Positions 1-64,000 of a stretch of DNA of 64,000 nucleotides are shown one piece after another. Where the stretch lies: contig NZ_JAIEZN010000001.1 of NCBI RefSeq assembly GCF_020169335.1, forward strand, positions 451,426 to 515,425. Direction: 5' to 3'. Source of the DNA: Devosia aquimaris. Its GTDB lineage: Bacteria > Pseudomonadota > Alphaproteobacteria > Rhizobiales > Devosiaceae. The notes under the pieces are model-generated. The model was not told the DNA's origin, searched no databases, and saw only the letters and a list, made by a program, of their open reading frames with translations. Both the position numbers and the translations under genes were made by a program. Positions within the stretch are counted from its first letter, which is position 1; every line of letters starts with the position of its first letter.

Positions 1-484
1 GGCAGAACTGGGCCGCCATGGTCTCATCGAGCAGCTTGCCCAGCGAATAGGCGGACTCCGGCCGCGGATAATACTCCTCGTCTACCGGCGCATAGGGCGG
101 CGGCGTGTCGAACGGCAGGCCGAGCACGGTCTCGCTGGAGGCGATGACGACATTCTTGATGCCGGCAAGTCGGCAGGCCTCGAGCACGTTGTAGGTGCCC
201 GGCACATTGTTGGCGAAGGTTCTAGCGTTGCTGGCCAGGCCTGGTGCCGGAATGGCGGCCAGATGCACCACCGCATCAAACGGGCCGCCGCGCTCGTCTA
301 TGCCACCCAGAATGGCGGCGGCGACTTCGCCGAAATTGGCCAGATCAACCTTCACGCTCTTGCAGATCGGGTTGTTGAGCGGCGCCTGGTCGATATTGAG
401 CACGGCGCAGCCATGCTCCACCAGGTCGCGCAGCACGGCGCGCCCCAGCTTGCCGCTGCCACCCGTCACCAGCACCTTGCGCAT
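1..484 (-). CDS. NAD(P)-dependent SDR/epimerase family protein (3' end outside window)
   Basis: The gene reads leftward and is cut by the window edge, so only about 161 N-terminal residues are visible. A Rossmann nucleotide-binding motif TGGSGKLG lies at residues 7-14. A conserved acidic position ends the second strand (NID near 32), a VVHLAA strand sits near 72-77, and the active-site signature is Tyr146-x3-Lys150 (YSLGK) with Ser117/118 upstream. This pattern is that of extended short-chain dehydrogenases such as nucleotide-sugar epimerases and uronate dehydrogenase-like enzymes. The ATG at 484 is preceded by a good GAGGAG ribosome site. The substrate cannot be told from this half of the protein. 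Confidence 0.85.
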   Translation of the reverse strand, partial: MRKVLVTGGSGKLGRAVLRDLVEHGCAVLNIDQAPLNNPICKSVKVDLANFGEVAAAILGGIDERGGPFDAVVHLAAIPAPGLASNARTFANNVPGTYNVLEACRLAGIKNVVIASSETVLGLPFDTPPPYAPVDEEYYPRPESAYSLGKLLDETMAAQFC

Positions 485-688
485 ACCAACCTCCTCATTT
501 TGCAGGGGTTTCTTGCCCCGATTGACCACAAGGTTTGCATGGTTCGCCCCCGCTGCCAAGCCGCTCACGGGCGCGGCATTGGCCGGGTGCCGTCGATGAA
601 CCCAATCTGAACGGCGATCTCAGCATGGGTTCAAATGGGGCAGGGCATTGTCGGGTCATGGATCGCAACGCTCTTGAGGGAGAGACAA

Positions 689-874
689 ATGACCAAGCAG
701 CAGGAAAAAGTTCTCGTCGCCGCCCTGTGCGGACTGGTGATCAGCGCCGTGGCCGCCTATGCCGTGCAGCCCGCCGTCGCCAGCATGCGCAGCAGCGACC
801 GCATTGCCCCCTATGCCAGCAGCCACAGTGGTCAGGTTCTCAAGCTCAACCTCTGGTCCTCGACCAACCGCTGA
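689..874 (+). CDS. small membrane or secreted protein, 61 aa, unknown function
   Basis: This short frame starts at ATG 689 behind a GAGGGAG ribosome site and stops at 874. The N terminus is basic and lysine-rich (MTKQQEK) and is followed by one hydrophobic stretch at about residues 7-30. The rest, about 30 residues, is polar and Ser/Arg-rich, as in a one-pass or secreted peptide. A longer in-frame reading from 635 exists but lacks a ribosome site. I do not recognise a family. It stands alone between the divergent SDR gene and the asparaginase gene. Confidence 0.45.
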   Translation: MTKQQEKVLVAALCGLVISAVAAYAVQPAVASMRSSDRIAPYASSHSGQVLKLNLWSSTNR

Positions 875-996
875 TCCCTTCGATCCGGCGCAATCGCAGA
901 CCCTGACGTGCCGTGCCGACCTCCAGCCTCCCATGCACTGTTGACTTTTCCGGTCCTGCGCTGTGATGAAGACAGCCTGGACCGGAGTTTTTTGTC

Positions 997-2001
997 ATGG
1001 ATGCAAACCCCATTCTCGCCGAGACCATTCGTGGCAATTGGGTCGAGAACCGCCATCGCGGCGCCTTTGCGGTGATGGATGCCGACGGCAAGATCATCGC
1101 CTCGGCCGGTGACATCGAGCGCGCCATTTTCCCGCGCTCGGCCATCAAGTCCATGCAGGCCCTGCCCATCTTCGCGCAGCATGCCGAAGACAAGTTCCAC
1201 CACACCTCGGCCGAACTGGCCCTCGCCTGCGCCTCCCATCATGGCGAGGACGACCATGTGGCGACCGCCAGCGGCCTGCTGGCCAAGCTGGGCCTGTCTG
1301 TGGCTGATCTCGAATGCGGCGCCCACCCGCCCACCAATGCCGCCGCCCGCGACGCCCTGCGCGCCCAGGGGCTCGAGCCCAGCGCGCTGCACAACAATTG
1401 CTCGGGCAAGCACTCGGGCATGCTGAGCGTTGCCCTGGCCATGGGCGTTTCACCCGTGGGCTATGTCGACCGCGAGCACGCCGTGCAGAAGCAGGTCCGG
1501 GCGGCCGTTGAGGCGGTGATCGGCGAGCCGCTGACAGAGGGCAAGTGCGGCACCGACGGTTGTTCCATCCCCACGTTCGCCGCGCCCCTGCGCGCCTTCG
1601 CCTTCGGCTTTGCCCGCATGGCCACAGGCAAGGGCCTGCCGCCCGATCTTGCCGCAGCGGCCCGCCGACTGTTTGACGCCGCCACCGCCCACCCGCATCT
1701 CGTTGCCGGCACCGACCATGCCGACACCCAGCTGATGAGCGTCTTCAAGGGGCGCTTGATGCAAAAGGTGGGCGCCGAAGGCGTGCAATGCGGCGCCATT
1801 CGCGACAAGGGCTGGGGCTATGCCCTCAAGTGCGACGACGGCAATATCGCGGCGTCGCAGGCGATGCTGGCGGGCCTTCTGCTCAAGATCGCGGATCCCG
1901 ACCAGGAGCAGCGCCTGGTGCTGGAGCGTCTGGCCCACCAGCCCATCCGCAGCGTGCGCGGCGCGCATGTCGGCGAACTGCGGGCTGCGGCAGCCGTCTG
2001 A
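997..2001 (+). CDS. L-asparaginase, Rhizobium etli type II (ReAV-like, class 3)
   Basis: This enzyme hydrolyses L-asparagine to aspartate and ammonia. At 334 aa it is family-sized, and it aligns without gaps to the numbering of the structurally known R. etli enzyme ReAV over its first 190 residues. The catalytic Ser-Lys pair is Ser48/Lys51 (RSAIKSMQ), the second serine is Ser80, and the zinc ligands are Cys135 and Lys138 (NNCSGKHSG) and Cys189. The C-terminal half keeps EGVQCG and LKCDDG. There is no signal peptide, so it is cytoplasmic. This family is unrelated to E. coli AnsA/AnsB. It is a single gene followed by a convergent gene 10 bp away. Confidence 0.9.
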   Translation: MDANPILAETIRGNWVENRHRGAFAVMDADGKIIASAGDIERAIFPRSAIKSMQALPIFAQHAEDKFHHTSAELALACASHHGEDDHVATASGLLAKLGLSVADLECGAHPPTNAAARDALRAQGLEPSALHNNCSGKHSGMLSVALAMGVSPVGYVDREHAVQKQVRAAVEAVIGEPLTEGKCGTDGCSIPTFAAPLRAFAFGFARMATGKGLPPDLAAAARRLFDAATAHPHLVAGTDHADTQLMSVFKGRLMQKVGAEGVQCGAIRDKGWGYALKCDDGNIAASQAMLAGLLLKIADPDQEQRLVLERLAHQPIRSVRGAHVGELRAAAAV

Positions 2002-2010
2002 TCTCAACCC

Positions 2011-3312
2011 TCAGCGGTCAAAGCGCACATTGGGATGGTCGGCTGCGTGGCCGGCCAGGTCGGGCTCGACAATGTCCTTCCACGCCAACCCGGCAATCTC
2101 GTGCTGCGCCTCCGAGACGCTATTGCCGGACACGGTGACGGCGCCCGCGCCATCTACCACACTGACGCCAATGCCGATCAGGCATTTGGACACCACATTG
2201 CCGGTGATGGCCACATTGCGCAGATAGGGCCCATAGCCGGCGCCGATCCCGACGCCGGGCACATTCTCCACCGTATTGCCGGAGATGGCGGTGTCCGCCT
2301 CGGCATAGATGCCCAGCGGAATGGTGTCCGGATTGACCGCCGACATCGGGGTGATGTTGCGGACCAGATTGCCCATGCACACGGCCAGCGCACCGCCAAC
2401 GTCCAGATTGGTGATCGAAATGCCGGTCGCTGCGCCATCGATGATGTTGTTGGCGATGATCGAACCGGAGAACTCGAACTCCGAAAAGATCGCCACTTCG
2501 CCTGATCGCAAACAGGTATTGCCGCTCACCTGGCTGTTGCGCGCAGCGTTGAGCCGGACGGCCGTAAAGGCGCAATCGCTCAAGTGGTTGTTGGCAACGA
2601 TCACTGCGTCAGCCCGGAAGATGTTGATGCCATTGCCGTTCTGGCCATTGCCGCCCTCGCGCCAGTCAATATTGCTGATGGTGTTGTCCACCACGCTCGA
2701 GCCGTCGTTGCCGGCTTCGCTGCGCCAGATGCGCACCCCGGCATTGCCGCAATAGTCGATGCGATTGCCCGAGATCATCAGCCCGCGACTGTCCATCGCA
2801 TGGATGGCCGCATCGCCCATTTCGGTGAAATGGCAGGCAGTGATGGTGACGCTGGCGTCGCTGATGGCAATGCCGACACCGCTGTTGCGGAAGCGGCAAC
2901 CCTCCAGGCGGATGTCGTCGCTGGCGCCGATCGTGAGTGCGGTGGTGCCACCCGAAAAGCCCACATCACGGATCACCAGGCTGCCCCGGTCTGCAACGCT
3001 GATGCCTGCGCCGTCGCCGAGCTGCGCGATTTCCGTGCTGCCTGGTGTGCCGGTGATCACCATATTGCCCGGCAGGTCCAGCCCCTGCACCCGGATCGTG
3101 CCAGGCGGCAGGCGCAGCGATTGGCCACTGGCCGCGGCCTGGTCCAGTGCCGCCTGCAGGGTTGCGCCCTGATCATCACCGCTGTCGCCGACAACGCCCA
3201 GCGTGGTCGCGTCCAGCACGTCGGCTGCGCGCGCCACGGCGGGAAGCAGCACCAGGGCAGAAGCGGCGCCGGTCATGGCGCTGCGGCGGGTCAGCTTGGG
3301 GAATTGGGTCAT
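2011..3312 (-). CDS. Tat-exported right-handed beta-helix repeat protein (TIGR03808-like)
   Basis: The start at ATG 3312 gives a 433-residue protein beginning with a twin-arginine signal (KLTRRSAMTGA, then a hydrophobic run to AVARA), so folded export by Tat is expected. The mature part is a chain of short repeats rich in N/G/I (for example ISGNRID, VVDNTISN, IIANNIID, AITGNVVS) typical of a parallel beta-helix with pectate-lyase-like PbH1 turns. The family is the uncharacterised Tat-linked repeat proteins common in Rhizobiales. An upstream in-frame ATG would add 14 residues ahead of the signal and is less likely. A polysaccharide-binding or lyase role is possible, but no catalytic residues can be assigned. 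Confidence 0.8.
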   Translation of the reverse strand: MTQFPKLTRRSAMTGAASALVLLPAVARAADVLDATTLGVVGDSGDDQGATLQAALDQAAASGQSLRLPPGTIRVQGLDLPGNMVITGTPGSTEIAQLGDGAGISVADRGSLVIRDVGFSGGTTALTIGASDDIRLEGCRFRNSGVGIAISDASVTITACHFTEMGDAAIHAMDSRGLMISGNRIDYCGNAGVRIWRSEAGNDGSSVVDNTISNIDWREGGNGQNGNGINIFRADAVIVANNHLSDCAFTAVRLNAARNSQVSGNTCLRSGEVAIFSEFEFSGSIIANNIIDGAATGISITNLDVGGALAVCMGNLVRNITPMSAVNPDTIPLGIYAEADTAISGNTVENVPGVGIGAGYGPYLRNVAITGNVVSKCLIGIGVSVVDGAGAVTVSGNSVSEAQHEIAGLAWKDIVEPDLAGHAADHPNVRFDR

Positions 3313-3429
3313 GATGCCATCATGCCCCAAGCGCACCGCATGCGCCATTGACATTGGAAAACAGAGTTACGAGTTGTCCCCCGGCCGCCATGACGTCTAT
3401 AAGAACGCAGTTTCCAGGGGTGCCGGACC

Positions 3430-4929
3430 ATGCTCGTTGACGACAAGATCTTCCTCGGAACCAGCACCCAGCCGGAATATCTCGTCCTGAAATATGGCAA
3501 CCGGCACGGGCTGATTACCGGGGCCACCGGCACCGGCAAGACGGTGAGCCTGCAGGTGCTGGCAGAGGGTTTCTCCGCCGCCGGCGTGCCGGTGTTTGCC
3601 GCGGACATCAAGGGCGATCTCTCCGGCGTCGCCAACATGGGCCATGCCAAATCCTGGCAGACCCAGCGCGCCCAGGAGATCGGCTTCACCGAGTTCAGCG
3701 ATGCGCAGTTCCCCGTGATCTTCTGGGATCTGTTCGGGCGCCAGGGCCACCCCATCCGCGCCACCATTTCGGAAATGGGCGCCTTGCTGCTCAGCCGCAT
3801 GCTCGAGCTCAATGACACCCAGGAAGGCGTGCTCAACATTGCCTTCAAGGTGGCTGACGACGAAGGCCTGCTGCTGCTCGACCTGAAAGATCTGCGCGCC
3901 CTTTTGGTGGATCTGCAGAACCGGGCCAAGGAAATCTCGACCCAATACGGCAATGTCACCACGGCCTCGATCGGCGCCATCCAGCGTGCCTTGCTGGTGC
4001 TTGAGCAACAGGGCGCCGAGAACTTCTTTGGTGAGCGGGCGCTCGACATCAACGACCTCATGCGCACCGATCGCGATGGGCGCGGCTTCATCTCCATTCT
4101 TGCCGCCGACGAGCTGATGCGCGCGCCGCGCCTCTACGCGACCTTCCTGCTGTGGATGCTCTCGGAGTTGTTTGAGGAACTGCCCGAAGTGGGCGATCCA
4201 GACAAACCCAAGATGGTGTTCTTCTTCGATGAGGCGCATCTGCTGTTCGACGATGCGCCCAAGGCCCTGATCGACAAGGTTGAACAGGTCGTGCGCCTGG
4301 TGCGCTCCAAGGGCGTGGGCGTCTATTTCGTCACCCAGAACCCGGTTGATATTCCGGAGACGGTGTTGGCGCAGCTGGGCAACCGCATCCAGCATGCCCT
4401 GCGCGCCTATACGCCGCGCGAGCAGAAGGCTGTGCGTGTTGCCGCCGAGACTTTCCGTCCCAATCCGGCGTTCTCGACAGAAGACGTGATCACCGAGTTG
4501 GGCATAGGCGAGGCCCTGGTGTCGGTGCTCGAAGCCAAGGGTGTGCCGTCTATGGTCGGCCGGACGCTGATCAGGCCGCCCTCGGCCCAGGTTGGTCCGA
4601 TTCTGCCCGAGGAGCGCCGCAGCTATATCGCCAATTCGCCCGTCGCCGGCGTCTATGACACGCCGGTCGATCGTGATTCCGCCTTCGAAGTGCTGGCTCG
4701 CCGGGCCCGTGACAAGCAGCTGGCCGAAGAGCGCCAGCAGCGTGAGGAAGAAGACGCCAAGGCGGCCCAGAAGGCCGAGCGCCGCTATCAGGATGATCGC
4801 CCCGTGCGCCGCTCGACGCGGCAGACACCGGCCGAGGCAGCCATGTACTCCCTGGCGCGCACGGTCGCCAACCGGCTGGGAAGCGCGCTGGTGCGCGGCA
4901 TTCTCGGCAGCCTCAAGCGGGGGCGATAA
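3430..4929 (+). CDS. HerA-like ATPase/helicase (DUF853, YjgR family)
   Basis: This 499-aa cytoplasmic P-loop ATPase has Walker A GATGTGKT at residues 31-38 and a Walker B-like FFFDEAH at about 264-270. A conserved region (ADIKGDLSG at 58-66 and FWDLFG near 98) is typical of DUF853 proteins. The C-terminal third is charged and probably coiled (residues about 430-470, many E/R/Q). Relatives such as E. coli YjgR resemble the FtsK/HerA DNA-translocase superfamily, but their cellular role is poorly known. The next gene starts 6 bp after the stop, so the two are probably co-transcribed. Confidence 0.85.
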
Positions 4930-4934
4930 ACCAG

Positions 4935-5495
4935 ATGGACAGCTCAACAACGCCCGTCGTTCTGGCGGTATTTGCCGCCAACAAGGGCCCTGGGGACCCT
5001 GAACGCGCTTCCCTGATGAGCCAGGCCGGCACCTACCTGGCCAAGCGCGGCGCCCGGCTGATCTGCTTGGCTGAAAACGGCATCATCCCCATTCCGCTTA
5101 TTACCGCGGCTCGCGCCGCTGGCGGCCAGGTGCAGATTGTCGGCGATGCCAGCAGCGTGCTGCCGCCGGCCCTGTCTGGCGTGACCATCGAAATTCTGCC
5201 AACCCAGGCCGAGCGTTTTGCGCGCATCGCTGAGCTGGCCCAGGGTCTGGTGGCGCTGCCGGGCTCACTCGCCTCGGCGTCGGGACTGTTTGGCACCTGG
5301 GCGGCCGCCCGGGCCAGCGCCCGTCCAATCCCGGTGGTCATGCTCAATCGCCACAAAGCCTTCGAGGTCATGCGCGGCTATGCTGCCGACGTTCTGTCGC
5401 CAGGCCTGCCGGGTCATGAACGGGCTATCCAGTTCGCCGATACCGTCGAGGATCTGTGGAGCCGCATCAGCCGGCTGGTGCTGGAGTCCCGCTAG
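4935..5495 (+). CDS. LOG-family-like Rossmann protein with degenerate active motif
   Basis: The 186-aa protein has the layout of LOG/lysine-decarboxylase-like proteins: an N-terminal VFAANKG loop, an ICLAENG strand, LVALPGS in the middle and a PIPVVMLN strand. The family hallmark PGGxGTxxE, which binds the phosphoribosyl substrate, is replaced by LPGSLASASGLF at about residues 109-120, without the GT and Glu. It is therefore probably not an active cytokinin-riboside phosphoribohydrolase. The start is an ATG 6 bp after the HerA-like gene. The assignment rests on strand pattern and motif position, not a search. Confidence 0.5.
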   Translation: MDSSTTPVVLAVFAANKGPGDPERASLMSQAGTYLAKRGARLICLAENGIIPIPLITAARAAGGQVQIVGDASSVLPPALSGVTIEILPTQAERFARIAELAQGLVALPGSLASASGLFGTWAAARASARPIPVVMLNRHKAFEVMRGYAADVLSPGLPGHERAIQFADTVEDLWSRISRLVLESR

Positions 5496-5531
5496 GCGAA
5501 GTCTGGCGACGAGCCGGCTTGGTCGCTTCGG

Positions 5532-6077
5532 TTAGCCTTCAAGGCCGGGATGCTGCGGCTTGCGCCGGTCGGGAAACAGCGACACCACATTGTCGGTCGC
5601 GCGGCGGACGGGAACCGGCTGCGGCACCGGCGTGGTCACGCGATTGCGCCGCTCTGGACCGCGATAGCCGCCGAGCACGCCCACAACGCTGCGGGTGCGC
5701 AGGCGAGCCTGGATGCGCTGCAGCAGGTGGCGTGGCGACATCGGCTTGATGATGACTTCGTCAATGCCCGCGCTGATGGCCTGGTGGCGCATCGGGGCGG
5801 TGATCTGTCGGGTGAGCGCGATGACCGGCACGTCCTGACTGATCAGACCGGCATTGAGCCGAATGCCCTCGACCATCTCATGGGCCGGCTGGCCTTCGCG
5901 GTCGAAGTCACACACCAGCATGTCCACAGGGGCAATGCGCATATAGGCAAGCAGCTCGATCTCGGTGTCGAAGACCCGAACCTTGAGGCGTGAGTCACCG
6001 GCCACCACCATCGCCAGCAGGGACGACAGGGCAGGGTTTGCCGCAATGATGGCAATGACCTTGGCGGTTTCGGACAC
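5532..6077 (-). CDS. stand-alone response-regulator receiver protein
   Basis: This 181-aa protein is one CheY-like receiver domain (about residues 5-125) plus a basic tail with a GPERR motif and a C-terminal FPDRRKP. Asp57 (LVCDFD) is in the phospho-acceptor position and Lys in VIIKPMS matches the conserved lysine. The usual acidic pair near the N terminus is missing (IIAANPA instead of a DD motif), so Mg2+-dependent phosphorylation may be weakened. Translation starts at GTG 6077 with a strong GAGGGA site 5 bp away. No cognate kinase is adjacent. Tails of this kind occur in alphaproteobacterial receiver proteins, but the output is unknown. Confidence 0.75.
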   Translation of the reverse strand: MSETAKVIAIIAANPALSSLLAMVVAGDSRLKVRVFDTEIELLAYMRIAPVDMLVCDFDREGQPAHEMVEGIRLNAGLISQDVPVIALTRQITAPMRHQAISAGIDEVIIKPMSPRHLLQRIQARLRTRSVVGVLGGYRGPERRNRVTTPVPQPVPVRRATDNVVSLFPDRRKPQHPGLEG

Positions 6078-6094
6078 GGGACTCCCTCACATTA

Positions 6095-6109
6095 TGAACA
6101 TTTCGTTAA
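6095..6109. promoter_or_regulatory. possible CtrA box upstream of the receiver gene
   Basis: The site reads TGAA-N7-TTAA, one mismatch from the palindromic CtrA consensus TTAA-N7-TTAA. It lies 18 bp upstream of the GTG start of the receiver gene. This is a motif match only; one-mismatch sites occur by chance. Confidence 0.3.
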
Positions 6110-6180
6110 CATGGGAGAGCGGGCTGTAGAAGGGGGCGGGTTGGGAATGGCTAATTTCCCGGGGAAAAGCGCCACCCTCC

Positions 6181-6219
6181 AAAAAGCGAACCCCGCCGGC
6201 AGTTGCCTGCCAGCGGGGT
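6181..6219 (-). terminator. intrinsic terminator of sodB
   Basis: Read on the minus strand, a 13-bp GC-rich stem (6207-6219 with 6190-6202, one G-U pair) with a short GCAA loop is followed by GTTCGC and a run of five T. It lies about 30 bp past the sodB stop. Confidence 0.85.
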
Positions 6220-6250
6220 CCAATTGCAAACCGATATGGTGGTCGGATGC

Positions 6251-6856
6251 TTACTTGGCTTCTTCGAACATCAGCTCGACATGTTCCCAGTTCACCAGAT
6301 TGTCGAACCAGGCTTCCAGGTACTTCGGACGCGCGTTGCGGTAGTCGATGTAGTAGGAGTGCTCCCACACGTCGACGCCCAGCAGCGGATGTCCACCGTG
6401 CACCAGCGGCGATTCGCCATTGGCGGTCTTGGTGACTTCCAGCTTGCCGTTCTTCAGCGACAGCCAGGCCCAGCCGCTGCCGAACTGGCTGGTGCCGGCG
6501 GCGATGAAATCGGCGCGGAACTTGTCAAAGCCACCCAGATCGGATTCGATGGCTGCCTGCAGCTTGCCGGGGAGCTTGTTGCCGCCGCCATTGGGCTTCA
6601 TCCAGTTCCAGAAGTGCACGTGGTTGTAGTGCTGGCCGGCGTTGTTGAACAGCGGCGCGTTCTTGCCGAAGGCTTCCTTGACGATGTCTTCGAGCGGCAG
6701 GATTTCCAGGCCCGAGCCTTCCAGCAGCTTCTCGCCATTGGTCACATAGGCCTGGTGGTGCTTGTCGTGATGGTATTCCAGCGTTTCGGCCGACATGTAG
6801 GGACCCAGCGCATCATAGGCATAGGGCAGGGGCGGCAGGGTGAACTTGGTCGACAT
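6251..6856 (-). CDS. sodB: superoxide dismutase, Fe type
   Basis: This enzyme dismutates superoxide to O2 and H2O2 in the cytoplasm. The 201-aa protein carries the four metal ligands His29 (EYHHDKHH), His79 (YNHVHFW), Asp162 and His166 (DVWEHSYY). Gln75 in NNAGQ is where Fe enzymes place their second-shell glutamine, and the Mn-type Gln of the ANQDSP loop is Gly here (ANGESP), which favours Fe. The start at ATG 6856 has a GGAGGC ribosome site; an in-frame extension to 6934 is not supported. Its own terminator follows. The gene upstream on the same strand is oligopeptidase B, 78 bp away. Confidence 0.95.
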   Translation of the reverse strand: MSTKFTLPPLPYAYDALGPYMSAETLEYHHDKHHQAYVTNGEKLLEGSGLEILPLEDIVKEAFGKNAPLFNNAGQHYNHVHFWNWMKPNGGGNKLPGKLQAAIESDLGGFDKFRADFIAAGTSQFGSGWAWLSLKNGKLEVTKTANGESPLVHGGHPLLGVDVWEHSYYIDYRNARPKYLEAWFDNLVNWEHVELMFEEAK

Positions 6857-6934
6857 GGTAGCCTCCATTGATAATGACGTGACGTCTGTGGGGGATAGTG
6901 AAACTGGTATATGGCGTTTTGATAGCGGCAACAA

Positions 6935-9031
6935 TTAGTTGCTTGGCAAACTTCCTTCCACGCCGACCGCATTCAGCGCAAAAGCGTAGCACATGGCCGT
7001 CTCCTTGAGGCGGTCAAAGCGGCCCGACGCGCCGCCGTGGCCGGCACCCATGTTGGTCCGCAAATAAAGCGGCGCAGAACCCGTGCGCACGGCTCGCAGG
7101 CGCGCCACCCATTTGGCCGGCTCCCAATAGGTCACCCGCGGATCGGTGAGCCCGGCCAGTGCAAAGATGGGCGGATAGTCCTTTGCGGCCACCTGCTCAT
7201 AGGGCGCATAGGCAGCAATGCGCCGATAGTCCTCGGCCGAGGCCAGCGGATTGCCCCATTCGGGCCATTCCGGCGGGGTCAGCGGCAGGGTTTCGTCCAG
7301 CATGGTATTGAGCACGTCCACGAACGGCACCTGCGCCAGAATACCAGCCCAGAGGTCTGGCCGCAGATTGGCGATGGCACCCATCAGCATGCCGCCCGCC
7401 GAGCCGCCCTGGGCGACGATGCGGCCCTTGGCGGTGAACTTCTCGGCAATCAGCATTTCGGCCGCGGCGATGAAGTCGGTGAAGGTATTGGTCTTGTTTT
7501 CGCGGCGGCCGCCGACATACCAGCGATAGCCCTTTTCCATGCCGCCACGAATGTGCGCGGTAGCATGGATGAAGCCGCGGTCGACCAGCGACAGCGCCGA
7601 GATCGAGAAATTGGACGGCATCGACATGCCATAGGCGCCATAGCCGTAGAGCAGGGCCGGGGCCGTGCCATCGAGCGGGGTTCCCTTGCGATAGAGCACC
7701 GTCACCGGCACCAGCTCGCCATCGCTGGCCTTGGCGAACAGGCGGCGCGTTTCATAGTCCGCCTTGTTGTGGCCCGAGGGCACTTCCTGCTCCTTGAGCA
7801 GCGTGCGCGTGCCGGTTTCGAGGTCCACGTCAAAGGTCTGCGAGGGCGTGGTGGGCGAGGAATAGGTAAGGCGGAACACCGAGGTGTCGAACTCGTAGCC
7901 CACGGACATGCCTAGGCTATAGGCCTCTTCCTCGAACCGCACGGTCTCTTCCTTGCCGGTGCGCAGATCGCGGACGACAATGCGCGGCAGGCCCTCGTGG
8001 CGCTCGAGGCGCAACAAATGGTTCTTGATCACGATGGTGTCGAGGATCAGCACGCCCTGCTGGTGCGGCACGAGATCGGTCCAGTTCTCGGCACCGGGAT
8101 TGTCGACCGGTGCCACGACGATCTTGAAGTCCTCGGCGCCATCGGCATTGGTGCGGATGAAGAGCTGGCCGTCGCGCTCCTCGATGTCATATTCGCGGTC
8201 GGTGACGCGGGGCGCGACAAGACGCGGTGCGCCACCCGTCTCGGCATCGATCAGCCAGCATTCGCTGGTCTGGTGATCATGCGCGTCGATGACAATGAAC
8301 TTGTCGCTCAGCGTGCGGCCAACACCGACGAAGAAGCCGGGGTCCTGCTCCTCGAAGATGATGGGGTCATTGGCCTGATCGGTGCCCAGAACATGCAGGC
8401 GCACGCGATAGGGGCGGTGGTTGTCGTCATATTCGGTGTAGTAGATCGACTTGCTGTCATTGCTCCAGACGTAGGAGCCGGCGGTATCGGCGATGACGTC
8501 TTGGCTGTCCACGCCGGTCGCCAGATCCCTGATGACAATGTCATAGTATTCCGAGCCTGCCCGGTCGGCGGCCCAGGCCAGCAGGTTGTGTGAGCGATCA
8601 TGCTCGGCGCCGGCAAAGCCGAAATAGCCGTCGCCAGCCTCGATATTGCAGTCCAGCAGCACGGTTTCCGGGCCACCTTCGCGAGCAGTGCGCACGATCA
8701 GCGGATACTGCTTGCCTTCCAGCATGCGCGAATTATAGGCGAACGGACCATCCGGGCTCGGGATGCCGCTGTCGTCTTCCTTGATGCGGCCGCGGATCTC
8801 CTTGTAGATCGTCTCCTGCAGCGCGGCGGTGGGCGTGCCGAAGGCAGCCTCGAAATAGCTGTTCTCGGCATCGAGATAGGCCCGGATTTCCGGATCCAGC
8901 GTCTCCGGCTTCTGCATGACCTCCTGCCAGTTCGGCGCGCGCAACCAGTGATAGGGATCGTCGCGCTCAATGCCGTGGAAGGAGACACGATGCGATTTCT
9001 TGGCGGCGACAGGCGGGACGGGCTTGGTCAT
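6935..9031 (-). CDS. ptrB: oligopeptidase B (S9 family serine peptidase)
   Basis: This cytoplasmic peptidase cleaves short peptides after Arg/Lys. From ATG 9031 it is 698 aa. The N-terminal part holds the conserved DPYHWLR entry and a beta-propeller; the C-terminal part is an alpha/beta hydrolase. The catalytic triad is Ser544 (GGSAGG), Asp630 (GLTDPRV) and His665 (AGHGG), with spacing nearly identical to E. coli oligopeptidase B (532/617/652). The Glu-rich region with GGMEKGY and the WPEWGNP segment fit the family. A start 14 codons further upstream is possible but has no better ribosome site. Confidence 0.93.
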   Translation of the reverse strand: MTKPVPPVAAKKSHRVSFHGIERDDPYHWLRAPNWQEVMQKPETLDPEIRAYLDAENSYFEAAFGTPTAALQETIYKEIRGRIKEDDSGIPSPDGPFAYNSRMLEGKQYPLIVRTAREGGPETVLLDCNIEAGDGYFGFAGAEHDRSHNLLAWAADRAGSEYYDIVIRDLATGVDSQDVIADTAGSYVWSNDSKSIYYTEYDDNHRPYRVRLHVLGTDQANDPIIFEEQDPGFFVGVGRTLSDKFIVIDAHDHQTSECWLIDAETGGAPRLVAPRVTDREYDIEERDGQLFIRTNADGAEDFKIVVAPVDNPGAENWTDLVPHQQGVLILDTIVIKNHLLRLERHEGLPRIVVRDLRTGKEETVRFEEEAYSLGMSVGYEFDTSVFRLTYSSPTTPSQTFDVDLETGTRTLLKEQEVPSGHNKADYETRRLFAKASDGELVPVTVLYRKGTPLDGTAPALLYGYGAYGMSMPSNFSISALSLVDRGFIHATAHIRGGMEKGYRWYVGGRRENKTNTFTDFIAAAEMLIAEKFTAKGRIVAQGGSAGGMLMGAIANLRPDLWAGILAQVPFVDVLNTMLDETLPLTPPEWPEWGNPLASAEDYRRIAAYAPYEQVAAKDYPPIFALAGLTDPRVTYWEPAKWVARLRAVRTGSAPLYLRTNMGAGHGGASGRFDRLKETAMCYAFALNAVGVEGSLPSN

Positions 9032-9262
9032 GAAACGATCCGGGCTCAGGGCAGGTGGCGGGCCGGCAAACACCGGATGGCCCGCAGGAAACCAGCTGAC
9101 ACATAGGGCGGGTGCGCGCCGAATGCCAGCCCGGCGATTTCCCCAGCAGATACTGACACATCGTCGCGCTCTGTCCGTTTTGCCTTGTCCATGGACGATC
9201 TATGGTTAAGGTCGCACCGGAAAAGGACTGCCGAAGGTCCGCATTGGACGGGAGAATGCAAG

Positions 9263-11746
9263 TTGGTGCCAAACATTGACGCGAGCATTGCACTGGTGGC
9301 GATTGCGCCACTTGTTGCCGCCGCGCTGGCGCCATTGCTGCATCGCTATACGCGACCGTTCTCCGGCTGGCTGCTGGCGCTGATTCCGGCGGCGATATTT
9401 GCCTTCCTGGTCTCGCTCGCGCCGCAGGTCCTCGCCGAGGGGGCCATCTCGGCGCGTATCGGCTGGGTGCCTTCCCTGGGGCTCGACCTGTCGTTTTATG
9501 TCGATGGGCTCAGCCTGACGTTTGCCACGACAATCTCGGGGATCGGCGCGCTGATCATTGTCTACTCGGGCGGCTATCTGCGTGGCCATGAGCATTTGGG
9601 GCGCTTCATGGCGTTCCTGCTTGGCTTCATGGGCGCCATGCTTGGTCTCGTGCTGGCCGACAATATGCTGGCGCTGTTCGTATTCTGGGAACTGACGGCG
9701 GTGACCTCGTTCCTGCTGATCGGCTTTGACGCCGTGCGGCAGTCAGCGCGGCGTGGCGCCATCCAGGCGCTGGTGATCACCAATATCGGCGGCATGGCGC
9801 TGCTGGTCGGCGTGCTGCTGGTGCAGCAGATCACTGGCCAGTGGGAGCTGAGCGCGCTGCGCGGGATCGAAGACGGCATGCGCGGGCATGGGCTCTATGG
9901 TCTGGTACTGGCCTGTTTCCTCCTGGCAGCGTTCACCAAATCGGCGCAGTTTCCACTGCACTTCTGGCTGCCCAACGCCATGGAAGCGCCAACGCCGGTC
10001 TCGGCTTTCCTCCATTCTGCGACCATGGTGCAGGCTGGCGTCTATCTGCTGGCCCGCATCACGCCCTGGATGGGCGGCACGGCGATCTGGATGACGTTGC
10101 TGGTCTGCTTTGGCGCGGTGACACTGCTGTGGGGCGCACTGGCCGCATTCAAGCAGACCGACCTCAAGCAGATGCTGGCGCAGTCCACCATCGCGTCGCT
10201 GGGCCTGCTGGTGCTGCTGATCGGACTGGGCAGCGAAACCGCCATTGCCGGCGTCATCATCTATTTCGTGGCCCATGCCCTCTATAAGGCCGGATTGTTC
10301 ATGGTGGTGGGTGCCATCGACCATGAATCGGGCACGCGCGATATCACCGCGCTCGGCGGTCTGGCTGACCGCATGCCGGTGACCTTCATTGCTGCCGGGC
10401 TGGGCGCCCTGGGCATGGTCGGCCTGCCGCCGACGATTGCCTTCTTTGCCAAGGAAGAAATGTATCTCGGCCTCCTGGCGCCGCAGTGGCAGGACATCAC
10501 CGTGCTGGTGGTGCTGGTGGCCGGCAATGCACTGCTGGCTGCCATCGGCGCGCTGGTTGCAATCAAGCCCTTCCTGGGTGCCGAGGTGGCAACGCCCAAA
10601 TCCGCGCATGAAGCCCCCATCGCCATGCTGGTGGGGCCGGTGCTTCTGGGGGGCATCAGCATCGTCGCGGCGCTGCTGCTGGGCGATTTCGGCCACTATG
10701 TGCTCGAGCCCGGGGCAGGCGCCATTCTCAACGAAACCGTCAAGAGCCACCTCACCTGGATGATCGACCCAACCAACCCGGTGTTGTGGATGTCGGTGGC
10801 AACATGGGGCCTCGCCTTCTGGGCCTATCGACAGGCTGCCATGCTGCGCACGCTGATGCGCCGCTTCGCCACTGGGCTTGGATTCACTGCCGATGACCTG
10901 TTCGACAGGGCAATGTTCGGCCTGATCCGTTTCGCCGGTGCACTGACACGACTGCTGCATCACGGGCGGCTCGAAGTCTACCTGGGTACCGCCTTCGCCA
11001 TGCTGGCGCTGGCATTGATGCTGCCGCTGTTTGCGCTGGGCGGCATCCATGCGCTGCTGCCCACGGCCGACCTCGGCAACTGGGGCGTGCGGCTGAACTG
11101 GCCGCCCCTGGCCCCCCATGAATGGGGCGTGTTCGGCCTGGCCCTGATCGGCCTGCTGGTGATCGTGATCTCGCGCAAGCGGCTCTATTCCATCCTGGCG
11201 CTGGGCATCCAGGGCACCGCAGTGGCGCTGATCTTTCTGATCTTTGGCGCGCCTGACCTCGCCTTCACCCAGTTTATGGTGGAAATCCTCTCGGTGGTGA
11301 TCCTGGCGCTGGTCATGACCCGGCTGAGCCTGGAGGATGAAGACCCGCGCCCCTTCGAGGACTGGGCCCGCGACGGCATATTGGCGCTGGTGTGCGGCAC
11401 GGGCGTTGCCCTGTTGCTGATGGTGGTGCTCACCGGCGACCTCGACACGCGTCTTTCGGACTTCTTCACGGCGACCAGCGTGCCGATCGCGCATGGCCAC
11501 AACATCGTCAATGTCATCCTGGTGGACTACCGCGGGTTTGATACGCTGGGCGAAATCTCGGTTCTCATGGCGGCTGGCATCGCCATCATGGCGCTGCTCA
11601 GCAGTCGTGGGCGCAAGGCCAGTGCCTCGGTCAAGACCGTCGATTCACCCACGCCGCCGGTGGCGCCGGTCGCGCCTGTTGCCCCGGTCGCCCCTGTCGA
11701 ACCCGCGCCGGCACGCCGCCCCCGCCGCAGGAAGGCCGCGTCATGA
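9263..11746 (+). CDS. mrpA: Na+/H+ antiporter subunit MrpA
   Basis: This is the largest membrane subunit of the Mrp (Pha/Mnh) cation/proton antiporter, related to the NuoL subunit of complex I. The 827-aa chain has about 20 membrane segments. The proton-channel core includes SAQFPLHFWLPNAME and FLHSATMVQAG, and MrpB/MbhD-like segments follow from about residue 600. No ATG lies near the expected start; the chosen TTG at 9263 (GTG at 9266 is the alternative) is 8 bp behind GGGAG. The C terminus ends in an APV repeat (about five copies) and a basic RRPRRRK tail, both unusual. The stop overlaps mrpB by 4 bp. Confidence 0.92.
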   Translation: MVPNIDASIALVAIAPLVAAALAPLLHRYTRPFSGWLLALIPAAIFAFLVSLAPQVLAEGAISARIGWVPSLGLDLSFYVDGLSLTFATTISGIGALIIVYSGGYLRGHEHLGRFMAFLLGFMGAMLGLVLADNMLALFVFWELTAVTSFLLIGFDAVRQSARRGAIQALVITNIGGMALLVGVLLVQQITGQWELSALRGIEDGMRGHGLYGLVLACFLLAAFTKSAQFPLHFWLPNAMEAPTPVSAFLHSATMVQAGVYLLARITPWMGGTAIWMTLLVCFGAVTLLWGALAAFKQTDLKQMLAQSTIASLGLLVLLIGLGSETAIAGVIIYFVAHALYKAGLFMVVGAIDHESGTRDITALGGLADRMPVTFIAAGLGALGMVGLPPTIAFFAKEEMYLGLLAPQWQDITVLVVLVAGNALLAAIGALVAIKPFLGAEVATPKSAHEAPIAMLVGPVLLGGISIVAALLLGDFGHYVLEPGAGAILNETVKSHLTWMIDPTNPVLWMSVATWGLAFWAYRQAAMLRTLMRRFATGLGFTADDLFDRAMFGLIRFAGALTRLLHHGRLEVYLGTAFAMLALALMLPLFALGGIHALLPTADLGNWGVRLNWPPLAPHEWGVFGLALIGLLVIVISRKRLYSILALGIQGTAVALIFLIFGAPDLAFTQFMVEILSVVILALVMTRLSLEDEDPRPFEDWARDGILALVCGTGVALLLMVVLTGDLDTRLSDFFTATSVPIAHGHNIVNVILVDYRGFDTLGEISVLMAAGIAIMALLSSRGRKASASVKTVDSPTPPVAPVAPVAPVAPVEPAPARRPRRRKAAS

Positions 11747-12168
11747 ACACCGTCATCTTCCGCACCATTGCGCCGCTGATCGTGGCCACCATGCTGGTGT
11801 TCTCCATCTATGTCTGCCTGCGCGGCCACAACGAGCCGGGCGGCGGCTTCATTGGTGGGCTGATTGCGGCTTCGGCAATTGCCGTGCTGGGCATGGCATC
11901 AAGCGCTGCCCAGGCGCGCAAGGCGCTCTATTTCGATCCGCTTTCGATTGCCGGCTTTGGCGTGCTGCTCGCCGGCCTGACCGGGCTGGTCTCGGTCTTC
12001 AACAACAGTCCCTTCATGACCAGCATCTGGCTCTATCTCGAACTGGGTGAGGCGACAGTGCCGCTGTCCACCCCACTGCTGTTCGACATTGGCGTCTATC
12101 TGGTGGTGTTCGGCACTATCTCCTCGATCGCCCTGGGGCTGGAAAGCAATGAAGGGGAGGAGCCGTAA
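11743..12168 (+). CDS. mrpB: Na+/H+ antiporter subunit MrpB
   Basis: The 141-aa hydrophobic protein has four predicted membrane segments and the conserved MrpB turn RGHNEPGGGFIGG at about residues 28-40. It overlaps mrpA by ATGA and its final A is shared with the ATG of mrpC, so translation is tightly coupled. A free-standing MrpB beside a long MrpA marks a group 1 (seven-gene) Mrp system, not the fused AB form. Confidence 0.93.
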   Translation: MNTVIFRTIAPLIVATMLVFSIYVCLRGHNEPGGGFIGGLIAASAIAVLGMASSAAQARKALYFDPLSIAGFGVLLAGLTGLVSVFNNSPFMTSIWLYLELGEATVPLSTPLLFDIGVYLVVFGTISSIALGLESNEGEEP

Positions 12169-12545
12169 TGGATTATGTGCTCGCCGCGCTCGTGGGCTGC
12201 TTTGTGGCGCTGGGCGTCTATCTGCTGCTGTCACGCTCGCTCATTCGCATGCTGCTGGGCGTGGTGATCCTGGGCAATGGGGTGAATCTGCTGATTTTCA
12301 CCGCCGGGCGTTTGACGCTGCAGATCGCGCCCATTGTCCCGCCCGGACTCGACCAGCCCGATGGTGCCATTGCCAATCCGCTGCCGCAGGCGCTGATCCT
12401 GACCGCCATCGTGATTGGCTTTGCCATGTTCAGCTTCCTGCTGGTCCTGGCCTTCCGCACCTATCAGACGCTCGATGCCGACAATACCGACACCATGCGC
12501 CTGGCCGAACCGGTCGATGCGCCCCAACCGCCGTTGAGCTACTGA
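12168..12545 (+). CDS. mrpC: Na+/H+ antiporter subunit MrpC
   Basis: This 125-aa, three-helix membrane protein is homologous to NuoK. It shows the conserved SRSLIRMLLGVVILGNGVNL helix 2 region and PQALILTAIVIGFA helix 3. It starts one base into the mrpB stop codon and ends one base before the mrpD ATG. It works as part of the membrane arm of the antiporter. Confidence 0.93.
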   Translation: MDYVLAALVGCFVALGVYLLLSRSLIRMLLGVVILGNGVNLLIFTAGRLTLQIAPIVPPGLDQPDGAIANPLPQALILTAIVIGFAMFSFLLVLAFRTYQTLDADNTDTMRLAEPVDAPQPPLSY

Positions 12546-12546
12546 C

Positions 12547-14109
12547 ATGGCCGCACATGACCTGCCGCCTGCCATGATCGAGACTGCGACCCTGCCCATG
12601 GCCTGGGTGGTGGTGTTGCCGCTCGTGCTGGCCCTGATGGGCGCAGCCCTCCTGCTGATTGTTCGGCGCTCGCATGGGCTGAGCTTTGTCCTCGCGCTGG
12701 TGAGCGTGCTGGCCATCATCGCCTGCGAGATCACCCTGCTGCTGCACGTCTTCGAGAGCGGCCCGGTGAGCATGACCATGGCCAAGTGGCTCCCCCCGTT
12801 CGGCATCAGCTTTACGGCAGATGCCTTCGGCGCCAGCTTTGCCCTAGCCGCTGCCGTGGTGACACTGGTGGTGCTGATCTATGCCGAACCCGAACACCCT
12901 TCGGCGGTGGGCGGGGGCAGTTTCTATGCGCTGGTGCTGCTGTTGCTGGCCGGTGTCACCGGTTCGTTCCTGACCGGGGACCTGTTCAACCTCTATGTCT
13001 GGTTCGAGGTGTTGCTGATCTCCTCGTTCGGCCTGATGGTGCTGGGCGGTCGGGCGGTGCAGCTGGACGGCACGGTGAAATATGGCTTCCTCAATTTCCT
13101 CGCGACCACGATCTTCCTGCTCTCGCTGGGCCTGCTCTATGGCCTGCTCGGCACGCTGAACATGGCCGACGTAATGCGCGTGGCGCCCCAGGCCAATCCC
13201 GCCGCCATGGCCGGCGTTGCCGCGCTGATGCTGCTGGCGTTCGGCATGAAGGCGGCCGCCTTCCCGGTCAACGCCTGGCTGCCGGCCTCCTATCACGCGC
13301 CACCGGCTGCGATTTCCGCTCTAATGGCCGGTCTTCTGACCAAGGTGGGCATCTATGCCCTGCTGCGCACGTTGGTTGCTGTTCTGCCGGCGACGCGTGA
13401 CGTGCTGGAGCCCGTGCTGATCATCGTGGCGATCGCCACGCTGGTGATCGGTCCGCTGGGCGCCATCGCCGAAACCAATCTGCGTCGCGCGCTGGGCTTC
13501 ATCGTCATCGGTGGCATCGGCGCGGTCATGGCTGGCATCGCCTTGCCCAATCTGGCCGGTGTCAGCGGCGCGGGACTCTATATCTTCCACGCCATGCTGA
13601 CCATGACGGCACTCTATCTGGTTGCTGGACTGATCGAGCGGCAAACCGGACAGTCCGACACGCGCTACATCGGTGGGCTCTATGCCACCAGCGCGCCCCT
13701 GTCGGTGTTGTTTCTCGTGCTGGTGCTCGCCGCGGCCGGCGTGCCGCCGACACTGGGGTTCTGGCCCAAAGTGCAATTGCTGCAAGGGGGCCTTCAGACC
13801 GGCGGCTGGATCGGTGGTCTGCTTGTCACAGCATTGCTGGTCAATGCCGTGCTGACGCTGATCGCCGGGACACGCCTATGGGCGCATATGTTCTGGCGTG
13901 CAGCGCCCACTCCCGCCGAGGCGACGCCGGGTGAGCCTCTGCCCATCGGGCGGCTGCATTGGCTGGGATCGGGTGTGCTGTTCGCTCTCATCATCGCGGC
14001 GGGCCTGTGGCCAAATCCGATGATGGAAGTGGTGCGCAGCGGCGCCGCCGATATGCTGGACCCAGCGCGCTATGTCAGTGCCGTCGGCCTTGCGGAGGTG
14101 ACGCCATGA
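12547..14109 (+). CDS. mrpD: Na+/H+ antiporter subunit MrpD
   Basis: This 520-aa subunit is related to NuoM/NuoN, with about 14 membrane segments. It is one of the two large proton-translocating subunits of the Mrp complex. Family marks include LFNLYVWFEVLLISSFGLM, the channel segment KAAAFPVNAWLPASYHAPP, and a conserved Lys in LLTKVGIYALLR. It is embedded in the operon, overlapping mrpE by ATGA at its end. Confidence 0.93.
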   Translation: MAAHDLPPAMIETATLPMAWVVVLPLVLALMGAALLLIVRRSHGLSFVLALVSVLAIIACEITLLLHVFESGPVSMTMAKWLPPFGISFTADAFGASFALAAAVVTLVVLIYAEPEHPSAVGGGSFYALVLLLLAGVTGSFLTGDLFNLYVWFEVLLISSFGLMVLGGRAVQLDGTVKYGFLNFLATTIFLLSLGLLYGLLGTLNMADVMRVAPQANPAAMAGVAALMLLAFGMKAAAFPVNAWLPASYHAPPAAISALMAGLLTKVGIYALLRTLVAVLPATRDVLEPVLIIVAIATLVIGPLGAIAETNLRRALGFIVIGGIGAVMAGIALPNLAGVSGAGLYIFHAMLTMTALYLVAGLIERQTGQSDTRYIGGLYATSAPLSVLFLVLVLAAAGVPPTLGFWPKVQLLQGGLQTGGWIGGLLVTALLVNAVLTLIAGTRLWAHMFWRAAPTPAEATPGEPLPIGRLHWLGSGVLFALIIAAGLWPNPMMEVVRSGAADMLDPARYVSAVGLAEVTP

Positions 14110-14585
14110 ACCTGGCCCTGACCATCACCGGCCTGGCCCTGGCCTGGGCCGCCATCAATGGCAATTTCAGCCCGCTCAACCTGCTGTTCGGTGCCGCCAT
14201 CGGTCTTTTGACCAGCATGCTCCTGCGCAAGTGGATTGCCCATCCGCGCGTGATGCGTCGGCTGCGCCGCATTGTCTCGCTGGCGCTGCTGTTTTTCTGG
14301 GAGCTCAATGTCTCGGCGGTGCGCGTTGCCGCCATTGTGATGACGCCGAACATCCGCGCCGCGCTGCGTCCGGGCATCGTGGCATTCCCGCTCAAGCTGA
14401 CCACCGACCGGGAGATCACCCTGCTGGCCAATCTCATTACGCTCACGCCGGGTACGCTCAGTGTCGACGTGTCCGAGGACCGCCGCACGCTCTATGTGCA
14501 TGTCCTCAATCTCAAGGATCGCGACGCACTGGTCGCCGAGATTGCCAATGGCTTCGAGCGCAAGGTGCAGGAGGTGTTCGAATGA
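14106..14585 (+). CDS. mrpE: Na+/H+ antiporter subunit MrpE
   Basis: The 159-aa protein has two N-terminal membrane helices and a cytoplasmic domain with TPGTLSVDVSEDRRTLYVH, the standard MrpE signature. The start ATG overlaps the mrpD stop, and its own stop overlaps mrpF. MrpE is needed for assembly and ion-transport activity of the complex in characterised bacteria. Confidence 0.92.
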   Translation: MNLALTITGLALAWAAINGNFSPLNLLFGAAIGLLTSMLLRKWIAHPRVMRRLRRIVSLALLFFWELNVSAVRVAAIVMTPNIRAALRPGIVAFPLKLTTDREITLLANLITLTPGTLSVDVSEDRRTLYVHVLNLKDRDALVAEIANGFERKVQEVFE

Positions 14586-14878
14586 CGGCGGCCGAACTGC
14601 TTTCCCTGACCGCCACCATTTCTCTGGTGATCCTGGGGATCGCCATGTTGATCGCCATTATCCGCGTGGTGATTGGCCCGACACTATCGGATCGAATTCT
14701 TGCGCTCGACTTGCTCACAGTCATCGCCATGGGGTTTGTCGCCGCGATCGCTATCCGAACAGGGTTAATGTTGTATTTAGATATAGCTATCAGTCTGGCG
14801 CTATTGGGTTTTCTTGCAACCGTGGCCCTGGCTCGCTATATGTTGTCGCGCATCAAGGACGAGGATGATCAGCCATGA
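14582..14878 (+). CDS. mrpF: Na+/H+ antiporter subunit MrpF
   Basis: The 98-aa protein has three membrane helices. The family segment RVVIGPTLSDRILALDLL lies at about residues 28-45. It overlaps mrpE and mrpG by ATGA at both ends. Part of this gene is locally AT-richer than the rest of the operon (near 14760-14800). Confidence 0.92.
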   Translation: MTAAELLSLTATISLVILGIAMLIAIIRVVIGPTLSDRILALDLLTVIAMGFVAAIAIRTGLMLYLDIAISLALLGFLATVALARYMLSRIKDEDDQP

Positions 14879-15234
14879 CAGCTTTGCTGGCCACGGTTCT
14901 GGGCTGTATTCTGCTCCTGTTGGGCTCATGCTTTGCACTGCTTGGTGCAGTGGGCGTGTTGCGCCTGCCGGATCTGTACACGCGCATGCATGCTGCCTCA
15001 AAGGCGGGCGCCGTCGGCGGCGGAATGATCCTGGTGGCGGTGGCTTTGGTCAGTTTTGACGCAAGTATTGCCCTGCGCGCTGTTATCGGCGCTGCCTTTT
15101 TGCTTCTCACCACGCCGGTTTCTGCTCATCTGCTGGCGCGCGTCAGCCATCGTGGCGGGTATCATACTCAGACCACAATGTTTATTGATGAGTTGGCAGC
15201 TGCGTCCCCGAGTAAAGGCACTCTCGAGCAGTAA
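14875..15234 (+). CDS. mrpG: Na+/H+ antiporter subunit MrpG
   Basis: The last gene of the mrp operon encodes a 119-aa, three-helix protein. The conserved core GAVGVLRLPDLYTRMHAASK is at about residues 23-42, followed by AGAVGGGMIL. It closes a complete A-G set, so the complex can be predicted to exchange cytoplasmic Na+ (or K+) for protons and support pH and salt tolerance. No clear intrinsic terminator follows. Confidence 0.93.
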   Translation: MTALLATVLGCILLLLGSCFALLGAVGVLRLPDLYTRMHAASKAGAVGGGMILVAVALVSFDASIALRAVIGAAFLLLTTPVSAHLLARVSHRGGYHTQTTMFIDELAAASPSKGTLEQ

Positions 15235-15350
15235 AATTTGCTTTGTGCAATTTAATGTTGGTCCGCTTGCTTGCGGTACTAAACGGTCGTAGTACACGTC
15301 GTTGGCCAACATAGACCGAATGGATGGCCACCTATCTGAAAGGTTGAAAT
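15235..15350 (+). promoter_or_regulatory. AT-rich leader of mucR
   Basis: This 116-bp gap is clearly richer in A/T than its surroundings (several TAAA, TTTAAT and TTGC stretches). It precedes a MucR-type gene. Members of the MucR/Ros family commonly bind AT-rich DNA in their own promoter, so this is the likely promoter and autoregulatory region. No exact -35/-10 pair is assigned. Confidence 0.35.
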
Positions 15351-15773
15351 ATGAATGAGAACACCGGTTCGGGAGCCGGCTTTGAGCAAGATTTGATCGA
15401 ACTCAGCGCCGGAATTGTCTCGGCATATGTAAGTCACAATGCCATGAGCCCCGGCGATCTGCCCAAGCTGATCTCCGACGTTCACAGTGCGCTGCGTTCG
15501 CTGTCGACCAACGAAGTCGTCGTTGCCGTCGAAGAGCTCAAGCCCGCAGTTCCTGTCCGCAAGTCCGTGGCGCCCGACTACATCATCTGCCTGGAAGACG
15601 GCAAGAAGTTCAAGTCGCTCAAGCGCCACCTGCGCACCCACTACAATCTCTCGCCGGAAGAATACCGCGAGAAGTGGGGTCTGCCGGCCGACTACCCGAT
15701 GGTTGCCCCGAGCTATTCGGCAACCCGCTCCAAGCTGGCCAAGGACAATGGCCTGGGCCGCAAGGCCGCTTAA
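15351..15773 (+). CDS. mucR: MucR/Ros family zinc-finger transcriptional regulator
   Basis: The 140-aa DNA-binding protein has an acidic N-terminal oligomerisation region and a C-terminal Ros-type zinc finger. The finger shows [19 protein letters not shown], followed by [21 protein letters not shown], the family signature. The second zinc cysteine is Asp, as in many MucR homologues. Such proteins are nucleoid-associated regulators of exopolysaccharide, motility and cell-cycle genes in alphaproteobacteria. A strong hairpin lies 84 bp past the stop. Confidence 0.93.
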
Positions 15774-15856
15774 AAGGCGTTTACGCCAACACCACGAAAC
15801 GTCGCGTTCGATCACCTGCTCCCAAGCGCAGTTCCGAACCCCGGCGACAGCTAGTG

Positions 15857-15888
15857 TCAAACGGTCGCCCCATGGGGCGGCCGTTTGA
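15857..15888 (+). terminator. perfect-length hairpin downstream of mucR
   Basis: A near-perfect inverted repeat pairs TCAAACGGTCGCCCC with GGGGCGGCCGTTTGA, one T-C difference that pairs as G-U in RNA. No T-run follows, so it may be a Rho-assisted terminator or an mRNA 3' stabiliser. It also lies upstream of the next gene. Confidence 0.5.
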
Positions 15889-15984
15889 CGTTTCAGGGGT
15901 GCCGATCGGTGCCACTTATCCCCGCCCCCTTGCCAAGCCGCAATATCTAGGAAATCATTCCTATATTGCGAACGAGGCATTGTC

Positions 15985-16359
15985 ATGTTGCATTCCGTTT
16001 CCCCCCTCCGCGCGGCGCTTTTGCCGCCGGTGGCCAGCCGCGACGCGCGCTCCTGCAGCGCTGTGATTGCGCTGGTTGCCCAGGAAAAAAATCTTCCGCC
16101 GCATTTGCTTGTGCATCCGTCGCGGTGCCGCCGCGCCACTGCCCGGGCCCGGCAATTGGCCATGTATCTGTCCCATGTGGTGATGGGCCATTCGCTGACC
16201 GAGATCGCCCGGGCCTTTGGTCGGGATAGGACAACAGTCTCCCACGCCTGCGCGCTGATCGAGGATTTGCGCGATGATCCCGGCTTTGACGCCGAAGTCA
16301 GCCGCTACGAGCGGCGGCTCGAAGAGGCAGCAGGGGAGGCGGGCGGCCATGGCTGGTGA
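15985..16359 (+). CDS. DnaA domain IV-like helix-turn-helix protein
   Basis: Residues about 55-98 (ARQLAMYLSHVV, LTEIARAFGRDRTTVSHA) match the DNA-binding domain IV of the replication initiator DnaA, including the RDxTTVxHA signature. The AAA+ ATPase and N-terminal domains are absent; the whole protein is only 124 aa. It cannot act as an initiator but could bind DnaA-box-like DNA. Similar short proteins are common in Rhizobiales. It overlaps the next gene by 11 bp, suggesting co-expression. Confidence 0.8.
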   Translation: MLHSVSPLRAALLPPVASRDARSCSAVIALVAQEKNLPPHLLVHPSRCRRATARARQLAMYLSHVVMGHSLTEIARAFGRDRTTVSHACALIEDLRDDPGFDAEVSRYERRLEEAAGEAGGHGW

Positions 16360-16837
16360 GGGCACTGTTCTGACGCGGCTGGCCACCGCCAGCGCCGGCG
16401 AAGCGGCGTTCCTGTCGCCCGAACAGCTGCTGGCCGCCAGCCGGCTCGAAGGTCTGATCCGGCGCGCGCAACTGGTGCAGCGGGTGACCATGGCCTATGA
16501 CCCCGCGCGCATCGGGCGCCAGCCGGGCGGTGATGGTGGCGTCGATCTCGGTGACAGTGCATTCGACGCCCGACGCCGGCTCAATCAGCTGGCCGGCACC
16601 TTGCCAGTCGATTGCTGGAGCGTGTTGTTTGACGTCTGTGGATTGGGAAAAGGCCTGCAGACCATAGAGAGCGAACGGCGCTGGCCGCGGCGCAGCGCCA
16701 AGCTGGTGCTGCGCATAGCCCTGAGCCAATTGGCAACGGCGTGGGGACTGGACGGCGCGGCGCAGGGGGCCGAGACGGCGCGCGCACACGCATGGATGGA
16801 ACAGCGCCTGCCCATCGTGCCGCCGCTTGCGGACTGA
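16349..16837 (+). CDS. DUF6456-like conserved protein
   Basis: The start at ATG 16349 lies inside the previous gene. The 162-aa protein has a central segment VQRVTMAYDPARIG, then DARRRLNQLAGTLPVDCWSVLFDVCGLGKGLQTIE and WPRRSAKLVLRIALSQLATAWGL, a pattern I associate with DUF6456. The C-terminal half resembles a small helical DNA-binding fold. Its function is unknown. It is convergent with sufE, whose stop is 16 bp away. Confidence 0.65.
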   Translation: MAGEGTVLTRLATASAGEAAFLSPEQLLAASRLEGLIRRAQLVQRVTMAYDPARIGRQPGGDGGVDLGDSAFDARRRLNQLAGTLPVDCWSVLFDVCGLGKGLQTIESERRWPRRSAKLVLRIALSQLATAWGLDGAAQGAETARAHAWMEQRLPIVPPLAD

Positions 16838-16853
16838 CGGGCCGGCAGCCAGG

Positions 16854-17279
16854 CTAGCGCAGCGCCTGGCCTTCGGCGCGGATGCGGTTGACCATGGCGA
16901 CCAGGCCATTGGAGCGCTGCGCCGTCAGATGCTCGCGCAGGCCCAGGCGGTCAAAGATGGCAATGGCATCGGTGTCGGCGATCTCGCCGGCGGGGCGACC
17001 GGAATAGAGTGCCAGCAGCACGGCCACCAGGCCCTGCACGATCATCGCGTCGCTTTCGCCGCGATAGGAGAGAATGGTCTGGCCATTGTCCTGCTGGGTG
17101 CTGGCCGAAAGCCACACCTGCGAGACGCAACCATGCACGCGATTGGCGTCGGACTTTTCGCTCTCTGCCAGCCGGGGCAGGGCCTGGCCCAGCTCGATCA
17201 GATAGCGATAGCGATCCTCCCAGTCGTCAAGGAAGGAGAGATTTTCGGCAATGTCCTGGAAGGCTGCTGGCTCGGTCAT
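16854..17279 (-). CDS. sufE: SufE, cysteine desulfuration accessory protein
   Basis: SufE accepts sulfur from SufS as a persulfide and passes it to the Fe-S cluster scaffold. The 141-aa protein carries the acceptor cysteine at position 51 (RVHGCVSQVW), the same position as in E. coli SufE. Other conserved parts are the N-terminal LSFLDDWEDRYRYLIELG and the C-terminal LREHLTAQRSNGL. It is not near other suf genes here. Confidence 0.93.
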   Translation of the reverse strand: MTEPAAFQDIAENLSFLDDWEDRYRYLIELGQALPRLAESEKSDANRVHGCVSQVWLSASTQQDNGQTILSYRGESDAMIVQGLVAVLLALYSGRPAGEIADTDAIAIFDRLGLREHLTAQRSNGLVAMVNRIRAEGQALR

Positions 17280-17341
17280 GCCGTCTATCTAGGAGGGTGG
17301 GGCCGCGCAGGCAAGTGCGCACCCCAGGATGGTGTGGCCGA

Positions 17342-17380
17342 TAAAAAGAAGCCCCAAGCACGGGGCAGCGTGCTTGGGGC
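17342..17380 (-). terminator. intrinsic terminator on the minus strand
   Basis: A perfect 12-bp stem (GCCCCAAGCACG with CGTGCTTGGGGC, 6-base loop) is followed on the minus strand by TTCTTTTTAT. It terminates the small membrane-protein gene to its right and insulates sufE. Confidence 0.88.
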
Positions 17381-17456
17381 AGTCCCAGGGCCTTTGGAGA
17401 GCGCCGCTTGGGGAAACGGGCAACCCTGGATGACGTTTGGCGCCGGGCGAACCCGG

Positions 17457-17750
17457 TCAGCCGGCCCGATCCGGTCTCGGACGGGGAATGGGGGCCACAA
17501 TGCCGCTGCTGGCGGGCGTCGTGGGGGGCAGGGCGGCGGCGGTCTGCTGCAGCGTGGCAGCAACCACGGCCTTGCCGCCCAGGCATGTCAGGCTGGTGCA
17601 TTCGATGGCGTTGACCTGGCTGGCAACGACCTGGCTGCCCGCTGCCATGGCCTGTGCCGCCATGGCGCCCGTATCGGGCAGATCAGCGCCTGGACGGATC
17701 ACCAGATAGGCAACCGTGAGCCAGAAAACAGAACGAACAACCACAAACAT
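17457..17750 (-). CDS. small membrane-anchored protein (DUF5330-like)
   Basis: From ATG 17750, preceded by GGGA, the protein is 97 aa: one N-terminal membrane helix (VRSVFWLTVAYLVI), a helical Ala/Gln-rich region, a cysteine pair ECTSLTC at about 51-57, and a Pro-rich tail. The layout fits the DUF5330 proteins found beside PAS histidine kinases in Rhizobiales. A GTG 17 codons upstream is an alternative start. A strong intrinsic terminator follows. Function unknown. Confidence 0.6.
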   Translation of the reverse strand: MFVVVRSVFWLTVAYLVIRPGADLPDTGAMAAQAMAAGSQVVASQVNAIECTSLTCLGGKAVVAATLQQTAAALPPTTPASSGIVAPIPRPRPDRAG

Positions 17751-18092
17751 AACCAGTCCCGAACCTATGGGCAGGGCATCGCTCGCCCCGTTGATACCCA
17801 CGCTATCGGGCCCCCCTTAAGCGCTATTGGGACATTTCGATAAAATTAGATGCAAATGCGCGGCACCGCGGCGGCGGGTGCAACGCCTTGTTTACGCTAA
17901 CCGGAAAAAGGCCCCCCGTTCGACCCGCACAAGCCGTTACGGGCCAGACATTTAAGGCCGCTTTAGCTCTTGGCGGCCAGTGTGGGCGCAACAAGGCCCG
18001 GAGACGATTCAGGCCCTGCGCGATCCCTCCGGGGATCAAGCCCGACGTGTTCCGGCCCCAGAGTAGCGGGGTCGTTAGTGAGAGTAGTGCGT
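17751..18092. other. divergent intergenic region
   Basis: This 342-bp stretch separates the small membrane protein (leftward) and the PAS histidine kinase (rightward). It contains an AT-rich patch near 17835-17865, likely promoter DNA, and otherwise GC-rich sequence. Short open frames within it have no ribosome sites or family features. No RNA gene was recognised. Confidence 0.5.
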
Positions 18093-19904
18093 ATGCGTAG
18101 CCCGTTCTCTTTCAGCGCAAGCAAAGAGATCTCCCAGGCGGTTGCCGGCAGTGGCCACCGGCCAGAGGCGCTGCGCCGCAAGACGCTCGCCGACAACGCG
18201 CGCATCGCCATCGGTGCAAGCGCCCTGGCCATTCCTGTGGCCGTCTATTTCCTCGTCACCGGCTTCGCCTTGCCCTTCGTGTTGGTCATCATGTCGCTGG
18301 CTTCGGGCATGATCACCCTGGCGCTGCACCAGCGCCGGCTGTTCGAACAGGCCGCGGCCGGGCAGGTCTATACGATCCTGCTGCTGGGCCTGGTGATGAC
18401 GCTGGCCGATCCCCAACTGGGCGACATGGGCATGGCGGTGACCGTGCTGGCGCCCGTGCTGGCTGCCCTGCTGGGACGCAAGGACCTGCGTTGCCAGAGC
18501 TGGATCATGGCTGGCGTGGTGCTGGCGCTGGGCGCCATCGGCAGCATGCTGGGCCTGGCCGCTGTTGTGGCCGGCACGCCCTCGTGGTGGCTGGCCGGTG
18601 GCATGGCGTTCTTGGGCAGTGTCGTGGTGCTGGTTCACACCGCCAGCCGTATTGGCGGCGCCTACGAAGTCTATGACAAATCCCAGGTGACAGCTTATCG
18701 CCACCTGATCGAACATGTGCAGGATGCCGTGATCCGCTTCTCCAGCGATGGCGAACTGTTGCTCGCCTCGCGCTCGTCGGAAAAGCTGTTCGGCTGCCAG
18801 CGCTACGAGTTGACCGGCAGTGGGCTGGGCGAACGGCTGCATGTGCTGGACCGGCCCCTCTATTTGACAGCCTTTGCCGACGCCAACCAGGGCGGCCAGT
18901 CGCGCACCATCGAAGTGCGCATGCGCCGCGACGATCCGCACTCGGGCGCTGCGCTGCCGACCTTCATCTGGGTTGAAGTGTGCTTCTCGCCGGTCATGGA
19001 AAGCTCCATGAACGGGCTGCGCTTTGAAGTGGTGGCACTGCTGCGCGACATCACCGAGCGCAAGGACGATGAGGCCATGATGGCCGAAGCCCGCCGTGTT
19101 GCCGAGGAGGCCTCGAGCGCCAAGTCGCGCTTCCTGGCAACGATAGGCCATGAGCTGCGCACACCGCTCAATGCCGTCGTCGGCTTTTCGGAAATGATGA
19201 GCAGCGGCATCGGCGGCGAACTGTCGCCGACGCATCAGGAATATGCCGGACTGATTCACCAGAGCGGCAAGCATCTGCTCGAAGTGGTGCGCATGCTGCT
19301 CGACATGTCGCGGCTGGAGGCCGGCAAGTTCGAGCTGCAGACCGAGCAGCTCCAGCTGCAGGACCTGATTGAGCCTTGCTTCAGCATGGTGGGCGTGATC
19401 GCACGCGAGCAGGACATTCGCCTCGTCGCCGACATCAGCCCCAACGTGCCCATGCTGATGGCCGATGAACGCGCCTGCCGCCAGATCCTGATCAATCTGC
19501 TGTCCAATGCCGTCAAGTTCAGCCGCCCGCACGGCACTGTGACTGTCAGCATCAAGCGGCAGGGCCAGTCGCTGAACCTGTCGGTCAGCGACAATGGCAT
19601 CGGCATGGCACCCGAATCGCTGGCCCGCGTTGGCGAGCCCTTCTTCCAGGCTCATGACGGTCTTGATCGCCGCTATGAGGGAACGGGACTGGGCCTGTCC
19701 ATCGTCAAGGGCCTGGTGGACTTGCATGACGGCACGCTCAGGGCCATGTCTGAAATCGGGGTGGGGACAACCATGACGGTGTTGCTGCCCATAAACGGTC
19801 CGGCAATAAAAGCCGAAGAGACTGCCACCATCACGCCCATCCGCAAAGAATCGGTCGCCACCTCCATCTCCTCATGGCAAGACGAAAAAAGAAAAGCGCA
19901 ATGA
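18093..19904 (+). CDS. PAS-domain membrane sensor histidine kinase, DivJ/PleC class
   Basis: The 603-aa kinase starts with about six membrane helices (residues 36-185), then a PAS domain (about 200-325, ending in the PAC-like LLRDITERK), a HisKA domain with phospho-acceptor His353 (IGHELRTPLN) and a complete ATPase domain: N box NLLSNAVKF, G1 DNGIG at 500-504, G2 GTGLGL at 530-535. The domain order and long multi-helix N terminus resemble DivJ, the cell-cycle kinase that acts on DivK in alphaproteobacteria. That assignment is inferred from architecture and neighbours. The next gene begins inside its last codons. Confidence 0.8.
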   Translation: MRSPFSFSASKEISQAVAGSGHRPEALRRKTLADNARIAIGASALAIPVAVYFLVTGFALPFVLVIMSLASGMITLALHQRRLFEQAAAGQVYTILLLGLVMTLADPQLGDMGMAVTVLAPVLAALLGRKDLRCQSWIMAGVVLALGAIGSMLGLAAVVAGTPSWWLAGGMAFLGSVVVLVHTASRIGGAYEVYDKSQVTAYRHLIEHVQDAVIRFSSDGELLLASRSSEKLFGCQRYELTGSGLGERLHVLDRPLYLTAFADANQGGQSRTIEVRMRRDDPHSGAALPTFIWVEVCFSPVMESSMNGLRFEVVALLRDITERKDDEAMMAEARRVAEEASSAKSRFLATIGHELRTPLNAVVGFSEMMSSGIGGELSPTHQEYAGLIHQSGKHLLEVVRMLLDMSRLEAGKFELQTEQLQLQDLIEPCFSMVGVIAREQDIRLVADISPNVPMLMADERACRQILINLLSNAVKFSRPHGTVTVSIKRQGQSLNLSVSDNGIGMAPESLARVGEPFFQAHDGLDRRYEGTGLGLSIVKGLVDLHDGTLRAMSEIGVGTTMTVLLPINGPAIKAEETATITPIRKESVATSISSWQDEKRKAQ

Positions 19905-21070
19905 CGGCTAGCACCCTCTCTCATCTGCCTCTGGCGGCTGGCAGCGCCCTTCTGGCTGCCCTGGGTCGTTCGGGTCGCTGGGCCCTGACGCACTACATGC
20001 GGGCCCCCTTGGCGTCCACCGGGCTGATGGCCCTGGTGACCCTGACGGCGCTGGCCGGCAGCAATGCCCTCTATTTCCAGACCAAGCGGCACCCGGCGCC
20101 GTTCTTTGCACCGGCACAGACCGCATCGCTCGACGTTGTGCCTCAGGCCGCACCACAGCCCAGCCAGGACGAGACGGCGGCGCTGCCGGTGATCCCGGCG
20201 CAGCGCAGTATGGTGCCGGCCCCTGTTGTGGCCAATGAAACCACGGGCAGCGTCACCGCGCCGGTGGTGCCCGACGCCCCAGTGGGCAACAAGCAGGCTT
20301 TTGCCGTGCAGAAGAAGCTGACCGAACTGGGCCTGTTCCAGGGCACGGTGGACGGCTTTTATGGCCCCATGACAGCCAATGCCATCCGCGCCTTTGAACA
20401 GCGCAACGGCCTTGAGCCGACCGGGGCGATGACACCCTCGGTGGTCGACGCTATTCTCCAGTCCGATGCTGCAGGGCGCATGCCGGTGGTGCAGCCGGTG
20501 GCCCAGCCAGTCGCCCAGGTGCAACCCGCGCCGGTCGTGGTGCAGCCCCAGCCTGTGCGCCAGGCAAGCGTCGCGCCCCAGCCCCAGCCCATGGTGCAGA
20601 CCACGCAGAACCTGACCCCGGTGGATAACGCTGTCGACGTGGTCGGCAACGCTGCCGAAACCACCATCGATTCCATCGTCGCCGCGTTTGAATCGAGCCC
20701 GGCTACACCGCTGACGCCGCGCGCTGCCCTGCCGGCGCTCAATCCGGCGAGGACACCGGCCGCCACTGTGCCCGCGCAGGCCCAGAGCGTCGCGCCGGCC
20801 CAGCCCGAGCAGGCCGTGCAACGCGTCGCCGACATTTCGCCGCAGACCGTGGCGCCACCGGTGAACCCGGCCAACAATGTGCAGCTGGTGACCCAGATTC
20901 AGCGCGGCCTGGCCAGCCTGGGGTTCTATCATGGCGCCATCGACGGGCATCCCGGCGATTCCACGGCGCGCGCGATCCGCGAGTTCGAGAATTTCAACAG
21001 CTACAAGCTGACCGGCGAGGTCAAGCCGGACCTGGTTGAGCTGCTGCGCAATGCCGGCGCAACACTCTAG
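19874..21070 (+). CDS. membrane-anchored peptidoglycan-binding protein
   Basis: The 398-aa protein starts inside the end of the kinase gene. A basic N terminus (MARRKKK) is followed by a membrane helix at about 47-66. A PG_binding_1 domain covers about 140-190 (LGLFQGTVDGFYGPMTANAI) and a second covers about 335-398 (LGFYHGAIDGHPGDSTARAI). A long Pro/Ala/Val/Gln-rich linker rich in QPAPVV-type repeats joins the two. It probably anchors a complex to the cell wall from the inner membrane. It is coupled to the kinase upstream and the DUF1491 gene downstream. Confidence 0.85.
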   Translation: MARRKKKSAMTASTLSHLPLAAGSALLAALGRSGRWALTHYMRAPLASTGLMALVTLTALAGSNALYFQTKRHPAPFFAPAQTASLDVVPQAAPQPSQDETAALPVIPAQRSMVPAPVVANETTGSVTAPVVPDAPVGNKQAFAVQKKLTELGLFQGTVDGFYGPMTANAIRAFEQRNGLEPTGAMTPSVVDAILQSDAAGRMPVVQPVAQPVAQVQPAPVVVQPQPVRQASVAPQPQPMVQTTQNLTPVDNAVDVVGNAAETTIDSIVAAFESSPATPLTPRAALPALNPARTPAATVPAQAQSVAPAQPEQAVQRVADISPQTVAPPVNPANNVQLVTQIQRGLASLGFYHGAIDGHPGDSTARAIREFENFNSYKLTGEVKPDLVELLRNAGATL

Positions 21071-21409
21071 GTGAGCCTACTACGCGCCGACCTGTGGTGT
21101 GGGGTGTTTGTGCGCAGGCACAACGACCTGGGGCACATGTGTGTGGTGTCGCGCCGCGGCGACTCCATTGCCGGACAGGTGTTCATCGAGGTCGACCACC
21201 TTGATGGCACCGCCTCGCTCTACACCCCCGCGCCGATCGCCAGTCGCCAGCAGGATGACGCAGGCCTGGTGTTCCAATGCCGGTTCCACCACGTCGAACC
21301 CGCCAAGGTGCGCGACCGTATTGCCCGCGAGGTCGAGTTTGACCCCGACCTCTGGGTATTGAGCCTGGATTTGCGCGGCGATGACCTTGGGATTGACCTG
21401 GTCAAATAG
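21071..21409 (+). CDS. DUF1491 family protein
   Basis: The 112-aa cytoplasmic protein starts at GTG 21071, directly after the previous stop. It shows the DUF1491 pattern: an LWCGVFVRR start, CVVSRRGDSIAGQVFIEV, LYTPAP, and an acidic C terminus VEFDPDLWVLSLD. This small family is restricted to alphaproteobacteria and has no known function. It probably belongs to the kinase operon. Confidence 0.8.
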   Translation: MSLLRADLWCGVFVRRHNDLGHMCVVSRRGDSIAGQVFIEVDHLDGTASLYTPAPIASRQQDDAGLVFQCRFHHVEPAKVRDRIAREVEFDPDLWVLSLDLRGDDLGIDLVK

Positions 21410-21443
21410 GGTCTGAGCCCGCATTGGGCCGATGCTGCTCGCT

Positions 21444-22616
21444 TTAGCTGGCGCGCTTGATGCCGATGCGGGCGAGGGCTTCGATGGCCTGTTCGACGAC
21501 CGGATTGTGCGCCGGGGCCAGCGAAGGCGTGCGGCGGCTGGTCTCGGTGAAGGGCTTGTATTCGGGCTTGGCCAGCTCGAGCAGGTTCACCTCGCCGCGC
21601 CAGGCGCTCATCAGATAGGCCATCGAGTCCGGCGAGACATTGCCGAACATGGTGGCGAAATCGGCCAGGGCGCGCGAGCGCTCGCTGTCGTGGCTGGTGG
21701 CGTGGATGAGCACCTTGAGCCCGTCATAGGCGCTGCAGCCGAAGGCGCGCAGCATGACAAAGAGCGAGGCGCCGGTGACGTCGTGGGCGATCTGGCCGCA
21801 GCGCACTTCATCCAGACCCGTGATCTGGCTGAGCAGCTTGGTGACTTCGGGGCGACGATTTTCCGAGAACAGCTTCATCAGCGCCAGGGTCAGCTCGGCA
21901 TTGGCCACAGTGAGCTGCTCGATGGTCTTTTTGATCGGCGCGGCAGGGGTATCGCGATGCGCGAAGGCCTGGATGACCTTGAGACGGTCGGCATCGGAGA
22001 GGTCAAAGAAGGCCGGGGCCAGGAGGGCCGCGTCGAAGTCGCTGCGTTTGGCCAGCGACTCGGCGACCATGTGGTCCATCTGGGCGGAACGGGCCAGGGC
22101 GCTGAGATAGGCGCCGCGCGGCACGATATGGGTATTGGCAGCCAAGGCCCTGTAAACCTTGCGCGAATTCATCTGGAACAGCTTGGCCAGCACGATGTTG
22201 GACAGGTCCGGACGGGCGGCCAGGGTGGCCGCCGCCGGAACGTCGTAGCGGGCAATGATCTCCAGCATCGTGGCTTCGCTGAGTTCGACGGCCGTGGTCA
22301 GGAAAGTGTTGAGGTCCTCGCCGATATTTTCCACCACCAGCGCTTCCAGCACCGGCGACAGCACGGCAGCGCGGCCCAGGATGGCAGCGCCCTTGGCACG
22401 GGCCTGTGGGCCGGCAATGGGGAACAGACGGCTGGCAAGTGCTTCAAACTGTTCCATTTCGGGAGCAGTGGCCTTGCCGCGGCGCGCATAGGCGTCACAG
22501 GCGGCAATCAGAAGCGTGTTCGTCCGGTCCACGCCGCCGGACTCAATCAGCAGTTGAAACGTCTCGTAAGGCTGAAAACCAAGCATATCGTGGGGACCGT
22601 CATATCGGAATCGCAT
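21444..22616 (-). CDS. DUF2336 domain protein
   Basis: The 390-aa soluble all-helical protein has a repeat-like helical layout typical of DUF2336. Features include an AAILGRAAVLSPVLEALV region near residue 78, repeated short helices, and the C-terminal FGCSAYDGLKVLIHATSHD. DUF2336 proteins are alphaproteobacterial and functionally obscure, often found near regulatory genes. The ATG at 22616 is preferred over the adjoining GTG. It converges with DUF1491 and diverges from a small gene; a CtrA-like site lies about 40 bp upstream. Confidence 0.75.
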   Translation of the reverse strand: MRFRYDGPHDMLGFQPYETFQLLIESGGVDRTNTLLIAACDAYARRGKATAPEMEQFEALASRLFPIAGPQARAKGAAILGRAAVLSPVLEALVVENIGEDLNTFLTTAVELSEATMLEIIARYDVPAAATLAARPDLSNIVLAKLFQMNSRKVYRALAANTHIVPRGAYLSALARSAQMDHMVAESLAKRSDFDAALLAPAFFDLSDADRLKVIQAFAHRDTPAAPIKKTIEQLTVANAELTLALMKLFSENRRPEVTKLLSQITGLDEVRCGQIAHDVTGASLFVMLRAFGCSAYDGLKVLIHATSHDSERSRALADFATMFGNVSPDSMAYLMSAWRGEVNLLELAKPEYKPFTETSRRTPSLAPAHNPVVEQAIEALARIGIKRAS

Positions 22617-22652
22617 CACATTCGATGCACAGCCACTCTTGCCGGCAATTCG

Positions 22653-22667
22653 TTAGCAGACTGTTAA
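22653..22667. promoter_or_regulatory. possible CtrA box in a divergent promoter region
   Basis: TTAG-N7-TTAA followed by C is one mismatch from the CtrA consensus. It lies between the DUF2336 gene (leftward) and the small gene at 22779 (rightward). Motif match only. Confidence 0.3.
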
Positions 22668-22778
22668 CCTTGACGATCTCTTAATGGGGACAGAACGCAC
22701 TGGGGCGAAGTGCGGACTGATTTGCAACACGAAGCGCGGCCTCCAGGGGAAGGAGGAGCGGGACCCACGGAGGATAGC

Positions 22779-22946
22779 TTGGCTAAGCTCTTCAGTATCA
22801 ACGAACGACGGACGGCATCCACACCCGGCAAGACGCTCCCGGGTGACGCAAAAATCCTGATGTTCACCGGAGTGCGTTATGAACGCGGCACGCCTGGCAA
22901 GCCGACCAAGACCATCGACCCGTCAACCAAGCGCAAGCGTGGCTGA
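22779..22946 (+). CDS. small conserved-looking basic protein, 55 aa
   Basis: A TTG at 22779 lies 5 bp behind a perfect GGAGG. The 55-residue product begins MAKLFSINERR, continues TPGKTLPGDAKILMFTGVRYERG, and ends in a basic KRKRG tail. A GTG at 22710 would lengthen it by 23 residues but has no ribosome site. It overlaps the next gene by 68 bp in another frame. I do not know its function; the composition suggests a small nucleic-acid-associated protein. Confidence 0.55.
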   Translation: MAKLFSINERRTASTPGKTLPGDAKILMFTGVRYERGTPGKPTKTIDPSTKRKRG

Positions 22947-23763
22947 TGTTCTGCGCGCCCTCGGGCGCGGTGTGAGCATCCTCGTCCTGGCCAATCTGGC
23001 TTTTGCCTGTGTCGCCCGCCCGACGGGTGACTTCGGCCGCGCCGAGCCGGGCATCGTGCATGATACGGCCATGCCGATGGCCGGGGATATGTTGGCCCGC
23101 GCCCGCAAGGAGCCGGTCTCCCGCTTCAATATCACCGACCAGGAGCGGGAGATGCATGACCGCGTCTGGCGCTTCCTGGTGGCCCCGCATGCGCAGGACT
23201 GGCTTTTCGACAGCTCCGTGGAGCTGCAGCGCACCCGCATCATTCCGCCGCGCGACGAGCGCTACACCACCGACCGCTATTACGCCTGGCTCAAGCGCAC
23301 GCAATATCAATCCTCGCGCACCCGCTACAGCACCGTGGGCAACCACGCCAGCATCGACATCGAAACGCTGCCGACCACCTTTGCCGCCATTTGCGCGGTG
23401 ATTGCGGTGGACCAGCAGCGCGCCATTGCGCTGGGCAATCTGTCGCCGCGCCTGCCCGAAACGGCGGCAGCGGAAGTGGCGGCACGCCGCGCCGAGAACG
23501 ATGCCTTCATCGCCTGGTTCGTGCGCGCGCTCAACTATCGCTACGACAGCTACAATTTCGCGCTCGACAGCCTGCTGGTGGAAACACCGCATGAGCAATC
23601 CCTGGCGGTGGACGAGACGCTGCGTCGGCTCTCGGTCTATGTCGGCCGCGCCAACCGGCACGACTTCTGCGGCAATGGCGGCCAGATGGCCGGCTACAGC
23701 AATGTCGTCATACCGTCACGCTACCAACATAAGGGCGACACCGAGATCGTGCTGCAGAAGTAG
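22879..23763 (+). CDS. secreted or lipoprotein-like protein of unknown function
   Basis: The 294-aa protein has a basic N terminus and a hydrophobic run SILVLANLAFAC at about residues 33-44. The following cysteine could be a lipidation site, although LAFAC is a loose lipobox. The mature part has many Tyr and Arg residues (DRYYAWLKRTQYQ) and ends FCGNGGQMAGYSNVV. ATG 22879 has a GGAG site; a GTG at 22939, right at the preceding stop, is an alternative that removes the overlap with the small gene. No family recognised. Confidence 0.6.
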   Translation: MNAARLASRPRPSTRQPSASVADVLRALGRGVSILVLANLAFACVARPTGDFGRAEPGIVHDTAMPMAGDMLARARKEPVSRFNITDQEREMHDRVWRFLVAPHAQDWLFDSSVELQRTRIIPPRDERYTTDRYYAWLKRTQYQSSRTRYSTVGNHASIDIETLPTTFAAICAVIAVDQQRAIALGNLSPRLPETAAAEVAARRAENDAFIAWFVRALNYRYDSYNFALDSLLVETPHEQSLAVDETLRRLSVYVGRANRHDFCGNGGQMAGYSNVVIPSRYQHKGDTEIVLQK

Positions 23764-23781
23764 CGTCTGCCGGAGCGTAAC

Positions 23782-24978
23782 ATGGACAACCCAGCCCAGC
23801 ATCGCAGCGGCACGCCCGGCGAAGTATTTGGCGCCTTCCTCAAGCTGGGCCTGACCGCCTTCGGCGGGCCGATCGCCCATCTGGGCTATTTCCGCGACGA
23901 ACTGGTGCTGCGCCGCCGCTGGCTGGACGAGGCGGCCTATGCGGATTTGGTGGCCCTCTGCCAGTTCCTGCCGGGCCCCGCTTCGAGCCAGGTCGGCTTT
24001 TCCCTTGGCCTGCTGCGGGCCGGGCCGCTGGGCGCACTCGCCGCCTGGACGGCCTTTACGCTGCCATCGGCCCTGCTGCTGGTTGCCTTTGCCATCATCG
24101 CCGGCACGCTGGAGGGGCCTCTGGCGCTGGGCATTGTGCATGGGCTCAAGCTGGTGGCGGTCGCCGTGGTGGCCCAGGCCGTCTGGGGCATGGCGCGCAG
24201 CCTGACGCCGGACCGGCAGCGGGCGACGCTGGCCGTGATCGCCATTGCCGCGGTTGTGCTGCTGCCGGGCGCAATCGGGCAGATTGCGGCCATTGTGCTG
24301 GGCGTCATCGGTGGTCTGGCGGTCTGCCGCGATGGCGCACAAGCGCCGGTGTCGGTGACGCATTTTCCGGTGTCGGCGCGGGCAGGATGGTCTGCGCTGG
24401 CGCTGTTTGCCATCCTGCTGCTGGGCCTGCCGCTGCTGGCCGGGGTGACCAACTGGCCGGGACTGGATCTCTTTGATGGCTTTTATCGCGCCGGGGCGCT
24501 GGTGTTCGGCGGCGGCCATGTGGTGCTGCCGCTGCTCGAAAGCGAGACGGTGGCGCGCGGCTGGCTGAGCCGCGACGCCTTCATGGCCGGATATGGCGCC
24601 ACCCAGGCGGTGCCAGGACCGCTCTTCACCTTCGCCGCCTATCTGGGCATGCTGGCCCAGAGTTGGGCTGGGGCCGCGCTGGCACTCATAGCGGTGTTTC
24701 TGCCGGGCTTCCTGCTGCTGGTGGGCGTGCTGCCGTTCTGGAATCGCCTGCGGGCCGCGCCACTGGCACAGGCCGGGATGCGCGGCGCCAATGCTGCCGT
24801 GGTGGGCGTGCTCGGAGCCGCGCTCTATGACCCCGTGATCACCAGCGCCGTGCTGACGCCGCTTGATATGGCCCTGGCGACGGCGGGCTTTGTCGCCCTC
24901 ATTGTCTGGAAGGCGCCGCCCTGGGTGGTGGTGCTGGCCTTGGCGATCGCTGGCGGGCTGATCGGGCTGATGGGGTAG
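23782..24978 (+). CDS. chrA: chromate transporter (CHR family)
   Basis: This membrane protein of 398 aa is made of two homologous CHR halves. The first has FLKLGLTAFGGP and LPGPASSQ; the second has FYRAGALVFGGGHVVLPLLE and AVPGPLFTFAAYLG. About ten membrane segments are present. Full-length, two-domain members export chromate by the proton-motive force; some act on sulfate or have unknown substrates. It lies 18 bp after the previous gene with a GGAG site, so the two may share a transcript. Confidence 0.9.
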   Translation: MDNPAQHRSGTPGEVFGAFLKLGLTAFGGPIAHLGYFRDELVLRRRWLDEAAYADLVALCQFLPGPASSQVGFSLGLLRAGPLGALAAWTAFTLPSALLLVAFAIIAGTLEGPLALGIVHGLKLVAVAVVAQAVWGMARSLTPDRQRATLAVIAIAAVVLLPGAIGQIAAIVLGVIGGLAVCRDGAQAPVSVTHFPVSARAGWSALALFAILLLGLPLLAGVTNWPGLDLFDGFYRAGALVFGGGHVVLPLLESETVARGWLSRDAFMAGYGATQAVPGPLFTFAAYLGMLAQSWAGAALALIAVFLPGFLLLVGVLPFWNRLRAAPLAQAGMRGANAAVVGVLGAALYDPVITSAVLTPLDMALATAGFVALIVWKAPPWVVVLALAIAGGLIGLMG

Positions 24979-25048
24979 GGGCCATTGCTTTGGCCGGCCC
25001 ATGCGGCGATGGTGCTGGCCAGACATCCATTCGGTTCGCGAGACAATC

Positions 25049-26092
25049 GTGCAGCTCATCCAGCCCCGCCGCCTGCAGAAGGGCGACACCATCGCCACCG
25101 TATCGCCCTCCTGGGGCGGCCCAGGGACGTTTCCGCAGCGCTATGCGGCGGGGAAGGCGCAGCTTGAGGCAGAATTCGGCCTGCGGGTGGTGGAAATGCC
25201 CCACACGCTGGCGCCGCCGGAGTTTGTTGCCGCCAATCCCAAGGCGCGTGCCGACGATCTGATGGCGGCCTTTGCCGATCCCGATATTGCCGGCATCTTC
25301 TCCACCATCGGTGGCGATGACTGCATTCGCCTCTTGCCCTACCTCGACCTCGACGTGATCCGCGCCAATCCCAAGGTGTTTCTGGGCTTTTCGGATACGA
25401 CCTCGCTGCATTTCGCATGCCTGACGGCAGGGCTTTCGAGCTTTTACGGCCCCAGCATCATGGCCGGCTTCGGTGAGAATGCCGGCATGCATGCTTATAG
25501 CGTGGAAGGTGTCCGCAAGGCGCTTTTTGCGCCCGCACCGATGGGCCTGGTGCCCGACAACACCGAAGGCTGGACGGCTGAGCGGCTGGACTGGGCCGAC
25601 CCGGCGCTGCAGAGCCAGAAGCGAAGGCTGCATCCGGCTGGCCGCCCGCGCCTCTTGCAGGGGCAGGGACAGGTGAGCGGTCATCTGCTGGGCGGCTGCG
25701 CCGAAGTGATCGAAATGGTCAAGGGCACGCCCTGGTGGCCGGGGCCCGAGAGGTGGCGCGGCGCCATCCTCTTCTACGAGACCTCCGAAGAGGCGCCGCC
25801 GCCGCGCTACATCAAGTACTGGATGCGCAATCTGGTGGCACAGGGCATCTTGCCGGTGCTGGCCGGCATGCTGATCGCCCGCCCGGACCCGCTGGGCGAT
25901 GCCGACTATCAGGACAAGCTCGAAACAGCCATCTGCGAAAGCCTGGCCGAAGCCGGGCTGGAACGCCTGCCGGTGCTGAGCGGGCTCGATTTCGGCCATA
26001 CCCAGCCCATGCTGACGCTGCCCTATGGCGCCATGGCGCAGATCGATTGCGAGACGGCGAGCCTCACGATCCTTTCGTCCGGCGTCATCTGA
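25049..26092 (+). CDS. S66 family peptidase (LD-carboxypeptidase/MccF-like)
   Basis: The 347-aa enzyme has the S66 layout: an N-terminal GDTIATVSPSWGGPG, nucleophile Ser in GFSDTT with the preceding FSTIGGDD loop, a mid-protein LLGGCAEVIEMVKGT bearing the catalytic Glu region, and a C-terminal His in DFGHTQPM. S66 enzymes trim murein tetrapeptides (LdcA) or cleave peptide-nucleotide antibiotics (MccF); the GGDD segment and length resemble the MccF-like branch. The GTG at 25049 (VQLIQPRRL) is chosen because it starts at the conserved region; an ATG at 25001 would add 16 unconserved residues. Confidence 0.85.
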   Translation: MQLIQPRRLQKGDTIATVSPSWGGPGTFPQRYAAGKAQLEAEFGLRVVEMPHTLAPPEFVAANPKARADDLMAAFADPDIAGIFSTIGGDDCIRLLPYLDLDVIRANPKVFLGFSDTTSLHFACLTAGLSSFYGPSIMAGFGENAGMHAYSVEGVRKALFAPAPMGLVPDNTEGWTAERLDWADPALQSQKRRLHPAGRPRLLQGQGQVSGHLLGGCAEVIEMVKGTPWWPGPERWRGAILFYETSEEAPPPRYIKYWMRNLVAQGILPVLAGMLIARPDPLGDADYQDKLETAICESLAEAGLERLPVLSGLDFGHTQPMLTLPYGAMAQIDCETASLTILSSGVI

Positions 26093-26158
26093 GCCGCAGC
26101 TTTTGCAAACCCTTTGGATGGCCCTGGAAACTGACGTTCCGTCCAGTCCGGTCCGACG

Positions 26159-26704
26159 CTAGAGCCTTGGCCCGCAGGTGACCTTGGACAGCGCCTCGGC
26201 AAAGCGGGGGCGCATGACGTCGTGCGGGGGGATCAGTCGCACCAGGGCGAAAAGCTGATCGACATCGGCTTCGACGACCAACAGGCCATCGGGCACATCC
26301 AGCGTCTGCTGGGCCAAAAGGCGCGTCTGTGCGGCATTGAAAATGCCCAGCTTGAGGGTCTGGTTGATGCCGTCGCGATTGGTGGTGGAATAGGCCACCA
26401 CGCCATCGCTCTTGAACAGCGCCACCGACCAGGGCGCCTCGGGCAGCACACCATTGAGATAGGCCGGCCCGGCGGTGAGATCGATGCTGCATACGCCATA
26501 GATCAGCGCCGGATCGAGCCCGAGCGGATTAGGCTGGCCGGCCTCGACCGGGGGCAGGATGACCATGCGATCGGCGGCATCGAGCGCAGCGATGTGTGCG
26601 GAAATCGTGTCTTCGGCCAGGCGCGGCAGGGTGAGGATGACGACCAGATGGATGATGCCGCCCAGCACCACGCCGCCGGCCAGCCAGAGCAGGAAGCGCG
26701 TCAT
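26159..26704 (-). CDS. DUF1254-like membrane-anchored protein
   Basis: From ATG 26704 the protein is 181 aa: an N-terminal membrane helix (FLLWLAGGVVLGGIIHLVVIL), then an extracytoplasmic domain with YGVCSIDLTAGPAYLNGVLP and FSTTNRDGIN-like sequence. It overlaps the DUF1214 gene by 4 bp on the same strand. Paired genes of this type occur widely in Rhizobiales and their function is unknown. The overlap implies translational coupling and probably a periplasmic complex. Confidence 0.7.
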   Translation of the reverse strand: MTRFLLWLAGGVVLGGIIHLVVILTLPRLAEDTISAHIAALDAADRMVILPPVEAGQPNPLGLDPALIYGVCSIDLTAGPAYLNGVLPEAPWSVALFKSDGVVAYSTTNRDGINQTLKLGIFNAAQTRLLAQQTLDVPDGLLVVEADVDQLFALVRLIPPHDVMRPRFAEALSKVTCGPRL

Positions 26705-27273
26705 GGGCAAGCCTCCTTGGTAATGGCCGGCATCGAGGAATCGCTCGAAAAGCCCGAGAAAGTTGCGGTGTCATAAAGGCTGAGCACCAGGCGGAACGGG
26801 CCGTCACCGCTCAGTTCCAGCCAGTTGCCCGCCGAAAGATGCTTGCCGATGGCTATGGCGATCGAGCCGTCGTTGGGCCGGGACAGGCCATTGGACCGCA
26901 GGACCGGATCAGCATCGGGCGCGGCGATATTGATGCCGTCCTCATCGAGGGCCACCAGCGTCCATCCGGTGGCCAGGGGCGTCATCCCCACGACCTTGTA
27001 GGTGCAGTCACGGGTGAGTGGATCGCCGGCGCTATCCGTGCTGGCGGTGAAGCGGATGCCTTCGGCCTGGCCAAGCTGCAACTCGCCTTCGCGCACCAGA
27101 AAGCTGCGGGTATAGGGATTGGGTGTGGGCGAGCCGGCATCGGGCCAGGCAGCCCAGGGGCCGATCTCGACAGCACCGAACATGCGCCCGTCGTTGAGCG
27201 CGTAATAGCTCAGCCCGAAGCCCACCCCCAGCGCCACGGTGCACATCATCAGCAGATAGAGGACGAAGCGCAT
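26701..27273 (-). CDS. DUF1214 domain protein
   Basis: The 190-aa protein has an N-terminal membrane helix (about residues 3-25) and a DUF1214 domain with IGPWAAWPDAGSPTPNPYTR, DSAGDPLTRDCTYKVVG, and a C-terminal NWLELSGDGPFRLVLSLYDT. The end of the domain is the usual DUF1214 signature. It is the first gene of the two-gene unit with the DUF1254-like protein. Periplasmic location is expected; no reaction is known. Confidence 0.85.
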   Translation of the reverse strand: MRFVLYLLMMCTVALGVGFGLSYYALNDGRMFGAVEIGPWAAWPDAGSPTPNPYTRSFLVREGELQLGQAEGIRFTASTDSAGDPLTRDCTYKVVGMTPLATGWTLVALDEDGINIAAPDADPVLRSNGLSRPNDGSIAIAIGKHLSAGNWLELSGDGPFRLVLSLYDTATFSGFSSDSSMPAITKEACP

Positions 27274-27382
27274 CGGGTCAGCAGCTCGGATCGGGAAACG
27301 GCATGGGCGGCGGCAACCTGCGCAAGGACAGTGTTCAGCCTATAGCAAGGGGGGCGCGGAGTCGAAAGGGTGCAACAAGGGG

Positions 27383-29542
27383 TCAGAGCCCCTCGACCGC
27401 TGTCGGAACAGACGCCCTGGCCTCCACCTTGCCGCCGCCCGCCGCCAGATCGGACTTGAACATGTCGGCCAGCACCACCAGCTTGCGCGCCGCCTGCGGC
27501 GTCAGGCTGGGCGGGCGCTGTTCCTGCTCGGTCTCGAGCGCTTCCGCGTCGCTGGCCGCCACAATGGTCGGCTCGGGCGTGAAATCGACGCCGAACACCG
27601 GCTTGATCTCGATATTGGTGTGGGCATAGGCCATGAACTTCTGCCAGGCGATGGCCGGCAATGTGCCGCCCGTCAGATTGTTGGTCGGGTGATAGTCATC
27701 ATTGCCGAACCAGACGGCGGCCACGTAATTGCCGGTGAAGCCGCAGAACCAGGCATCGCGATACGATGACGTGGTGCCCGACTTGCCGACCGCGGGGACG
27801 CCCTCGATCTGCGCGCGCCGGCCCGTGCCGCCGGTGACCACGCCGCGCAGCATGGAATTCATATTGGCCACGGTGGTTTCGCTCAGCACCCGCTCGCGCG
27901 GGGCATCGGGATCATAGTCATAGATCACGGTGCCATCGAGCGTGGACAGGCGGGTGATGCCGAAGGCGGGCGTCTTGTAGCCATGGTTGGCCAGAACCGC
28001 ATAGGACGAGGTCATGTCCAGCACCGAGACCGAGGCAACGCCCAGCGCCAGCGAGCGGGTCACCGGATAATCGGCCTGCAGGCCCATGCGATGGCTGAGC
28101 GAGGCGATGGTGTCGCGACCGGTCTTGATCGACAGCGTCACCGGCACCGTATTGAGCGACTGGGCAAAGGCGCTCGCCAGCGTCACCGAGCCCTTGTAGC
28201 TGCGGCCATAGTTCTGCGGGCACCAGTCCCCGATGCACACCGGGCGGTCGGTGATGACATCCTTGGGCGTCAGGCCAAGCTGCTCGAAGGCTTCCGAATA
28301 GACAAAGATCTTGTAGGCCGAGCCCGGCTGGCGCGTGGAGACGATGGCGCGGTTGAACTGGCTCTTGCCGTAGTCGGTGCCGCCCACCATGGCGCGGACG
28401 GCGCCCTGGGTATCGGTGACCACCATGGCCGCCTGGCCGACATCATACTGCTCGGTGCCTTCATGCACCGTGGAGACAACGGCATCGACGGCATATTTCT
28501 GCAGTGTCGTGTCGATGGTGGTGCGGACGACGAAATTATTGCCGGTGGTGCCGCTGGCCTCGATGATCTTCTTGGCTTCGGCGAAGGCCCAGTCGAGGAA
28601 ATAATTGGGCGAATTGGCGTCGACCGCACGATCCACCGGGGTTGCCGGATGGCGCCGGGCAGCAGACACCTGCCCCTCGGTGAGGAAGCCGGCAGCGACC
28701 AGGTTGGACAGCACCAGATTGGCGCGGCCGCGCGCAGCCGCCAGGTCGACATGGGGGGCATAGCGGGTCGGGGCCTTGAACAGGCCCGAGAGCATGGCAG
28801 CCTCGGCCAGGTTGATGTCCTGCACCTTCTTGCCGAAATAATAGTCGGCCGCCGCCACGACACCGAAATTGCCGCCGCCCATATAGGCGTGGTCGAAATA
28901 GAGCTTGAGGATCTGGTCCTTGCTGTAGTGCCACTCGAGCCAGACGGCCAGGAACGCCTCGATGATCTTGCGCTCGATGGTGCGTTCCGAACTCAGGAAC
29001 AGGTTCTTGGCCAGCTGCTGGGTGATCGAGGAGCCGCCCTGGGTGGAGCTGTCGCCCCCCGCATTGCTGACCAGGGCGCGCAGCGTGCCGACCACGTCGA
29101 TGCCGAAATGGTCATAAAAACGCCGGTCTTCCGTGGCGAGGGTAGCCTTGATGAGATAGTCGGGCATGTCGGCCAGAGCCACCGAATCGTCAGAGCGGAT
29201 GCCGCGGCGGCCGATCTCATTGCCGAAGCGATCCATGAAGACGACGGAATAGTCTTCTGCGCGGTTGAACTCGCCCAGGGCCGTCGCATTGAAGGCCGGC
29301 AGGGCCAGCGCCACCATCAGCACACAGCCGATGGCGAAAAAGGAGAAGCCGTCGGAGAGGATTTCCACGAACAGGCGCTTGAACCCGCTGACCCGGAACA
29401 CCGAGAAGGCATCCTGCAGCCGCGTCCAGCCCCGGCCCATGCGTTGGGCGGACTCGTACAGCGAAGAATCCAGCCAGGCATCGGCTGCCAGCAGGCTCGA
29501 GCCCTTTTTCCGCTTCTGCTTGGTATAGAACGGGTCCTGCAC
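27383..29542 (-). CDS. class A penicillin-binding protein (bifunctional, PBP1A type)
   Basis: This inner-membrane enzyme polymerises and crosslinks peptidoglycan. The 719-aa protein has a cytoplasmic N terminus, a membrane helix near residues 65-85, a glycosyltransferase domain (catalytic Glu in ATEDRRFYDHFG; GGSSITQQLAKNLF) and a transpeptidase domain with SxxK (QPGSAYK), SLNTVP and KSGTTSSYRDAWF. Starting at GTG 29542, which has a GGGGA site, gives the usual rhizobial beginning (MQDPFYTKQKRKK, DAWLDSSLYE); GTG 29566 is possible. It stands alone with 110-bp and 132-bp gaps. Confidence 0.93.
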   Translation of the reverse strand: MQDPFYTKQKRKKGSSLLAADAWLDSSLYESAQRMGRGWTRLQDAFSVFRVSGFKRLFVEILSDGFSFFAIGCVLMVALALPAFNATALGEFNRAEDYSVVFMDRFGNEIGRRGIRSDDSVALADMPDYLIKATLATEDRRFYDHFGIDVVGTLRALVSNAGGDSSTQGGSSITQQLAKNLFLSSERTIERKIIEAFLAVWLEWHYSKDQILKLYFDHAYMGGGNFGVVAAADYYFGKKVQDINLAEAAMLSGLFKAPTRYAPHVDLAAARGRANLVLSNLVAAGFLTEGQVSAARRHPATPVDRAVDANSPNYFLDWAFAEAKKIIEASGTTGNNFVVRTTIDTTLQKYAVDAVVSTVHEGTEQYDVGQAAMVVTDTQGAVRAMVGGTDYGKSQFNRAIVSTRQPGSAYKIFVYSEAFEQLGLTPKDVITDRPVCIGDWCPQNYGRSYKGSVTLASAFAQSLNTVPVTLSIKTGRDTIASLSHRMGLQADYPVTRSLALGVASVSVLDMTSSYAVLANHGYKTPAFGITRLSTLDGTVIYDYDPDAPRERVLSETTVANMNSMLRGVVTGGTGRRAQIEGVPAVGKSGTTSSYRDAWFCGFTGNYVAAVWFGNDDYHPTNNLTGGTLPAIAWQKFMAYAHTNIEIKPVFGVDFTPEPTIVAASDAEALETEQEQRPPSLTPQAARKLVVLADMFKSDLAAGGGKVEARASVPTAVEGL

Positions 29543-29674
29543 CGATTTCCCCACTAGGCGCCTCACGCAGTGTTGTCCGCAAGGCGTGGCAATGCAACGC
29601 TATCGCTGCAATATGATTGCCCTTGGCGCCAGACAAGCGCAAACCGGCAACAGCTTTAAGATGACTGGGTTAAA

Positions 29675-30130
29675 ATGGCCTTCTGGGAAGACAAGACGCT
29701 CGATCAAATGAGCGAGACCGAATGGGAGGCCCTGTGCGACGGCTGCGGCCGCTGCTGCCTGATCAAGCTTGAAGACGAGGACAGCGGCCAGATCATCACC
29801 TCCGATGTCAGGTGCAAGCTGCTGGACGGCGACACTTGCGCCTGCACCGACTATCCCGGGCGCCAGGCCAAGGTGCCCGACTGCATCAAGCTGACGCCGC
29901 AGAATGTCACCGAAATCGCCTGGATCCCCACCACCTGCGCCTATCGGCGGCTGGCCGAGGGCAAGGGCCTGGCCTGGTGGCATCCGCTGATCTCGGGCGA
30001 CCCACAGACCGTGGTGGACGTGGGCGTATCGGTAACGGGCCGCACATTCCTCGAAACCGAGGTGGAGCCCGACACCTGGGAAACCCATGCGGTGGACTGG
30101 CCCGAATATGAGCCGCCCGACCGGCTCTAG
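29675..30130 (+). CDS. YcgN/UPF0260 family cysteine-cluster protein
   Basis: The 151-aa cytoplasmic protein shows the family cysteine pattern: CDGCGRCC at about 21-28, then CKLLDGDTCACTDYPGR, DCIKLTP, and a C-terminal IPTTCAYRRLAEG. The cluster suggests binding of an Fe-S centre or zinc. It lies opposite the PBP gene and shares the divergent region 29543-29674. Function unknown. Confidence 0.9.
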   Translation: MAFWEDKTLDQMSETEWEALCDGCGRCCLIKLEDEDSGQIITSDVRCKLLDGDTCACTDYPGRQAKVPDCIKLTPQNVTEIAWIPTTCAYRRLAEGKGLAWWHPLISGDPQTVVDVGVSVTGRTFLETEVEPDTWETHAVDWPEYEPPDRL

Positions 30131-30150
30131 CCGTCCAGCGCCCACAGTGG

Positions 30151-30165
30151 TTTACGGCTCATTAA
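30151..30165. promoter_or_regulatory. possible CtrA box upstream of the GGDEF-like gene
   Basis: TTTA-N7-TTAA followed by CC is one mismatch from the CtrA consensus and lies 59 bp upstream of the start of the degenerate GGDEF gene. Motif match only. Confidence 0.35.
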
Positions 30166-30224
30166 CCATCTTGTGTCCAGATCAGCGGGCAGACGGGCTG
30201 CGTAGGGCCTAGGATGGGCATCAG

Positions 30225-30881
30225 ATGACCGATTATTCGCTGGCTAAGGACGCTGACGGTAACTTCTGGCTGCGGGTGCGCGAAGCGCTCGAAAACCTCC
30301 ACCCCATGCGATCGGGCGCCAGCATGGGCTACAGGCAGGCGGCAATGGCCCGCGCCATGGGGCTCAAGCAGAAGCTGGGCGCCCAGATCGACGCCGAACT
30401 CGCCTCTGGCTGGGCCAGCGCCGCGGCGCGCCATGTCTCGCTGAGCCTGCTGGTCATCGAACTCGACCTGATGAACGAATATCTGGTTGCCTATGGCAAG
30501 GATGCCAGCGACGACTGCATTCAGGCAGTGACCGCTGCCCTGGTGCGCGGGCTGCCCCGCCCTGCCGACACCTGCCTGCGCCTGGGCGAATCCAGCTTTG
30601 TGGTGGTGCTGCCCGACATGCCGGTGCTGATGGCCCGCGCCACGGCCGCCAAATATCACGAGGCCATCCGCCACCTGGGCCTGCAGCACAAGGAAAGCCA
30701 CGCGGGCCTGGTGACCGCCAGCATGGGCCTGGCGGTGAGCAATCCGCGCGGCACCTATGACCGCAAGTTCTTCGAGGCCGCCGCCGAGGCGGTCAAGAAG
30801 GCGCAGCGCAAGGGCCTGGGCCGTATCGAGACGGTGGACCTGCGCCCCGCCCAGGAACGCAAGCGCGCCCGCCGCGCCTGA
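30225..30881 (+). CDS. degenerate GGDEF-domain protein
   Basis: The 218-aa soluble protein has the fold pattern of a GGDEF domain from about residue 70: LSLLVIELDLMNEYLVAYG, a helix, LRLGESSFVVVLPD, a helix, and GLVTASMGLAV. The catalytic GGDEF signature is GESSF (121-125), without the metal-binding and catalytic acids, so diguanylate cyclase activity is not expected. It could be a c-di-GMP sensor or a structural relic. It ends in a basic tail ERKRARRA. Confidence 0.7.
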   Translation: MTDYSLAKDADGNFWLRVREALENLHPMRSGASMGYRQAAMARAMGLKQKLGAQIDAELASGWASAAARHVSLSLLVIELDLMNEYLVAYGKDASDDCIQAVTAALVRGLPRPADTCLRLGESSFVVVLPDMPVLMARATAAKYHEAIRHLGLQHKESHAGLVTASMGLAVSNPRGTYDRKFFEAAAEAVKKAQRKGLGRIETVDLRPAQERKRARRA

Positions 30882-30976
30882 TCCTCTAGCCGGACAGGTT
30901 GCGTCCCGCGCCATGACCCCTTAAGAGAGCCGTCCCCCGTGGCGCCAGCGCGCCGGCTTTCCCATGGATGATCGGC

Positions 30977-32233
30977 ATGACCCAAGCTTGCGGCCTCGAC
31001 TTTGGCACGTCCAATTCCACCTTTGCCCGCGTGGGCGCCGACGGTACACCGCATCTGCTGGCGCTCGAGGACGGCAAGCCAACCATTCCCAGCGTGATCT
31101 TCTTCGGCTTTGAGGATGATTCCATCCATTTCGGCCGCGCCGCCGTGGCTGAATATGTCACTGGCGCCGATGGGCGGCTGATGCGCTCGCTCAAGAGCGT
31201 GCTGGGGACCGCGCTGATCGGCGACACCACCCGCGTCAAGGCGACCAGCTACGGCTTTCTGGAAATCCTGGGCCTGTTCATTGCCCAGCTCAAGCAACGC
31301 GCCGAAGCCGAATTGGGCCGCCGCGTCGACAGCGTCGTCTGTGGCCGGCCGGTGCATTTTGTCGATGACGATCCGGTGGCCGACGCGCAGGCGCAGGAGC
31401 AGCTGGCCGGGGCCGTACGGGCGCAGGGATTTGACCATGTCGACTTCCAGTTTGAGCCCATCGCCGCCGCCCTGGACTATGAGCGGCAGGTCTCGCGCGA
31501 GCGCCTGGCGCTGATCGTCGACCTGGGGGGCGGTACCTCGGACTTTTCGGTGGTGCGCGTCTCGCCCGAACGCGCCCGCGCCACCGACCGCGCCGCCGAC
31601 ATTCTCTCCACGGCCGGCGTGCACATCGGCGGCACCGACTTCGACCGCCTGCTGTCGATGACCAAGGTGATGCCCGAGCTGGGCCTGGGCAGCATGACCC
31701 GCGACGGCAAGCGGCACCTGCCGGTGGCGCCTTACTATGACCTGTCTACCTGGCACCGCATCAACCGGCTCTACAATGCCAAGGCGCTGCGCGACCTGCG
31801 CAGCACGCGCAACGAGGCGGAGCAGAGCGCCCGCGTCGAGACCATGATCGCGCTGATCGAGGATCGGCTCGGCCACCGCCTGGTTGGCGCGGTGGAAGCG
31901 GCCAAGATTGCCCTTTCCGACGCCGACAGCACACCCTTTGTGTTTCCGGTCCGCGACCAGACCATTGCCACCACCATGACGCTGGACGACTTGACCACGG
32001 CGCTGAACCAGTCGGTACAGCGCATCGAGGACACCATCGCCGAGACGCTGCGCCGCGCCGGGGTTGCTGTCGCCGATATCGACAGCCTGATCCTGACCGG
32101 TGGTTCCACCCAGGTGCCGGCCATCGCCAGGCGGCTGGAGGCCATGTTCCCGCAAGCCGAGCTGATCCGCACCGACGTTCTGGGCAGCGTGGGCCTGGGC
32201 CTGGCCATGGATGCCCGCCGCAAGTTTGGCTGA
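30977..32233 (+). CDS. Hsp70-family chaperone, YegD-like
   Basis: The 418-aa protein is an actin-fold ATPase: phosphate-1 loop GLDFGTSNST at about 6-15, phosphate-2 IVDLGGGTSDFS near 178-189, and adenosine motif LILTGGSTQVP near 373-383. It lacks the DnaK substrate-binding lid, matching the short YegD group. It starts at ATG 30977 in preference to the in-frame ATG at 30968. It stands alone, without a J-domain or NEF partner. Confidence 0.9.
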   Translation: MTQACGLDFGTSNSTFARVGADGTPHLLALEDGKPTIPSVIFFGFEDDSIHFGRAAVAEYVTGADGRLMRSLKSVLGTALIGDTTRVKATSYGFLEILGLFIAQLKQRAEAELGRRVDSVVCGRPVHFVDDDPVADAQAQEQLAGAVRAQGFDHVDFQFEPIAAALDYERQVSRERLALIVDLGGGTSDFSVVRVSPERARATDRAADILSTAGVHIGGTDFDRLLSMTKVMPELGLGSMTRDGKRHLPVAPYYDLSTWHRINRLYNAKALRDLRSTRNEAEQSARVETMIALIEDRLGHRLVGAVEAAKIALSDADSTPFVFPVRDQTIATTMTLDDLTTALNQSVQRIEDTIAETLRRAGVAVADIDSLILTGGSTQVPAIARRLEAMFPQAELIRTDVLGSVGLGLAMDARRKFG

Positions 32234-32353
32234 CGGACCCAGGGACGCAGCGGCGCAGATGGCGCCAATCAGCGCCGCAGCGCTGGCAATTGCGGGCAAA
32301 TTGGACAAGTGTCTTTCTTTGCCCGCCCGCCCAGGCGGGCGCAAGGAGTTGCG

Positions 32354-33631
32354 ATGAGCCAGATTGCCTTTCAGTTGCGCCAGTTTGCCCAGCGCATGTG
32401 GTTCCTGCCGGCCGCCTTTTCGGCAGTCGCCGTGGCCAGTATCGCCATCGCCTATGTGCTGGCCCAGTTTGCGCCGGATTCACTGCCCTTCACGGTGCCT
32501 TCAAGCGGGCTGATGTCGATCCTGACCATTCTGGCATCGAGCCTGCTGACGGTGGCGGTCTTTGCGCTTTCCACCATGGTCAGCGCGCTGGTCAGTGCGT
32601 CTTCGGCGACGACGCCGCGGGCCGTGCCGCTGATCATCGGCGACCGCAGCGCCCAGACTTCGATCTCGGTGTTCATCGGCGCTTTCCTGTTCTCGGTGGT
32701 GGGTATCATCGGCCTGTCCTCGGGCATCTATAGCGAGGCGGGGCGGCTGTTCCTGTTCGCGGTGACGCTGGCAGTCCTGTTGCTGGTGGTGACGGCGCTG
32801 ATCCGCTGGATCGGCCAGATCTCGGCCATTGGCCGGGTCGGCCACACCATTGACCGCGTGGAGAAGGCGGCGCGCGATGCCTTCAAGACACTGTCCGCCC
32901 ATCCCTGCTTTGACTGCGTGGAGCAGGTGGTGGCGCCCGAGGGCATGGCGATCCCAGCCAGGGACGTGGGCTATGTGCAGCATTTCGATGCGGGCGTGTT
33001 GCAGCGCATTGCCGAGGAACACGACCTCAAAGTCGGCGTGATGGCCCGGCCGGGCGCCTATGTCGGCCCCGACCGCCCGTTGCTGCGCGTCAGCGGCGTG
33101 GTGCCGGATGAGGCGGTGGATGCGCTGCTGGGCGCCTTTGTGCTGGGCGACAGCCGGACATTCTTCAGCGACCCGCGCTTCGGCCTGGTGGTGCTGGGCG
33201 AAATCGCCAGCAAGGCGCTGTCGCCGGGCATCAATGACCCGGGCACGGCCATCGACGTGATCGGCACGCTGGTGCGCGTCCTGGTGACCCGGCCGCCCGA
33301 GGCCGATTCAGACCCCGATGGCGACGGCAAGCCGCGCTATGACCGGGTGAGCGTCGCCCCGCTCGATCCGGCCGACCTGATCCATGACGGCTTCCGCCCC
33401 ATCGCCCGGGACGGCGCCGGCACCATTGAGGTGGTGCTGCGCCTGCTGGTGGCGCTGCGCATGATCGCGGCGGCCAATCCCATGCTGGAAGAGCCGGCCA
33501 TGGCGATGGCCCGGGACGCTGCTGCCCGCGCCCGGCAGGCCCTGACGGCCGAGAGCGACCTGGCAGTGCTTGAAGAAGCATCGGACTTTGCCCGGGAAAC
33601 AAAGGCCAGGCCGCGCAAGACCGCCAAATAG
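32354..33631 (+). CDS. DUF2254 membrane protein
   Basis: The 425-aa protein begins at ATG 32354 behind AAGGAG. Four membrane helices fall in the first 150 residues, including ASSLLTVAVFALSTMVSALVSAS. The DUF2254 soluble part has SPGINDPGTAIDVI at about 300-313, the family's strongest block. Function unknown. The start lies just past a GC hairpin at 32321-32340. It is the last host-type gene before the GTA cluster. Confidence 0.88.
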   Translation: MSQIAFQLRQFAQRMWFLPAAFSAVAVASIAIAYVLAQFAPDSLPFTVPSSGLMSILTILASSLLTVAVFALSTMVSALVSASSATTPRAVPLIIGDRSAQTSISVFIGAFLFSVVGIIGLSSGIYSEAGRLFLFAVTLAVLLLVVTALIRWIGQISAIGRVGHTIDRVEKAARDAFKTLSAHPCFDCVEQVVAPEGMAIPARDVGYVQHFDAGVLQRIAEEHDLKVGVMARPGAYVGPDRPLLRVSGVVPDEAVDALLGAFVLGDSRTFFSDPRFGLVVLGEIASKALSPGINDPGTAIDVIGTLVRVLVTRPPEADSDPDGDGKPRYDRVSVAPLDPADLIHDGFRPIARDGAGTIEVVLRLLVALRMIAAANPMLEEPAMAMARDAAARARQALTAESDLAVLEEASDFARETKARPRKTAK

Positions 33632-33752
33632 CCGCCCGCCGACGCCACTCAATCTATGCAACAAATCCCCGCGTGACGGAGGCGTGTTAGGTTTGAGGCA
33701 TAGTCGGAGAACTGGGTAAGGCGGCAGTGGCCGCAGCGGCAGCGAGACAGCC

Positions 33753-34205
33753 ATGCTGGAAGAGACGTCAACCGACACCGTGGACTGGGAGGCGGTGCGG
33801 CGGGACTATGAGCAGGACAATGGCCGGGTGGTCGACATTTACGCCCGCTACGGCGTGACGGCAGCGCAGCTGCGCTATCGCCGCGAAACCCAGAACTGGA
33901 AGCCGCGCCACGACTGGAGCCAGCGCGTTGCGCCCATGATCAACCGCATGCTGCGTGTGCTGGACGACCAGGTGCGGCAATTGGAGACGATCATGAACCC
34001 TAAGCAAGACGACGCCGACAACAGCCGGCCCGAGGCACGGCTGGACCGGAACGCGGCGCTGCTCGGCACCATGTCCCGCACGCTGGAGAAGCTGATCGAG
34101 CTCGACACGGCGCAGCGGGCGAACCGGCCGACGCAGAACAAGCAGACCAGCGACATCCGCAACAAACTGGTTGCCCGCATTGAACAGCTCAAGCAGCAGA
34201 ATTAA
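33753..34205 (+). CDS. small terminase subunit-like protein (GTA g1 position)
   Basis: The 150-aa protein opens the GTA cluster. The N terminus has a predicted helix-turn-helix (VDIYARYGVTAAQLRYRRETQNW at about 29-51) and the C-terminal half is helical and charged (MSRTLEKLIELDTAQ), consistent with an oligomerising DNA-recognition subunit. In RcGTA the equivalent first gene, g1, is a small terminase. The assignment rests on position and architecture. About 120 bp of non-coding DNA precedes it and probably holds the cluster promoter. Confidence 0.7.
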   Translation: MLEETSTDTVDWEAVRRDYEQDNGRVVDIYARYGVTAAQLRYRRETQNWKPRHDWSQRVAPMINRMLRVLDDQVRQLETIMNPKQDDADNSRPEARLDRNAALLGTMSRTLEKLIELDTAQRANRPTQNKQTSDIRNKLVARIEQLKQQN

Positions 34206-35442
34206 GGACCCCGACATCGCCCTGGCGATGGCCCTCGACGCGCGCGACCTCGACAAGCTCTATTTCGACTGGCTGACCTGGGCCGAGCCGGCGCAGTTGC
34301 CGCCCGCAGGCGACTGGACCACCTGGCTGATGATCGGTGGCCGCGGCGCCGGAAAAACACGGGCCGGCGCCGAATGGGTGCGCCGTCTGGCCATGGACGG
34401 CGTCACGCCCATCGCGCTGGTGGGCCAGACCATGACCGAAGCACTGGCCGTTATGGTGTGCGGGCCGAGTGGCCTGCTCAGCGTCCATCCCAAGGCAGAG
34501 ATGCCGGTGCTGCGCGACAAGACGCTGACCTGGCCCAATGGCGTGACGGCCAGCGTCCTTTCGGCCAGCAATCCGGAGGGCTTTCGCGGCCCGCAGTTCG
34601 CGGCCGCGTGGTCTGACGAAATCGGCAAATGGCCTCAGGCGGAAGCGGCCTGGGACATGCTGCAATTCGGCCTGCGCCTGGGCAAGCGGCCGCGCCAGAT
34701 GGCGACGACCACGCCGCGGCCGACCAGGCTGATCCGGCGGCTGCTGGACGATCCGCAAACCGCAGTGACGCGGCAGCGCACTGACCAGAACCGCTTTCTG
34801 GCACGGGGATTTCTGGAGCGCGTCGTCGAGCGCTATCGCGGCACCGTGCTGGGCCGGCAGGAGCTGGACGGCGAATTGATCGATGACGACCCGGGCGCGC
34901 TGTGGCAGCGGGGCATGTTCATGCCCTTTGCCGGCGGCGAGACGGGGCGCGTGATCGTGGCCGTGGACCCACCGGTGACCGGCACGGCGCGGTCCGATGC
35001 CTGTGGCATTGTCGTGGCCGCGCGGGTGGGCGAGGGCGCGGTGGTGCTGGAGGATTGTACGCTCAAGCCTGCGGCGCCGTTGGCCTGGGCGCGGCGCGCC
35101 GTGGCGGCCTTTCACGCCCACAAGGCTGACGCCATCGTCGCCGAGGTCAACCAGGGCGGCGATCTGGTCAAGGCGGTGATCGCGCAGGTGGACCCCAGCG
35201 TGCCGGTGCGCGCCGTGCATGCCAATCGCGGCAAATGGCTGCGCGCCGAACCGGTGGCGGCGCTCTATGCCCGGGGGCTGGTGCGCCATGTCCCTGGCCT
35301 CGTGGCGCTCGAAGACGAAATGTGCAGCTTTGGCGCCGACGGCCGCAGCGACGGCCATTCGCCCGACCGCGTCGATGCGCTGGTGTGGGCGCTGACCGAA
35401 CTGCTGCTCAACCAGAATATGCCCAGGGTGCGCGGGCTTTAG
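34171..35442 (+). CDS. large terminase subunit, DNA-packaging ATPase/nuclease (GTA g2)
   Basis: This motor protein drives DNA into the capsid and cuts it. Walker A GGRGAGKT is at residues 56-63, the Walker B region is FAAAWSDEIGKW, coupling motif TTTPRPT follows, and the C-terminal nuclease has AVDPPVTG, DAIVAEVNQGGD and SPDRVDALVWAL. The frame opens with TTG 34171, overlapping g1 by 35 bp; ATG 34228 (MALDARDL) is an alternative. Neither has a strong ribosome site, so coupling to g1 is likely. 423 aa from the TTG. Confidence 0.93.
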   Translation: MPALNSSSSRIKDPDIALAMALDARDLDKLYFDWLTWAEPAQLPPAGDWTTWLMIGGRGAGKTRAGAEWVRRLAMDGVTPIALVGQTMTEALAVMVCGPSGLLSVHPKAEMPVLRDKTLTWPNGVTASVLSASNPEGFRGPQFAAAWSDEIGKWPQAEAAWDMLQFGLRLGKRPRQMATTTPRPTRLIRRLLDDPQTAVTRQRTDQNRFLARGFLERVVERYRGTVLGRQELDGELIDDDPGALWQRGMFMPFAGGETGRVIVAVDPPVTGTARSDACGIVVAARVGEGAVVLEDCTLKPAAPLAWARRAVAAFHAHKADAIVAEVNQGGDLVKAVIAQVDPSVPVRAVHANRGKWLRAEPVAALYARGLVRHVPGLVALEDEMCSFGADGRSDGHSPDRVDALVWALTELLLNQNMPRVRGL

Positions 35443-35483
35443 GGCAGGGCGCCAGGCTCGACCGAGAACAGGAAAACAACACC

Positions 35484-36635
35484 ATGCCGAACTGGATCAA
35501 CCGCCTGCTTGGCGGGCGGGACAATGCGCCGGCTGAACGCAAGGCTTTTGCCGGGCATACGCTGTTCAGCCTCAGCCAATTGGGTGCGGCCAATTGGAGC
35601 CAGCGTGGCTTTGCCAGCCTCGCCGGCGAGGGTTTTGGGCGCAATCCGGTGGTCTATCGCTGCGTGCGGCTGATCGCCGAAACCGCCAATCGCGTGCCGA
35701 TGGTGGTGGCCGAGAATGGTCGGCGCCTCGACAGCCACCCGCTGGCGACCCTGTTGGCGCGGCCCAATGGGCGGCAATCGGGCGGGGAACTGCTCGAGGC
35801 GGTCTATGCCTATCTGCAGACGGCGGGCAATGCCTATCTGCAGGCCGGGGTGGTCGATGGGACGGTGCGCGGGCTGTTCTGCCTGCGGCCCGACCGCATG
35901 AAAGTGGTGGCCGGCAGCGATGGCTGGCCGATGGCCTATGACTATACCGCCGGCGGGCGGACGCTGCGTCTGCGCCAGGACTTGAGCCCGGTGCCCAGCG
36001 TGCTGCACATGGCGCTGTTTCATCCGCTCGACGACCACTATGGCATGGCCCCGCTGGAGGCGGCGCAGACCAGTCTGGATATCCACAATGCCTCGGCGCA
36101 ATGGAACAAGGCGCTGCTCGACAATGCGGCGCGGCCAAGCGGCGCCCTGGTCTATTCGGCCGGGCAGAACCTGACCGAGGATCAGTTCACCCGGCTCAAG
36201 CAGGAGCTGGAAGCCAGCTTTTCGGGCGCGGCCAATGCCGGGCGGCCCATGGTGCTCGAAGGCGGGCTGGACTGGAAGGCGCTGGCGCTGACGCCGCGCG
36301 ACATGGATTTCATCGAGGCCCGCCATGCCGCCGCGCGCGACATCGCCCTGGCCTTCGGCGTGCCGCCCATGCTGCTGGGCCTGCCGGGCGACAACACCTA
36401 TGCCAATCTGGCCGAGGCCCATCGGGCGCTGTGGCGCCAGACACTGATCCCCCTGGTGATCCGTGTGGCGGAGGAGCTGAGCAATTGGCTGGCCCCGGCC
36501 TTTGAGGGCGCAACGCTGGTGCCCGATTTCGACGGCGTCGAGGCCCTGGCCGAAGATCGCGCGGCGCTGTGGAGCCGGGTGGGCGGGGCGGCGTTTTTGA
36601 GCGACGCGGAGAAGCGGGCGATGTTGGGGATTTGA
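35484..36635 (+). CDS. phage portal protein, HK97 type (GTA g3)
   Basis: The 383-aa protein is the dodecameric gate at the capsid vertex. From ATG 35484 it begins MPNWINRLLGG, then shows NPVVYRCVRLIAETANRVPM, ARPNGRQSGGELLEAVYAYL, and the diagnostic DIALAFGVPPMLLGLPGDNTYANLAEA near the C terminus. A purine-rich ribosome site (AGGAAAA) precedes the ATG, 41 bp after the terminase stop. An in-frame extension into the terminase gene is not needed. Confidence 0.93.
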   Translation: MPNWINRLLGGRDNAPAERKAFAGHTLFSLSQLGAANWSQRGFASLAGEGFGRNPVVYRCVRLIAETANRVPMVVAENGRRLDSHPLATLLARPNGRQSGGELLEAVYAYLQTAGNAYLQAGVVDGTVRGLFCLRPDRMKVVAGSDGWPMAYDYTAGGRTLRLRQDLSPVPSVLHMALFHPLDDHYGMAPLEAAQTSLDIHNASAQWNKALLDNAARPSGALVYSAGQNLTEDQFTRLKQELEASFSGAANAGRPMVLEGGLDWKALALTPRDMDFIEARHAAARDIALAFGVPPMLLGLPGDNTYANLAEAHRALWRQTLIPLVIRVAEELSNWLAPAFEGATLVPDFDGVEALAEDRAALWSRVGGAAFLSDAEKRAMLGI

Positions 36636-36639
36636 GGGA

Positions 36640-36990
36640 ATGGGCAGGTTACTGGAGGCGAGGGTCGGTTTTTCCGATCTGCGGCTGAGTTTCGCGCAGC
36701 GGCGATTTGCCGACGCACTCAATGCCTTGGCTTGCAAATATCGCTCCGATCAGCCGAGAACACCACGAGGAACGCCGGAAGGAGGGCGGTGGACAAGCGC
36801 GGATGAAGGGCAACTCGGTGAACGGATCAGGACTGCCCTGGGTGCCGTACTTGTCGGTCAGCGCGTTGGCGTTGGCGACGCAGGGTTAGTCAGGCATTGT
36901 ATTTACGTGGACGCGCTTGGTCGGCAAATCACCATTGAGGTGAACGCGATGGTCTCCTGCAGGCCAACATGGCCCGCCGCGCCACTCTAG
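36640..36990 (+). CDS. accessory protein inserted in the GTA cluster, unknown function
   Basis: The 116-aa protein is not part of the standard GTA set. Residues about 40-55 hold PRTPRGTPEGGRWTSADEG. This PRxPxGxPxGGxWT motif recurs in short alphaproteobacterial phage-associated proteins, in my memory. The C-terminal part (RHCIYVDALGRQITIEV) looks like a small beta-strand domain. GAGGGA directly abuts the ATG, which is poor spacing; no better start is nearby. The DNA is less GC-rich than the flanking GTA genes. It forms a pair with the next gene, ended by a terminator. Confidence 0.5.
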   Translation: MGRLLEARVGFSDLRLSFAQRRFADALNALACKYRSDQPRTPRGTPEGGRWTSADEGQLGERIRTALGAVLVGQRVGVGDAGLVRHCIYVDALGRQITIEVNAMVSCRPTWPAAPL

Positions 36991-37000
36991 GGGTGTAGAG

Positions 37001-37333
37001 ATGATCCTGATCACAAACATCTCGCTGACCGAACGGGCGGCACCCCACTTCCGTCGGAAGCGTCTGGCTTTCAGGGCTGATCCGGGCGAGGTCTTCGCAC
37101 TGGTTTGGGTCTCAAACCACGCCGATGCCGATGGGACACCCGTGCCGGGATTTGAACCCGGCTACATGTGCGGGCCTGTCTATTCTCAAGGCCTCGCCTC
37201 GCCGTGGGCTTTGGCGCAGCTGCCGGATGGATCGCAGTTTTACTTCATGCCGCGGTTCACCTGGAGCGCTCAAGAACACTATCTCGTCGATAGGCAGGGC
37301 ACGCTGTTTTCGATAGCAGCTGCGACAGGCTGA
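37001..37333 (+). CDS. second accessory protein in the GTA insert, unknown function
   Basis: The 110-aa protein follows the first insert gene by 10 bp. It has no signal or membrane segment and is rich in aromatic and proline residues (GSQFYFMPRFTWSAQEHYLV). No family is recognised. As in many two-gene cargo cassettes the pair could be an effector and its partner, but nothing in the sequence proves this. An intrinsic terminator starts 20 bp after the stop. A tRNA T-arm-like palindrome lies within it on the opposite strand. Confidence 0.5.
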   Translation: MILITNISLTERAAPHFRRKRLAFRADPGEVFALVWVSNHADADGTPVPGFEPGYMCGPVYSQGLASPWALAQLPDGSQFYFMPRFTWSAQEHYLVDRQGTLFSIAAATG

Positions 37334-37353
37334 TAGCACATAGCGCCTGGCTG

Positions 37354-37383
37354 AAAGCCGGCCCTCGGCGGGCTTTTCTTTTT
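37354..37383 (+). terminator. intrinsic terminator closing the GTA insert
   Basis: AAAGCCGGCC, loop CTC, and GGCGGGCTTT form a 10-bp stem with one mismatch, followed by TTCTTTTT. It is a textbook intrinsic terminator placed inside an otherwise co-directional structural cluster, just after the two insert genes. Confidence 0.85.
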
Positions 37384-37395
37384 CCGGAGGGTCTC

Positions 37396-37584
37396 ATGGA
37401 CGACCTCACACGCACCGTCATCGAGCGTGGCGACCTGGCGCATCTCGCGCTCTTCCTGTGGGCCAGCGGTGCCAGCGCGCTTTTGGTGTGGGCGCTGCGG
37501 GAGATGGCCAGGGTGAATCAACACTTCAACGACTTCGTGCGGGAGATCGCCGCTTTGAATCGCCTTTTCCGGAAAGAGGACTAA
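37396..37584 (+). CDS. small membrane protein (GTA g3.5-like)
   Basis: The 62-aa protein has one hydrophobic segment (LALFLWASGASALLVWAL) between charged ends and sits between the portal and the prohead protease, the place of orf g3.5 in RcGTA. ATG 37396 has a CGGAGGG site. In phage terms it could be a minor or holin-like factor; function unknown. Confidence 0.65.
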   Translation: MDDLTRTVIERGDLAHLALFLWASGASALLVWALREMARVNQHFNDFVREIAALNRLFRKED

Positions 37585-37588
37585 GCTC

Positions 37589-37717
37589 ATGGCAAACAAG
37601 AGCAATCGCGAGACGGCGCAGCAGACGTTCCGTCAGTTCGCCTGGAATCTGGCCGGCACGCTGGCCCAGCCCAAGACGAGCACGCCAACGCCCGGCAAGC
37701 CGGGCGGCAAGCGCTGA
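37589..37717 (+). CDS. 42-aa GTA-cluster micro-protein
   Basis: An open frame from ATG 37589 to TGA 37717 encodes MANKSNRETAQQTFRQF and a TSTPTPGKPGGKR tail. It fills the gap between g3.5 and the protease: it starts 4 bp after one stop, and its last base is the first base of the protease ATG. This tight packing argues that it is translated. No family known. Confidence 0.5.
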   Translation: MANKSNRETAQQTFRQFAWNLAGTLAQPKTSTPTPGKPGGKR

Positions 37718-38202
37718 TGGCGCCGACCAAAGGGCGCATTCCGCTCGATGCCGACGGGCGCTTTTCCGGCTATGCCAGCGTGTTCAATCGCCGCGATGAC
37801 GGCGGCGACGTGGTGATGCCGGGGGCCTTTGCCCGCAGCCTTGCCCGTCGGCGCAACCGCATCCGCATGTTGTTCCAGCATGACCCCAAGGAGCCGGTGG
37901 GCATCTGGGACAGCCTGGTCGAAGATGGGCATGGCCTGTTCGTCGCCGGCCATCTGGTGCCCGGCGTCGAACGCGCCGATGCGCTGCGGCGGCTGATCGG
38001 CGAGGGGGCCCTGGACGGCCTGTCCATCGGCTTTCGCACCGTGCGGGCGACCAAGGCCAATGGCCTGCGCCAGCTCTGGCAGATCGACCTCTATGAAATC
38101 TCCATCGTGACTTTTCCCATGCTCGAGGACGCGCGCATCGCGCGCCCCGACCTGGCGACCGGCGCCGCCATTGCGGCCGCCACCCAATCCATCCGCAACT
38201 GA
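37717..38202 (+). CDS. HK97-family prohead maturation protease (GTA g4)
   Basis: The 161-aa serine protease cleaves the scaffold part of the capsid protein during head maturation. Conserved features are the N-terminal GRFSGYASVFNRRDDGGDVVMPGAF region, catalytic His55 (FQHD), Ser103 (DGLSIGFRT) and YEISIVTFPM. It directly precedes the capsid gene, 14 bp apart, as in all HK97-type modules. Confidence 0.93.
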   Translation: MAPTKGRIPLDADGRFSGYASVFNRRDDGGDVVMPGAFARSLARRRNRIRMLFQHDPKEPVGIWDSLVEDGHGLFVAGHLVPGVERADALRRLIGEGALDGLSIGFRTVRATKANGLRQLWQIDLYEISIVTFPMLEDARIARPDLATGAAIAAATQSIRN

Positions 38203-38216
38203 CAGGACAGACCCTG

Positions 38217-39437
38217 ATGACCACCAGCAGTGATGGCCTTGAAACCAAGGCCGGCGCAGGGGGCGATATTGCCGCTCTCTTCGCCGAGTTCTCGACCGCC
38301 TTTGAAGAGTTCAAGGCCACCAATGACCAGCGCCTGGGCGAGCTGGAAAAGCGCGGCAGCGCCGATGGGCTGCTGGAGGGCAAGCTCGACCGGCTCAACG
38401 CCGTGCTCGACAGCAACAAGGCGGCCATGGACCGCGCGCTGATCGACCGCGCCCGCCCGCAGCTCGACGGCAAGGGTGCCCCGACCGACAGCGAGCACAA
38501 GGCGGCCTTTTCGGCCTATGTGAAGCGCGGCGAGGAAAAGGCGCTCTCGATCGGCGTCAATGCCGATGGCGGCTATGTGGTGCCCCCCGAGACCGAGACG
38601 GAAATTACCCGGCTGATGACGGTGCTCTCGCCCATCCGCGCCATTGCCGGCGTACGTCAGGTGTCGGGCGCGGTCTATAAGCGCCCCATTTCGGTGACCG
38701 GGCCGGCGGTGGGCTGGGTGGGCGAGACGGCGGCGCGGCCGATCACGGCGTCCCAGACGCTGGCCGAGCTGAGCTACCCCACCATGGAGCTCTATGCCAT
38801 GCCGGCCGCGACCTCGGCCTTTCTCGATGATGCGGCCGTGGACGTGGGCCAGTGGATCGCCGACGAGGTCAATGCCGCTTTTGCCGCGCAGGAGACCACG
38901 GCCTTTGTCACCGGCAATGGCGTCAACAAGCCCAATGGCTTCCTGGCGGCGACGGCTGTGGCCGAGGCGAGCTGGAGCTGGGGGAACCTCGGCTATATCG
39001 CCACCGGCGCGGCCGGGGCGCTGCCGACCAATAATGCCAGCGACGTGCTGATCGATCTGGTCTATGCGCTCAAGGCCGGCTATCGCCAGAACGCCAGCTG
39101 GGTGATGAACCGCAAGGTGCAGGGCGCCGTGCGCAAACTCAAGGACGCCGACGGCAACTACCTCTGGCAGCCCGCGGCCACGGCCGATGGCAAGGCGCGG
39201 CTGATGGGCTTTGACCTGGTCGAGGCCGAGGACATGCCCAATATCGCCGCCAACTCGCTGTCGATCGCCTTCGGCGACTTCCGCCGCGGCTATCTGATCG
39301 TCGACCGCCAGGGCGTGAGCGTGCTGCGCGACCCCTTCAGCGCCAAGCCCTATGTGCTGTTCTACACCACCAAGCGCGTCGGCGGCGGCATTGCAGACTA
39401 TGACGCGATCAAGCTCCTCAAGTTCGCCGTCTCTTGA
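38217..39437 (+). CDS. major capsid protein, HK97 fold (GTA g5)
   Basis: The 406-aa precursor has a charged, helical N-terminal delta/scaffold region (about residues 1-110), then the HK97 domain beginning SIGVNADGGYVVPPE. Other family parts are LMTVLSPIRAIAGVRQV, YPTMELYAMPAATSAFLDDAAVD, FVTGNGVNKPNGFLA and the C-terminal FGDFRRGYLIVDRQGVSVLRDP. It builds the GTA head after cleavage by g4. Immediately after the stop a large palindrome begins. Confidence 0.94.
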   Translation: MTTSSDGLETKAGAGGDIAALFAEFSTAFEEFKATNDQRLGELEKRGSADGLLEGKLDRLNAVLDSNKAAMDRALIDRARPQLDGKGAPTDSEHKAAFSAYVKRGEEKALSIGVNADGGYVVPPETETEITRLMTVLSPIRAIAGVRQVSGAVYKRPISVTGPAVGWVGETAARPITASQTLAELSYPTMELYAMPAATSAFLDDAAVDVGQWIADEVNAAFAAQETTAFVTGNGVNKPNGFLAATAVAEASWSWGNLGYIATGAAGALPTNNASDVLIDLVYALKAGYRQNASWVMNRKVQGAVRKLKDADGNYLWQPAATADGKARLMGFDLVEAEDMPNIAANSLSIAFGDFRRGYLIVDRQGVSVLRDPFSAKPYVLFYTTKRVGGGIADYDAIKLLKFAVS

Positions 39438-39555
39438 GGTCCGTGAGCCTGGCCATCTGAAGCGGAGGCCCTGTGCTCCGGTGCTCACGTACTCACAGTA
39501 CGCTCCGCTCCGGTGCGCGGGCCTCCACTCCATCTGACTCAGGCTGACGGACCTC
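39436..39555 (+). repeat. nested palindrome between GTA capsid and adaptor genes
   Basis: Outer arms GAGGTCCGTGAGCCTG (39436-39451) and CAGGCTGACGGACCTC (39540-39555) pair with one mismatch. Middle arms GGAGGCCC (39464-39471) and GGGCCTCC (39519-39526) pair, and the centre CGTAC-TCACA-GTACG (39488-39502) forms a small hairpin. The whole 120-bp unit resembles a REP/BIME-type intergenic element or a structured mRNA segment lowering expression after capsid. It has no T-run. Confidence 0.75.
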
Positions 39556-39600
39556 ACATCGCGGCGCCGTGCCCCCAACAGAGAGCCGAAAGGCAGAACC

Positions 39601-40167
39601 ATGATTTCCTATCTTCTGGCGGGACCCGCGCAGGAGCCGGTTTCGCTTGCCGAGGCCAGGGCCTTTCTCAAGGTGGATGACAGTGCCGAGGACGGGCTGA
39701 TCACCACGCTCATCGGCGCGGCGCGATTGCATATCGAGGGCGTGACCGGGCGGGCGCTGCTGGCGCAGGACTGGCGGGTCGTGCTCGACGCCTGGCCGGA
39801 CAACCGCCATGTGCGGCTGCCGGTCGGGCCGCTGCTCAATGTCATCGCCATCACCGCCTATGACGATGCCGGGGCGGGCCACGCCGTGCCGCTGGCGCAA
39901 TTTCTGCGCGAGCCCGAGGCGCTGGTGCTGCCGGCGGCAGTCGCCGGCATGCCGGCGCTGCGCGAGCGGCAGGGGCTAGAGATCGACTATCGGGCCGGCT
40001 TCGGGACGGACGCCGATGACGTGCCGCAGGATATCCGCCAGGCCATGCTGGTCCTGCTCGGCTATTGGTTCGAGCACCGTGACGCGGTGATCGTGGCGGG
40101 GTCGGGCGCCGTGATGCCATCGGGGTTTGACCGGCTGGTGGCCGGCTACAAGCGGGTGCGGCTATGA
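39601..40167 (+). CDS. head-tail connector protein (GTA g6, gp6/gp8-like)
   Basis: The 188-aa protein begins with the connector signature LAGPAQEPVSLAEARAFLKV and has IGAARLHIEGVTGRALLAQDW and VPQDIRQAMLVLLGYWFEHRD, typical of HK97 gp6-like adaptors that join portal and tail. It overlaps the next gene by ATGA. A purine-rich AAAGGCAGAACC precedes the ATG. Confidence 0.85.
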   Translation: MISYLLAGPAQEPVSLAEARAFLKVDDSAEDGLITTLIGAARLHIEGVTGRALLAQDWRVVLDAWPDNRHVRLPVGPLLNVIAITAYDDAGAGHAVPLAQFLREPEALVLPAAVAGMPALRERQGLEIDYRAGFGTDADDVPQDIRQAMLVLLGYWFEHRDAVIVAGSGAVMPSGFDRLVAGYKRVRL

Positions 40168-40505
40168 GCGAGGAACGCCCGCCCATCGGCAGTATGACCG
40201 ACCGCGTGGCGCTCAAGCGCCGCGAAATGGTGAGCCAGCCCGAAGGCGGTCATGTGGCGCTGTTCGTGCCGCTGGCCAGCGCTTGGGCGCGGGTGCGCTC
40301 GCTGCGCGGGCGGCAGGGCACCAGCGCCGACGGCCGCGCGGTGGAAATCTCGCACGCGGTGGTGCTGCGCTTTCGCAGCGACATCGCCCCTGGCGACCGC
40401 ATCGTCTATCGCGACCGCGCTCTCGATGTGGTGAGCGCGGCAGACCTCGACGGGCGGCGGGCTTTCCTGAGCTGCGCCTGCAGCGAAACCAGCTTCACGG
40501 GGTAG
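40164..40505 (+). CDS. phage head closure/head-tail adaptor (GTA g7)
   Basis: The 113-aa protein has the head-closure pattern: MTDRVALKRREM near the start, WARVRSLRGRQ in the middle, and FRSDIAPGDRIVYRDRALDVVS near residues 70-90. Equivalent proteins (SPP1 gp16-like) seal the connector after DNA packaging. Its ATG overlaps the g6 stop. Confidence 0.85.
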   Translation: MSEERPPIGSMTDRVALKRREMVSQPEGGHVALFVPLASAWARVRSLRGRQGTSADGRAVEISHAVVLRFRSDIAPGDRIVYRDRALDVVSAADLDGRRAFLSCACSETSFTG

Positions 40506-40508
40506 GCC

Positions 40509-40907
40509 ATGCATCCCATTGCGCTTGTGCAGACGGCGCTGGTGGCAGCGCTCAAGGCTGATCCGGCGCTGCTGGCCATCACCGGACCCGACGGCGTGTT
40601 CGACGCGGCGCCGCGCGACCGGCCGCCGCCCTATGTGGTGATCGCCCGCCATGACCTCTTGCCGCACGATGGCGACGCCACGCCTGGCTTTGAGCATCGG
40701 CTGCTGCTGGCCTGCTGGGGCGACCAGCCCAGCCGCAAGCGGGCGCTGGACATGGCCGAGCGCGTGGTGGCGCTGGCCCTGACGCTGAACGCGCCGGGGC
40801 TGGTGCTGAGCCACATCGACCATGTGCGCACCGAAAGCGGGATCGACGCCGACACCGGGCTGGCGAGGGCCGCCGTGAGCCTGCGGATGTTCAGCGAGGC
40901 AGGCTAG
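40509..40907 (+). CDS. DUF3168 tail-completion protein (GTA g8)
   Basis: The 132-aa protein shows the DUF3168 pattern: a helical start PIALVQTALVAALKADPALLA, GVFDAAPRDRPPPYVVI, and a C-terminal AAVSLRMFSEAG. It caps the tail end at the head-tail joint. It lies 3 bp after g7. Confidence 0.85.
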   Translation: MHPIALVQTALVAALKADPALLAITGPDGVFDAAPRDRPPPYVVIARHDLLPHDGDATPGFEHRLLLACWGDQPSRKRALDMAERVVALALTLNAPGLVLSHIDHVRTESGIDADTGLARAAVSLRMFSEAG

Positions 40908-40944
40908 CGGCCGGCCATCAAACTCAATCACAGGGGACACAACC

Positions 40945-41358
40945 ATGGCCGCCCAAAGCGGACGCAACATGCTGCTCAAGCTCGACCAGAGCGGGGCGGG
41001 CAGCTTTCTCACCGTGGCCGGCCTGCGCACGCGGAGCCTCGCCTTCAACGCCGCCAGCGTCGACACCACCGACCAGGAAAGCGCCGGGCGCTGGCGCGAA
41101 TTGCTGGCCGGCGGCGGCGTCAAGCGCGCCTCGGTCTCGGGCAGCGGCGTGTTCAAGGACGCGGCGTCGGATGCGCAGATCCGCGCGCTGTTCTTTGCCG
41201 GCACCATCCGCAACTGGCAGCTGATCCTGCCCGATTTCGGCGTGGTCGAAGGGCCATTCCAGATCGTGGCGCTGGAATTTGCCGCCGACCATGCCGGGGA
41301 AGTGACCTTCGAGCTGGCGCTGGAAAGCGCCGGCGAACTCGGCTTTGCCGCCATCTGA
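40945..41358 (+). CDS. major tail protein, TP901-1 family (GTA g9)
   Basis: The 137-aa tail-tube protein opens MAAQSGRNMLLKLDQSG and carries LRTRSLAFNAASVDTTDQES, a standard TP901-1 major tail block, followed by a beta-rich body (SGSGVFKDAASDAQIRALFF). It forms the tube through which DNA leaves the head. Confidence 0.9.
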   Translation: MAAQSGRNMLLKLDQSGAGSFLTVAGLRTRSLAFNAASVDTTDQESAGRWRELLAGGGVKRASVSGSGVFKDAASDAQIRALFFAGTIRNWQLILPDFGVVEGPFQIVALEFAADHAGEVTFELALESAGELGFAAI

Positions 41359-41375
41359 CAGAAAGGGACTGATCC

Positions 41376-41690
41376 ATGGCCATTGCACACCGGGGCGAGA
41401 TCGACGCCACCATTGGCGGCGAGGTGATGACGCTGTGCCTGACGCTGGGCGCGCTGGCGGAGCTCGAAAGCCGGCTGGAGGCCGGGGATCTGGTGGGGCT
41501 GGCCGAACGCTTCAGCGCCGGACGCATCTCGGCCCGAGACCTCACGGCAATCCTGGGCGCCGGACTGCGCGGCGGTGGCCACGCCATCACCGATGACGAT
41601 CTGGCGCGGCTGAGCATCGAGGGCGGGCTCAAGGGTGCCGCCGAGATCGCCGTGCGCCTGCTCAAGGCGAGCTTTGGAGAGGCGGCATGA
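41376..41690 (+). CDS. GTA tail protein g10 (tail assembly chaperone-like)
   Basis: The 104-aa protein matches the GTA gp10 layout: HRGEIDATIGGEVMTLCLTLGALAELESRLEAGDLVGLAERF, then GAGLRGGGHAITDDDLARL. Placement between the major tail and tape measure genes is the usual position of tail assembly chaperones. It overlaps the next gene by 4 bp. Confidence 0.85.
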   Translation: MAIAHRGEIDATIGGEVMTLCLTLGALAELESRLEAGDLVGLAERFSAGRISARDLTAILGAGLRGGGHAITDDDLARLSIEGGLKGAAEIAVRLLKASFGEAA

Positions 41691-41878
41691 CGCCCTTTCC
41701 CTGGACTGACGCCATGCGCTTTGGCCTGGGCGTGCTGCGCCTGCCGCCCGAGCAGTTCTGGCGCATGACGCCGCGCGAGCTGGCGGCGGCCTGGGGCGCG
41801 CTGATGGGTGACCGGGCCTGGCCGCTGGAGCGGCGCGATCTCGATGGACTGATGGAGCGCTTTCCCGATGGCCGGTGA
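41687..41878 (+). CDS. rcc01693-type tail assembly protein (GTA g10.1)
   Basis: The 63-aa protein has the short family signature FPWTDAMRFGLGVLRLPPEQFWRMTPREL, with an AAWGAL turn. Such small proteins, with g10, may form the split chaperone pair of the tape measure protein. It overlaps both neighbours. Confidence 0.85.
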   Translation: MTPFPWTDAMRFGLGVLRLPPEQFWRMTPRELAAAWGALMGDRAWPLERRDLDGLMERFPDGR

Positions 41879-42416
41879 ACTGTTTCCCGACGGGTTCCGC
41901 GACGAGCTGGGCAGCGTGGCCAGCGAGCTCGATCGCATCGGCGACCTCGCCAATGGCGTGGCGCGCAGCATTTCGACGGCGTTTCGCGGCGCGCTCACCG
42001 AGGGCAAGTCATTCAAGTCGCTGCTGGGCGACATTGCCCGCAGCTTTGCCGATCTTGCGCTCAAGGCGGCGGTCAAGCCGCTGGGCGATCTGCTCGGCGG
42101 GCTGGTGGGGCAACTCTTCACCGCCACCAATCCGGCGCTGGGCAGCGTGACGCCCTTTGCCAAGGGCGGTGTGATCGCCACGCCGCGCTATTTTCCGCAT
42201 GGCGGGGGCCTCGGCCTGATGGGCGAGGCGGGGCCCGAGGCGGTGTTGCCATTGCAACGCGGCGCGGATGGGCGGCTGGGCGTGGGCGGCGGGAACGGTG
42301 CGGTCAACGTCACGTTCAATGTCACTGCCAGCGACGCGCGCAGCTTTGCTGCCTCCGAAGCCGACCTCAGCGCCATGCTGTTGCGGGCCGTTCGGCGCGG
42401 CACGCGCGGGAGTTGA
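41868..42416 (+). CDS. short tail tape measure protein (GTA g11)
   Basis: The 182-aa protein has a helical N-terminal half (GSVASELDRIGDLANGVARSISTAFRGAL) and a GTA-type C terminus with TPFAKGGVIATPRYF and GLMGEAGPEAVLPL. Siphophage tape measures are often over 600 aa; GTA versions are short, in line with their short tails. It overlaps g10.1 by 11 bp. A REP-like hairpin follows. Confidence 0.88.
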   Translation: MAGELFPDGFRDELGSVASELDRIGDLANGVARSISTAFRGALTEGKSFKSLLGDIARSFADLALKAAVKPLGDLLGGLVGQLFTATNPALGSVTPFAKGGVIATPRYFPHGGGLGLMGEAGPEAVLPLQRGADGRLGVGGGNGAVNVTFNVTASDARSFAASEADLSAMLLRAVRRGTRGS

Positions 42417-42451
42417 GGCAATGGGGTGGGCGACGTCGGGGATACATCCAA

Positions 42452-42493
42452 CGACCCCCACCCCCGACCCCTCCCCTCAAGGGGGAGGGGAGG
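42452..42493 (+). repeat. REP-like hairpin between g11 and g12
   Basis: A C-rich block leads into CCCCTCCCC (42468-42476), loop TCAAG, and GGGGAGGGG (42482-42490). Repeats of this C-rich/G-rich form are common in intergenic DNA of Rhizobiales, by my recollection. It fills most of the 116-bp gap in an otherwise overlapping gene array. Confidence 0.65.
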
Positions 42494-42532
42494 CAGACTG
42501 CATGACCGGTGCTCTATCCAAAGGACTCCAAC

Positions 42533-43153
42533 ATGGCCTTTCATGCCATTCGCTTTCCGCTCGATATTGCGCTGGGGGCGCGGGGTGGGCCAGAGCGGCG
42601 CACCGATGTGGTGACGCTGGCGGGCGGCGGCGAGCAGCGCAATGGGCGCTGGCAGCACAGCCGCCGCCGCTACAACGCCGGCTATGGCGTCAAGTCGCGG
42701 GCCGACATGGCGGTCGTGCTGGCGTTTTTCGAGGAGCGACGCGGGCGGCTGCATGGTTTCTTGTGGCGCGACGGGCTCGACCATTCGAGCGGCGGGCCGG
42801 TGCCGCTGCCGACCGACCAGCTGATCGGCACCGGCGACGGCAGCCGCACCAGTTTCCAGCTCATCAAGCGCTATGGCGCCAGCTTCGACCCCTATCTGCG
42901 CCCGATCAGCAAGCCGGTGGCGGGTTCGGTGCGGGTGGCCGTCGCGGGCGTGGAGCGGACGAGCGGCTGGAGTGTCAGCAGTACGACGGGTGTCATCAGC
43001 TTTGCCGTTCCGCCCGCCAGCGGCGCGGCGGTCACGGCGGGCTTTCTGTTCGACGTGCCGGTGCGCTTTGACACCGACCGGCTCGATGTGGAGCTAACCA
43101 GCTTTGACGGCGCCGAGGCGCCCAGCATTCCCCTGGTGGAGATCCTGCCATGA
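42533..43153 (+). CDS. DUF2460 distal tail protein (GTA g12)
   Basis: The 206-aa protein begins MAFHAIRFPLDIALGARGGP and shows the DUF2460 marks RRRYNAGYGVKSRADMAVVLAFFEERRGRLHGFLWRD and SSTTGVISFAVPPASG. In RcGTA structures g12 forms the distal tail hub. Start at ATG 42533, not the in-frame ATG at 42509. It overlaps g13 by ATGA. Confidence 0.9.
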   Translation: MAFHAIRFPLDIALGARGGPERRTDVVTLAGGGEQRNGRWQHSRRRYNAGYGVKSRADMAVVLAFFEERRGRLHGFLWRDGLDHSSGGPVPLPTDQLIGTGDGSRTSFQLIKRYGASFDPYLRPISKPVAGSVRVAVAGVERTSGWSVSSTTGVISFAVPPASGAAVTAGFLFDVPVRFDTDRLDVELTSFDGAEAPSIPLVEILP

Positions 43154-44040
43154 GACAGCTCGACCCCGGCCTTGCCGGCCATCTGGCGCAGGGCGAAACG
43201 ACGCTGTGCCATTGCTGGCGGCTGACGCGGCGCGACGGACTGGTGCTGGGCTTCACAGACCATGACGGGACGCTGAGCTTTGATGGCACCAGTTTCTCGC
43301 CTGCCAATGGGCTCGATGGTGGCACGGTGCCGGCGCGGCTGGGCAGCCAGGTCGATACCGCCGAGGTTCTGGGCGTGCTCGACGCCGAGGCGATCAGCGA
43401 AGACGATATTCTGCTCGGGCGCTATGACGGCGCGGCAGTCGAGACCTGGCGGGTGAACTGGGCCAATGTGAGTCAGCGCTTGCTGCTGCGGCGCGACAGC
43501 ATTGGCGAGATCGCCCGCGAAGATGGCGTGTTCCGCGCCGAACTGCGCTCGGCCCAGCAGGGGCTCAACGCCACCCATGGCCGCATCTACCAGAGCCTGT
43601 GTGATGCGCGGCTGGGCGACAGCCGATGCGGGGTGAGCCTCGCCAGCAGCACATGGCGCGGCACGGCAACCGTCGTGGCGGTAGACGGCCCCTATCGGGT
43701 TCAAGTGAGCGGGCTGGGTGGCTACGAAGCCGGATGGTTTGCCTTCGGTAGCGCGGCCTGGGCGAGTGGGCAAAGAGCCGGCCTGCGGGACGGCGTGCTG
43801 AGCCATGGACGCAGCGGCGGCAATGACATGCTGGGCTTTGCCCTGCGCGTCGGCGACTGGGTGGCGCTGGGCGATACGCTTGAGGTTACAGCCGGCTGCG
43901 ACCGACGGTTCGAGACCTGCAAGGCCAAGTTCGGCAATGCCGTCAACTTCCGCGGCTTTCCGCATATTCCGGGCAGTGACTATGTGCTGCGCCATCCACG
44001 CAATGGCGACGCGCTGGACGGCAAGGCGGTGGTGCCATGA
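43150..44040 (+). CDS. DUF2163 baseplate hub protein (GTA g13)
   Basis: The 296-aa protein starts MRQLDPGLAGHLAQGETTLCHCWRLTRRDG and has VLGFTDHDGTLSF, RWRVNWAN-like and a C-terminal cysteine block CDRRFETCKAKFGNAVNFRGFPHIPG. The cysteine block is the family hallmark and may bind an Fe-S cluster or zinc in hub proteins. It overlaps g14 by ATGA. Confidence 0.92.
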   Translation: MRQLDPGLAGHLAQGETTLCHCWRLTRRDGLVLGFTDHDGTLSFDGTSFSPANGLDGGTVPARLGSQVDTAEVLGVLDAEAISEDDILLGRYDGAAVETWRVNWANVSQRLLLRRDSIGEIAREDGVFRAELRSAQQGLNATHGRIYQSLCDARLGDSRCGVSLASSTWRGTATVVAVDGPYRVQVSGLGGYEAGWFAFGSAAWASGQRAGLRDGVLSHGRSGGNDMLGFALRVGDWVALGDTLEVTAGCDRRFETCKAKFGNAVNFRGFPHIPGSDYVLRHPRNGDALDGKAVVP

Positions 44041-44474
44041 TGGCCGAGGGGGTGGTCGCGGCGGCGCGGACCTTTCTCGGCACGCCTTATCGGCATCAGG
44101 CGGCGACGGCCGGGGCCGGCTGCGATTGCCTGGGCCTGCTGCGCGGCGTGTGGCGCGCGCTTTATGGCGATGAACCCGGGCCGGTGCCGCCCTATCGCGC
44201 GGATCGGCGTGACCCCGACAATGCCGGCGCTCTGGCGGACGCCGCTGCGCGTTTTCTGCAGCCCACCGAGGCGCCGCTGGCGGCGGGGCAGGTGGTGCTG
44301 TTTCGCATCGGCTGCGATGCCGGGCCGCGCCATTGCGCGGTTCTGGTCAGCCCGACGCGCTTCATCCATGCCCAGGAGCATCTGGGCGTGGTCGAGGCCA
44401 ATCTGACCGAGGGCTGGGCAAAGCGCATCTGGGGACGGTTCAGCTTTCCCGACCGGGCCGGACGGCCCGACTGA
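44037..44474 (+). CDS. NlpC/P60 tail peptidase (GTA g14)
   Basis: The 145-aa cysteine peptidase opens the cell wall during DNA delivery. Its ARTFLGTPYRHQA start, catalytic Cys31 (GCDCLGLLRG), and RHCAVLVSPTRFIHA with the family histidine place it in phage NlpC. It overlaps the DUF2163 gene and precedes the host-specificity gene by 12 bp. Confidence 0.92.
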   Translation: MMAEGVVAAARTFLGTPYRHQAATAGAGCDCLGLLRGVWRALYGDEPGPVPPYRADRRDPDNAGALADAAARFLQPTEAPLAAGQVVLFRIGCDAGPRHCAVLVSPTRFIHAQEHLGVVEANLTEGWAKRIWGRFSFPDRAGRPD

Positions 44475-44486
44475 CAAGGATATTCC

Positions 44487-47400
44487 ATGGCAACTCTTGC
44501 TCTGTCGCTGGCCGGCCAGGCCGTGGGAGGCCTCGTGGGCGGACCCATCGGCGCCACCATCGGGCGGGCGCTCGGCGCCCTGGCCGGCAGCGCCATCGAC
44601 AATGCGATTTTTGGCGAGACACCGCAGAATGCCCCGGCCGATATCCGCCTGCAGGGCTCAAGCGAGGGCGGCGCGGTGCCCCGGCTCTATGGCTGGAGCC
44701 GGCTGGCGGGCAATATCATCTGGGCGCGCGAGCTCGAACGGCTCGGCGGCGACAGCGCCGGTGCCAAGGGCATGGGGCAGAGCGAGGCCGACGAGGTCGG
44801 CGCCAGCTTTGCCGTGGCCTTTTGCGAGGGCGAGGTGCATCGCCTCGGGCGCATCTGGGCCGATGGGCAGTTGCTCGACACCAGCGGGCTGACGCTGCGC
44901 TTTTATCGCGGCACGCAGACACAATTGCCCGACGGGCTGATCGAGGCGACGCAGGGCGTGGCGCCGGCCTATCGCGGGCTGTGTTACCTGGTGGTCGAGA
45001 ACCTGCCATTGAGCCGTTTCGGCAACCGCATTCCGCAGCTCAGCGTTGAGCTCTGTCGCGTGGTGGGGGAACTCGAGCCGCAGATCCGCGCGGTGACGCT
45101 GATCCCCGGCGCCACCGAATTCGGCTATGATCCCACGCCGCGCCTGCGGCTGCTGGGGCCGGGCGCCAGCACGGGCGAGAACATCCATGTGCCGGGCGGC
45201 GGCAGCGACTGGAGCTGGTCCATCGACGAGCTGACGGCGCTCTGCCCCAATCTGCGCCATGTGGCGCTGGTGGTGGCCTGGTTTGGCGACGATCTGCGCT
45301 GCGGCCAGTGCCAGATCACGCCACGCGTCGAAGGCGCGGTGCGGCCGATGCACGACACCGATTGGTCGGTGATGGGGCTAGGGCGGGGCGATGTGCCGGT
45401 GGTGACCAGCCATGCCGGCGGCGCGGCCTATGGCGGCACGCCATCGGACCATGCGGTGCGCGCGGCCATCGCCGATCTCAAGGCGCGCGGCCTCAGCGTA
45501 ACGCTCTATCCCCTGATCATGATGGATATAGCGGCGGGAAACAGCCTGCCCAATCCCTATGGCGGAACGGGCCAGCCGGCCTATCCCTGGCGCGGCCGCA
45601 TCACTTGCGACCTGGCGCCCGGCCTGCCGGGTTCGCCGCATCTGAGCGGGGCAGCCAGCAGCCAGGTGGCCAGCTTTGCCGCGCGTTATCGCAGCATGGT
45701 GCTGCACTATGCCGGGCTGGCGTCCAGCGTCGGGGGCGTCGACGCCTTCATCATTGGCAGCGAAATGGTGGCGCTGACGGGCGTGCGAGGGCCGGGCACC
45801 AGCTTTCCCTTTGTCGACGCATTGGTGGGACTGGCGAGCGAGGTGCGGAGCATCGTGGGCGCGGCGACCCGGCTGACCTATGCGGCGGACTGGAGCGAAT
45901 ATTCCGGCGTGCAGGCGGGCGGCGAGAAGTTCTTCCATCTTGATCCCCTCTGGGCCAGCCCGGCGATCGATGCCGTGGGCATCGATAATTACATGCCGCT
46001 GGCGGACTGGCGCGACGGCACCGGGCATCTGGATGCCGAGAACGCGGCCAGTCCCTATGGGCCGGACTATCTGCGCGCCAATATCGCGGGTGGCGAGGGC
46101 TTTGACTGGTACTACGCCAGCGACGCCGACCGGCAGGCGCAAAACCGCACGGCGATCACCGATGGCGCCTATGGCGAGCCCTGGGTGTGGCGCTACAAGG
46201 ACATTCGCAACTGGTGGAGCCAGCCGCATCATGACCGGCCCGGTGGCGTGCGCAATGCATCTCCGACAGCCTGGGTACCGGGCAGCAAGCCGATCTGGTT
46301 CACGGAGCTGGGCTGCGGCGCCGTCGACAAGGGCGCCAACCAGCCCAATATCTTTGGTGACCCCAAGAGCGCCGAAAGCGGGCGGCCGTATTTTTCCTCG
46401 GGCCTGCCGGACCCGCTGATGCAGCGACAAGTGCTGCGGGCGCACCAGGCCTATTGGCGCGATGGTGCGCACAATCCGCCAGGCATGGTGGATGTCGATC
46501 GGCTCTATCTGTGGAGCTGGGACGCGCGGCCCTATCCCGCCTTTCCGGCCCGGCTGGACGTCTGGTCAGACGGGATCAACCACCGCGCCGGCCATTGGTT
46601 GACCGGGCGGCTGGGCGGGCTGGCGAGCGATGAGCTGGCACTGGCCATCGCCGCCGAACATGGCGTGACTCTCAAGGCCGAGCCGGCTTTGCCCTTTGTG
46701 TCGGGCTATGCGCTGAACGCGGTGGGCACGGCACGGGCGGCGCTGGAACCGTTGCTGGCGGCGACCGGGCAGAGCATGGCCAACAGCAGCGACGGGCTGT
46801 GGCTGGCGCGACCGCGCCCGACCACTGCGCTGACCGTAGCGCCCGAGCATTTGGCAGAGGACGAGGGGCCGGTGCTGGCGCGCAAGCGCAGCGACCCCGC
46901 CGAAGTGCCGGGGCGGCTTGCGCTGAGCTTTATCGACCGCGAGCGTGACTATCTCGGCGGTGCGGTGACGGCGCTGGCGCTGGAGGAGGGGCCGCTGGCG
47001 ACGGAGACCCTGCCGCTGGTGCTGGACGGCACGGCAGCGCGGCTGGCGGCGGAACGCCTGCTCGACGCCCAGGGCGGGCGGATCGAGACACTTGACGTTG
47101 CCTTGCCACCAAACGCCCTGAAACTGGAGCCGGGTGACTTGATCGGTATCGCCGGGCTGACCGGCGGCCCGTTCGAAATCACCGACATCCGCGACGGCGC
47201 CACGCGCCGCATCAGCGCGCGCAGCCTGCCGCGCGATGGTGCCGTGGCCAGTGCGCCGGACCGGCCTGTCGCCGGTGGCGCGGGGATCAAGCTGCCCAGC
47301 GTGCCCATCGTACTGGCGGCGCATTTGCCGCCGCTGCCCGATGACCCGGTGCGGTCGCGGCTGGTGGTCGGTGGCCATGCCAATCCCTGGCCTGGCGCGC

Positions 47401-48215
47401 TGCAACTGGCCGACAGTGCGACCGGCGCCAATCTGCTGACGCTGGAGCGCGGCGCTGTGCTGGGGGAGACGGCGACGGCCCTGGGGGCTGGACCACATGC
47501 CCTATGGGATCGTGGACCTGGCTTTGACGTCCTCCTCTATGCCGGCCATCTCGCATCGGTGACGCCAGAGGCGACACTGGCCGGGAGCAATCGGCTGGCG
47601 GTCGAGACCGATGCCGGGGGCTGGGAGGTGATCGGCTTTGCCCAAGCCACGCTGGTGGCGCCGGGGCGCTATCGGCTGACGCAATTGCTGCGCGGGCTGG
47701 ACGGCAGTGGACCGGCGATGGGGACAATTGCCGCCGGCCGTCGCGTCATGCTGCTCGATAGTCGTGCGGCCAGCCTGCCGCTGGCGGCGGACTGGCTGGG
47801 CGAGACGCGGAGCCTGCGCGTCTATGCCGGCAGCGACGATATGGCCGGCGCGGCGCTGGAGATCGCTTTGGACGCCAACCCGGCGCTACCGCTGCCACCG
47901 GTGCACCTGCGGGCGCGACGGCTGGCAGGGGGCGACATCGGACTAAGCTGGCAACGCTGCAGCCGCGCCGATGGCGCCGGCTGGGGGCTGCTCGATGTGC
48001 CGCTGGAGCACAGTCCGGAGCGCTATACCCTGAGTATTGAAAGTGCCGGGCTGACCCTGCGGACGCTGGAATTGACGGCGTCGTCGGCACTCTACCCGCT
48101 GGCCGACCAGACCAGCGATTTCGGCGGTCCGGCGACCGCCTTTGACTTCGCCGTGGCCCAGATCAGCGCCGTGCTGGGGGCGGGCCATGTTGCAACGGGA
48201 GCCTTCCATGGCTGA
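44487..48215 (+). CDS. GTA host-specificity / TIM-barrel tail protein (g15)
   Basis: The 1242-aa protein is the largest in the cluster. An N-terminal glycine-zipper region (AVGGLVGGPIGATIGRALG) is followed by the GTA_TIM barrel (about 300-610, with AADWSEYSG, DAVGIDNYMPLADWRDG and KPIWFTELGCGAVDKG resembling glycoside hydrolase active-site strands), then a Phage-tail_3 region and a C-terminal beta-rich part. It sits at the tail tip and likely binds or degrades surface polysaccharide of the recipient. It overlaps the endolysin by 8 bp. Confidence 0.93.
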   Translation: MATLALSLAGQAVGGLVGGPIGATIGRALGALAGSAIDNAIFGETPQNAPADIRLQGSSEGGAVPRLYGWSRLAGNIIWARELERLGGDSAGAKGMGQSEADEVGASFAVAFCEGEVHRLGRIWADGQLLDTSGLTLRFYRGTQTQLPDGLIEATQGVAPAYRGLCYLVVENLPLSRFGNRIPQLSVELCRVVGELEPQIRAVTLIPGATEFGYDPTPRLRLLGPGASTGENIHVPGGGSDWSWSIDELTALCPNLRHVALVVAWFGDDLRCGQCQITPRVEGAVRPMHDTDWSVMGLGRGDVPVVTSHAGGAAYGGTPSDHAVRAAIADLKARGLSVTLYPLIMMDIAAGNSLPNPYGGTGQPAYPWRGRITCDLAPGLPGSPHLSGAASSQVASFAARYRSMVLHYAGLASSVGGVDAFIIGSEMVALTGVRGPGTSFPFVDALVGLASEVRSIVGAATRLTYAADWSEYSGVQAGGEKFFHLDPLWASPAIDAVGIDNYMPLADWRDGTGHLDAENAASPYGPDYLRANIAGGEGFDWYYASDADRQAQNRTAITDGAYGEPWVWRYKDIRNWWSQPHHDRPGGVRNASPTAWVPGSKPIWFTELGCGAVDKGANQPNIFGDPKSAESGRPYFSSGLPDPLMQRQVLRAHQAYWRDGAHNPPGMVDVDRLYLWSWDARPYPAFPARLDVWSDGINHRAGHWLTGRLGGLASDELALAIAAEHGVTLKAEPALPFVSGYALNAVGTARAALEPLLAATGQSMANSSDGLWLARPRPTTALTVAPEHLAEDEGPVLARKRSDPAEVPGRLALSFIDRERDYLGGAVTALALEEGPLATETLPLVLDGTAARLAAERLLDAQGGRIETLDVALPPNALKLEPGDLIGIAGLTGGPFEITDIRDGATRRISARSLPRDGAVASAPDRPVAGGAGIKLPSVPIVLAAHLPPLPDDPVRSRLVVGGHANPWPGALQLADSATGANLLTLERGAVLGETATALGAGPHALWDRGPGFDVLLYAGHLASVTPEATLAGSNRLAVETDAGGWEVIGFAQATLVAPGRYRLTQLLRGLDGSGPAMGTIAAGRRVMLLDSRAASLPLAADWLGETRSLRVYAGSDDMAGAALEIALDANPALPLPPVHLRARRLAGGDIGLSWQRCSRADGAGWGLLDVPLEHSPERYTLSIESAGLTLRTLELTASSALYPLADQTSDFGGPATAFDFAVAQISAVLGAGHVATGAFHG

Positions 48216-48972
48216 TGCGCGCTTTGAGGCCTGCCTTGCGATCGTGCTGGACCATGAAGGCGGCTATGCCGATCATCCCGCCGATCCCGGTGGGGCGACC
48301 AATCTGGGCATCACCCGCCGGACGCTGGCCGATTGGCGGCAGGTGTCGCCCTGGACGGACTTGCCCAAGAGCGAGGTGCGGGCTTTGCAGCGGCCAGAGG
48401 CGGCGCACATCTATCGCGCGCTCTATTGGCAGCGTTGTCGCGGCGATGAGATGCCAGCGGGCCTCGATCTCGCGCTGTTCGACTTCGCCGTCAACTCGGG
48501 GCCCGACCGCGCAATCCGTCAGTTGCAGCGTCTGCTCGGCGTGGCAGCGGATGGACAGATCGGCCCGATCACGCTTGCGGCTATCGCCAAGCGCAACACC
48601 GGGCCGGCCCTGGCAGGCCTGATTGCCGGCCTCTGCGATGCAAGGCTGCGCTTTCTCAAACAGCTCAGGGGCTTTGCCACCTTCGGCAAGGGCTGGACGC
48701 GGCGGGTCGCCGCCATTCGGTCGGCGGCGCTGGCCGCGTCCGGCAGTTCCCCGCTGTCACCATCACCACGCAATGGGAGGTCCAGCTTGGACATTCTGAA
48801 CGGCTACAAGACCTATATCACCGCCATCCTGATGCTGCTGGCCGGGCTCGCCCAGGCCTTTGGCATCGATCTGCCCGTGCTCGAGGGCGGCTCGGCGGGA
48901 CAGATGATCATGGAGGCGCTGGCCCTGATCTTCCTGCGTCAGGGCATCAGGGCAGACAGCGGGCGGGCGTGA
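48208..48972 (+). CDS. GH108 endolysin with C-terminal holin-like segment
   Basis: The 254-aa protein starts at ATG 48208. The N-terminal GH108 muramidase has the catalytic Glu18 in LDHEGGYADHPADPGGATNLGIT; a PG_binding_3 domain follows (about 75-170, LFDFAVNSGPDRAIRQLQ). After a Ser/Pro/Gly linker (about 180-192) a membrane-type segment DILNGYKTYITAILMLLAGLAQAFGID appears, resembling small holins. An in-frame TTG at 48787 with a GGGAGG site 6 bp upstream could also give a separate 61-aa product. It would release GTA particles or act at the cell wall. Confidence 0.85.
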   Translation: MADARFEACLAIVLDHEGGYADHPADPGGATNLGITRRTLADWRQVSPWTDLPKSEVRALQRPEAAHIYRALYWQRCRGDEMPAGLDLALFDFAVNSGPDRAIRQLQRLLGVAADGQIGPITLAAIAKRNTGPALAGLIAGLCDARLRFLKQLRGFATFGKGWTRRVAAIRSAALAASGSSPLSPSPRNGRSSLDILNGYKTYITAILMLLAGLAQAFGIDLPVLEGGSAGQMIMEALALIFLRQGIRADSGRA

Positions 48973-49095
48973 GCGCCAGCCGGAGTTGCAATGCGCCGCG
49001 CTCTGGACGATAGTCCGCGCGGCGTCCGTTGGCGGCGCCCGCTCGGGCCTGCCCCATTCATGTCCCATTCAGTTTCAGCGTCATAGTGTGGGCCC

Positions 49096-49386
49096 ATGAA
49101 AACCACGATTCCACACTTCTCAGCACCCATCGCTCTGGCCCTTGTATTGGCGCTGGCCGGCGGCACTGTCGCGCAGGCGGAATGCCTCGACAACCGCCAG
49201 ATCCAGGAGGCCGTGTCGTCGGGCCAGATCATGTCGCTGGCGGACGTGCTGGCCGCCGCCGGCATCGATGGCAGCGCGCAGGTGCTCAATGTCGCCGTTT
49301 GTGACGAAGGTGGTCGACTCGTCTATAAGATCGGCGTGCTGACCGCCTCGGGCGAAGCAGAAAACCTGGTGCTGGCCGCGCAATAG
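49096..49386 (+). CDS. small secreted protein, PepSY/FeuN-like
   Basis: The 96-aa protein has an N-terminal signal peptide (residues about 1-28, cleavage near AQAE) and a small mature domain with DNRQIQEAVSSGQIMSLADVLAAAG and a final LVYKIGVLTASGEAENLVL, resembling a single PepSY-type unit. In Sinorhizobium a small periplasmic protein, FeuN, precedes feuPQ and restrains the sensor FeuQ; the same order is seen here, 38 bp before the regulator. The match is by order and layout only. Confidence 0.65.
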   Translation: MKTTIPHFSAPIALALVLALAGGTVAQAECLDNRQIQEAVSSGQIMSLADVLAAAGIDGSAQVLNVAVCDEGGRLVYKIGVLTASGEAENLVLAAQ

Positions 49387-49424
49387 CGCGTCCGCACATC
49401 CGGAAGTGGTTCGGGGAGCCGCCG

Positions 49425-50084
49425 ATGCGCATACTTGTCGTCGAGGACGATACCAACCTCAATCGCCAGCTCAAGGATGCGCTGACCGAGGCCGGCTACG
49501 CCGTCGACGTCGCCTTTGACGGCGAGGAAGGCCATTTCCTGGGCGACACCGAGCCCTATGACGCAGTGGTGCTCGATATCGGCCTGCCGCAGATGGATGG
49601 GCTGAGCGTGCTCGAAGAATGGCGCCGCGCCGGCAAGACCATGCCGGTGCTGCTGCTGACCGCCCGCGACCGCTGGAGCGACAAGGTGCAGGGCATTGAC
49701 GCCGGCGCCGACGACTATGTCGCCAAGCCGTTTCACATGGAAGAAGTGCTGGCGCGTATCCGCGCCCTGGTGCGCCGCGCAGCGGGCCTTGCCTCCAACG
49801 AGATCGTCGCCGGATCGGTGCGCCTCGATGCGCGATCGGGCAAGGTCACGGTCGATGGCCAGTCGGTGAAGCTGACCAGCCATGAACTGCGCCTCTTGAG
49901 CTATCTGATGCATCACAAGGGCAAGGTGATCTCGCGTACCGAGCTGACCGAGCACCTCTATGACCAGGATTTCGACCGCGACAGCAACACCATTGAGGTG
50001 TTCGTCGGTCGGCTTCGCAAGAAGCTGCCGGATGACTGTATCCAGACCGTGCGCGGGCTGGGCTACCAGATCGCGGAAGACTGA
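49425..50084 (+). CDS. feuP: OmpR-family response regulator, PhoP/FeuP-like
   Basis: The 219-aa regulator has a receiver with Asp51 as phospho-acceptor (VVLDIGLPQMDGL), the acidic pair Glu7/Asp8-Asp9 and Lys101 (VAKPF), and a C-terminal winged helix with LTSHELRLLSYLMHHKGKVISRTEL and TIEVFVGRLRKKLP. It starts at ATG 49425 with GGGGAG. It lies between a FeuN-like gene and its kinase. The symbol follows gene order and class; PhoP-type is certain, FeuP is likely. Confidence 0.85.
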   Translation: MRILVVEDDTNLNRQLKDALTEAGYAVDVAFDGEEGHFLGDTEPYDAVVLDIGLPQMDGLSVLEEWRRAGKTMPVLLLTARDRWSDKVQGIDAGADDYVAKPFHMEEVLARIRALVRRAAGLASNEIVAGSVRLDARSGKVTVDGQSVKLTSHELRLLSYLMHHKGKVISRTELTEHLYDQDFDRDSNTIEVFVGRLRKKLPDDCIQTVRGLGYQIAED

Positions 50085-50137
50085 TGTGCTGACCGCGCAA
50101 CAGCCCAAGGTTCAACCGCACAATCGTCGGATGGGGC

Positions 50138-51511
50138 ATGCGTAAGGGCTCTATCGCCGCATCCTTGTTCTGGCTGTCGGCCGGCTGGCTGATCGTGGCG
50201 CTGGTCGCCACCGGCTTCCTTTTGACCGATCTCTATTCGCGCGCGCTCGATACCTCGCTATCCGAAACACTGGACTTTCATCTTGAAAGCCTGGTCGGCG
50301 CGCTGCTCGAAACCACCGACCCCACCAGCCCCGATATTGCCCTGACCGATCCGCGCTTCGGGCGCCCGCGATCGGGCTGGTATTGGGCCATCCGCGACAG
50401 CGATGGCGTGCTCTACAATCTCTCGTCCTCAGTGGTCGGGATCAACCTACCCGATATCACCAGCGCGGCCGACGGCATGGGCCGCCGCACCGCCGTCATG
50501 GCAGACGCCTTCGGCACGCAGATGCGCATGGTGGAGCGCACGGTGACCATTGCCCCCAAGTCCTACCAGATCGTGGTGACGGGCAATCTCAGCGAAATCC
50601 TTGAACTTGTCGGGGACTTCCGCGGCCAGGCCTTCATCGTGCTGGGCGCAGTGGGCGTGATGCTGGCAGTGATGAGCGCCATGGTGGCCCGCTTTGCCAT
50701 GCGCCCCATCGCCCGGCTCAGCCAGGCCATCGAAAGCGTGCGCTCGGGCGACAGCGCCGACGTCACCGGCACCTATCCGCGCGAAATTGCGCCGCTGGCC
50801 GAAGAGGTCAACGAGCTGCTGCGCTCCAACACCCAGATCATCGAGCGGGCGCGCAATCAGGTGGGCAATCTCGCCCATGGCCTCAAGACACCCATCGCCG
50901 TGTTGCGCAACGAGGCGGGCGCCAACAAGGGACCTTTGGCCGATGTGGTGATCGACCAGACCGGCAAGATGAGCACCATCGTGGCCACCTATCTTGATCG
51001 GGCGCGCATGGCCGCGCGCACCTCGGTGGTCGGCAAGAAGGCCGACGCCGGCATGGTGCTGACCCGGCTGGTGCGCGTGATGCGCAAGATCCACGCCCAG
51101 ACCGAGATCGGCTGGGCCGAGCCACCCAAGACCTTGCCCTGGTTCCGTGGCGACGAGGCCGACCTTGAGGAAATGGCGGGCAATCTGCTCGACAACGCCT
51201 GCAAGTGGTCGCGCGGTGTGGTCAATGTCGAACTGGCCGCCCAGAGCATCGACAATGTCACCATGCTGGTGCTGCGCATCCATGACAACGGCCCCGGCCT
51301 GAGCGAGGACGACGCCAATAAAGTGTTGCGCCGCGGTGTCAGGCTGGACGAGAAAACGCCCGGCAGCGGCTTGGGGCTCGATATCGTCAAGGAACTGGTG
51401 GATGTTTATGGCGGCAAGCTGGCGCTCAAACGGTCCGGGCTGGGCGGTTTGCTGGCCGAACTGAGCCTGCCATCAGCCCGTATGTCGCCCACGACCAGAC
51501 CAATGACGTGA
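50138..51511 (+). CDS. feuQ: sensor histidine kinase, PhoQ/FeuQ-like
   Basis: The 457-aa inner-membrane kinase has a first membrane helix at about 10-30, a periplasmic sensor (31-163), a second helix (165-187), a HAMP-like linker, His247 in NLAHGLKTPIAVL, N box NLLDNACKW, DNGPGL and GSGLGLDIVKE. The HGLKTPxAVL box is the PhoQ/FeuQ type. It probably phosphorylates the upstream regulator; the small secreted protein could act on its periplasmic domain. Confidence 0.85.
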   Translation: MRKGSIAASLFWLSAGWLIVALVATGFLLTDLYSRALDTSLSETLDFHLESLVGALLETTDPTSPDIALTDPRFGRPRSGWYWAIRDSDGVLYNLSSSVVGINLPDITSAADGMGRRTAVMADAFGTQMRMVERTVTIAPKSYQIVVTGNLSEILELVGDFRGQAFIVLGAVGVMLAVMSAMVARFAMRPIARLSQAIESVRSGDSADVTGTYPREIAPLAEEVNELLRSNTQIIERARNQVGNLAHGLKTPIAVLRNEAGANKGPLADVVIDQTGKMSTIVATYLDRARMAARTSVVGKKADAGMVLTRLVRVMRKIHAQTEIGWAEPPKTLPWFRGDEADLEEMAGNLLDNACKWSRGVVNVELAAQSIDNVTMLVLRIHDNGPGLSEDDANKVLRRGVRLDEKTPGSGLGLDIVKELVDVYGGKLALKRSGLGGLLAELSLPSARMSPTTRPMT

Positions 51512-51569
51512 CGCACTTTTGCCGCATTGCGCCAACATGACCGTTCCAGACACGCAGAGACAAAAACAG

Positions 51570-52049
51570 ATGAACCGCTTCGCCATTATCGCCGCCCCGC
51601 TGCTCGCCCTGACCCTGGCCGGGTGCTCGAGCACCGGCTCGACACGGGTGGTGCAGCAGGCCCCGGTTGTCGTCACCGCTCCGGTGATGAACACGCCGCT
51701 GGTCGCCAGCCCCGCCCAGACCACACAGCAGGCCCTTGCCACCACCAATGTGGCCAACGGCTTTGTCGACAGCGCCGCCCTGGCCCTGATGACCCCCGCC
51801 GATTCGGCCGAGGCCAACAGCGCCCAGTTCTATGCGCTGCAGTTTGGCCGCCCCGGCGCCCCGCGCGCCTGGACCGGAACCAAGGGCACCACCGGCTCCG
51901 TCGCCGTCGGCCCCTATGTGCGCGTGAACAATCTCGATTGCCGCGACTTCACCCACACCGTGAAGGTCAACGGCCAGGAGTTCGTCAAGAAGGGCACGGC
52001 CTGCCGCGAGCAGAACGGCAACTGGGCCGTCGAGAAGTCCGCCGCCTGA
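51570..52049 (+). CDS. surface-antigen-type lipoprotein
   Basis: The 159-aa protein has a lipoprotein signal: MNRFAIIAAPLLALTLAGC, lipid Cys19. A Pro/Val/Thr-rich linker follows, then a C-terminal domain with GSVAVGPYVRVNNLDCRDFTHTVKVNGQEFVKKGTACREQNGNW, typical of RT0821/Lpp0805 and 17-kDa surface antigen family proteins. ATG 51570 is chosen because it opens the signal; an in-frame ATG at 51519 is unlikely. Outer-membrane location expected. Function unknown. Confidence 0.85.
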   Translation: MNRFAIIAAPLLALTLAGCSSTGSTRVVQQAPVVVTAPVMNTPLVASPAQTTQQALATTNVANGFVDSAALALMTPADSAEANSAQFYALQFGRPGAPRAWTGTKGTTGSVAVGPYVRVNNLDCRDFTHTVKVNGQEFVKKGTACREQNGNWAVEKSAA

Positions 52050-52137
52050 CCCATCCGGGTCGGCCCGCAAGCATAAACATTATTTACCATCGTGCGTTAG
52101 GGTCTGAGGAGTATTGCTTCCCAGACCCCCAGCATTG

Positions 52138-53355
52138 ATGTCCCAAGCTGCCAACCGTCCTGACGATCACGACACAGCGCCACGTCCTACGGCCCGGACA
52201 GGCCGGGTAGCGATCAAGCCCTTTGCCGGCCTGATCGAGGCCGTGGTGGTCGATGAGCCGGTGACATTCAGTTTCCCCGGTTCGGTGTCGCGCACCTCGG
52301 CCATGGCTGGCTGGACCTGGATCTATCGCGACCTTTGCAGTGACATCATCGCGGCAGACGACGTGCTCGAAGGTCGACTGACGCCGACTGCGCTCGAGCC
52401 GCTGCTCCCCCAGATCATGACGCGCATCAAGGAAGGGCTGTCCGTCGCGGACGCCAGCCCGGATTCGCGCATGCGCCTGCGGGCGATGCTGGGCAGCGAC
52501 GAGGCCCGCGACGCCCTGCCGGTGATGCTGGCGGCGCTGCGCGCCCGCCATCTGCTGGCCAAGGCCCAGGCCTTCGGCAAGGCCGTGAACACCATTGGCG
52601 ACGACAATGCCCTCGGCGTGGCGCTGCAATCCATGCCACTTCAGGATCCGCCGCTGGCGGCGCTGCTGTTCCATGCCGCCATGGGGCAGGTGATCAATCC
52701 CACCCGCCTGGTGACGACGATCATCAAGCTCTCTGGCAATGCCAACGAGACATCCGTGGCCCGCAACGGCTTCGGACCGCTGGTCGACGCCATGCTGGCC
52801 CATGCGCAGAACCAGTTGCACCTGTTGCAGCCGGGCGGCGCCTTTGCCGATGTGGACCTGATCTGCCGGGCGCTGGAGCGCTTCCATCGCTTGGTGCGCG
52901 CGCTGACCGGATATATGGAGTTCGAGCGCGGCAGCCGCTGGGCTCAGGTGCTCGCGGCGCTGACCAAGCAGGTCTCCGAACGCATCGAGCCGCGTCTGCG
53001 CGAAGTGGTTCCCGACATCAATTTTGCCCTGCGCCGGGGCCGCGAAGGCAGCATTGACCGGCTGGACAATGACCGCATCCTGGCGGCCATCAACGGCGTC
53101 TATCTGCTGGCGACCGTGCGCGAATGCCGCGATTCCATGGCCCTGAACGCCACCTTCGACCAGGCCTGGGGCCAGTCCGCCGAAGCTCTGGAAATGCATC
53201 TGCAGCGCAATCTCGACCTGCTGCGCGCCAACCCCGCCGACCAGGTGGTGGGTGCCCGCATCGATGCTGCGATCAAGATGGCCGAAGTGCGCTTCAACCC
53301 CGAATATGCCGAGACGCTGCGGCGCGCCCGCGCCTCAGCCGAGCGCCGCGTCTGA
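52138..53355 (+). CDS. conserved alphaproteobacterial protein of unknown function
   Basis: The 405-aa soluble protein is mostly helical. It has a Pro/Arg-rich N terminus (about 30 residues), then VAIKPFAGLIEAVVVDEPVTFSFPG, an ARHLLAKAQAFGKAVNTIGDD region, and a helical C terminus with FNPEYAETLRRARASAERR. I do not recognise a named family. It is convergent with the oxidoreductase gene and overlaps its 3' end by 21 bp. Confidence 0.6.
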   Translation: MSQAANRPDDHDTAPRPTARTGRVAIKPFAGLIEAVVVDEPVTFSFPGSVSRTSAMAGWTWIYRDLCSDIIAADDVLEGRLTPTALEPLLPQIMTRIKEGLSVADASPDSRMRLRAMLGSDEARDALPVMLAALRARHLLAKAQAFGKAVNTIGDDNALGVALQSMPLQDPPLAALLFHAAMGQVINPTRLVTTIIKLSGNANETSVARNGFGPLVDAMLAHAQNQLHLLQPGGAFADVDLICRALERFHRLVRALTGYMEFERGSRWAQVLAALTKQVSERIEPRLREVVPDINFALRRGREGSIDRLDNDRILAAINGVYLLATVRECRDSMALNATFDQAWGQSAEALEMHLQRNLDLLRANPADQVVGARIDAAIKMAEVRFNPEYAETLRRARASAERRV

Positions 53356-55347
53356 CGCCGCGCCATAGGCGCTGACCAGATGCACGGGCGTGCTGCGCCC
53401 GTTCTCGCGTAGCCCCAGCACCCGGCCGACCTCGCCATAACCCTCGTCCACCAGCGCAATCGCCATCTCCCGATCGGCACGCACGACAACGCCGATAGCG
53501 GCAAAGGGGTCCCGCTGGTCCTGATCGGGCTGCAGCAGCGCGCCGACGTCGAACTGACGTCCATCCGGGCTGGCCAGGGTCCAGAGCGTCGGCCTTGGAC
53601 CGAAGCGGCCGGCAAGGAAATCGGGGACCAGCGGCGCAGTGGTGTCGGTGGTCGCCGATGGTGCGTCCTCCCGACCGATGGTGACCATGGCAACACGCTC
53701 GCGCGCCACTACGCCGGCGCTAATCGGCGGCACATGGCCGAGCTGCACGCGGGCGGCAACATCCGCTACGGCCAGCGGCTCCAACATGGCCGTTGCGACC
53801 GGACGGCCTCGTCGCACCAGTCTGGACAGCATGCCCTTTGGTTCAGGCGGCGCGCGCCGGCTCAAGCGCTGGCCGCCATCAAGAAAGGCCGGAGCCGGGC
53901 CGGCATCGGCCGCCGCAACCGGCGTGGGCGCGTCCGGTGTTTCGTAGATCGGGTCGAGCAGGTGTTCGGCTATGGCGACCCGCTTGTGGTCGAGGAGCTG
54001 TGCAACAGCGTCGGTGCCGCTGTCCAGGCACGCCTGGCGGCTGAGCCAACCCGCCGCGCTGCCGGCGAGAACAATCCCGTCAACCTGACCCAGCGGCGCC
54101 AGCCGGGCGGGCTCGGCCTCCCATTGGCTGGCGCCGCCGGCCATGTGCCAAAGCGTCAGCTCCGGTTGCCAGCCGCCGCACAGCACCAGGCGCTCGGCGC
54201 CCAGCGCACCGTCCTGCAAGGCGCCGCCGGTGGTCAACTGCGGCAGCAGGTCTAGCCCCGTTCCGCCGCGTGCGGGCTGTGCAGCCGCAATGATCGAGCC
54301 GGTGGTCTGGGTGATGCCATAGGCGCGGGAAAATTCGATGAAGCGCGATTGCGGCCGCGGGCGGCTGTCGATGATGCGCCGTGTATCAACGCCGGCATCA
54401 TTGGCTAGCATGGCCAGGCGGTAGGCGGCATTGCTGCCCGTGGCAAAGACAGCCGAGTGGCCCGGCCAGACCGCATAGTGATGCGCCAGCGCAAAGGCCT
54501 CCAGCGTGCCGACGGTGCCGGGCAGGCGATTGCCGGCAAAGATTGGCAGTCGTTCCACCGTCCCGGTCGCCAGGACGATGGCGCGCGCGGTCAAGTCCAC
54601 CACGCTGGCGCTGACAATGCCGTCGTCCACCGTGGTAATGTGGGCCCGCACGATGCCGGTGCGGGCCGCAAACACCTCCGCATGGCACATGACGGTAATG
54701 GCGTCGCTGGCAGCGATCTCGTCGCGCATGCGGGTAATTGTGGCGTCCGGCGTATCCTCGCCGTCGAGCGTGCCGAAAAGGCGGCTATGTCCGCCCAGGA
54801 CGGGAGCCGACTCCAGAACAATGACGCTCAGCCCTGCCTTGGCCCCGGCCAGCGCGGCGACCATGCCGGCGACGCCACCGCCCACCACGATCAGCTCGGC
54901 ATGGGGACCGGCAGCGCCGGGCAGGGTGCGCCAGGGCATCGGCAGGCCATGTTGGGCGTCGAGCCGCAGGCCAAGCGAGCGGGCAGGGCGCAGCAGGCGC
55001 GCCAGCCGACCGCTGCGCAGGCGGCTGTCATCAGGCCCGATCGTGACATAGTCGGCGCCGTCCTGTGCGGGTGTGCGTGCCATGGCCAGCGGCCGCTGCG
55101 GACCTCGCCCGCGCGATGCCGACGCGATGGCTGGCGCAAAGCGCTCGGTCAGGGCCAGCGGACCGTCGTCGCGTTGCCCGGTTGTGTAGATGCCGGCCGC
55201 CAACACGGCGCTCAACACCGTGTCGCCCGCAAAGCCGGCAATGATCCGCCCATCGAGGCGGAACTGCAGCGGACGGCTGCGATTGATGGCGGCGCCGGAA
55301 AAGGCGCCGGCCTTGGCGGCGTCGAGCCGCGCGGGTTGAGCCATCAT
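53335..55347 (-). CDS. sarcosine oxidase alpha-like flavoprotein, C-terminally shortened
   Basis: The 670-aa protein resembles the N-terminal two-thirds of heterotetrameric sarcosine oxidase alpha: a Fer2_4-type fold without Fe-S cysteines at about 20-100 (RPLQFRLDGRIIAGFAGDTVLSAV), an FAD fold with IVVGGGVAGMVAALAG, an NAD-fold SAVFATGSNAAYRLA, and LVLCGGWQPELTLWHMAGG. Full SoxA is about 960-1000 aa with a GcvT-like methylene-folate domain; here that part is largely missing. A longer reading frame upstream of 55347 overlaps the partner gene and is not used. Its substrate is unknown. Confidence 0.7.
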   Translation of the reverse strand: MMAQPARLDAAKAGAFSGAAINRSRPLQFRLDGRIIAGFAGDTVLSAVLAAGIYTTGQRDDGPLALTERFAPAIASASRGRGPQRPLAMARTPAQDGADYVTIGPDDSRLRSGRLARLLRPARSLGLRLDAQHGLPMPWRTLPGAAGPHAELIVVGGGVAGMVAALAGAKAGLSVIVLESAPVLGGHSRLFGTLDGEDTPDATITRMRDEIAASDAITVMCHAEVFAARTGIVRAHITTVDDGIVSASVVDLTARAIVLATGTVERLPIFAGNRLPGTVGTLEAFALAHHYAVWPGHSAVFATGSNAAYRLAMLANDAGVDTRRIIDSRPRPQSRFIEFSRAYGITQTTGSIIAAAQPARGGTGLDLLPQLTTGGALQDGALGAERLVLCGGWQPELTLWHMAGGASQWEAEPARLAPLGQVDGIVLAGSAAGWLSRQACLDSGTDAVAQLLDHKRVAIAEHLLDPIYETPDAPTPVAAADAGPAPAFLDGGQRLSRRAPPEPKGMLSRLVRRGRPVATAMLEPLAVADVAARVQLGHVPPISAGVVARERVAMVTIGREDAPSATTDTTAPLVPDFLAGRFGPRPTLWTLASPDGRQFDVGALLQPDQDQRDPFAAIGVVVRADREMAIALVDEGYGEVGRVLGLRENGRSTPVHLVSAYGAASDAALG

Positions 55348-56414
55348 GCAGCAGCCCCCAGGTCGCGCACGCTTGGGCTGGCGTCGTCGCGCCGGCGATT
55401 GACCAGATGTGCCCCCATCCAGGCGGCTTCGTCGGGCGTTGCAGCGCCGCAGAGCCAGCGGGCGACCGCAGGGGCCAGAAAGGCGCCGATGCTGCCAAAG
55501 CCGGCCAGCACATCGGCGCCGGTACCGCCGAGACGTCCGACAGCCGGCGCCCCATCGCGCGTGGCGATGCGGCCATAATCGGATTGCCCGGCCTGTTCGA
55601 AGCGGTGGTCTTCCCCGATCAGGGCCGCCAGGTGCCGCGCCGTCGTGCCCGTGGCCCCTGGGCCGAAGGCCACCAGCGCGCCGCCGGCCTGTTGCTGCAC
55701 CCACAGACCCGTGTCCAGATCGTGCAGCACCGGCGCCGCCAGCGGCGCGACCGGTCCGGTGAGCACGGTGCTTGCCGCCTGGCGCACGAAAAGCTCCGGC
55801 CATTGCGCCGGCGGCAGATGTGCGAGGAGAGCCATATCGTCCGCCAGAATGGTCTGGCCAACCGCGACCTCAGTGTCGGCATGCCGGGCCAGACCACTGC
55901 CATCGGCATGGATGGTGAGGCTTTCGTCCTGCGCCAGCCGCAGCACGCCCTGGCGTTGCAGCCAGTCGTCAACGGCGGCCTCGGCGGACGTCAGTTGCAG
56001 CAGGATGGCATCGCGCAGCAGCACCCCGGCGGTGCCCTCTGACAGCGCCTTGCCGCGATAGGGCTCGGCGGCAAGGCCGAAGGCCGATGTCATGTGACGC
56101 ACATGGCCAAGCGCCGCCTGGCCGGCAGCGCTGCGGGCCAGCACCAGCGGATCAAGCCGGCTTGCTGCGCCGCGCTTGCCGATCCGAGTGGCCAGCCGGT
56201 GCACTTCGGGCACGGTATCGCCCAGCAGCGCCCAGGTCTGCGGCCGTGTGATGGCGCCGACGGACAGGTCGAGATGGCGGGGCAACCCATAACCGGCGTG
56301 GCTTTCGCCCTGCAGCAGGACCGTGCGCCCATGCGTTCCCGCCAGCAGGCCGGCAAGCAGGCGGGCCTGCGGGGTTGCCCCCACTATGGCGAAATCGACA
56401 CGGGTCTGGCTCAT
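55344..56414 (-). CDS. DAO-type FAD-dependent oxidoreductase-like protein
   Basis: The 356-aa partner starts VDFAIVGATPQARLLAGLLAG, a dinucleotide fold in which the GxGxxG is degenerate (GATPQA). Its C terminus has the DAO-type finish IATRDGAPAVGRLGGTGADVLAGFGSIGAFLAPAVA, so it is a diverged SoxB-like enzyme. It overlaps the sarcosine oxidase alpha-like gene by ATGA and both run leftward. Loss of the first glycine motif casts doubt on FAD binding. The pair is divergent from the ccm operon, 123 bp away. Confidence 0.6.
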   Translation of the reverse strand: MSQTRVDFAIVGATPQARLLAGLLAGTHGRTVLLQGESHAGYGLPRHLDLSVGAITRPQTWALLGDTVPEVHRLATRIGKRGAASRLDPLVLARSAAGQAALGHVRHMTSAFGLAAEPYRGKALSEGTAGVLLRDAILLQLTSAEAAVDDWLQRQGVLRLAQDESLTIHADGSGLARHADTEVAVGQTILADDMALLAHLPPAQWPELFVRQAASTVLTGPVAPLAAPVLHDLDTGLWVQQQAGGALVAFGPGATGTTARHLAALIGEDHRFEQAGQSDYGRIATRDGAPAVGRLGGTGADVLAGFGSIGAFLAPAVARWLCGAATPDEAAWMGAHLVNRRRDDASPSVRDLGAAA

Positions 56415-56537
56415 GCGGCAGCCGGGGCCTGTGGCAATGCGTCCCCCTCAATGCGCCGTGTTTTTGTGGTTTTTCCCGGCAAGGCGCTTATACAGTGATC
56501 CGCAAAGCCGCATGCCGGCGTCAAGCATTGTTGGCCC

Positions 56538-57638
56538 ATGATCTTCTGGTTGATTGCCATAGCCGTTACTGCCATTGCCTGCGTTGCACTTTTTTACGCA
56601 GCCGGGCCGCGGGTGGTCAACGCGGCAGCGCCGGAATCGGTCGCTGCCAACAGTCATTTTCGGCTGGTGCTGGCCGGCATAGATGCCGATGTCGCTGCCG
56701 GAAAGCTGGGGGAAAGCGAAGCCGAAGCCGCGCGCGGCGAGCTGGCCCGCGAGATCCTGCGCCACAAGGCCGACGCCGACAAGGCCAAACCGGCCGCCGA
56801 GTTGGGACGGATGCCCCTGCTGGTCGGCCTGTTCGCCATCTCGGCGCTGAGCTTTGGCCTCTATGGCTATCTGGGCCGACCCGACATGCCCAGCGCGCCG
56901 CTGGCCGAACGCGCCGACGTGGCCGTCCAGTCGATCGATCTCGACAGCGCCATCGCAAGCATTGAAAAGGCCCTGGCTGCCAAGCCCGACGACCTGCGGG
57001 GCTGGACAGTGATTGCTCCGGCCTATCTCGAAATGGGCCGCTATGCCGATGCCGCCAATGCCTATCGCAAGGCGATCGAGCTGGGCGGTGCGACGCCCGA
57101 CCTGCAGACCAGCCTCGCCGAAGCGCTGCTGTTTGACTCGCGCGAGACTGGCTCGCCCGAGGCCATGGATCTGCTGCGCGCCGCGTCTGCCAGCGACCCC
57201 ACTCACGTCCGCTCGCGGCTCTACCTGGCCGCCGAACTGACGCGCCAGGGCGATTATCCCGCCGCAATCGCTGCCTGGACCGATGTGCTGGCCCTGTCCA
57301 AGGGCGATGAGACCTGGTTGCCCGCGGCCCAGCAGGGCCTTGCCGTGGCGCAGAACAACGGCGTGCCGCCGGCCGGCAATGGTGTGCCAACATCGGGTGC
57401 GGAAGCCGAGATGATCGGACAGATGGTGTCGGGTCTTGCCGCGCGCCTCGATGCCCAGGGTGGTAGCATCGCGGAATGGACGCAGCTGGTCCGCGCCTAT
57501 CTGGTGCTCGGCGACAAGGACAAGGCGCAGGCGGCCTTCGACAGCGCCGTTGCCGCTTATCCCCAGGCCTTTGATCGCGGCGATCTCGACACGCTGGCGC
57601 TGGGCGCCGGCCTCACCATCAAGGGAGCAACGCCATGA
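56538..57638 (+). CDS. ccmI: cytochrome c maturation protein CcmI (CycH)
   Basis: CcmI holds apocytochrome c for haem attachment in the periplasm. The 366-aa protein has two membrane segments (about 2-22 and 95-112), a cytoplasmic loop (EAEAARGELAREILRHK), and a periplasmic TPR domain (about 140-350, with YLEMGRYADAANAYRKAIELGG and LYLAAELTRQGDYPAAIAAW). It overlaps ccmE by ATGA. It is the first gene of the ccm operon. Confidence 0.9.
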   Translation: MIFWLIAIAVTAIACVALFYAAGPRVVNAAAPESVAANSHFRLVLAGIDADVAAGKLGESEAEAARGELAREILRHKADADKAKPAAELGRMPLLVGLFAISALSFGLYGYLGRPDMPSAPLAERADVAVQSIDLDSAIASIEKALAAKPDDLRGWTVIAPAYLEMGRYADAANAYRKAIELGGATPDLQTSLAEALLFDSRETGSPEAMDLLRAASASDPTHVRSRLYLAAELTRQGDYPAAIAAWTDVLALSKGDETWLPAAQQGLAVAQNNGVPPAGNGVPTSGAEAEMIGQMVSGLAARLDAQGGSIAEWTQLVRAYLVLGDKDKAQAAFDSAVAAYPQAFDRGDLDTLALGAGLTIKGATP

Positions 57639-58108
57639 CCATCAGCGAAACGGCCCGCAGGAAGGGTTGGAGCCGCAAGCAGAAGCGCCTCGCGGTGATT
57701 GCCGGTCTGGCGGTGGTGTTGGCGCTGGCGACGACGCTGGTGCTGGTGGCGCTGCGCGATCAGATCGTTTTCTTCTATGCGCCATCCGACATTGCCGCCC
57801 GCAACGTGCCCGCGGGCCAGCCTATCCGGCTGGGCGGGCTCGTCGAGGCGGACAGCTGGGTGCGTGACGGACAGAACAACACCTTTGTGGTGACCGACAA
57901 CGCCACGACAGTCACCGTGCACTACGTCGGCCTGCTGCCGGACCTGTTCAGGGAAGGGCAGGGCGTGGTTGCCGAAGGCGCGATGGACCCCGACGGCGGC
58001 TTCACGGCCACCAATGTGCTGGCCAAGCATGACGAGAACTACATTCCCAAGGAAGTCGTCGATGCCCTCAAGGCCAATGGCGAATGGCGGGAGCCGACCA
58101 GCAAGTGA
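57635..58108 (+). CDS. ccmE: haem chaperone CcmE (CycJ)
   Basis: The 157-aa membrane-anchored periplasmic protein carries haem covalently to apocytochromes. The haem ligand His132 lies in the motif LAKHDENY. It has an N-terminal helix (about 20-40), a beta-barrel (VVTDNATTVTVHYVGLLPDLFREGQGVVAEG), and a short C-terminal tail. Its stop overlaps the GTG of ccmF. Confidence 0.95.
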   Translation: MTISETARRKGWSRKQKRLAVIAGLAVVLALATTLVLVALRDQIVFFYAPSDIAARNVPAGQPIRLGGLVEADSWVRDGQNNTFVVTDNATTVTVHYVGLLPDLFREGQGVVAEGAMDPDGGFTATNVLAKHDENYIPKEVVDALKANGEWREPTSK

Positions 58109-60078
58109 GCATTGAACTCGGACATTTCGCCCTGATCCTGGCCTTCGCCATAGCCTCGGCTGCGGCCGTGGGCGGCTATCTGTTCTGGCGCAGCGGCCAG
58201 CGCATCGCCATGGTGCTGAGCCAGGCGGCGATCCTGCAGTTCGTGCTGGTGCTGGTGGCGTTCCTGGCGCTGATCCAGGCCTTCGTCACATCCGATTTCT
58301 CGCTGCTTCTGGCGGTCAACAATTCGCATTCGCTCAAGCCGCTGATCTACAAGATCTCCGGCGTCTGGGGGAACCACGAAGGCTCGATGGTGCTGTGGAT
58401 CTCCATCCTGGTGACTTTCGGCGCCATGGTCGCCGCCTTTGGTCGCCGGCTGCCCAATGACCTGCTGACGCTGGTGCTGGCAACGCAGAGCCTGCTGACC
58501 GCGGCCTTTGCCGGGTTCACCATTTTCACATCAAACCCGTTCCTGCGCATTTCTCCCGCGCCGCTGGAGGGCAATGACCTCAACCCGGTGTTGCAGGACA
58601 TTGGCCTGGCCATCCATCCGCCACTGCTCTACGCCGGCTATGTTGGCTTTTCGATCTGTTTCTCCTTCGCCATCGCGGCGCTGATTTCGGGCCGTATCGA
58701 CCAGGCCTGGGCGCGCTGGGTGCGGCCCTGGACGATGCTGAGCTGGGTCTTTTTGACCCTGGGCATCGCCATGGGCTCCTACTGGGCCTATTACGAGCTT
58801 GGCTGGGGCGGCTGGTGGTTCTGGGATCCGGTGGAAAACGCCAGCTTCATGCCCTGGCTCTCGGGCACGGCGCTGCTGCATTCGGCGCTGGTGATGGAAA
58901 AGCGCAATGCGCTCAAGATCTGGACGGTGTTCCTGTCCATCATCACCTTCTCCCTGTCGCTGCTGGGCACCTTCATGGTGCGCTCCGGCATCCTGACCTC
59001 GGTGCACACCTTTGCCAGCGATCCCACGCGCGGCCTCGTCATCCTGACGCTATTGGCGCTGGTGATCGGCGGCGCCTTTTTCCTCTTCGCCATGCGGGCC
59101 TCATCGCTCCGCCAGGGCGGGTTGTTCGCGCCGGTGAGCCGCGAAGGGGCGCTGATCCTCAACAACCTGTTCCTCGCCACTGCCGTGGGCGCCGTGCTGG
59201 TCGGCACGCTCTATCCGCTGCTGCTCGACGCCCTGGTGGGCACCTCCATTTCGGTCGGCGCGCCTTTCTTCAACCTCACCTTCGGGGCGCTGATGGCGCC
59301 GCTGCTGCTGGTGCTGCCCTTTGGCCCCATGCTGGCCTGGAAACGTGCCGACATCGTCGCGGCCGCCCAGCGCCTGATGGGCGCAGCCGCGCTGACGCTG
59401 TTCGTCACCATCCTGATCTCGGCGCTGGGCGGTGTGTCGATCTCTCTGGCGCCGCTGGGCCTGTTGCTCGGCTTCTGGGTTGCCTTTGGCGCGATCGCCG
59501 AACTGGTTGACCGCAGCAAGCTCGGCCGCATTCCACTGGGGGAAAGCCTGCGCCGCCTGGTCGGCCTGCCGCGCACGGCCTGGTCGACCGCCATTGCCCA
59601 CTTCGGCCTCGGCGTCACCGTCCTGGGCATCGTGGCCACGACCTCCTGGCAGACCGAGCTGGTGACAACGCTCAACCCTGGCGAAAGCGCTGAACTCTCC
59701 GGCTACACCGTCGCCTTTGACAGCTTCGGCAAGCAGGCGGGCCCCAACTATATGGCTGACGAGGCGAGCTTCACTATCACGGCACCTGGCGGCAGCACGC
59801 GCCAGACCATGGCGGACCGCCGCGTCTATGTGGCCAATGGCATGCCCACCACCGAAGCGGCCATCGAGACCTATGGCTTCTCCCAGCTTTACCTCCAGCT
59901 CGGCGAACCGCTCGACGACACCCATGTGGTGCGCATCTGGTACAAGCCCTATGTCACCCTGATCTGGCTGGGTGCGCTGCTGATGGCGCTGGCTGGCGTC
60001 GTTTCGCTCACCGATCGCCGCGTGCGTGTCGGTGCGCCGCGTCGGGCAGCCAAGCTGGCCGCCGGAGTGGCGCCATGA
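58105..60078 (+). CDS. ccmF: haem lyase subunit CcmF (CycK)
   Basis: The 657-aa integral membrane protein carries the WWD haem-handling motif [19 protein letters not shown], about 15 membrane helices and periplasmic histidines (SVHTFASDP), and moves haem from CcmE to apocytochrome. It starts at GTG 58105 overlapping the ccmE stop. An in-frame ATG at 58084 lies inside ccmE and is less likely. It overlaps ccmH by ATGA. Confidence 0.94.
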
Positions 60079-60533
60079 CGGCGTTCAGGGCGCTGCGTGC
60101 GGCCGTGCTGGCGCTGGGCCTGCTGCTGAGCAGCGGCGCCCTTGCCGTGAGTCCCGATGAAGTGCTGCCTGATCCCGCGCTCGAAGCGCGGGCCCGGGCG
60201 ATTTCCGCCGGGCTGCGCTGCCTGGTCTGCCAGAACCAGTCCATTGACGACAGCGATGCAGACCTCGCCCGCGACCTGCGCCTGCTGGTGCGCGAGCGCC
60301 TGGTGGCGGGGGACAGCGACGAACAGGTGCGTCAGTTCCTGGTGGATCGCTATGGCGAGTTCGTGCTGCTCAATCCGCGCCTCAACGATCACACATTGGT
60401 GTTGTGGATCGCTGCACCGGCGCTGCTGGGCGGTGGCCTGCTGACGCTCTTCCTGGTCAGCCGCCGCCGGCGGACGGCCACTCCGGCGCCGCTGAGCGCC
60501 GAGGAACAGGCCGCGCTCGACGAGCTGCGATAG
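60075..60533 (+). CDS. ccmH: thioredoxin-like apocytochrome reductant CcmH (CycL)
   Basis: The 152-aa protein reduces apocytochrome cysteines. It has a signal helix (about 5-25), the LRCxxCQ motif [10 protein letters not shown] with Cys49 and Cys52, the [10 protein letters not shown] helix, and a C-terminal membrane helix ([20 protein letters not shown]). It is the last of four overlapping ccm genes. A 147-bp gap separates it from degP. Confidence 0.95.
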
Positions 60534-60680
60534 GCGCATCCTTGCTGCGGTCAAGGCGCCGCCGCAATCCTGCCGCCAACATTGCCAAAGCTTAATGTGG
60601 GCGCAACCTCTTCGAAAGATCGCATGGTCCATACCTGTCGGCACAAGCTGTTGAGGGCTTGCCGAAGGAGAATAATCTAG

Positions 60681-62207
60681 ATGCGCTCGTCCATTATCAA
60701 GCGTACCAGCCGCTGGCTCGGTGCATCAGCCCTGGCGCTGATGGTCGGTATCGGTGGCGTGTCCACCGCCTATGTTATTACCGGTCAGGCGGCCAATGCG
60801 CAGGTGCAGAACGCCGCGCAGATCATCGTGCCCGATGCTGCCGCGCCCCATGCCGGATTTGCGGACCTGGTGGCGGCGGTCAAGCCGGCCGTGGTCTCGA
60901 TCCTGGTCGAAGCCGAGGAAAGCGCGCAGCGGGTGCAGCGCGGTCCGAACGGTCAGTTCGACTTCAACTTCCCCGACCTGCCCGATGGTCATCCCTTCAA
61001 GGACTTCTTCAACCAGTTCGGCCAGGGCGGTGGCGGTGGTCAGGCCCCTGCGCCCCGCCACTACATGGCTGCCGGCTCGGGCTTCGTGATCTCCGGTGAC
61101 GGCTATGTCGTGACCAACAATCACGTGGTCGAAGACGCCACCAAGGTGACGGTCGTGTTCGACGACGGCACCGAAAAGGTCGCAACCATTGTCGGCACCG
61201 ACAAGCGCACCGACCTGGCGGTCCTCAAGATCGATGGCACCGACCTGCCGTTCGTCAGCTTCGAAGATGAGCCCAGCCGCATCGGCGATTGGGTCGTGGC
61301 CGTGGGTAATCCCTTTGGCCTGGGCGGCACCGTGACCGTCGGCGTCATCTCGGGTTCGGGCCGCAACATCGGTGGCTCCAACTATGGCGACTTCCTGCAG
61401 ATCGACGCGGCCGTGAACACCGGCAACTCGGGTGGCCCGGCCTTCAACACCAAGGGCCAGGTCGTTGGCGTCAATACCGCCATCTATTCGCCCAACGGCG
61501 GCAATGTCGGCATCGCCTTCGCCATCCCGGCCTCCACGGTCAAGACCATCGTGCAGCAGCTGATCGACAGCGGCTCGGTGACCCGTGGCTATCTGGGCGT
61601 GTCCATCCAGGACGTCACCCGTGACATCGCCGACGGCGTTGGCCTGACCGCAGCCAAGGGCGCCATCGTGCGCGAACCGGTTGCCGATGGCCCGGCCGAG
61701 AAGGCCGGCATCAAGTCCGGTGACATCATCACCGCCGTTGACGGCGACCAGATCGATGACGCGCTCGACCTCAGCCGCACCATCGCCGGCAAGAAGCCCG
61801 ACTCCACCGTCGAGCTGACCATCTGGCGCGACGGCGCCGAGACCAAGCTCTCGGTCAAGCTGCAGGTGCTCAATGAAGCCGCTGCCGATGCTGCCGACCA
61901 GAACCAGGACAAGCCGGTTCCGCCCGCACCGCTCCCCAGCAAGTCCAGCGTCGGCCTGACGCTTGTGCCCAATGGTGACGGCAATGGCGGCCTGCTGATC
62001 CAGGACGTGGATCCGGAATCGCCGGCTGCGCAGAAGGGCTTTGCGGTGGGTGATGCGATCCTTGAGGTCAACAACACCCCGGTCGCCACCCTCGACGAGT
62101 TCGAGGCGGCCATTGACGCGGTCAAGGCCAAGGGCCTGAATACCGCGCTCATCAAGGCCAGCCGCGATGGCGAAGCCCGCTTTGTCGGCCTGCCGCTGAG
62201 CAAGTAA
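60681..62207 (+). CDS. degP: periplasmic serine endopeptidase DegP (HtrA/Do)
   Basis: The 508-aa protein is a periplasmic quality-control protease. It has a signal peptide (residues about 1-40), catalytic triad His148 (NNHVVED), Asp178 (RTDLAVLK) and Ser250 (GNSGGPAF), and two PDZ domains (about 285-390 and 415-505). A Gly/Gln-rich insertion at 114-125 sits before the protease core. The position after ccmH is shared with other rhizobia. A hairpin follows the stop. Confidence 0.94.
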   Translation: MRSSIIKRTSRWLGASALALMVGIGGVSTAYVITGQAANAQVQNAAQIIVPDAAAPHAGFADLVAAVKPAVVSILVEAEESAQRVQRGPNGQFDFNFPDLPDGHPFKDFFNQFGQGGGGGQAPAPRHYMAAGSGFVISGDGYVVTNNHVVEDATKVTVVFDDGTEKVATIVGTDKRTDLAVLKIDGTDLPFVSFEDEPSRIGDWVVAVGNPFGLGGTVTVGVISGSGRNIGGSNYGDFLQIDAAVNTGNSGGPAFNTKGQVVGVNTAIYSPNGGNVGIAFAIPASTVKTIVQQLIDSGSVTRGYLGVSIQDVTRDIADGVGLTAAKGAIVREPVADGPAEKAGIKSGDIITAVDGDQIDDALDLSRTIAGKKPDSTVELTIWRDGAETKLSVKLQVLNEAAADAADQNQDKPVPPAPLPSKSSVGLTLVPNGDGNGGLLIQDVDPESPAAQKGFAVGDAILEVNNTPVATLDEFEAAIDAVKAKGLNTALIKASRDGEARFVGLPLSK

Positions 62208-62214
62208 TAATCAT

Positions 62215-62241
62215 GACCCCGGGGCCTGTGGTCCCGGGGTC
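62215..62241 (+). terminator. hairpin between degP and the response regulator
   Basis: GACCCCGGGGCC, loop TGT, and GGTCCCGGGGTC pair over 12 bp with one mismatch, 8 bp past the degP stop. There is no T-run, so it may be a Rho-assisted terminator or an mRNA-stability element. It lies just before the next gene. Confidence 0.55.
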
Positions 62242-62269
62242 AATCCGTTCAACAGCCGGGAGCATCGTG

Positions 62270-62941
62270 GTGAAGATATTGCTGATCGAGGATGATCGGG
62301 AGGCCGCGAGCTATCTGATGCAGGCCCTGGATGAGGCCGGGCATATCACCCATCACGCCGCTGACGGCGAAACCGGCTACGCCATGGCCTCGGGCATGGA
62401 CTATGACGTGCTGATCGTGGATCGCATGCTGCCCCGCCGCGATGGTCTGTCGATCGTGGAATCGCTGCGCGCCGAGGACGACAAGACGCCCGTGCTGATC
62501 CTGTCCGCTTTGGGCGAGGTCGATGACCGGGTCACCGGCCTGCGCGCCGGCGGCGATGACTATCTCACCAAGCCCTATGCCTTTACCGAACTCTTGGCCC
62601 GTGTTGAAGTGCTGGCGCGTCGCTCGAGCCCCACTGAGGCCGCCACCAGCTACGCCGTGGCCGGGCTCACCCTTGACCGTCTCTCGCGCAAGGTCGAGCG
62701 CGATGGCGAGACCATCCTGCTGCAGCCGCGCGAATTCCGCCTGCTCGAATATCTGATGAAGAATGCCGGCAAGGTGGTGACCCGCACCATGCTGCTCGAG
62801 AACGTCTGGGACTATCATTTCGATCCGCAGACCAATGTCATCGACGTGCACATGTCCCGCCTGCGCTCCAAGATCGACAAGGGCCACGCCACCCCGCTGC
62901 TGCATACCGTGCGCGGCGCCGGCTACATGATCCGCGAGTAG
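62270..62941 (+). CDS. OmpR-family response regulator
   Basis: The 223-aa regulator has Asp51 (LIVDRMLPRRDGL), acidic residues Glu7-Asp8-Asp9, Lys in LTKPYAFTELLARVEVL, and a winged helix with LLQPREFRLLEYLMKNAGKVVTRTMLLENVWDYHFDPQTNVIDVHMSRLRSKI, a form found in CusR/TctD/QseB-type regulators. GTG 62270 (or GTG 62267) is preceded by CGGGAG. It is followed 4 bp later by its kinase. The position after ccm-degP matches other rhizobia. Confidence 0.9.
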   Translation: MKILLIEDDREAASYLMQALDEAGHITHHAADGETGYAMASGMDYDVLIVDRMLPRRDGLSIVESLRAEDDKTPVLILSALGEVDDRVTGLRAGGDDYLTKPYAFTELLARVEVLARRSSPTEAATSYAVAGLTLDRLSRKVERDGETILLQPREFRLLEYLMKNAGKVVTRTMLLENVWDYHFDPQTNVIDVHMSRLRSKIDKGHATPLLHTVRGAGYMIRE

Positions 62942-62945
62942 CCCC

Positions 62946-64000
62946 TTGAGCCGCTTTACCCAGCTGCTGCGCACATCCACGGTCAGGCTGACGGCGACGT
63001 TCATCCTGATCTTCTCGCTGTTTGCCATCCTGCTGCTGGCCTTCATCGGCTGGCAATCGAGCGTGTCCATCCAGCGCCAGCAGGCCAACGACATCGACCG
63101 CGAGGTGCAGGTGCTGCAGCGGCTTGACGCCAACCAGGGCATCCGCGCCGTGGCCATCGCGGTGCAGCGGGTCTCGCGCGCCCCGGGGCCGGGGGTCTAT
63201 TATCTCGGCGATGCCGCCGGCCAGTTCCTCCTGGGCAATGTCACGGACGTACCCCCCGAGGTGCTGCGCGAGCCGGGCACCTATAGCTTCAACTATGAGC
63301 GGGCCGACAGCCTGGCCGACACGGTCGACGCCATCGAGGGCAAGCCGGATCGGCCCAGCAAGGCCGGCTATGCCGTGGTGCGCTCTGTGGCGCTGAGCAA
63401 TGGCATGCGGCTGATCGTGGGGCGCGATGTCGTCGAGCGGCGCGGCTTCTCGGCCATTATCGTGCAGAGCTTCCTGTTCGGCGTGCTGGGCATCGTGCTG
63501 TTTTCGGTGATTGCCGGTGGCATCACCGCGCGCCGCGTGCTGCGTCGCATCGACACCATCCGCGACACCTCCACCAAGATCATGTCGGGTAATCTGAGCG
63601 AACGCGTGCCGGTGACCAAGCGCAATGACGAGTTCGACGGCCTGGCCACCAACCTCAACGCCATGCTCGACCGCATCGAACAATTGCTGCAGGGGCTCAA
63701 GGAGGTCACCGACAATGTGGCCCATGATCTCAAGACGCCGCTGACCCGGCTGCGCAACCAGGCCGAGTCGGCACTGCGCGATGGTGCATCGGACGAAAGC
63801 CGCAAGCAGGCACTGGCCACCACCATTGCCGAGAGCGACCGGCTGATCCAGACATTCAATGCCCTGCTGATGATCGCCCGCGTCGAAGCCGGCGCGCCGT
63901 CGGGCGCCCTGACCGAGATCGACGTCAGCGCCGTCGTTGCAGATTTGGCCGAGCTATATGGCCCCGTTGCCGAGGATGAGGGCATTGCGGTCACCACCGA
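62946..64000 (+). CDS. sensor histidine kinase (3' end outside window)
   Basis: The reading frame opens at TTG 62946 (MSRFTQLLRTSTVRLTATF), 4 bp after the regulator stop, and runs out of the window. Visible are 351 residues: membrane helix 1 (about 14-35), a periplasmic loop (36-166), helix 2 (168-193), HAMP (194-247) and the HisKA His260 (DNVAHDLKTPLTRLRNQAE). The ATPase domain is missing because of the window edge. It is the likely partner of the OmpR-type regulator. Confidence 0.9.
   Translation, partial: MSRFTQLLRTSTVRLTATFILIFSLFAILLLAFIGWQSSVSIQRQQANDIDREVQVLQRLDANQGIRAVAIAVQRVSRAPGPGVYYLGDAAGQFLLGNVTDVPPEVLREPGTYSFNYERADSLADTVDAIEGKPDRPSKAGYAVVRSVALSNGMRLIVGRDVVERRGFSAIIVQSFLFGVLGIVLFSVIAGGITARRVLRRIDTIRDTSTKIMSGNLSERVPVTKRNDEFDGLATNLNAMLDRIEQLLQGLKEVTDNVAHDLKTPLTRLRNQAESALRDGASDESRKQALATTIAESDRLIQTFNALLMIARVEAGAPSGALTEIDVSAVVADLAELYGPVAEDEGIAVTT

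Follow-up and report, generated by a model that had tools for sequence, protein, structure and literature searches.

The 64,000-nucleotide stretch of the Devosia aquimaris genome analyzed here (contig NZ_JAIEZN010000001.1, positions 451,426 to 515,425), hereafter the window, carries on its forward strand a structural cluster similar to that of the gene transfer agent RcGTA (34171..48215). Family matches identified its genes as terminase, portal, S78 protease, capsid, connector, head completion and tail tube, followed by GTA-gp10, DUF2460, baseplate hub, NlpC/P60 and megatron. The latter gene (44487..48215, forward strand) encodes a tail protein of 1242 residues with GTA_TIM, Phage-tail_3 and Rcc01698_C domains, known as "megatron". 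Its 3' end overlaps by 8 nt a lysis gene located at 48208..48972 on the same strand. This lysis gene is the last member of an RcGTA-like gene transfer agent (GTA) cluster in a Devosia genome, as recognized by its terminase, portal, protease, capsid and tail genes together with a GTA_TIM megatron; the initial annotation had not noted this setting. It gave the single match in its own genome (3.8 Mb), and its nearest named match, from Devosia sp. FKR38, is 85% identical. Downstream lie a small ORF (49096-49386) and a response regulator (49425-50084), and relatives of both are also found 3' of the lysis gene in many relatives. Further downstream, the ORF at 50138-51511 reads, from its translation, like a sensor kinase. 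When 40 loci upstream of the response regulator were inspected across the order, a megatron was present in 18 and a GH108 domain in only 5, so that this arrangement is not universal in the order.

The lysis gene is a single open frame of 254 codons and a TGA, starting at ATG 48208, in which a GH108 muramidase, a PG_binding_3 domain, a linker and a holin-like tail follow each other, the enzyme passing into the tail with no stop between them. A Shine-Dalgarno (SD)-like GGGAG (48197..48201, forward strand; duplex energy -6.6 kcal/mol) precedes it within the 3' end of the preceding gene. The GH108 catalytic domain (residues 11-98, 48238..48501) was recognized by Pfam PF05838 (E 7.9e-29; 100.5 bits for a cut-off of 21.2), by alignment and by its nearest solved fold, 7dnp, and the PG_binding_3 domain (residues 101-166, 48508..48705) by PF09374 (34.7 bits for a cut-off of 24.6). 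Glu17, Gly18 and Gly19, which form an EGG motif, are invariant in 50/50 aligned sequences, as are other enzyme residues, and the conserved Glu of this motif is presumably the catalytic one. By its domains and this Glu, the gene product is a GH108 endolysin, with a predicted muramidase activity.

The variable linker (48739..48786), for which pLDDT falls below 50 at residues 186-193, contains the putative internal ribosome site. This site consists of a conserved GGGAGG (48775..48780) overlapping a GGAGGT (48776-48781), with a duplex energy of -11.4 kcal/mol as against -6.6 for the long start. Six nucleotides separate GGGAGG from the TTG at 48787-48789, which opens a frame of 61 codons (48787..48972, forward strand) ending at the stop of the long ORF and encoding a holin-like protein with helices predicted at residues 5-24 and 37-60. 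The initial annotation had described a GH108 muramidase in frame with a hydrophobic tail and a TTG at 48787 lying 6 nt behind GGGAGG, and all of its coordinates are correct.

Conservation of the internal start codon and ribosome site

A total of 223 loci were examined, from which 101 distinct full-length fused ORFs were kept, the inclusion rule being one HSP starting at query residue 10 or before and ending at residue 228 or beyond; L125 was excluded for an internal stop. Six of these ORFs (L065, L094, L095, L098, L110 and L166) have other tails and stand outside the set of 95 homologues with a tail of the window type, which are related by descent and thus not independent. The codon at the junction is a start codon in 95/95 of them (87 ATG, 5 GTG and 3 TTG). 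It lies at a constant offset from the GYKTY motif in 92, and the three shifted by 1-2 codons again have start codons. An SD core, defined as GGAG, AGGA or GAGG within -16 to -5, was found upstream of the junction start in 89/95 homologues, compared with 1154 of 17856 other in-frame codons (6.5%). One-chain homologues devoid of a conserved ribosome site had been named in the initial annotation as a finding that would speak against an internal start; the SD core is absent in six of the 95 and the start codon in none. Duplex energies with the 16S tail averaged -6.7 for the junction codon, as against -3.6 for the remaining in-frame ATG, GTG or TTG codons. The pattern was maintained after clustering of the enzyme part. 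At 70% identity, 32 groups were obtained, all 32 with the start codon and 28 with the SD core, and at 60% identity the start codon was kept in all nine groups and the SD core in eight.

Codon choice over the SD follows the same direction. Arginine is encoded there by AGA or AGG in 30/30 cases, whereas away from the SD these genes use the two codons for 179 of 1828 arginines, and serine by AGC or AGT in 24/24 cases, versus 374 of 1005. The fourth codon before the start encodes Trp in 28, Arg in 27 and Gly in 26 of the 95 homologues, while the base at -11 is G in 81/95. On alignment, the purine core of the internal SD thus stays while the encoded peptide changes. Besides, the mRNA is predicted to be open near the internal start, with a mean MFE of -4.6 kcal/mol, whereas 1140 positions drawn at random from these genes average -11.9 kcal/mol. 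The start region of the window is itself more structured (-8.5) than the family mean, and its SD is strong (-11.4). In L002, a neighbour with 85% identity, an ATG stands behind an identical GGAGGT. Read against its relatives, the TTG with a strong SD is this genome's form of the family pattern.

Start codons are common at other columns of the alignment, and residue 209 is an invariant ATG, so that the internal start pattern could be regarded as a chance feature of a variable linker. This invariant Met served as a control column. At residue 209, ATG is present in 95/95 homologues but the SD core in 0/95, with a mean duplex energy of -1.1; in the same comparison the junction column had the SD core in 86/92, with a mean of -6.7. 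The SD core reached at most 2 in the five other control columns. Start codons at residue 33 have a mean duplex energy of -6.3, but an SD core in 2/61 and folded surroundings (MFE -11.4), and as this energy is near the -6.7 of the junction, duplex energy alone is not decisive. Given the conservation of the junction in 95/95 homologues and the invariant-Met control, a chance start codon was rejected, its probability being practically negligible. As judged from this comparison, the internal start of the endolysin gene is very probably used. The retention of the start signal in relatives indicates that a free form of the membrane protein is very probably produced as well, and one gene would then probably supply both lysis parts.

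Candidate holin function of the C-terminal tail

No Pfam or PHROGs family was matched by the 61-residue tail at E 0.001, and 42 of its relatives gave no Pfam or NCBIfam holin match. Three of these 42 touched the PHROGs holin family phrog_9284, with a best E of 0.012, a level at which weak matches to unrelated families were equally good. A tblastn comparison of the short product with 50,697 phage records found nothing at E up to 1, and the product matched no wall-binding family. Its Kyte-Doolittle hydropathy over 19 residues peaks at 1.93 (residues 14-32), with a weaker second segment. In the structural model, the second of the two helices (5-24 and 37-60) is weakly hydrophobic and contains a conserved Arg, which makes a true two-TM hairpin uncertain. 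The tail has the small size and the at least one predicted membrane segment of a holin, and is found in a lysis-cassette setting. To our knowledge, there is no other holin candidate in the genome; a search of it with PF11351 (GTA_holin_3TM) gave no match, but the control genomes were silent as well, so that this negative carries no weight.

The initial annotation had raised the question of whether relatives have the two parts as separate genes. Such genes do occur, as free tails in four loci and in phage contigs and, for another tail, in Microvirga (see below). The free-standing tail relatives L157, L158, L159 and L160 have an SD core before their own ATG. The gene upstream is a PG_binding_1/CHAP enzyme in L157 and an NlpC/P60-like one, slightly below the Pfam cut-off, in L159. 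Most of 17 more distant IMG/VR contigs (L315-L331), which the small protein reduces to 13 distinct ones, have the tail as a separate small frame, and in 8/13 distinct contigs the tail is preceded by a peptidoglycan-hydrolase-like gene. These genes are an M15 peptidase in L315, L331 and L320 (the last under the cut-off), an amidase in L321 and L327, M23 in L325, a PHROGs endolysin in L316 and a PHROG named tail lysozyme in L329. In L318 and L326, the two others among the ten distinct contigs with a tested neighbour, that neighbour gave no hydrolase match. From this context, and with no firm family match, the short form is quite likely to function as a holin.

Its two short helices of modest hydrophobicity would also suit an antiholin or a pinholin-like regulator, in which case the fused form would lyse alone once the membrane is depolarised. 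According to the excerpted text of PMC7143992, the tail of the endolysin M4Lys is merely bacteriostatic when alone, in line with such a role. However, the free relatives of the tail adjoin separate hydrolase genes, and we regard a regulatory short product as unlikely.

Retention of the fused frame and a putative two-product gene

Because the main homologues had been selected as fused, the reading frame was assessed on a set of contigs found by the tail alone. The tail retrieved 68 IMG/VR contigs, the best 51 of which were checked for an upstream GH108, the other 17 being L315-L331. Species overlap of these 51 with the main homologue set is possible, so that they are not fully independent of it. 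A megatron was present in 51/51 and a GH108 upstream in 40/51, and the enzyme leads into the tail in frame with no stop in 40/40 of the GH108-bearing contigs. The start codon was found in 51/51 contigs, 47 times at the matched first residue and four times two to four codons upstream, and the SD core at a fixed position in 45/51. The linker, measured between the G.GW motif and the internal start codon, spans 29-40 codons among the 95 homologues; its length variation indicates that indels are frequent, yet the frame is kept. Since the in-frame join, the internal start and the enzyme residues are all kept, both products appear to be under selection. The initial annotation had proposed that one frame may yield both the lysin-holin fusion and the 61-aa tail on its own. 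Comparison strongly supports this, the start codon, the SD, the codon choice over it, the low mRNA structure and the in-frame join all being conserved in the homologues examined.

Hence, the reading that we favor, and consider probable, is that one ORF with a shared stop specifies both a membrane-tethered muramidase of 254 aa and a free holin of 61 aa. Comparison of the homologues provides the conserved candidate initiation site and the maintained in-frame join, while the production of both proteins, the holin activity, the topology, the co-assembly and the timing are inferred. Ribosomes starting at ATG 48208 would produce the muramidase with its C-terminal membrane tail, and those starting at TTG 48787 the tail alone. 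The acidic loop and the basic C-terminal end suggest a hairpin with an N-in/C-in topology, so that the long form would keep its muramidase on the cytoplasmic side, anchored to the inner membrane by the same helices that form the holin assemblies. The short form would act as the trigger and open the membrane, and the fused molecules in those assemblies would then present or release muramidase at the wall. Timing would be set by the ratio of long to short form, as with the long form of a dual-start holin. Whether the fused form has a functional role in timing or delivery is nearly balanced in our judgement, with a slight leaning to the negative.

Endolysins with a C-terminal membrane tail are known and M4Lys lyses E. 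coli with no holin, according to the available text of PMC7143992, PMC8943055 and PMC8879335. The Devosia gene could accordingly be a single-product endolysin of the M4Lys, LysAP or Enc34 type, the junction Met being a relic of a gene fusion, and the retention of the fused frame in 40/40 GH108-bearing contigs found by the tail would suit such an enzyme equally. A relic, however, is expected to decay, whereas every change at the junction codon gives another start codon, the SD persists in spite of codon preference and the internal site is unstructured across the family. In addition, scanning of M4Lys and Enc34 revealed no SD core before in-frame start codons beyond codon 20. With the start codon, the SD and the codon choice all preserved, a fusion relic was judged very unlikely.

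In the opposite case, the short holin would be the sole functional membrane product, the join being a side effect of translation that is tightly coupled, with no role for the tail on the muramidase. The distribution of the gene offers some ground for this. Among 121 family genomes, the present one included, 113 had a match and 91 (by row count) had the gene fused and at full length, while 13 of the 113 gave a tail-only match with GH108 absent upstream. The other nine were broken, cut by a contig end or GH108 only, or corresponded to G003, which was not inspected. In 12 of these 13 tails (L119 being ambiguous), a start codon still stands 4-7 codons ahead of the tail motif and has an SD, with energies of -5.5 to -10.8, preceded by a short leader or, in L117, by a PG-binding domain. 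Likewise, the Microvirga loci L078 and L085 have GH108 and another holin-like gene apart. Nevertheless, a neutral join predicts common frameshifts or stops, whereas the frame was kept in 40/40 contigs despite linkers of 29-40 codons, and a purely coupled holin with a roleless fused tail is of low probability.

Fusion of other tails and other enzymes

Similar constructions with other parts occur at or near GTA loci of other families. Tails bearing the motif WWxxSLTIWG are joined to GH108 in 5/5 motif loci (L164, L166, L243, L246 and L257), and the search returned the same five loci with and without a Met requirement. In each, a single start codon lies within 25 codons upstream; it is an ATG preceded by an SD core, with energies between -5.7 and -8.9. 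Four of them have both a megatron and a response regulator, and L164 a response regulator only. Another tail, with the motif RTIWAN, was found in seven distinct cases, each with an ATG ten codons before the motif and 4/7 with an SD core. Its fusion partner is GH108 in L065 and L142 but a GH19/PG_binding_1 enzyme in L247, and each of these three loci has the SD core. In the Microvirga loci L095 and L110, GH108 is fused to the RTIWAN tail with the ATG present and the SD core absent, while in L078 and L085, GH108 and an RTIWAN holin-like gene are separate: start and stop overlap as ATGA in L078, and a short gap parts the two genes in L085.

These cases raise the possibility, tentative and to us somewhat doubtful, that Hyphomicrobiales GTAs have repeatedly merged endolysin and holin, using different catalytic domains (GH108 and GH19) and unrelated tails with an internal holin start. 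The long form would then act as an antiholin that carries a muramidase and enters assemblies with the holin, and one ORF would provide enzyme, hole-former and timer. If true, the merged ORF would represent a lysis architecture absent from the descriptions in the literature that was compared.

Comparison with known lysis systems

The closest solved structure to the GH108 part is SagA of Brucella abortus (7dnp), with a Foldseek E of 1.6e-12 and a TM by target of 0.88. Its crystallised chain has 182 residues, and the match of the GH108 part to the 7dnp profile (E 1.3e-64) stops short of the tail, at profile position 184.

In-frame internal starts have been described for the endolysins Lys170, CTP1L, CD27L, Ms6 LysA and phi2638A, which have two starts with ribosome sites (PMC9430671). 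The Devosia gene resembles these two-polypeptide endolysins in having a further in-frame start, preceded by a separate ribosome site, and in the shared stop, here as judged by sequence conservation. In the excerpted text of that survey, the short product consists of a wall-binding domain, by itself or together with one catalytic domain (PMC9430671), and the known cases come from phages of Gram-positive or mycobacterial hosts, whereas the Devosia short product would be a membrane protein, from the other class of lysis proteins, and the host is Gram-negative. Endolysins of Gram-negative hosts were set aside in the same survey, internal starts being deemed unlikely in them as far as the available text goes (PMC9430671). 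Our results would extend in-frame internal starts to this group.

The gene is also similar to dual-start holins such as those of lambda (S107/S105) and phage 21, in which long and short forms of a membrane protein come from two starts. The extension of the long form is two residues in lambda S, with the second start at Met3 (PMC6116005, excerpt), whereas in Devosia it is an enzyme of 193 residues.

With the C-terminal-TMD endolysins M4Lys (phage BSPM4), Enc34 ORF39 and LysAP (phage AP1), as presented in the available text of the reports cited above, the gene shares an N-terminal catalytic domain, a C-terminal membrane tail and a Gram-negative host, and the tail of the Enc34 enzyme has two helices (PMC8943055). 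The catalytic domain of Enc34 is PHA02564 (PMC8943055), as opposed to GH108. Unlike in Devosia, a separate holin gene is reported in the same sources for Enc34 and AP1, and a separate "putative lysis protein B" for BSPM4. M4Lys and Enc34 were rejected as instances of the same design, neither gene showing an internal SD-start.

As in RcGTA of Rhodobacter capsulatus, the structural cluster is of a type that includes the megatron and GTA-gp10 families. The lysis of R. capsulatus GTA producers relies on an unlinked holin-endolysin pair, encoded away from the cluster according to the excerpt of PMC6209664, whereas in Devosia both would be one ORF at the cluster end. In Caulobacter, GTA lysis proceeds via LypABC, canonical holin-endolysin genes having not been found there according to the available text of PMC13236601. 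Lysis in GTA producers thus differs by lineage, and the Devosia family would provide a third answer, with a lysis gene at the cluster end that is fused in 91/121 genomes.

Among the matches listed in the open-access literature (titles and beginnings of abstracts), none described an endolysin-holin ORF with an internal holin start. A possible holin-capsid fusion is reported in the accessible part of PMC9671378, where dual starts and internal lysin starts are mentioned as well. The Devosia gene combines three known ideas, i.e., the internal starts of endolysins, the dual-start holins and the C-terminal-TMD endolysins.

Neighborhood of the lysis gene and GTA clusters in viral databases

Among solved structures, the one most similar to the enzymatic part of the lysis gene (window 48208-48759) is that of SagA from Brucella abortus (7dnp), which is described as a secreted muramidase with a role in intracellular trafficking (PMC9610446). 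On the 3' side of the GTA cluster (window 49096-51511), a small ORF comes first, then the gene of a response regulator, and last an ORF that resembles a kinase. Of the 121 genomes of the order, 112 contained a match to the response regulator at E <= 1e-70, and at many of the examined loci this regulator lay close to where the GTA cluster ends. The megatron, i.e., the GTA tail protein gene, was present in all of the best 51 of 68 IMG/VR contigs found by the holin-like tail alone and filed as viral (L264-L314). Therefore, IMG/VR counts chromosomal bacterial GTA clusters as viruses.

Variants of the muramidase-tail arrangement

The GH108 gene of the GTA was broken in a single family genome (G095, locus L125), where the tail was also disturbed near its start. 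The small protein corresponding to the holin-like tail was encoded in a more distant IMG/VR phage contig (L315:2426-2692), with an in-frame ATG upstream and a basic extension, the second ATG being preceded by a strong Shine-Dalgarno motif (aaggaggt). Judging from these sequence features, this gene could possibly carry a lambda-like dual start. In one genus of the family (L111-L116), a leader of about 33 residues stood in place of GH108, in frame with the holin-like tail, and in L112 this leader started at the end of the megatron. Such a leader recalls the extension that distinguishes the long form of dual-start holins.
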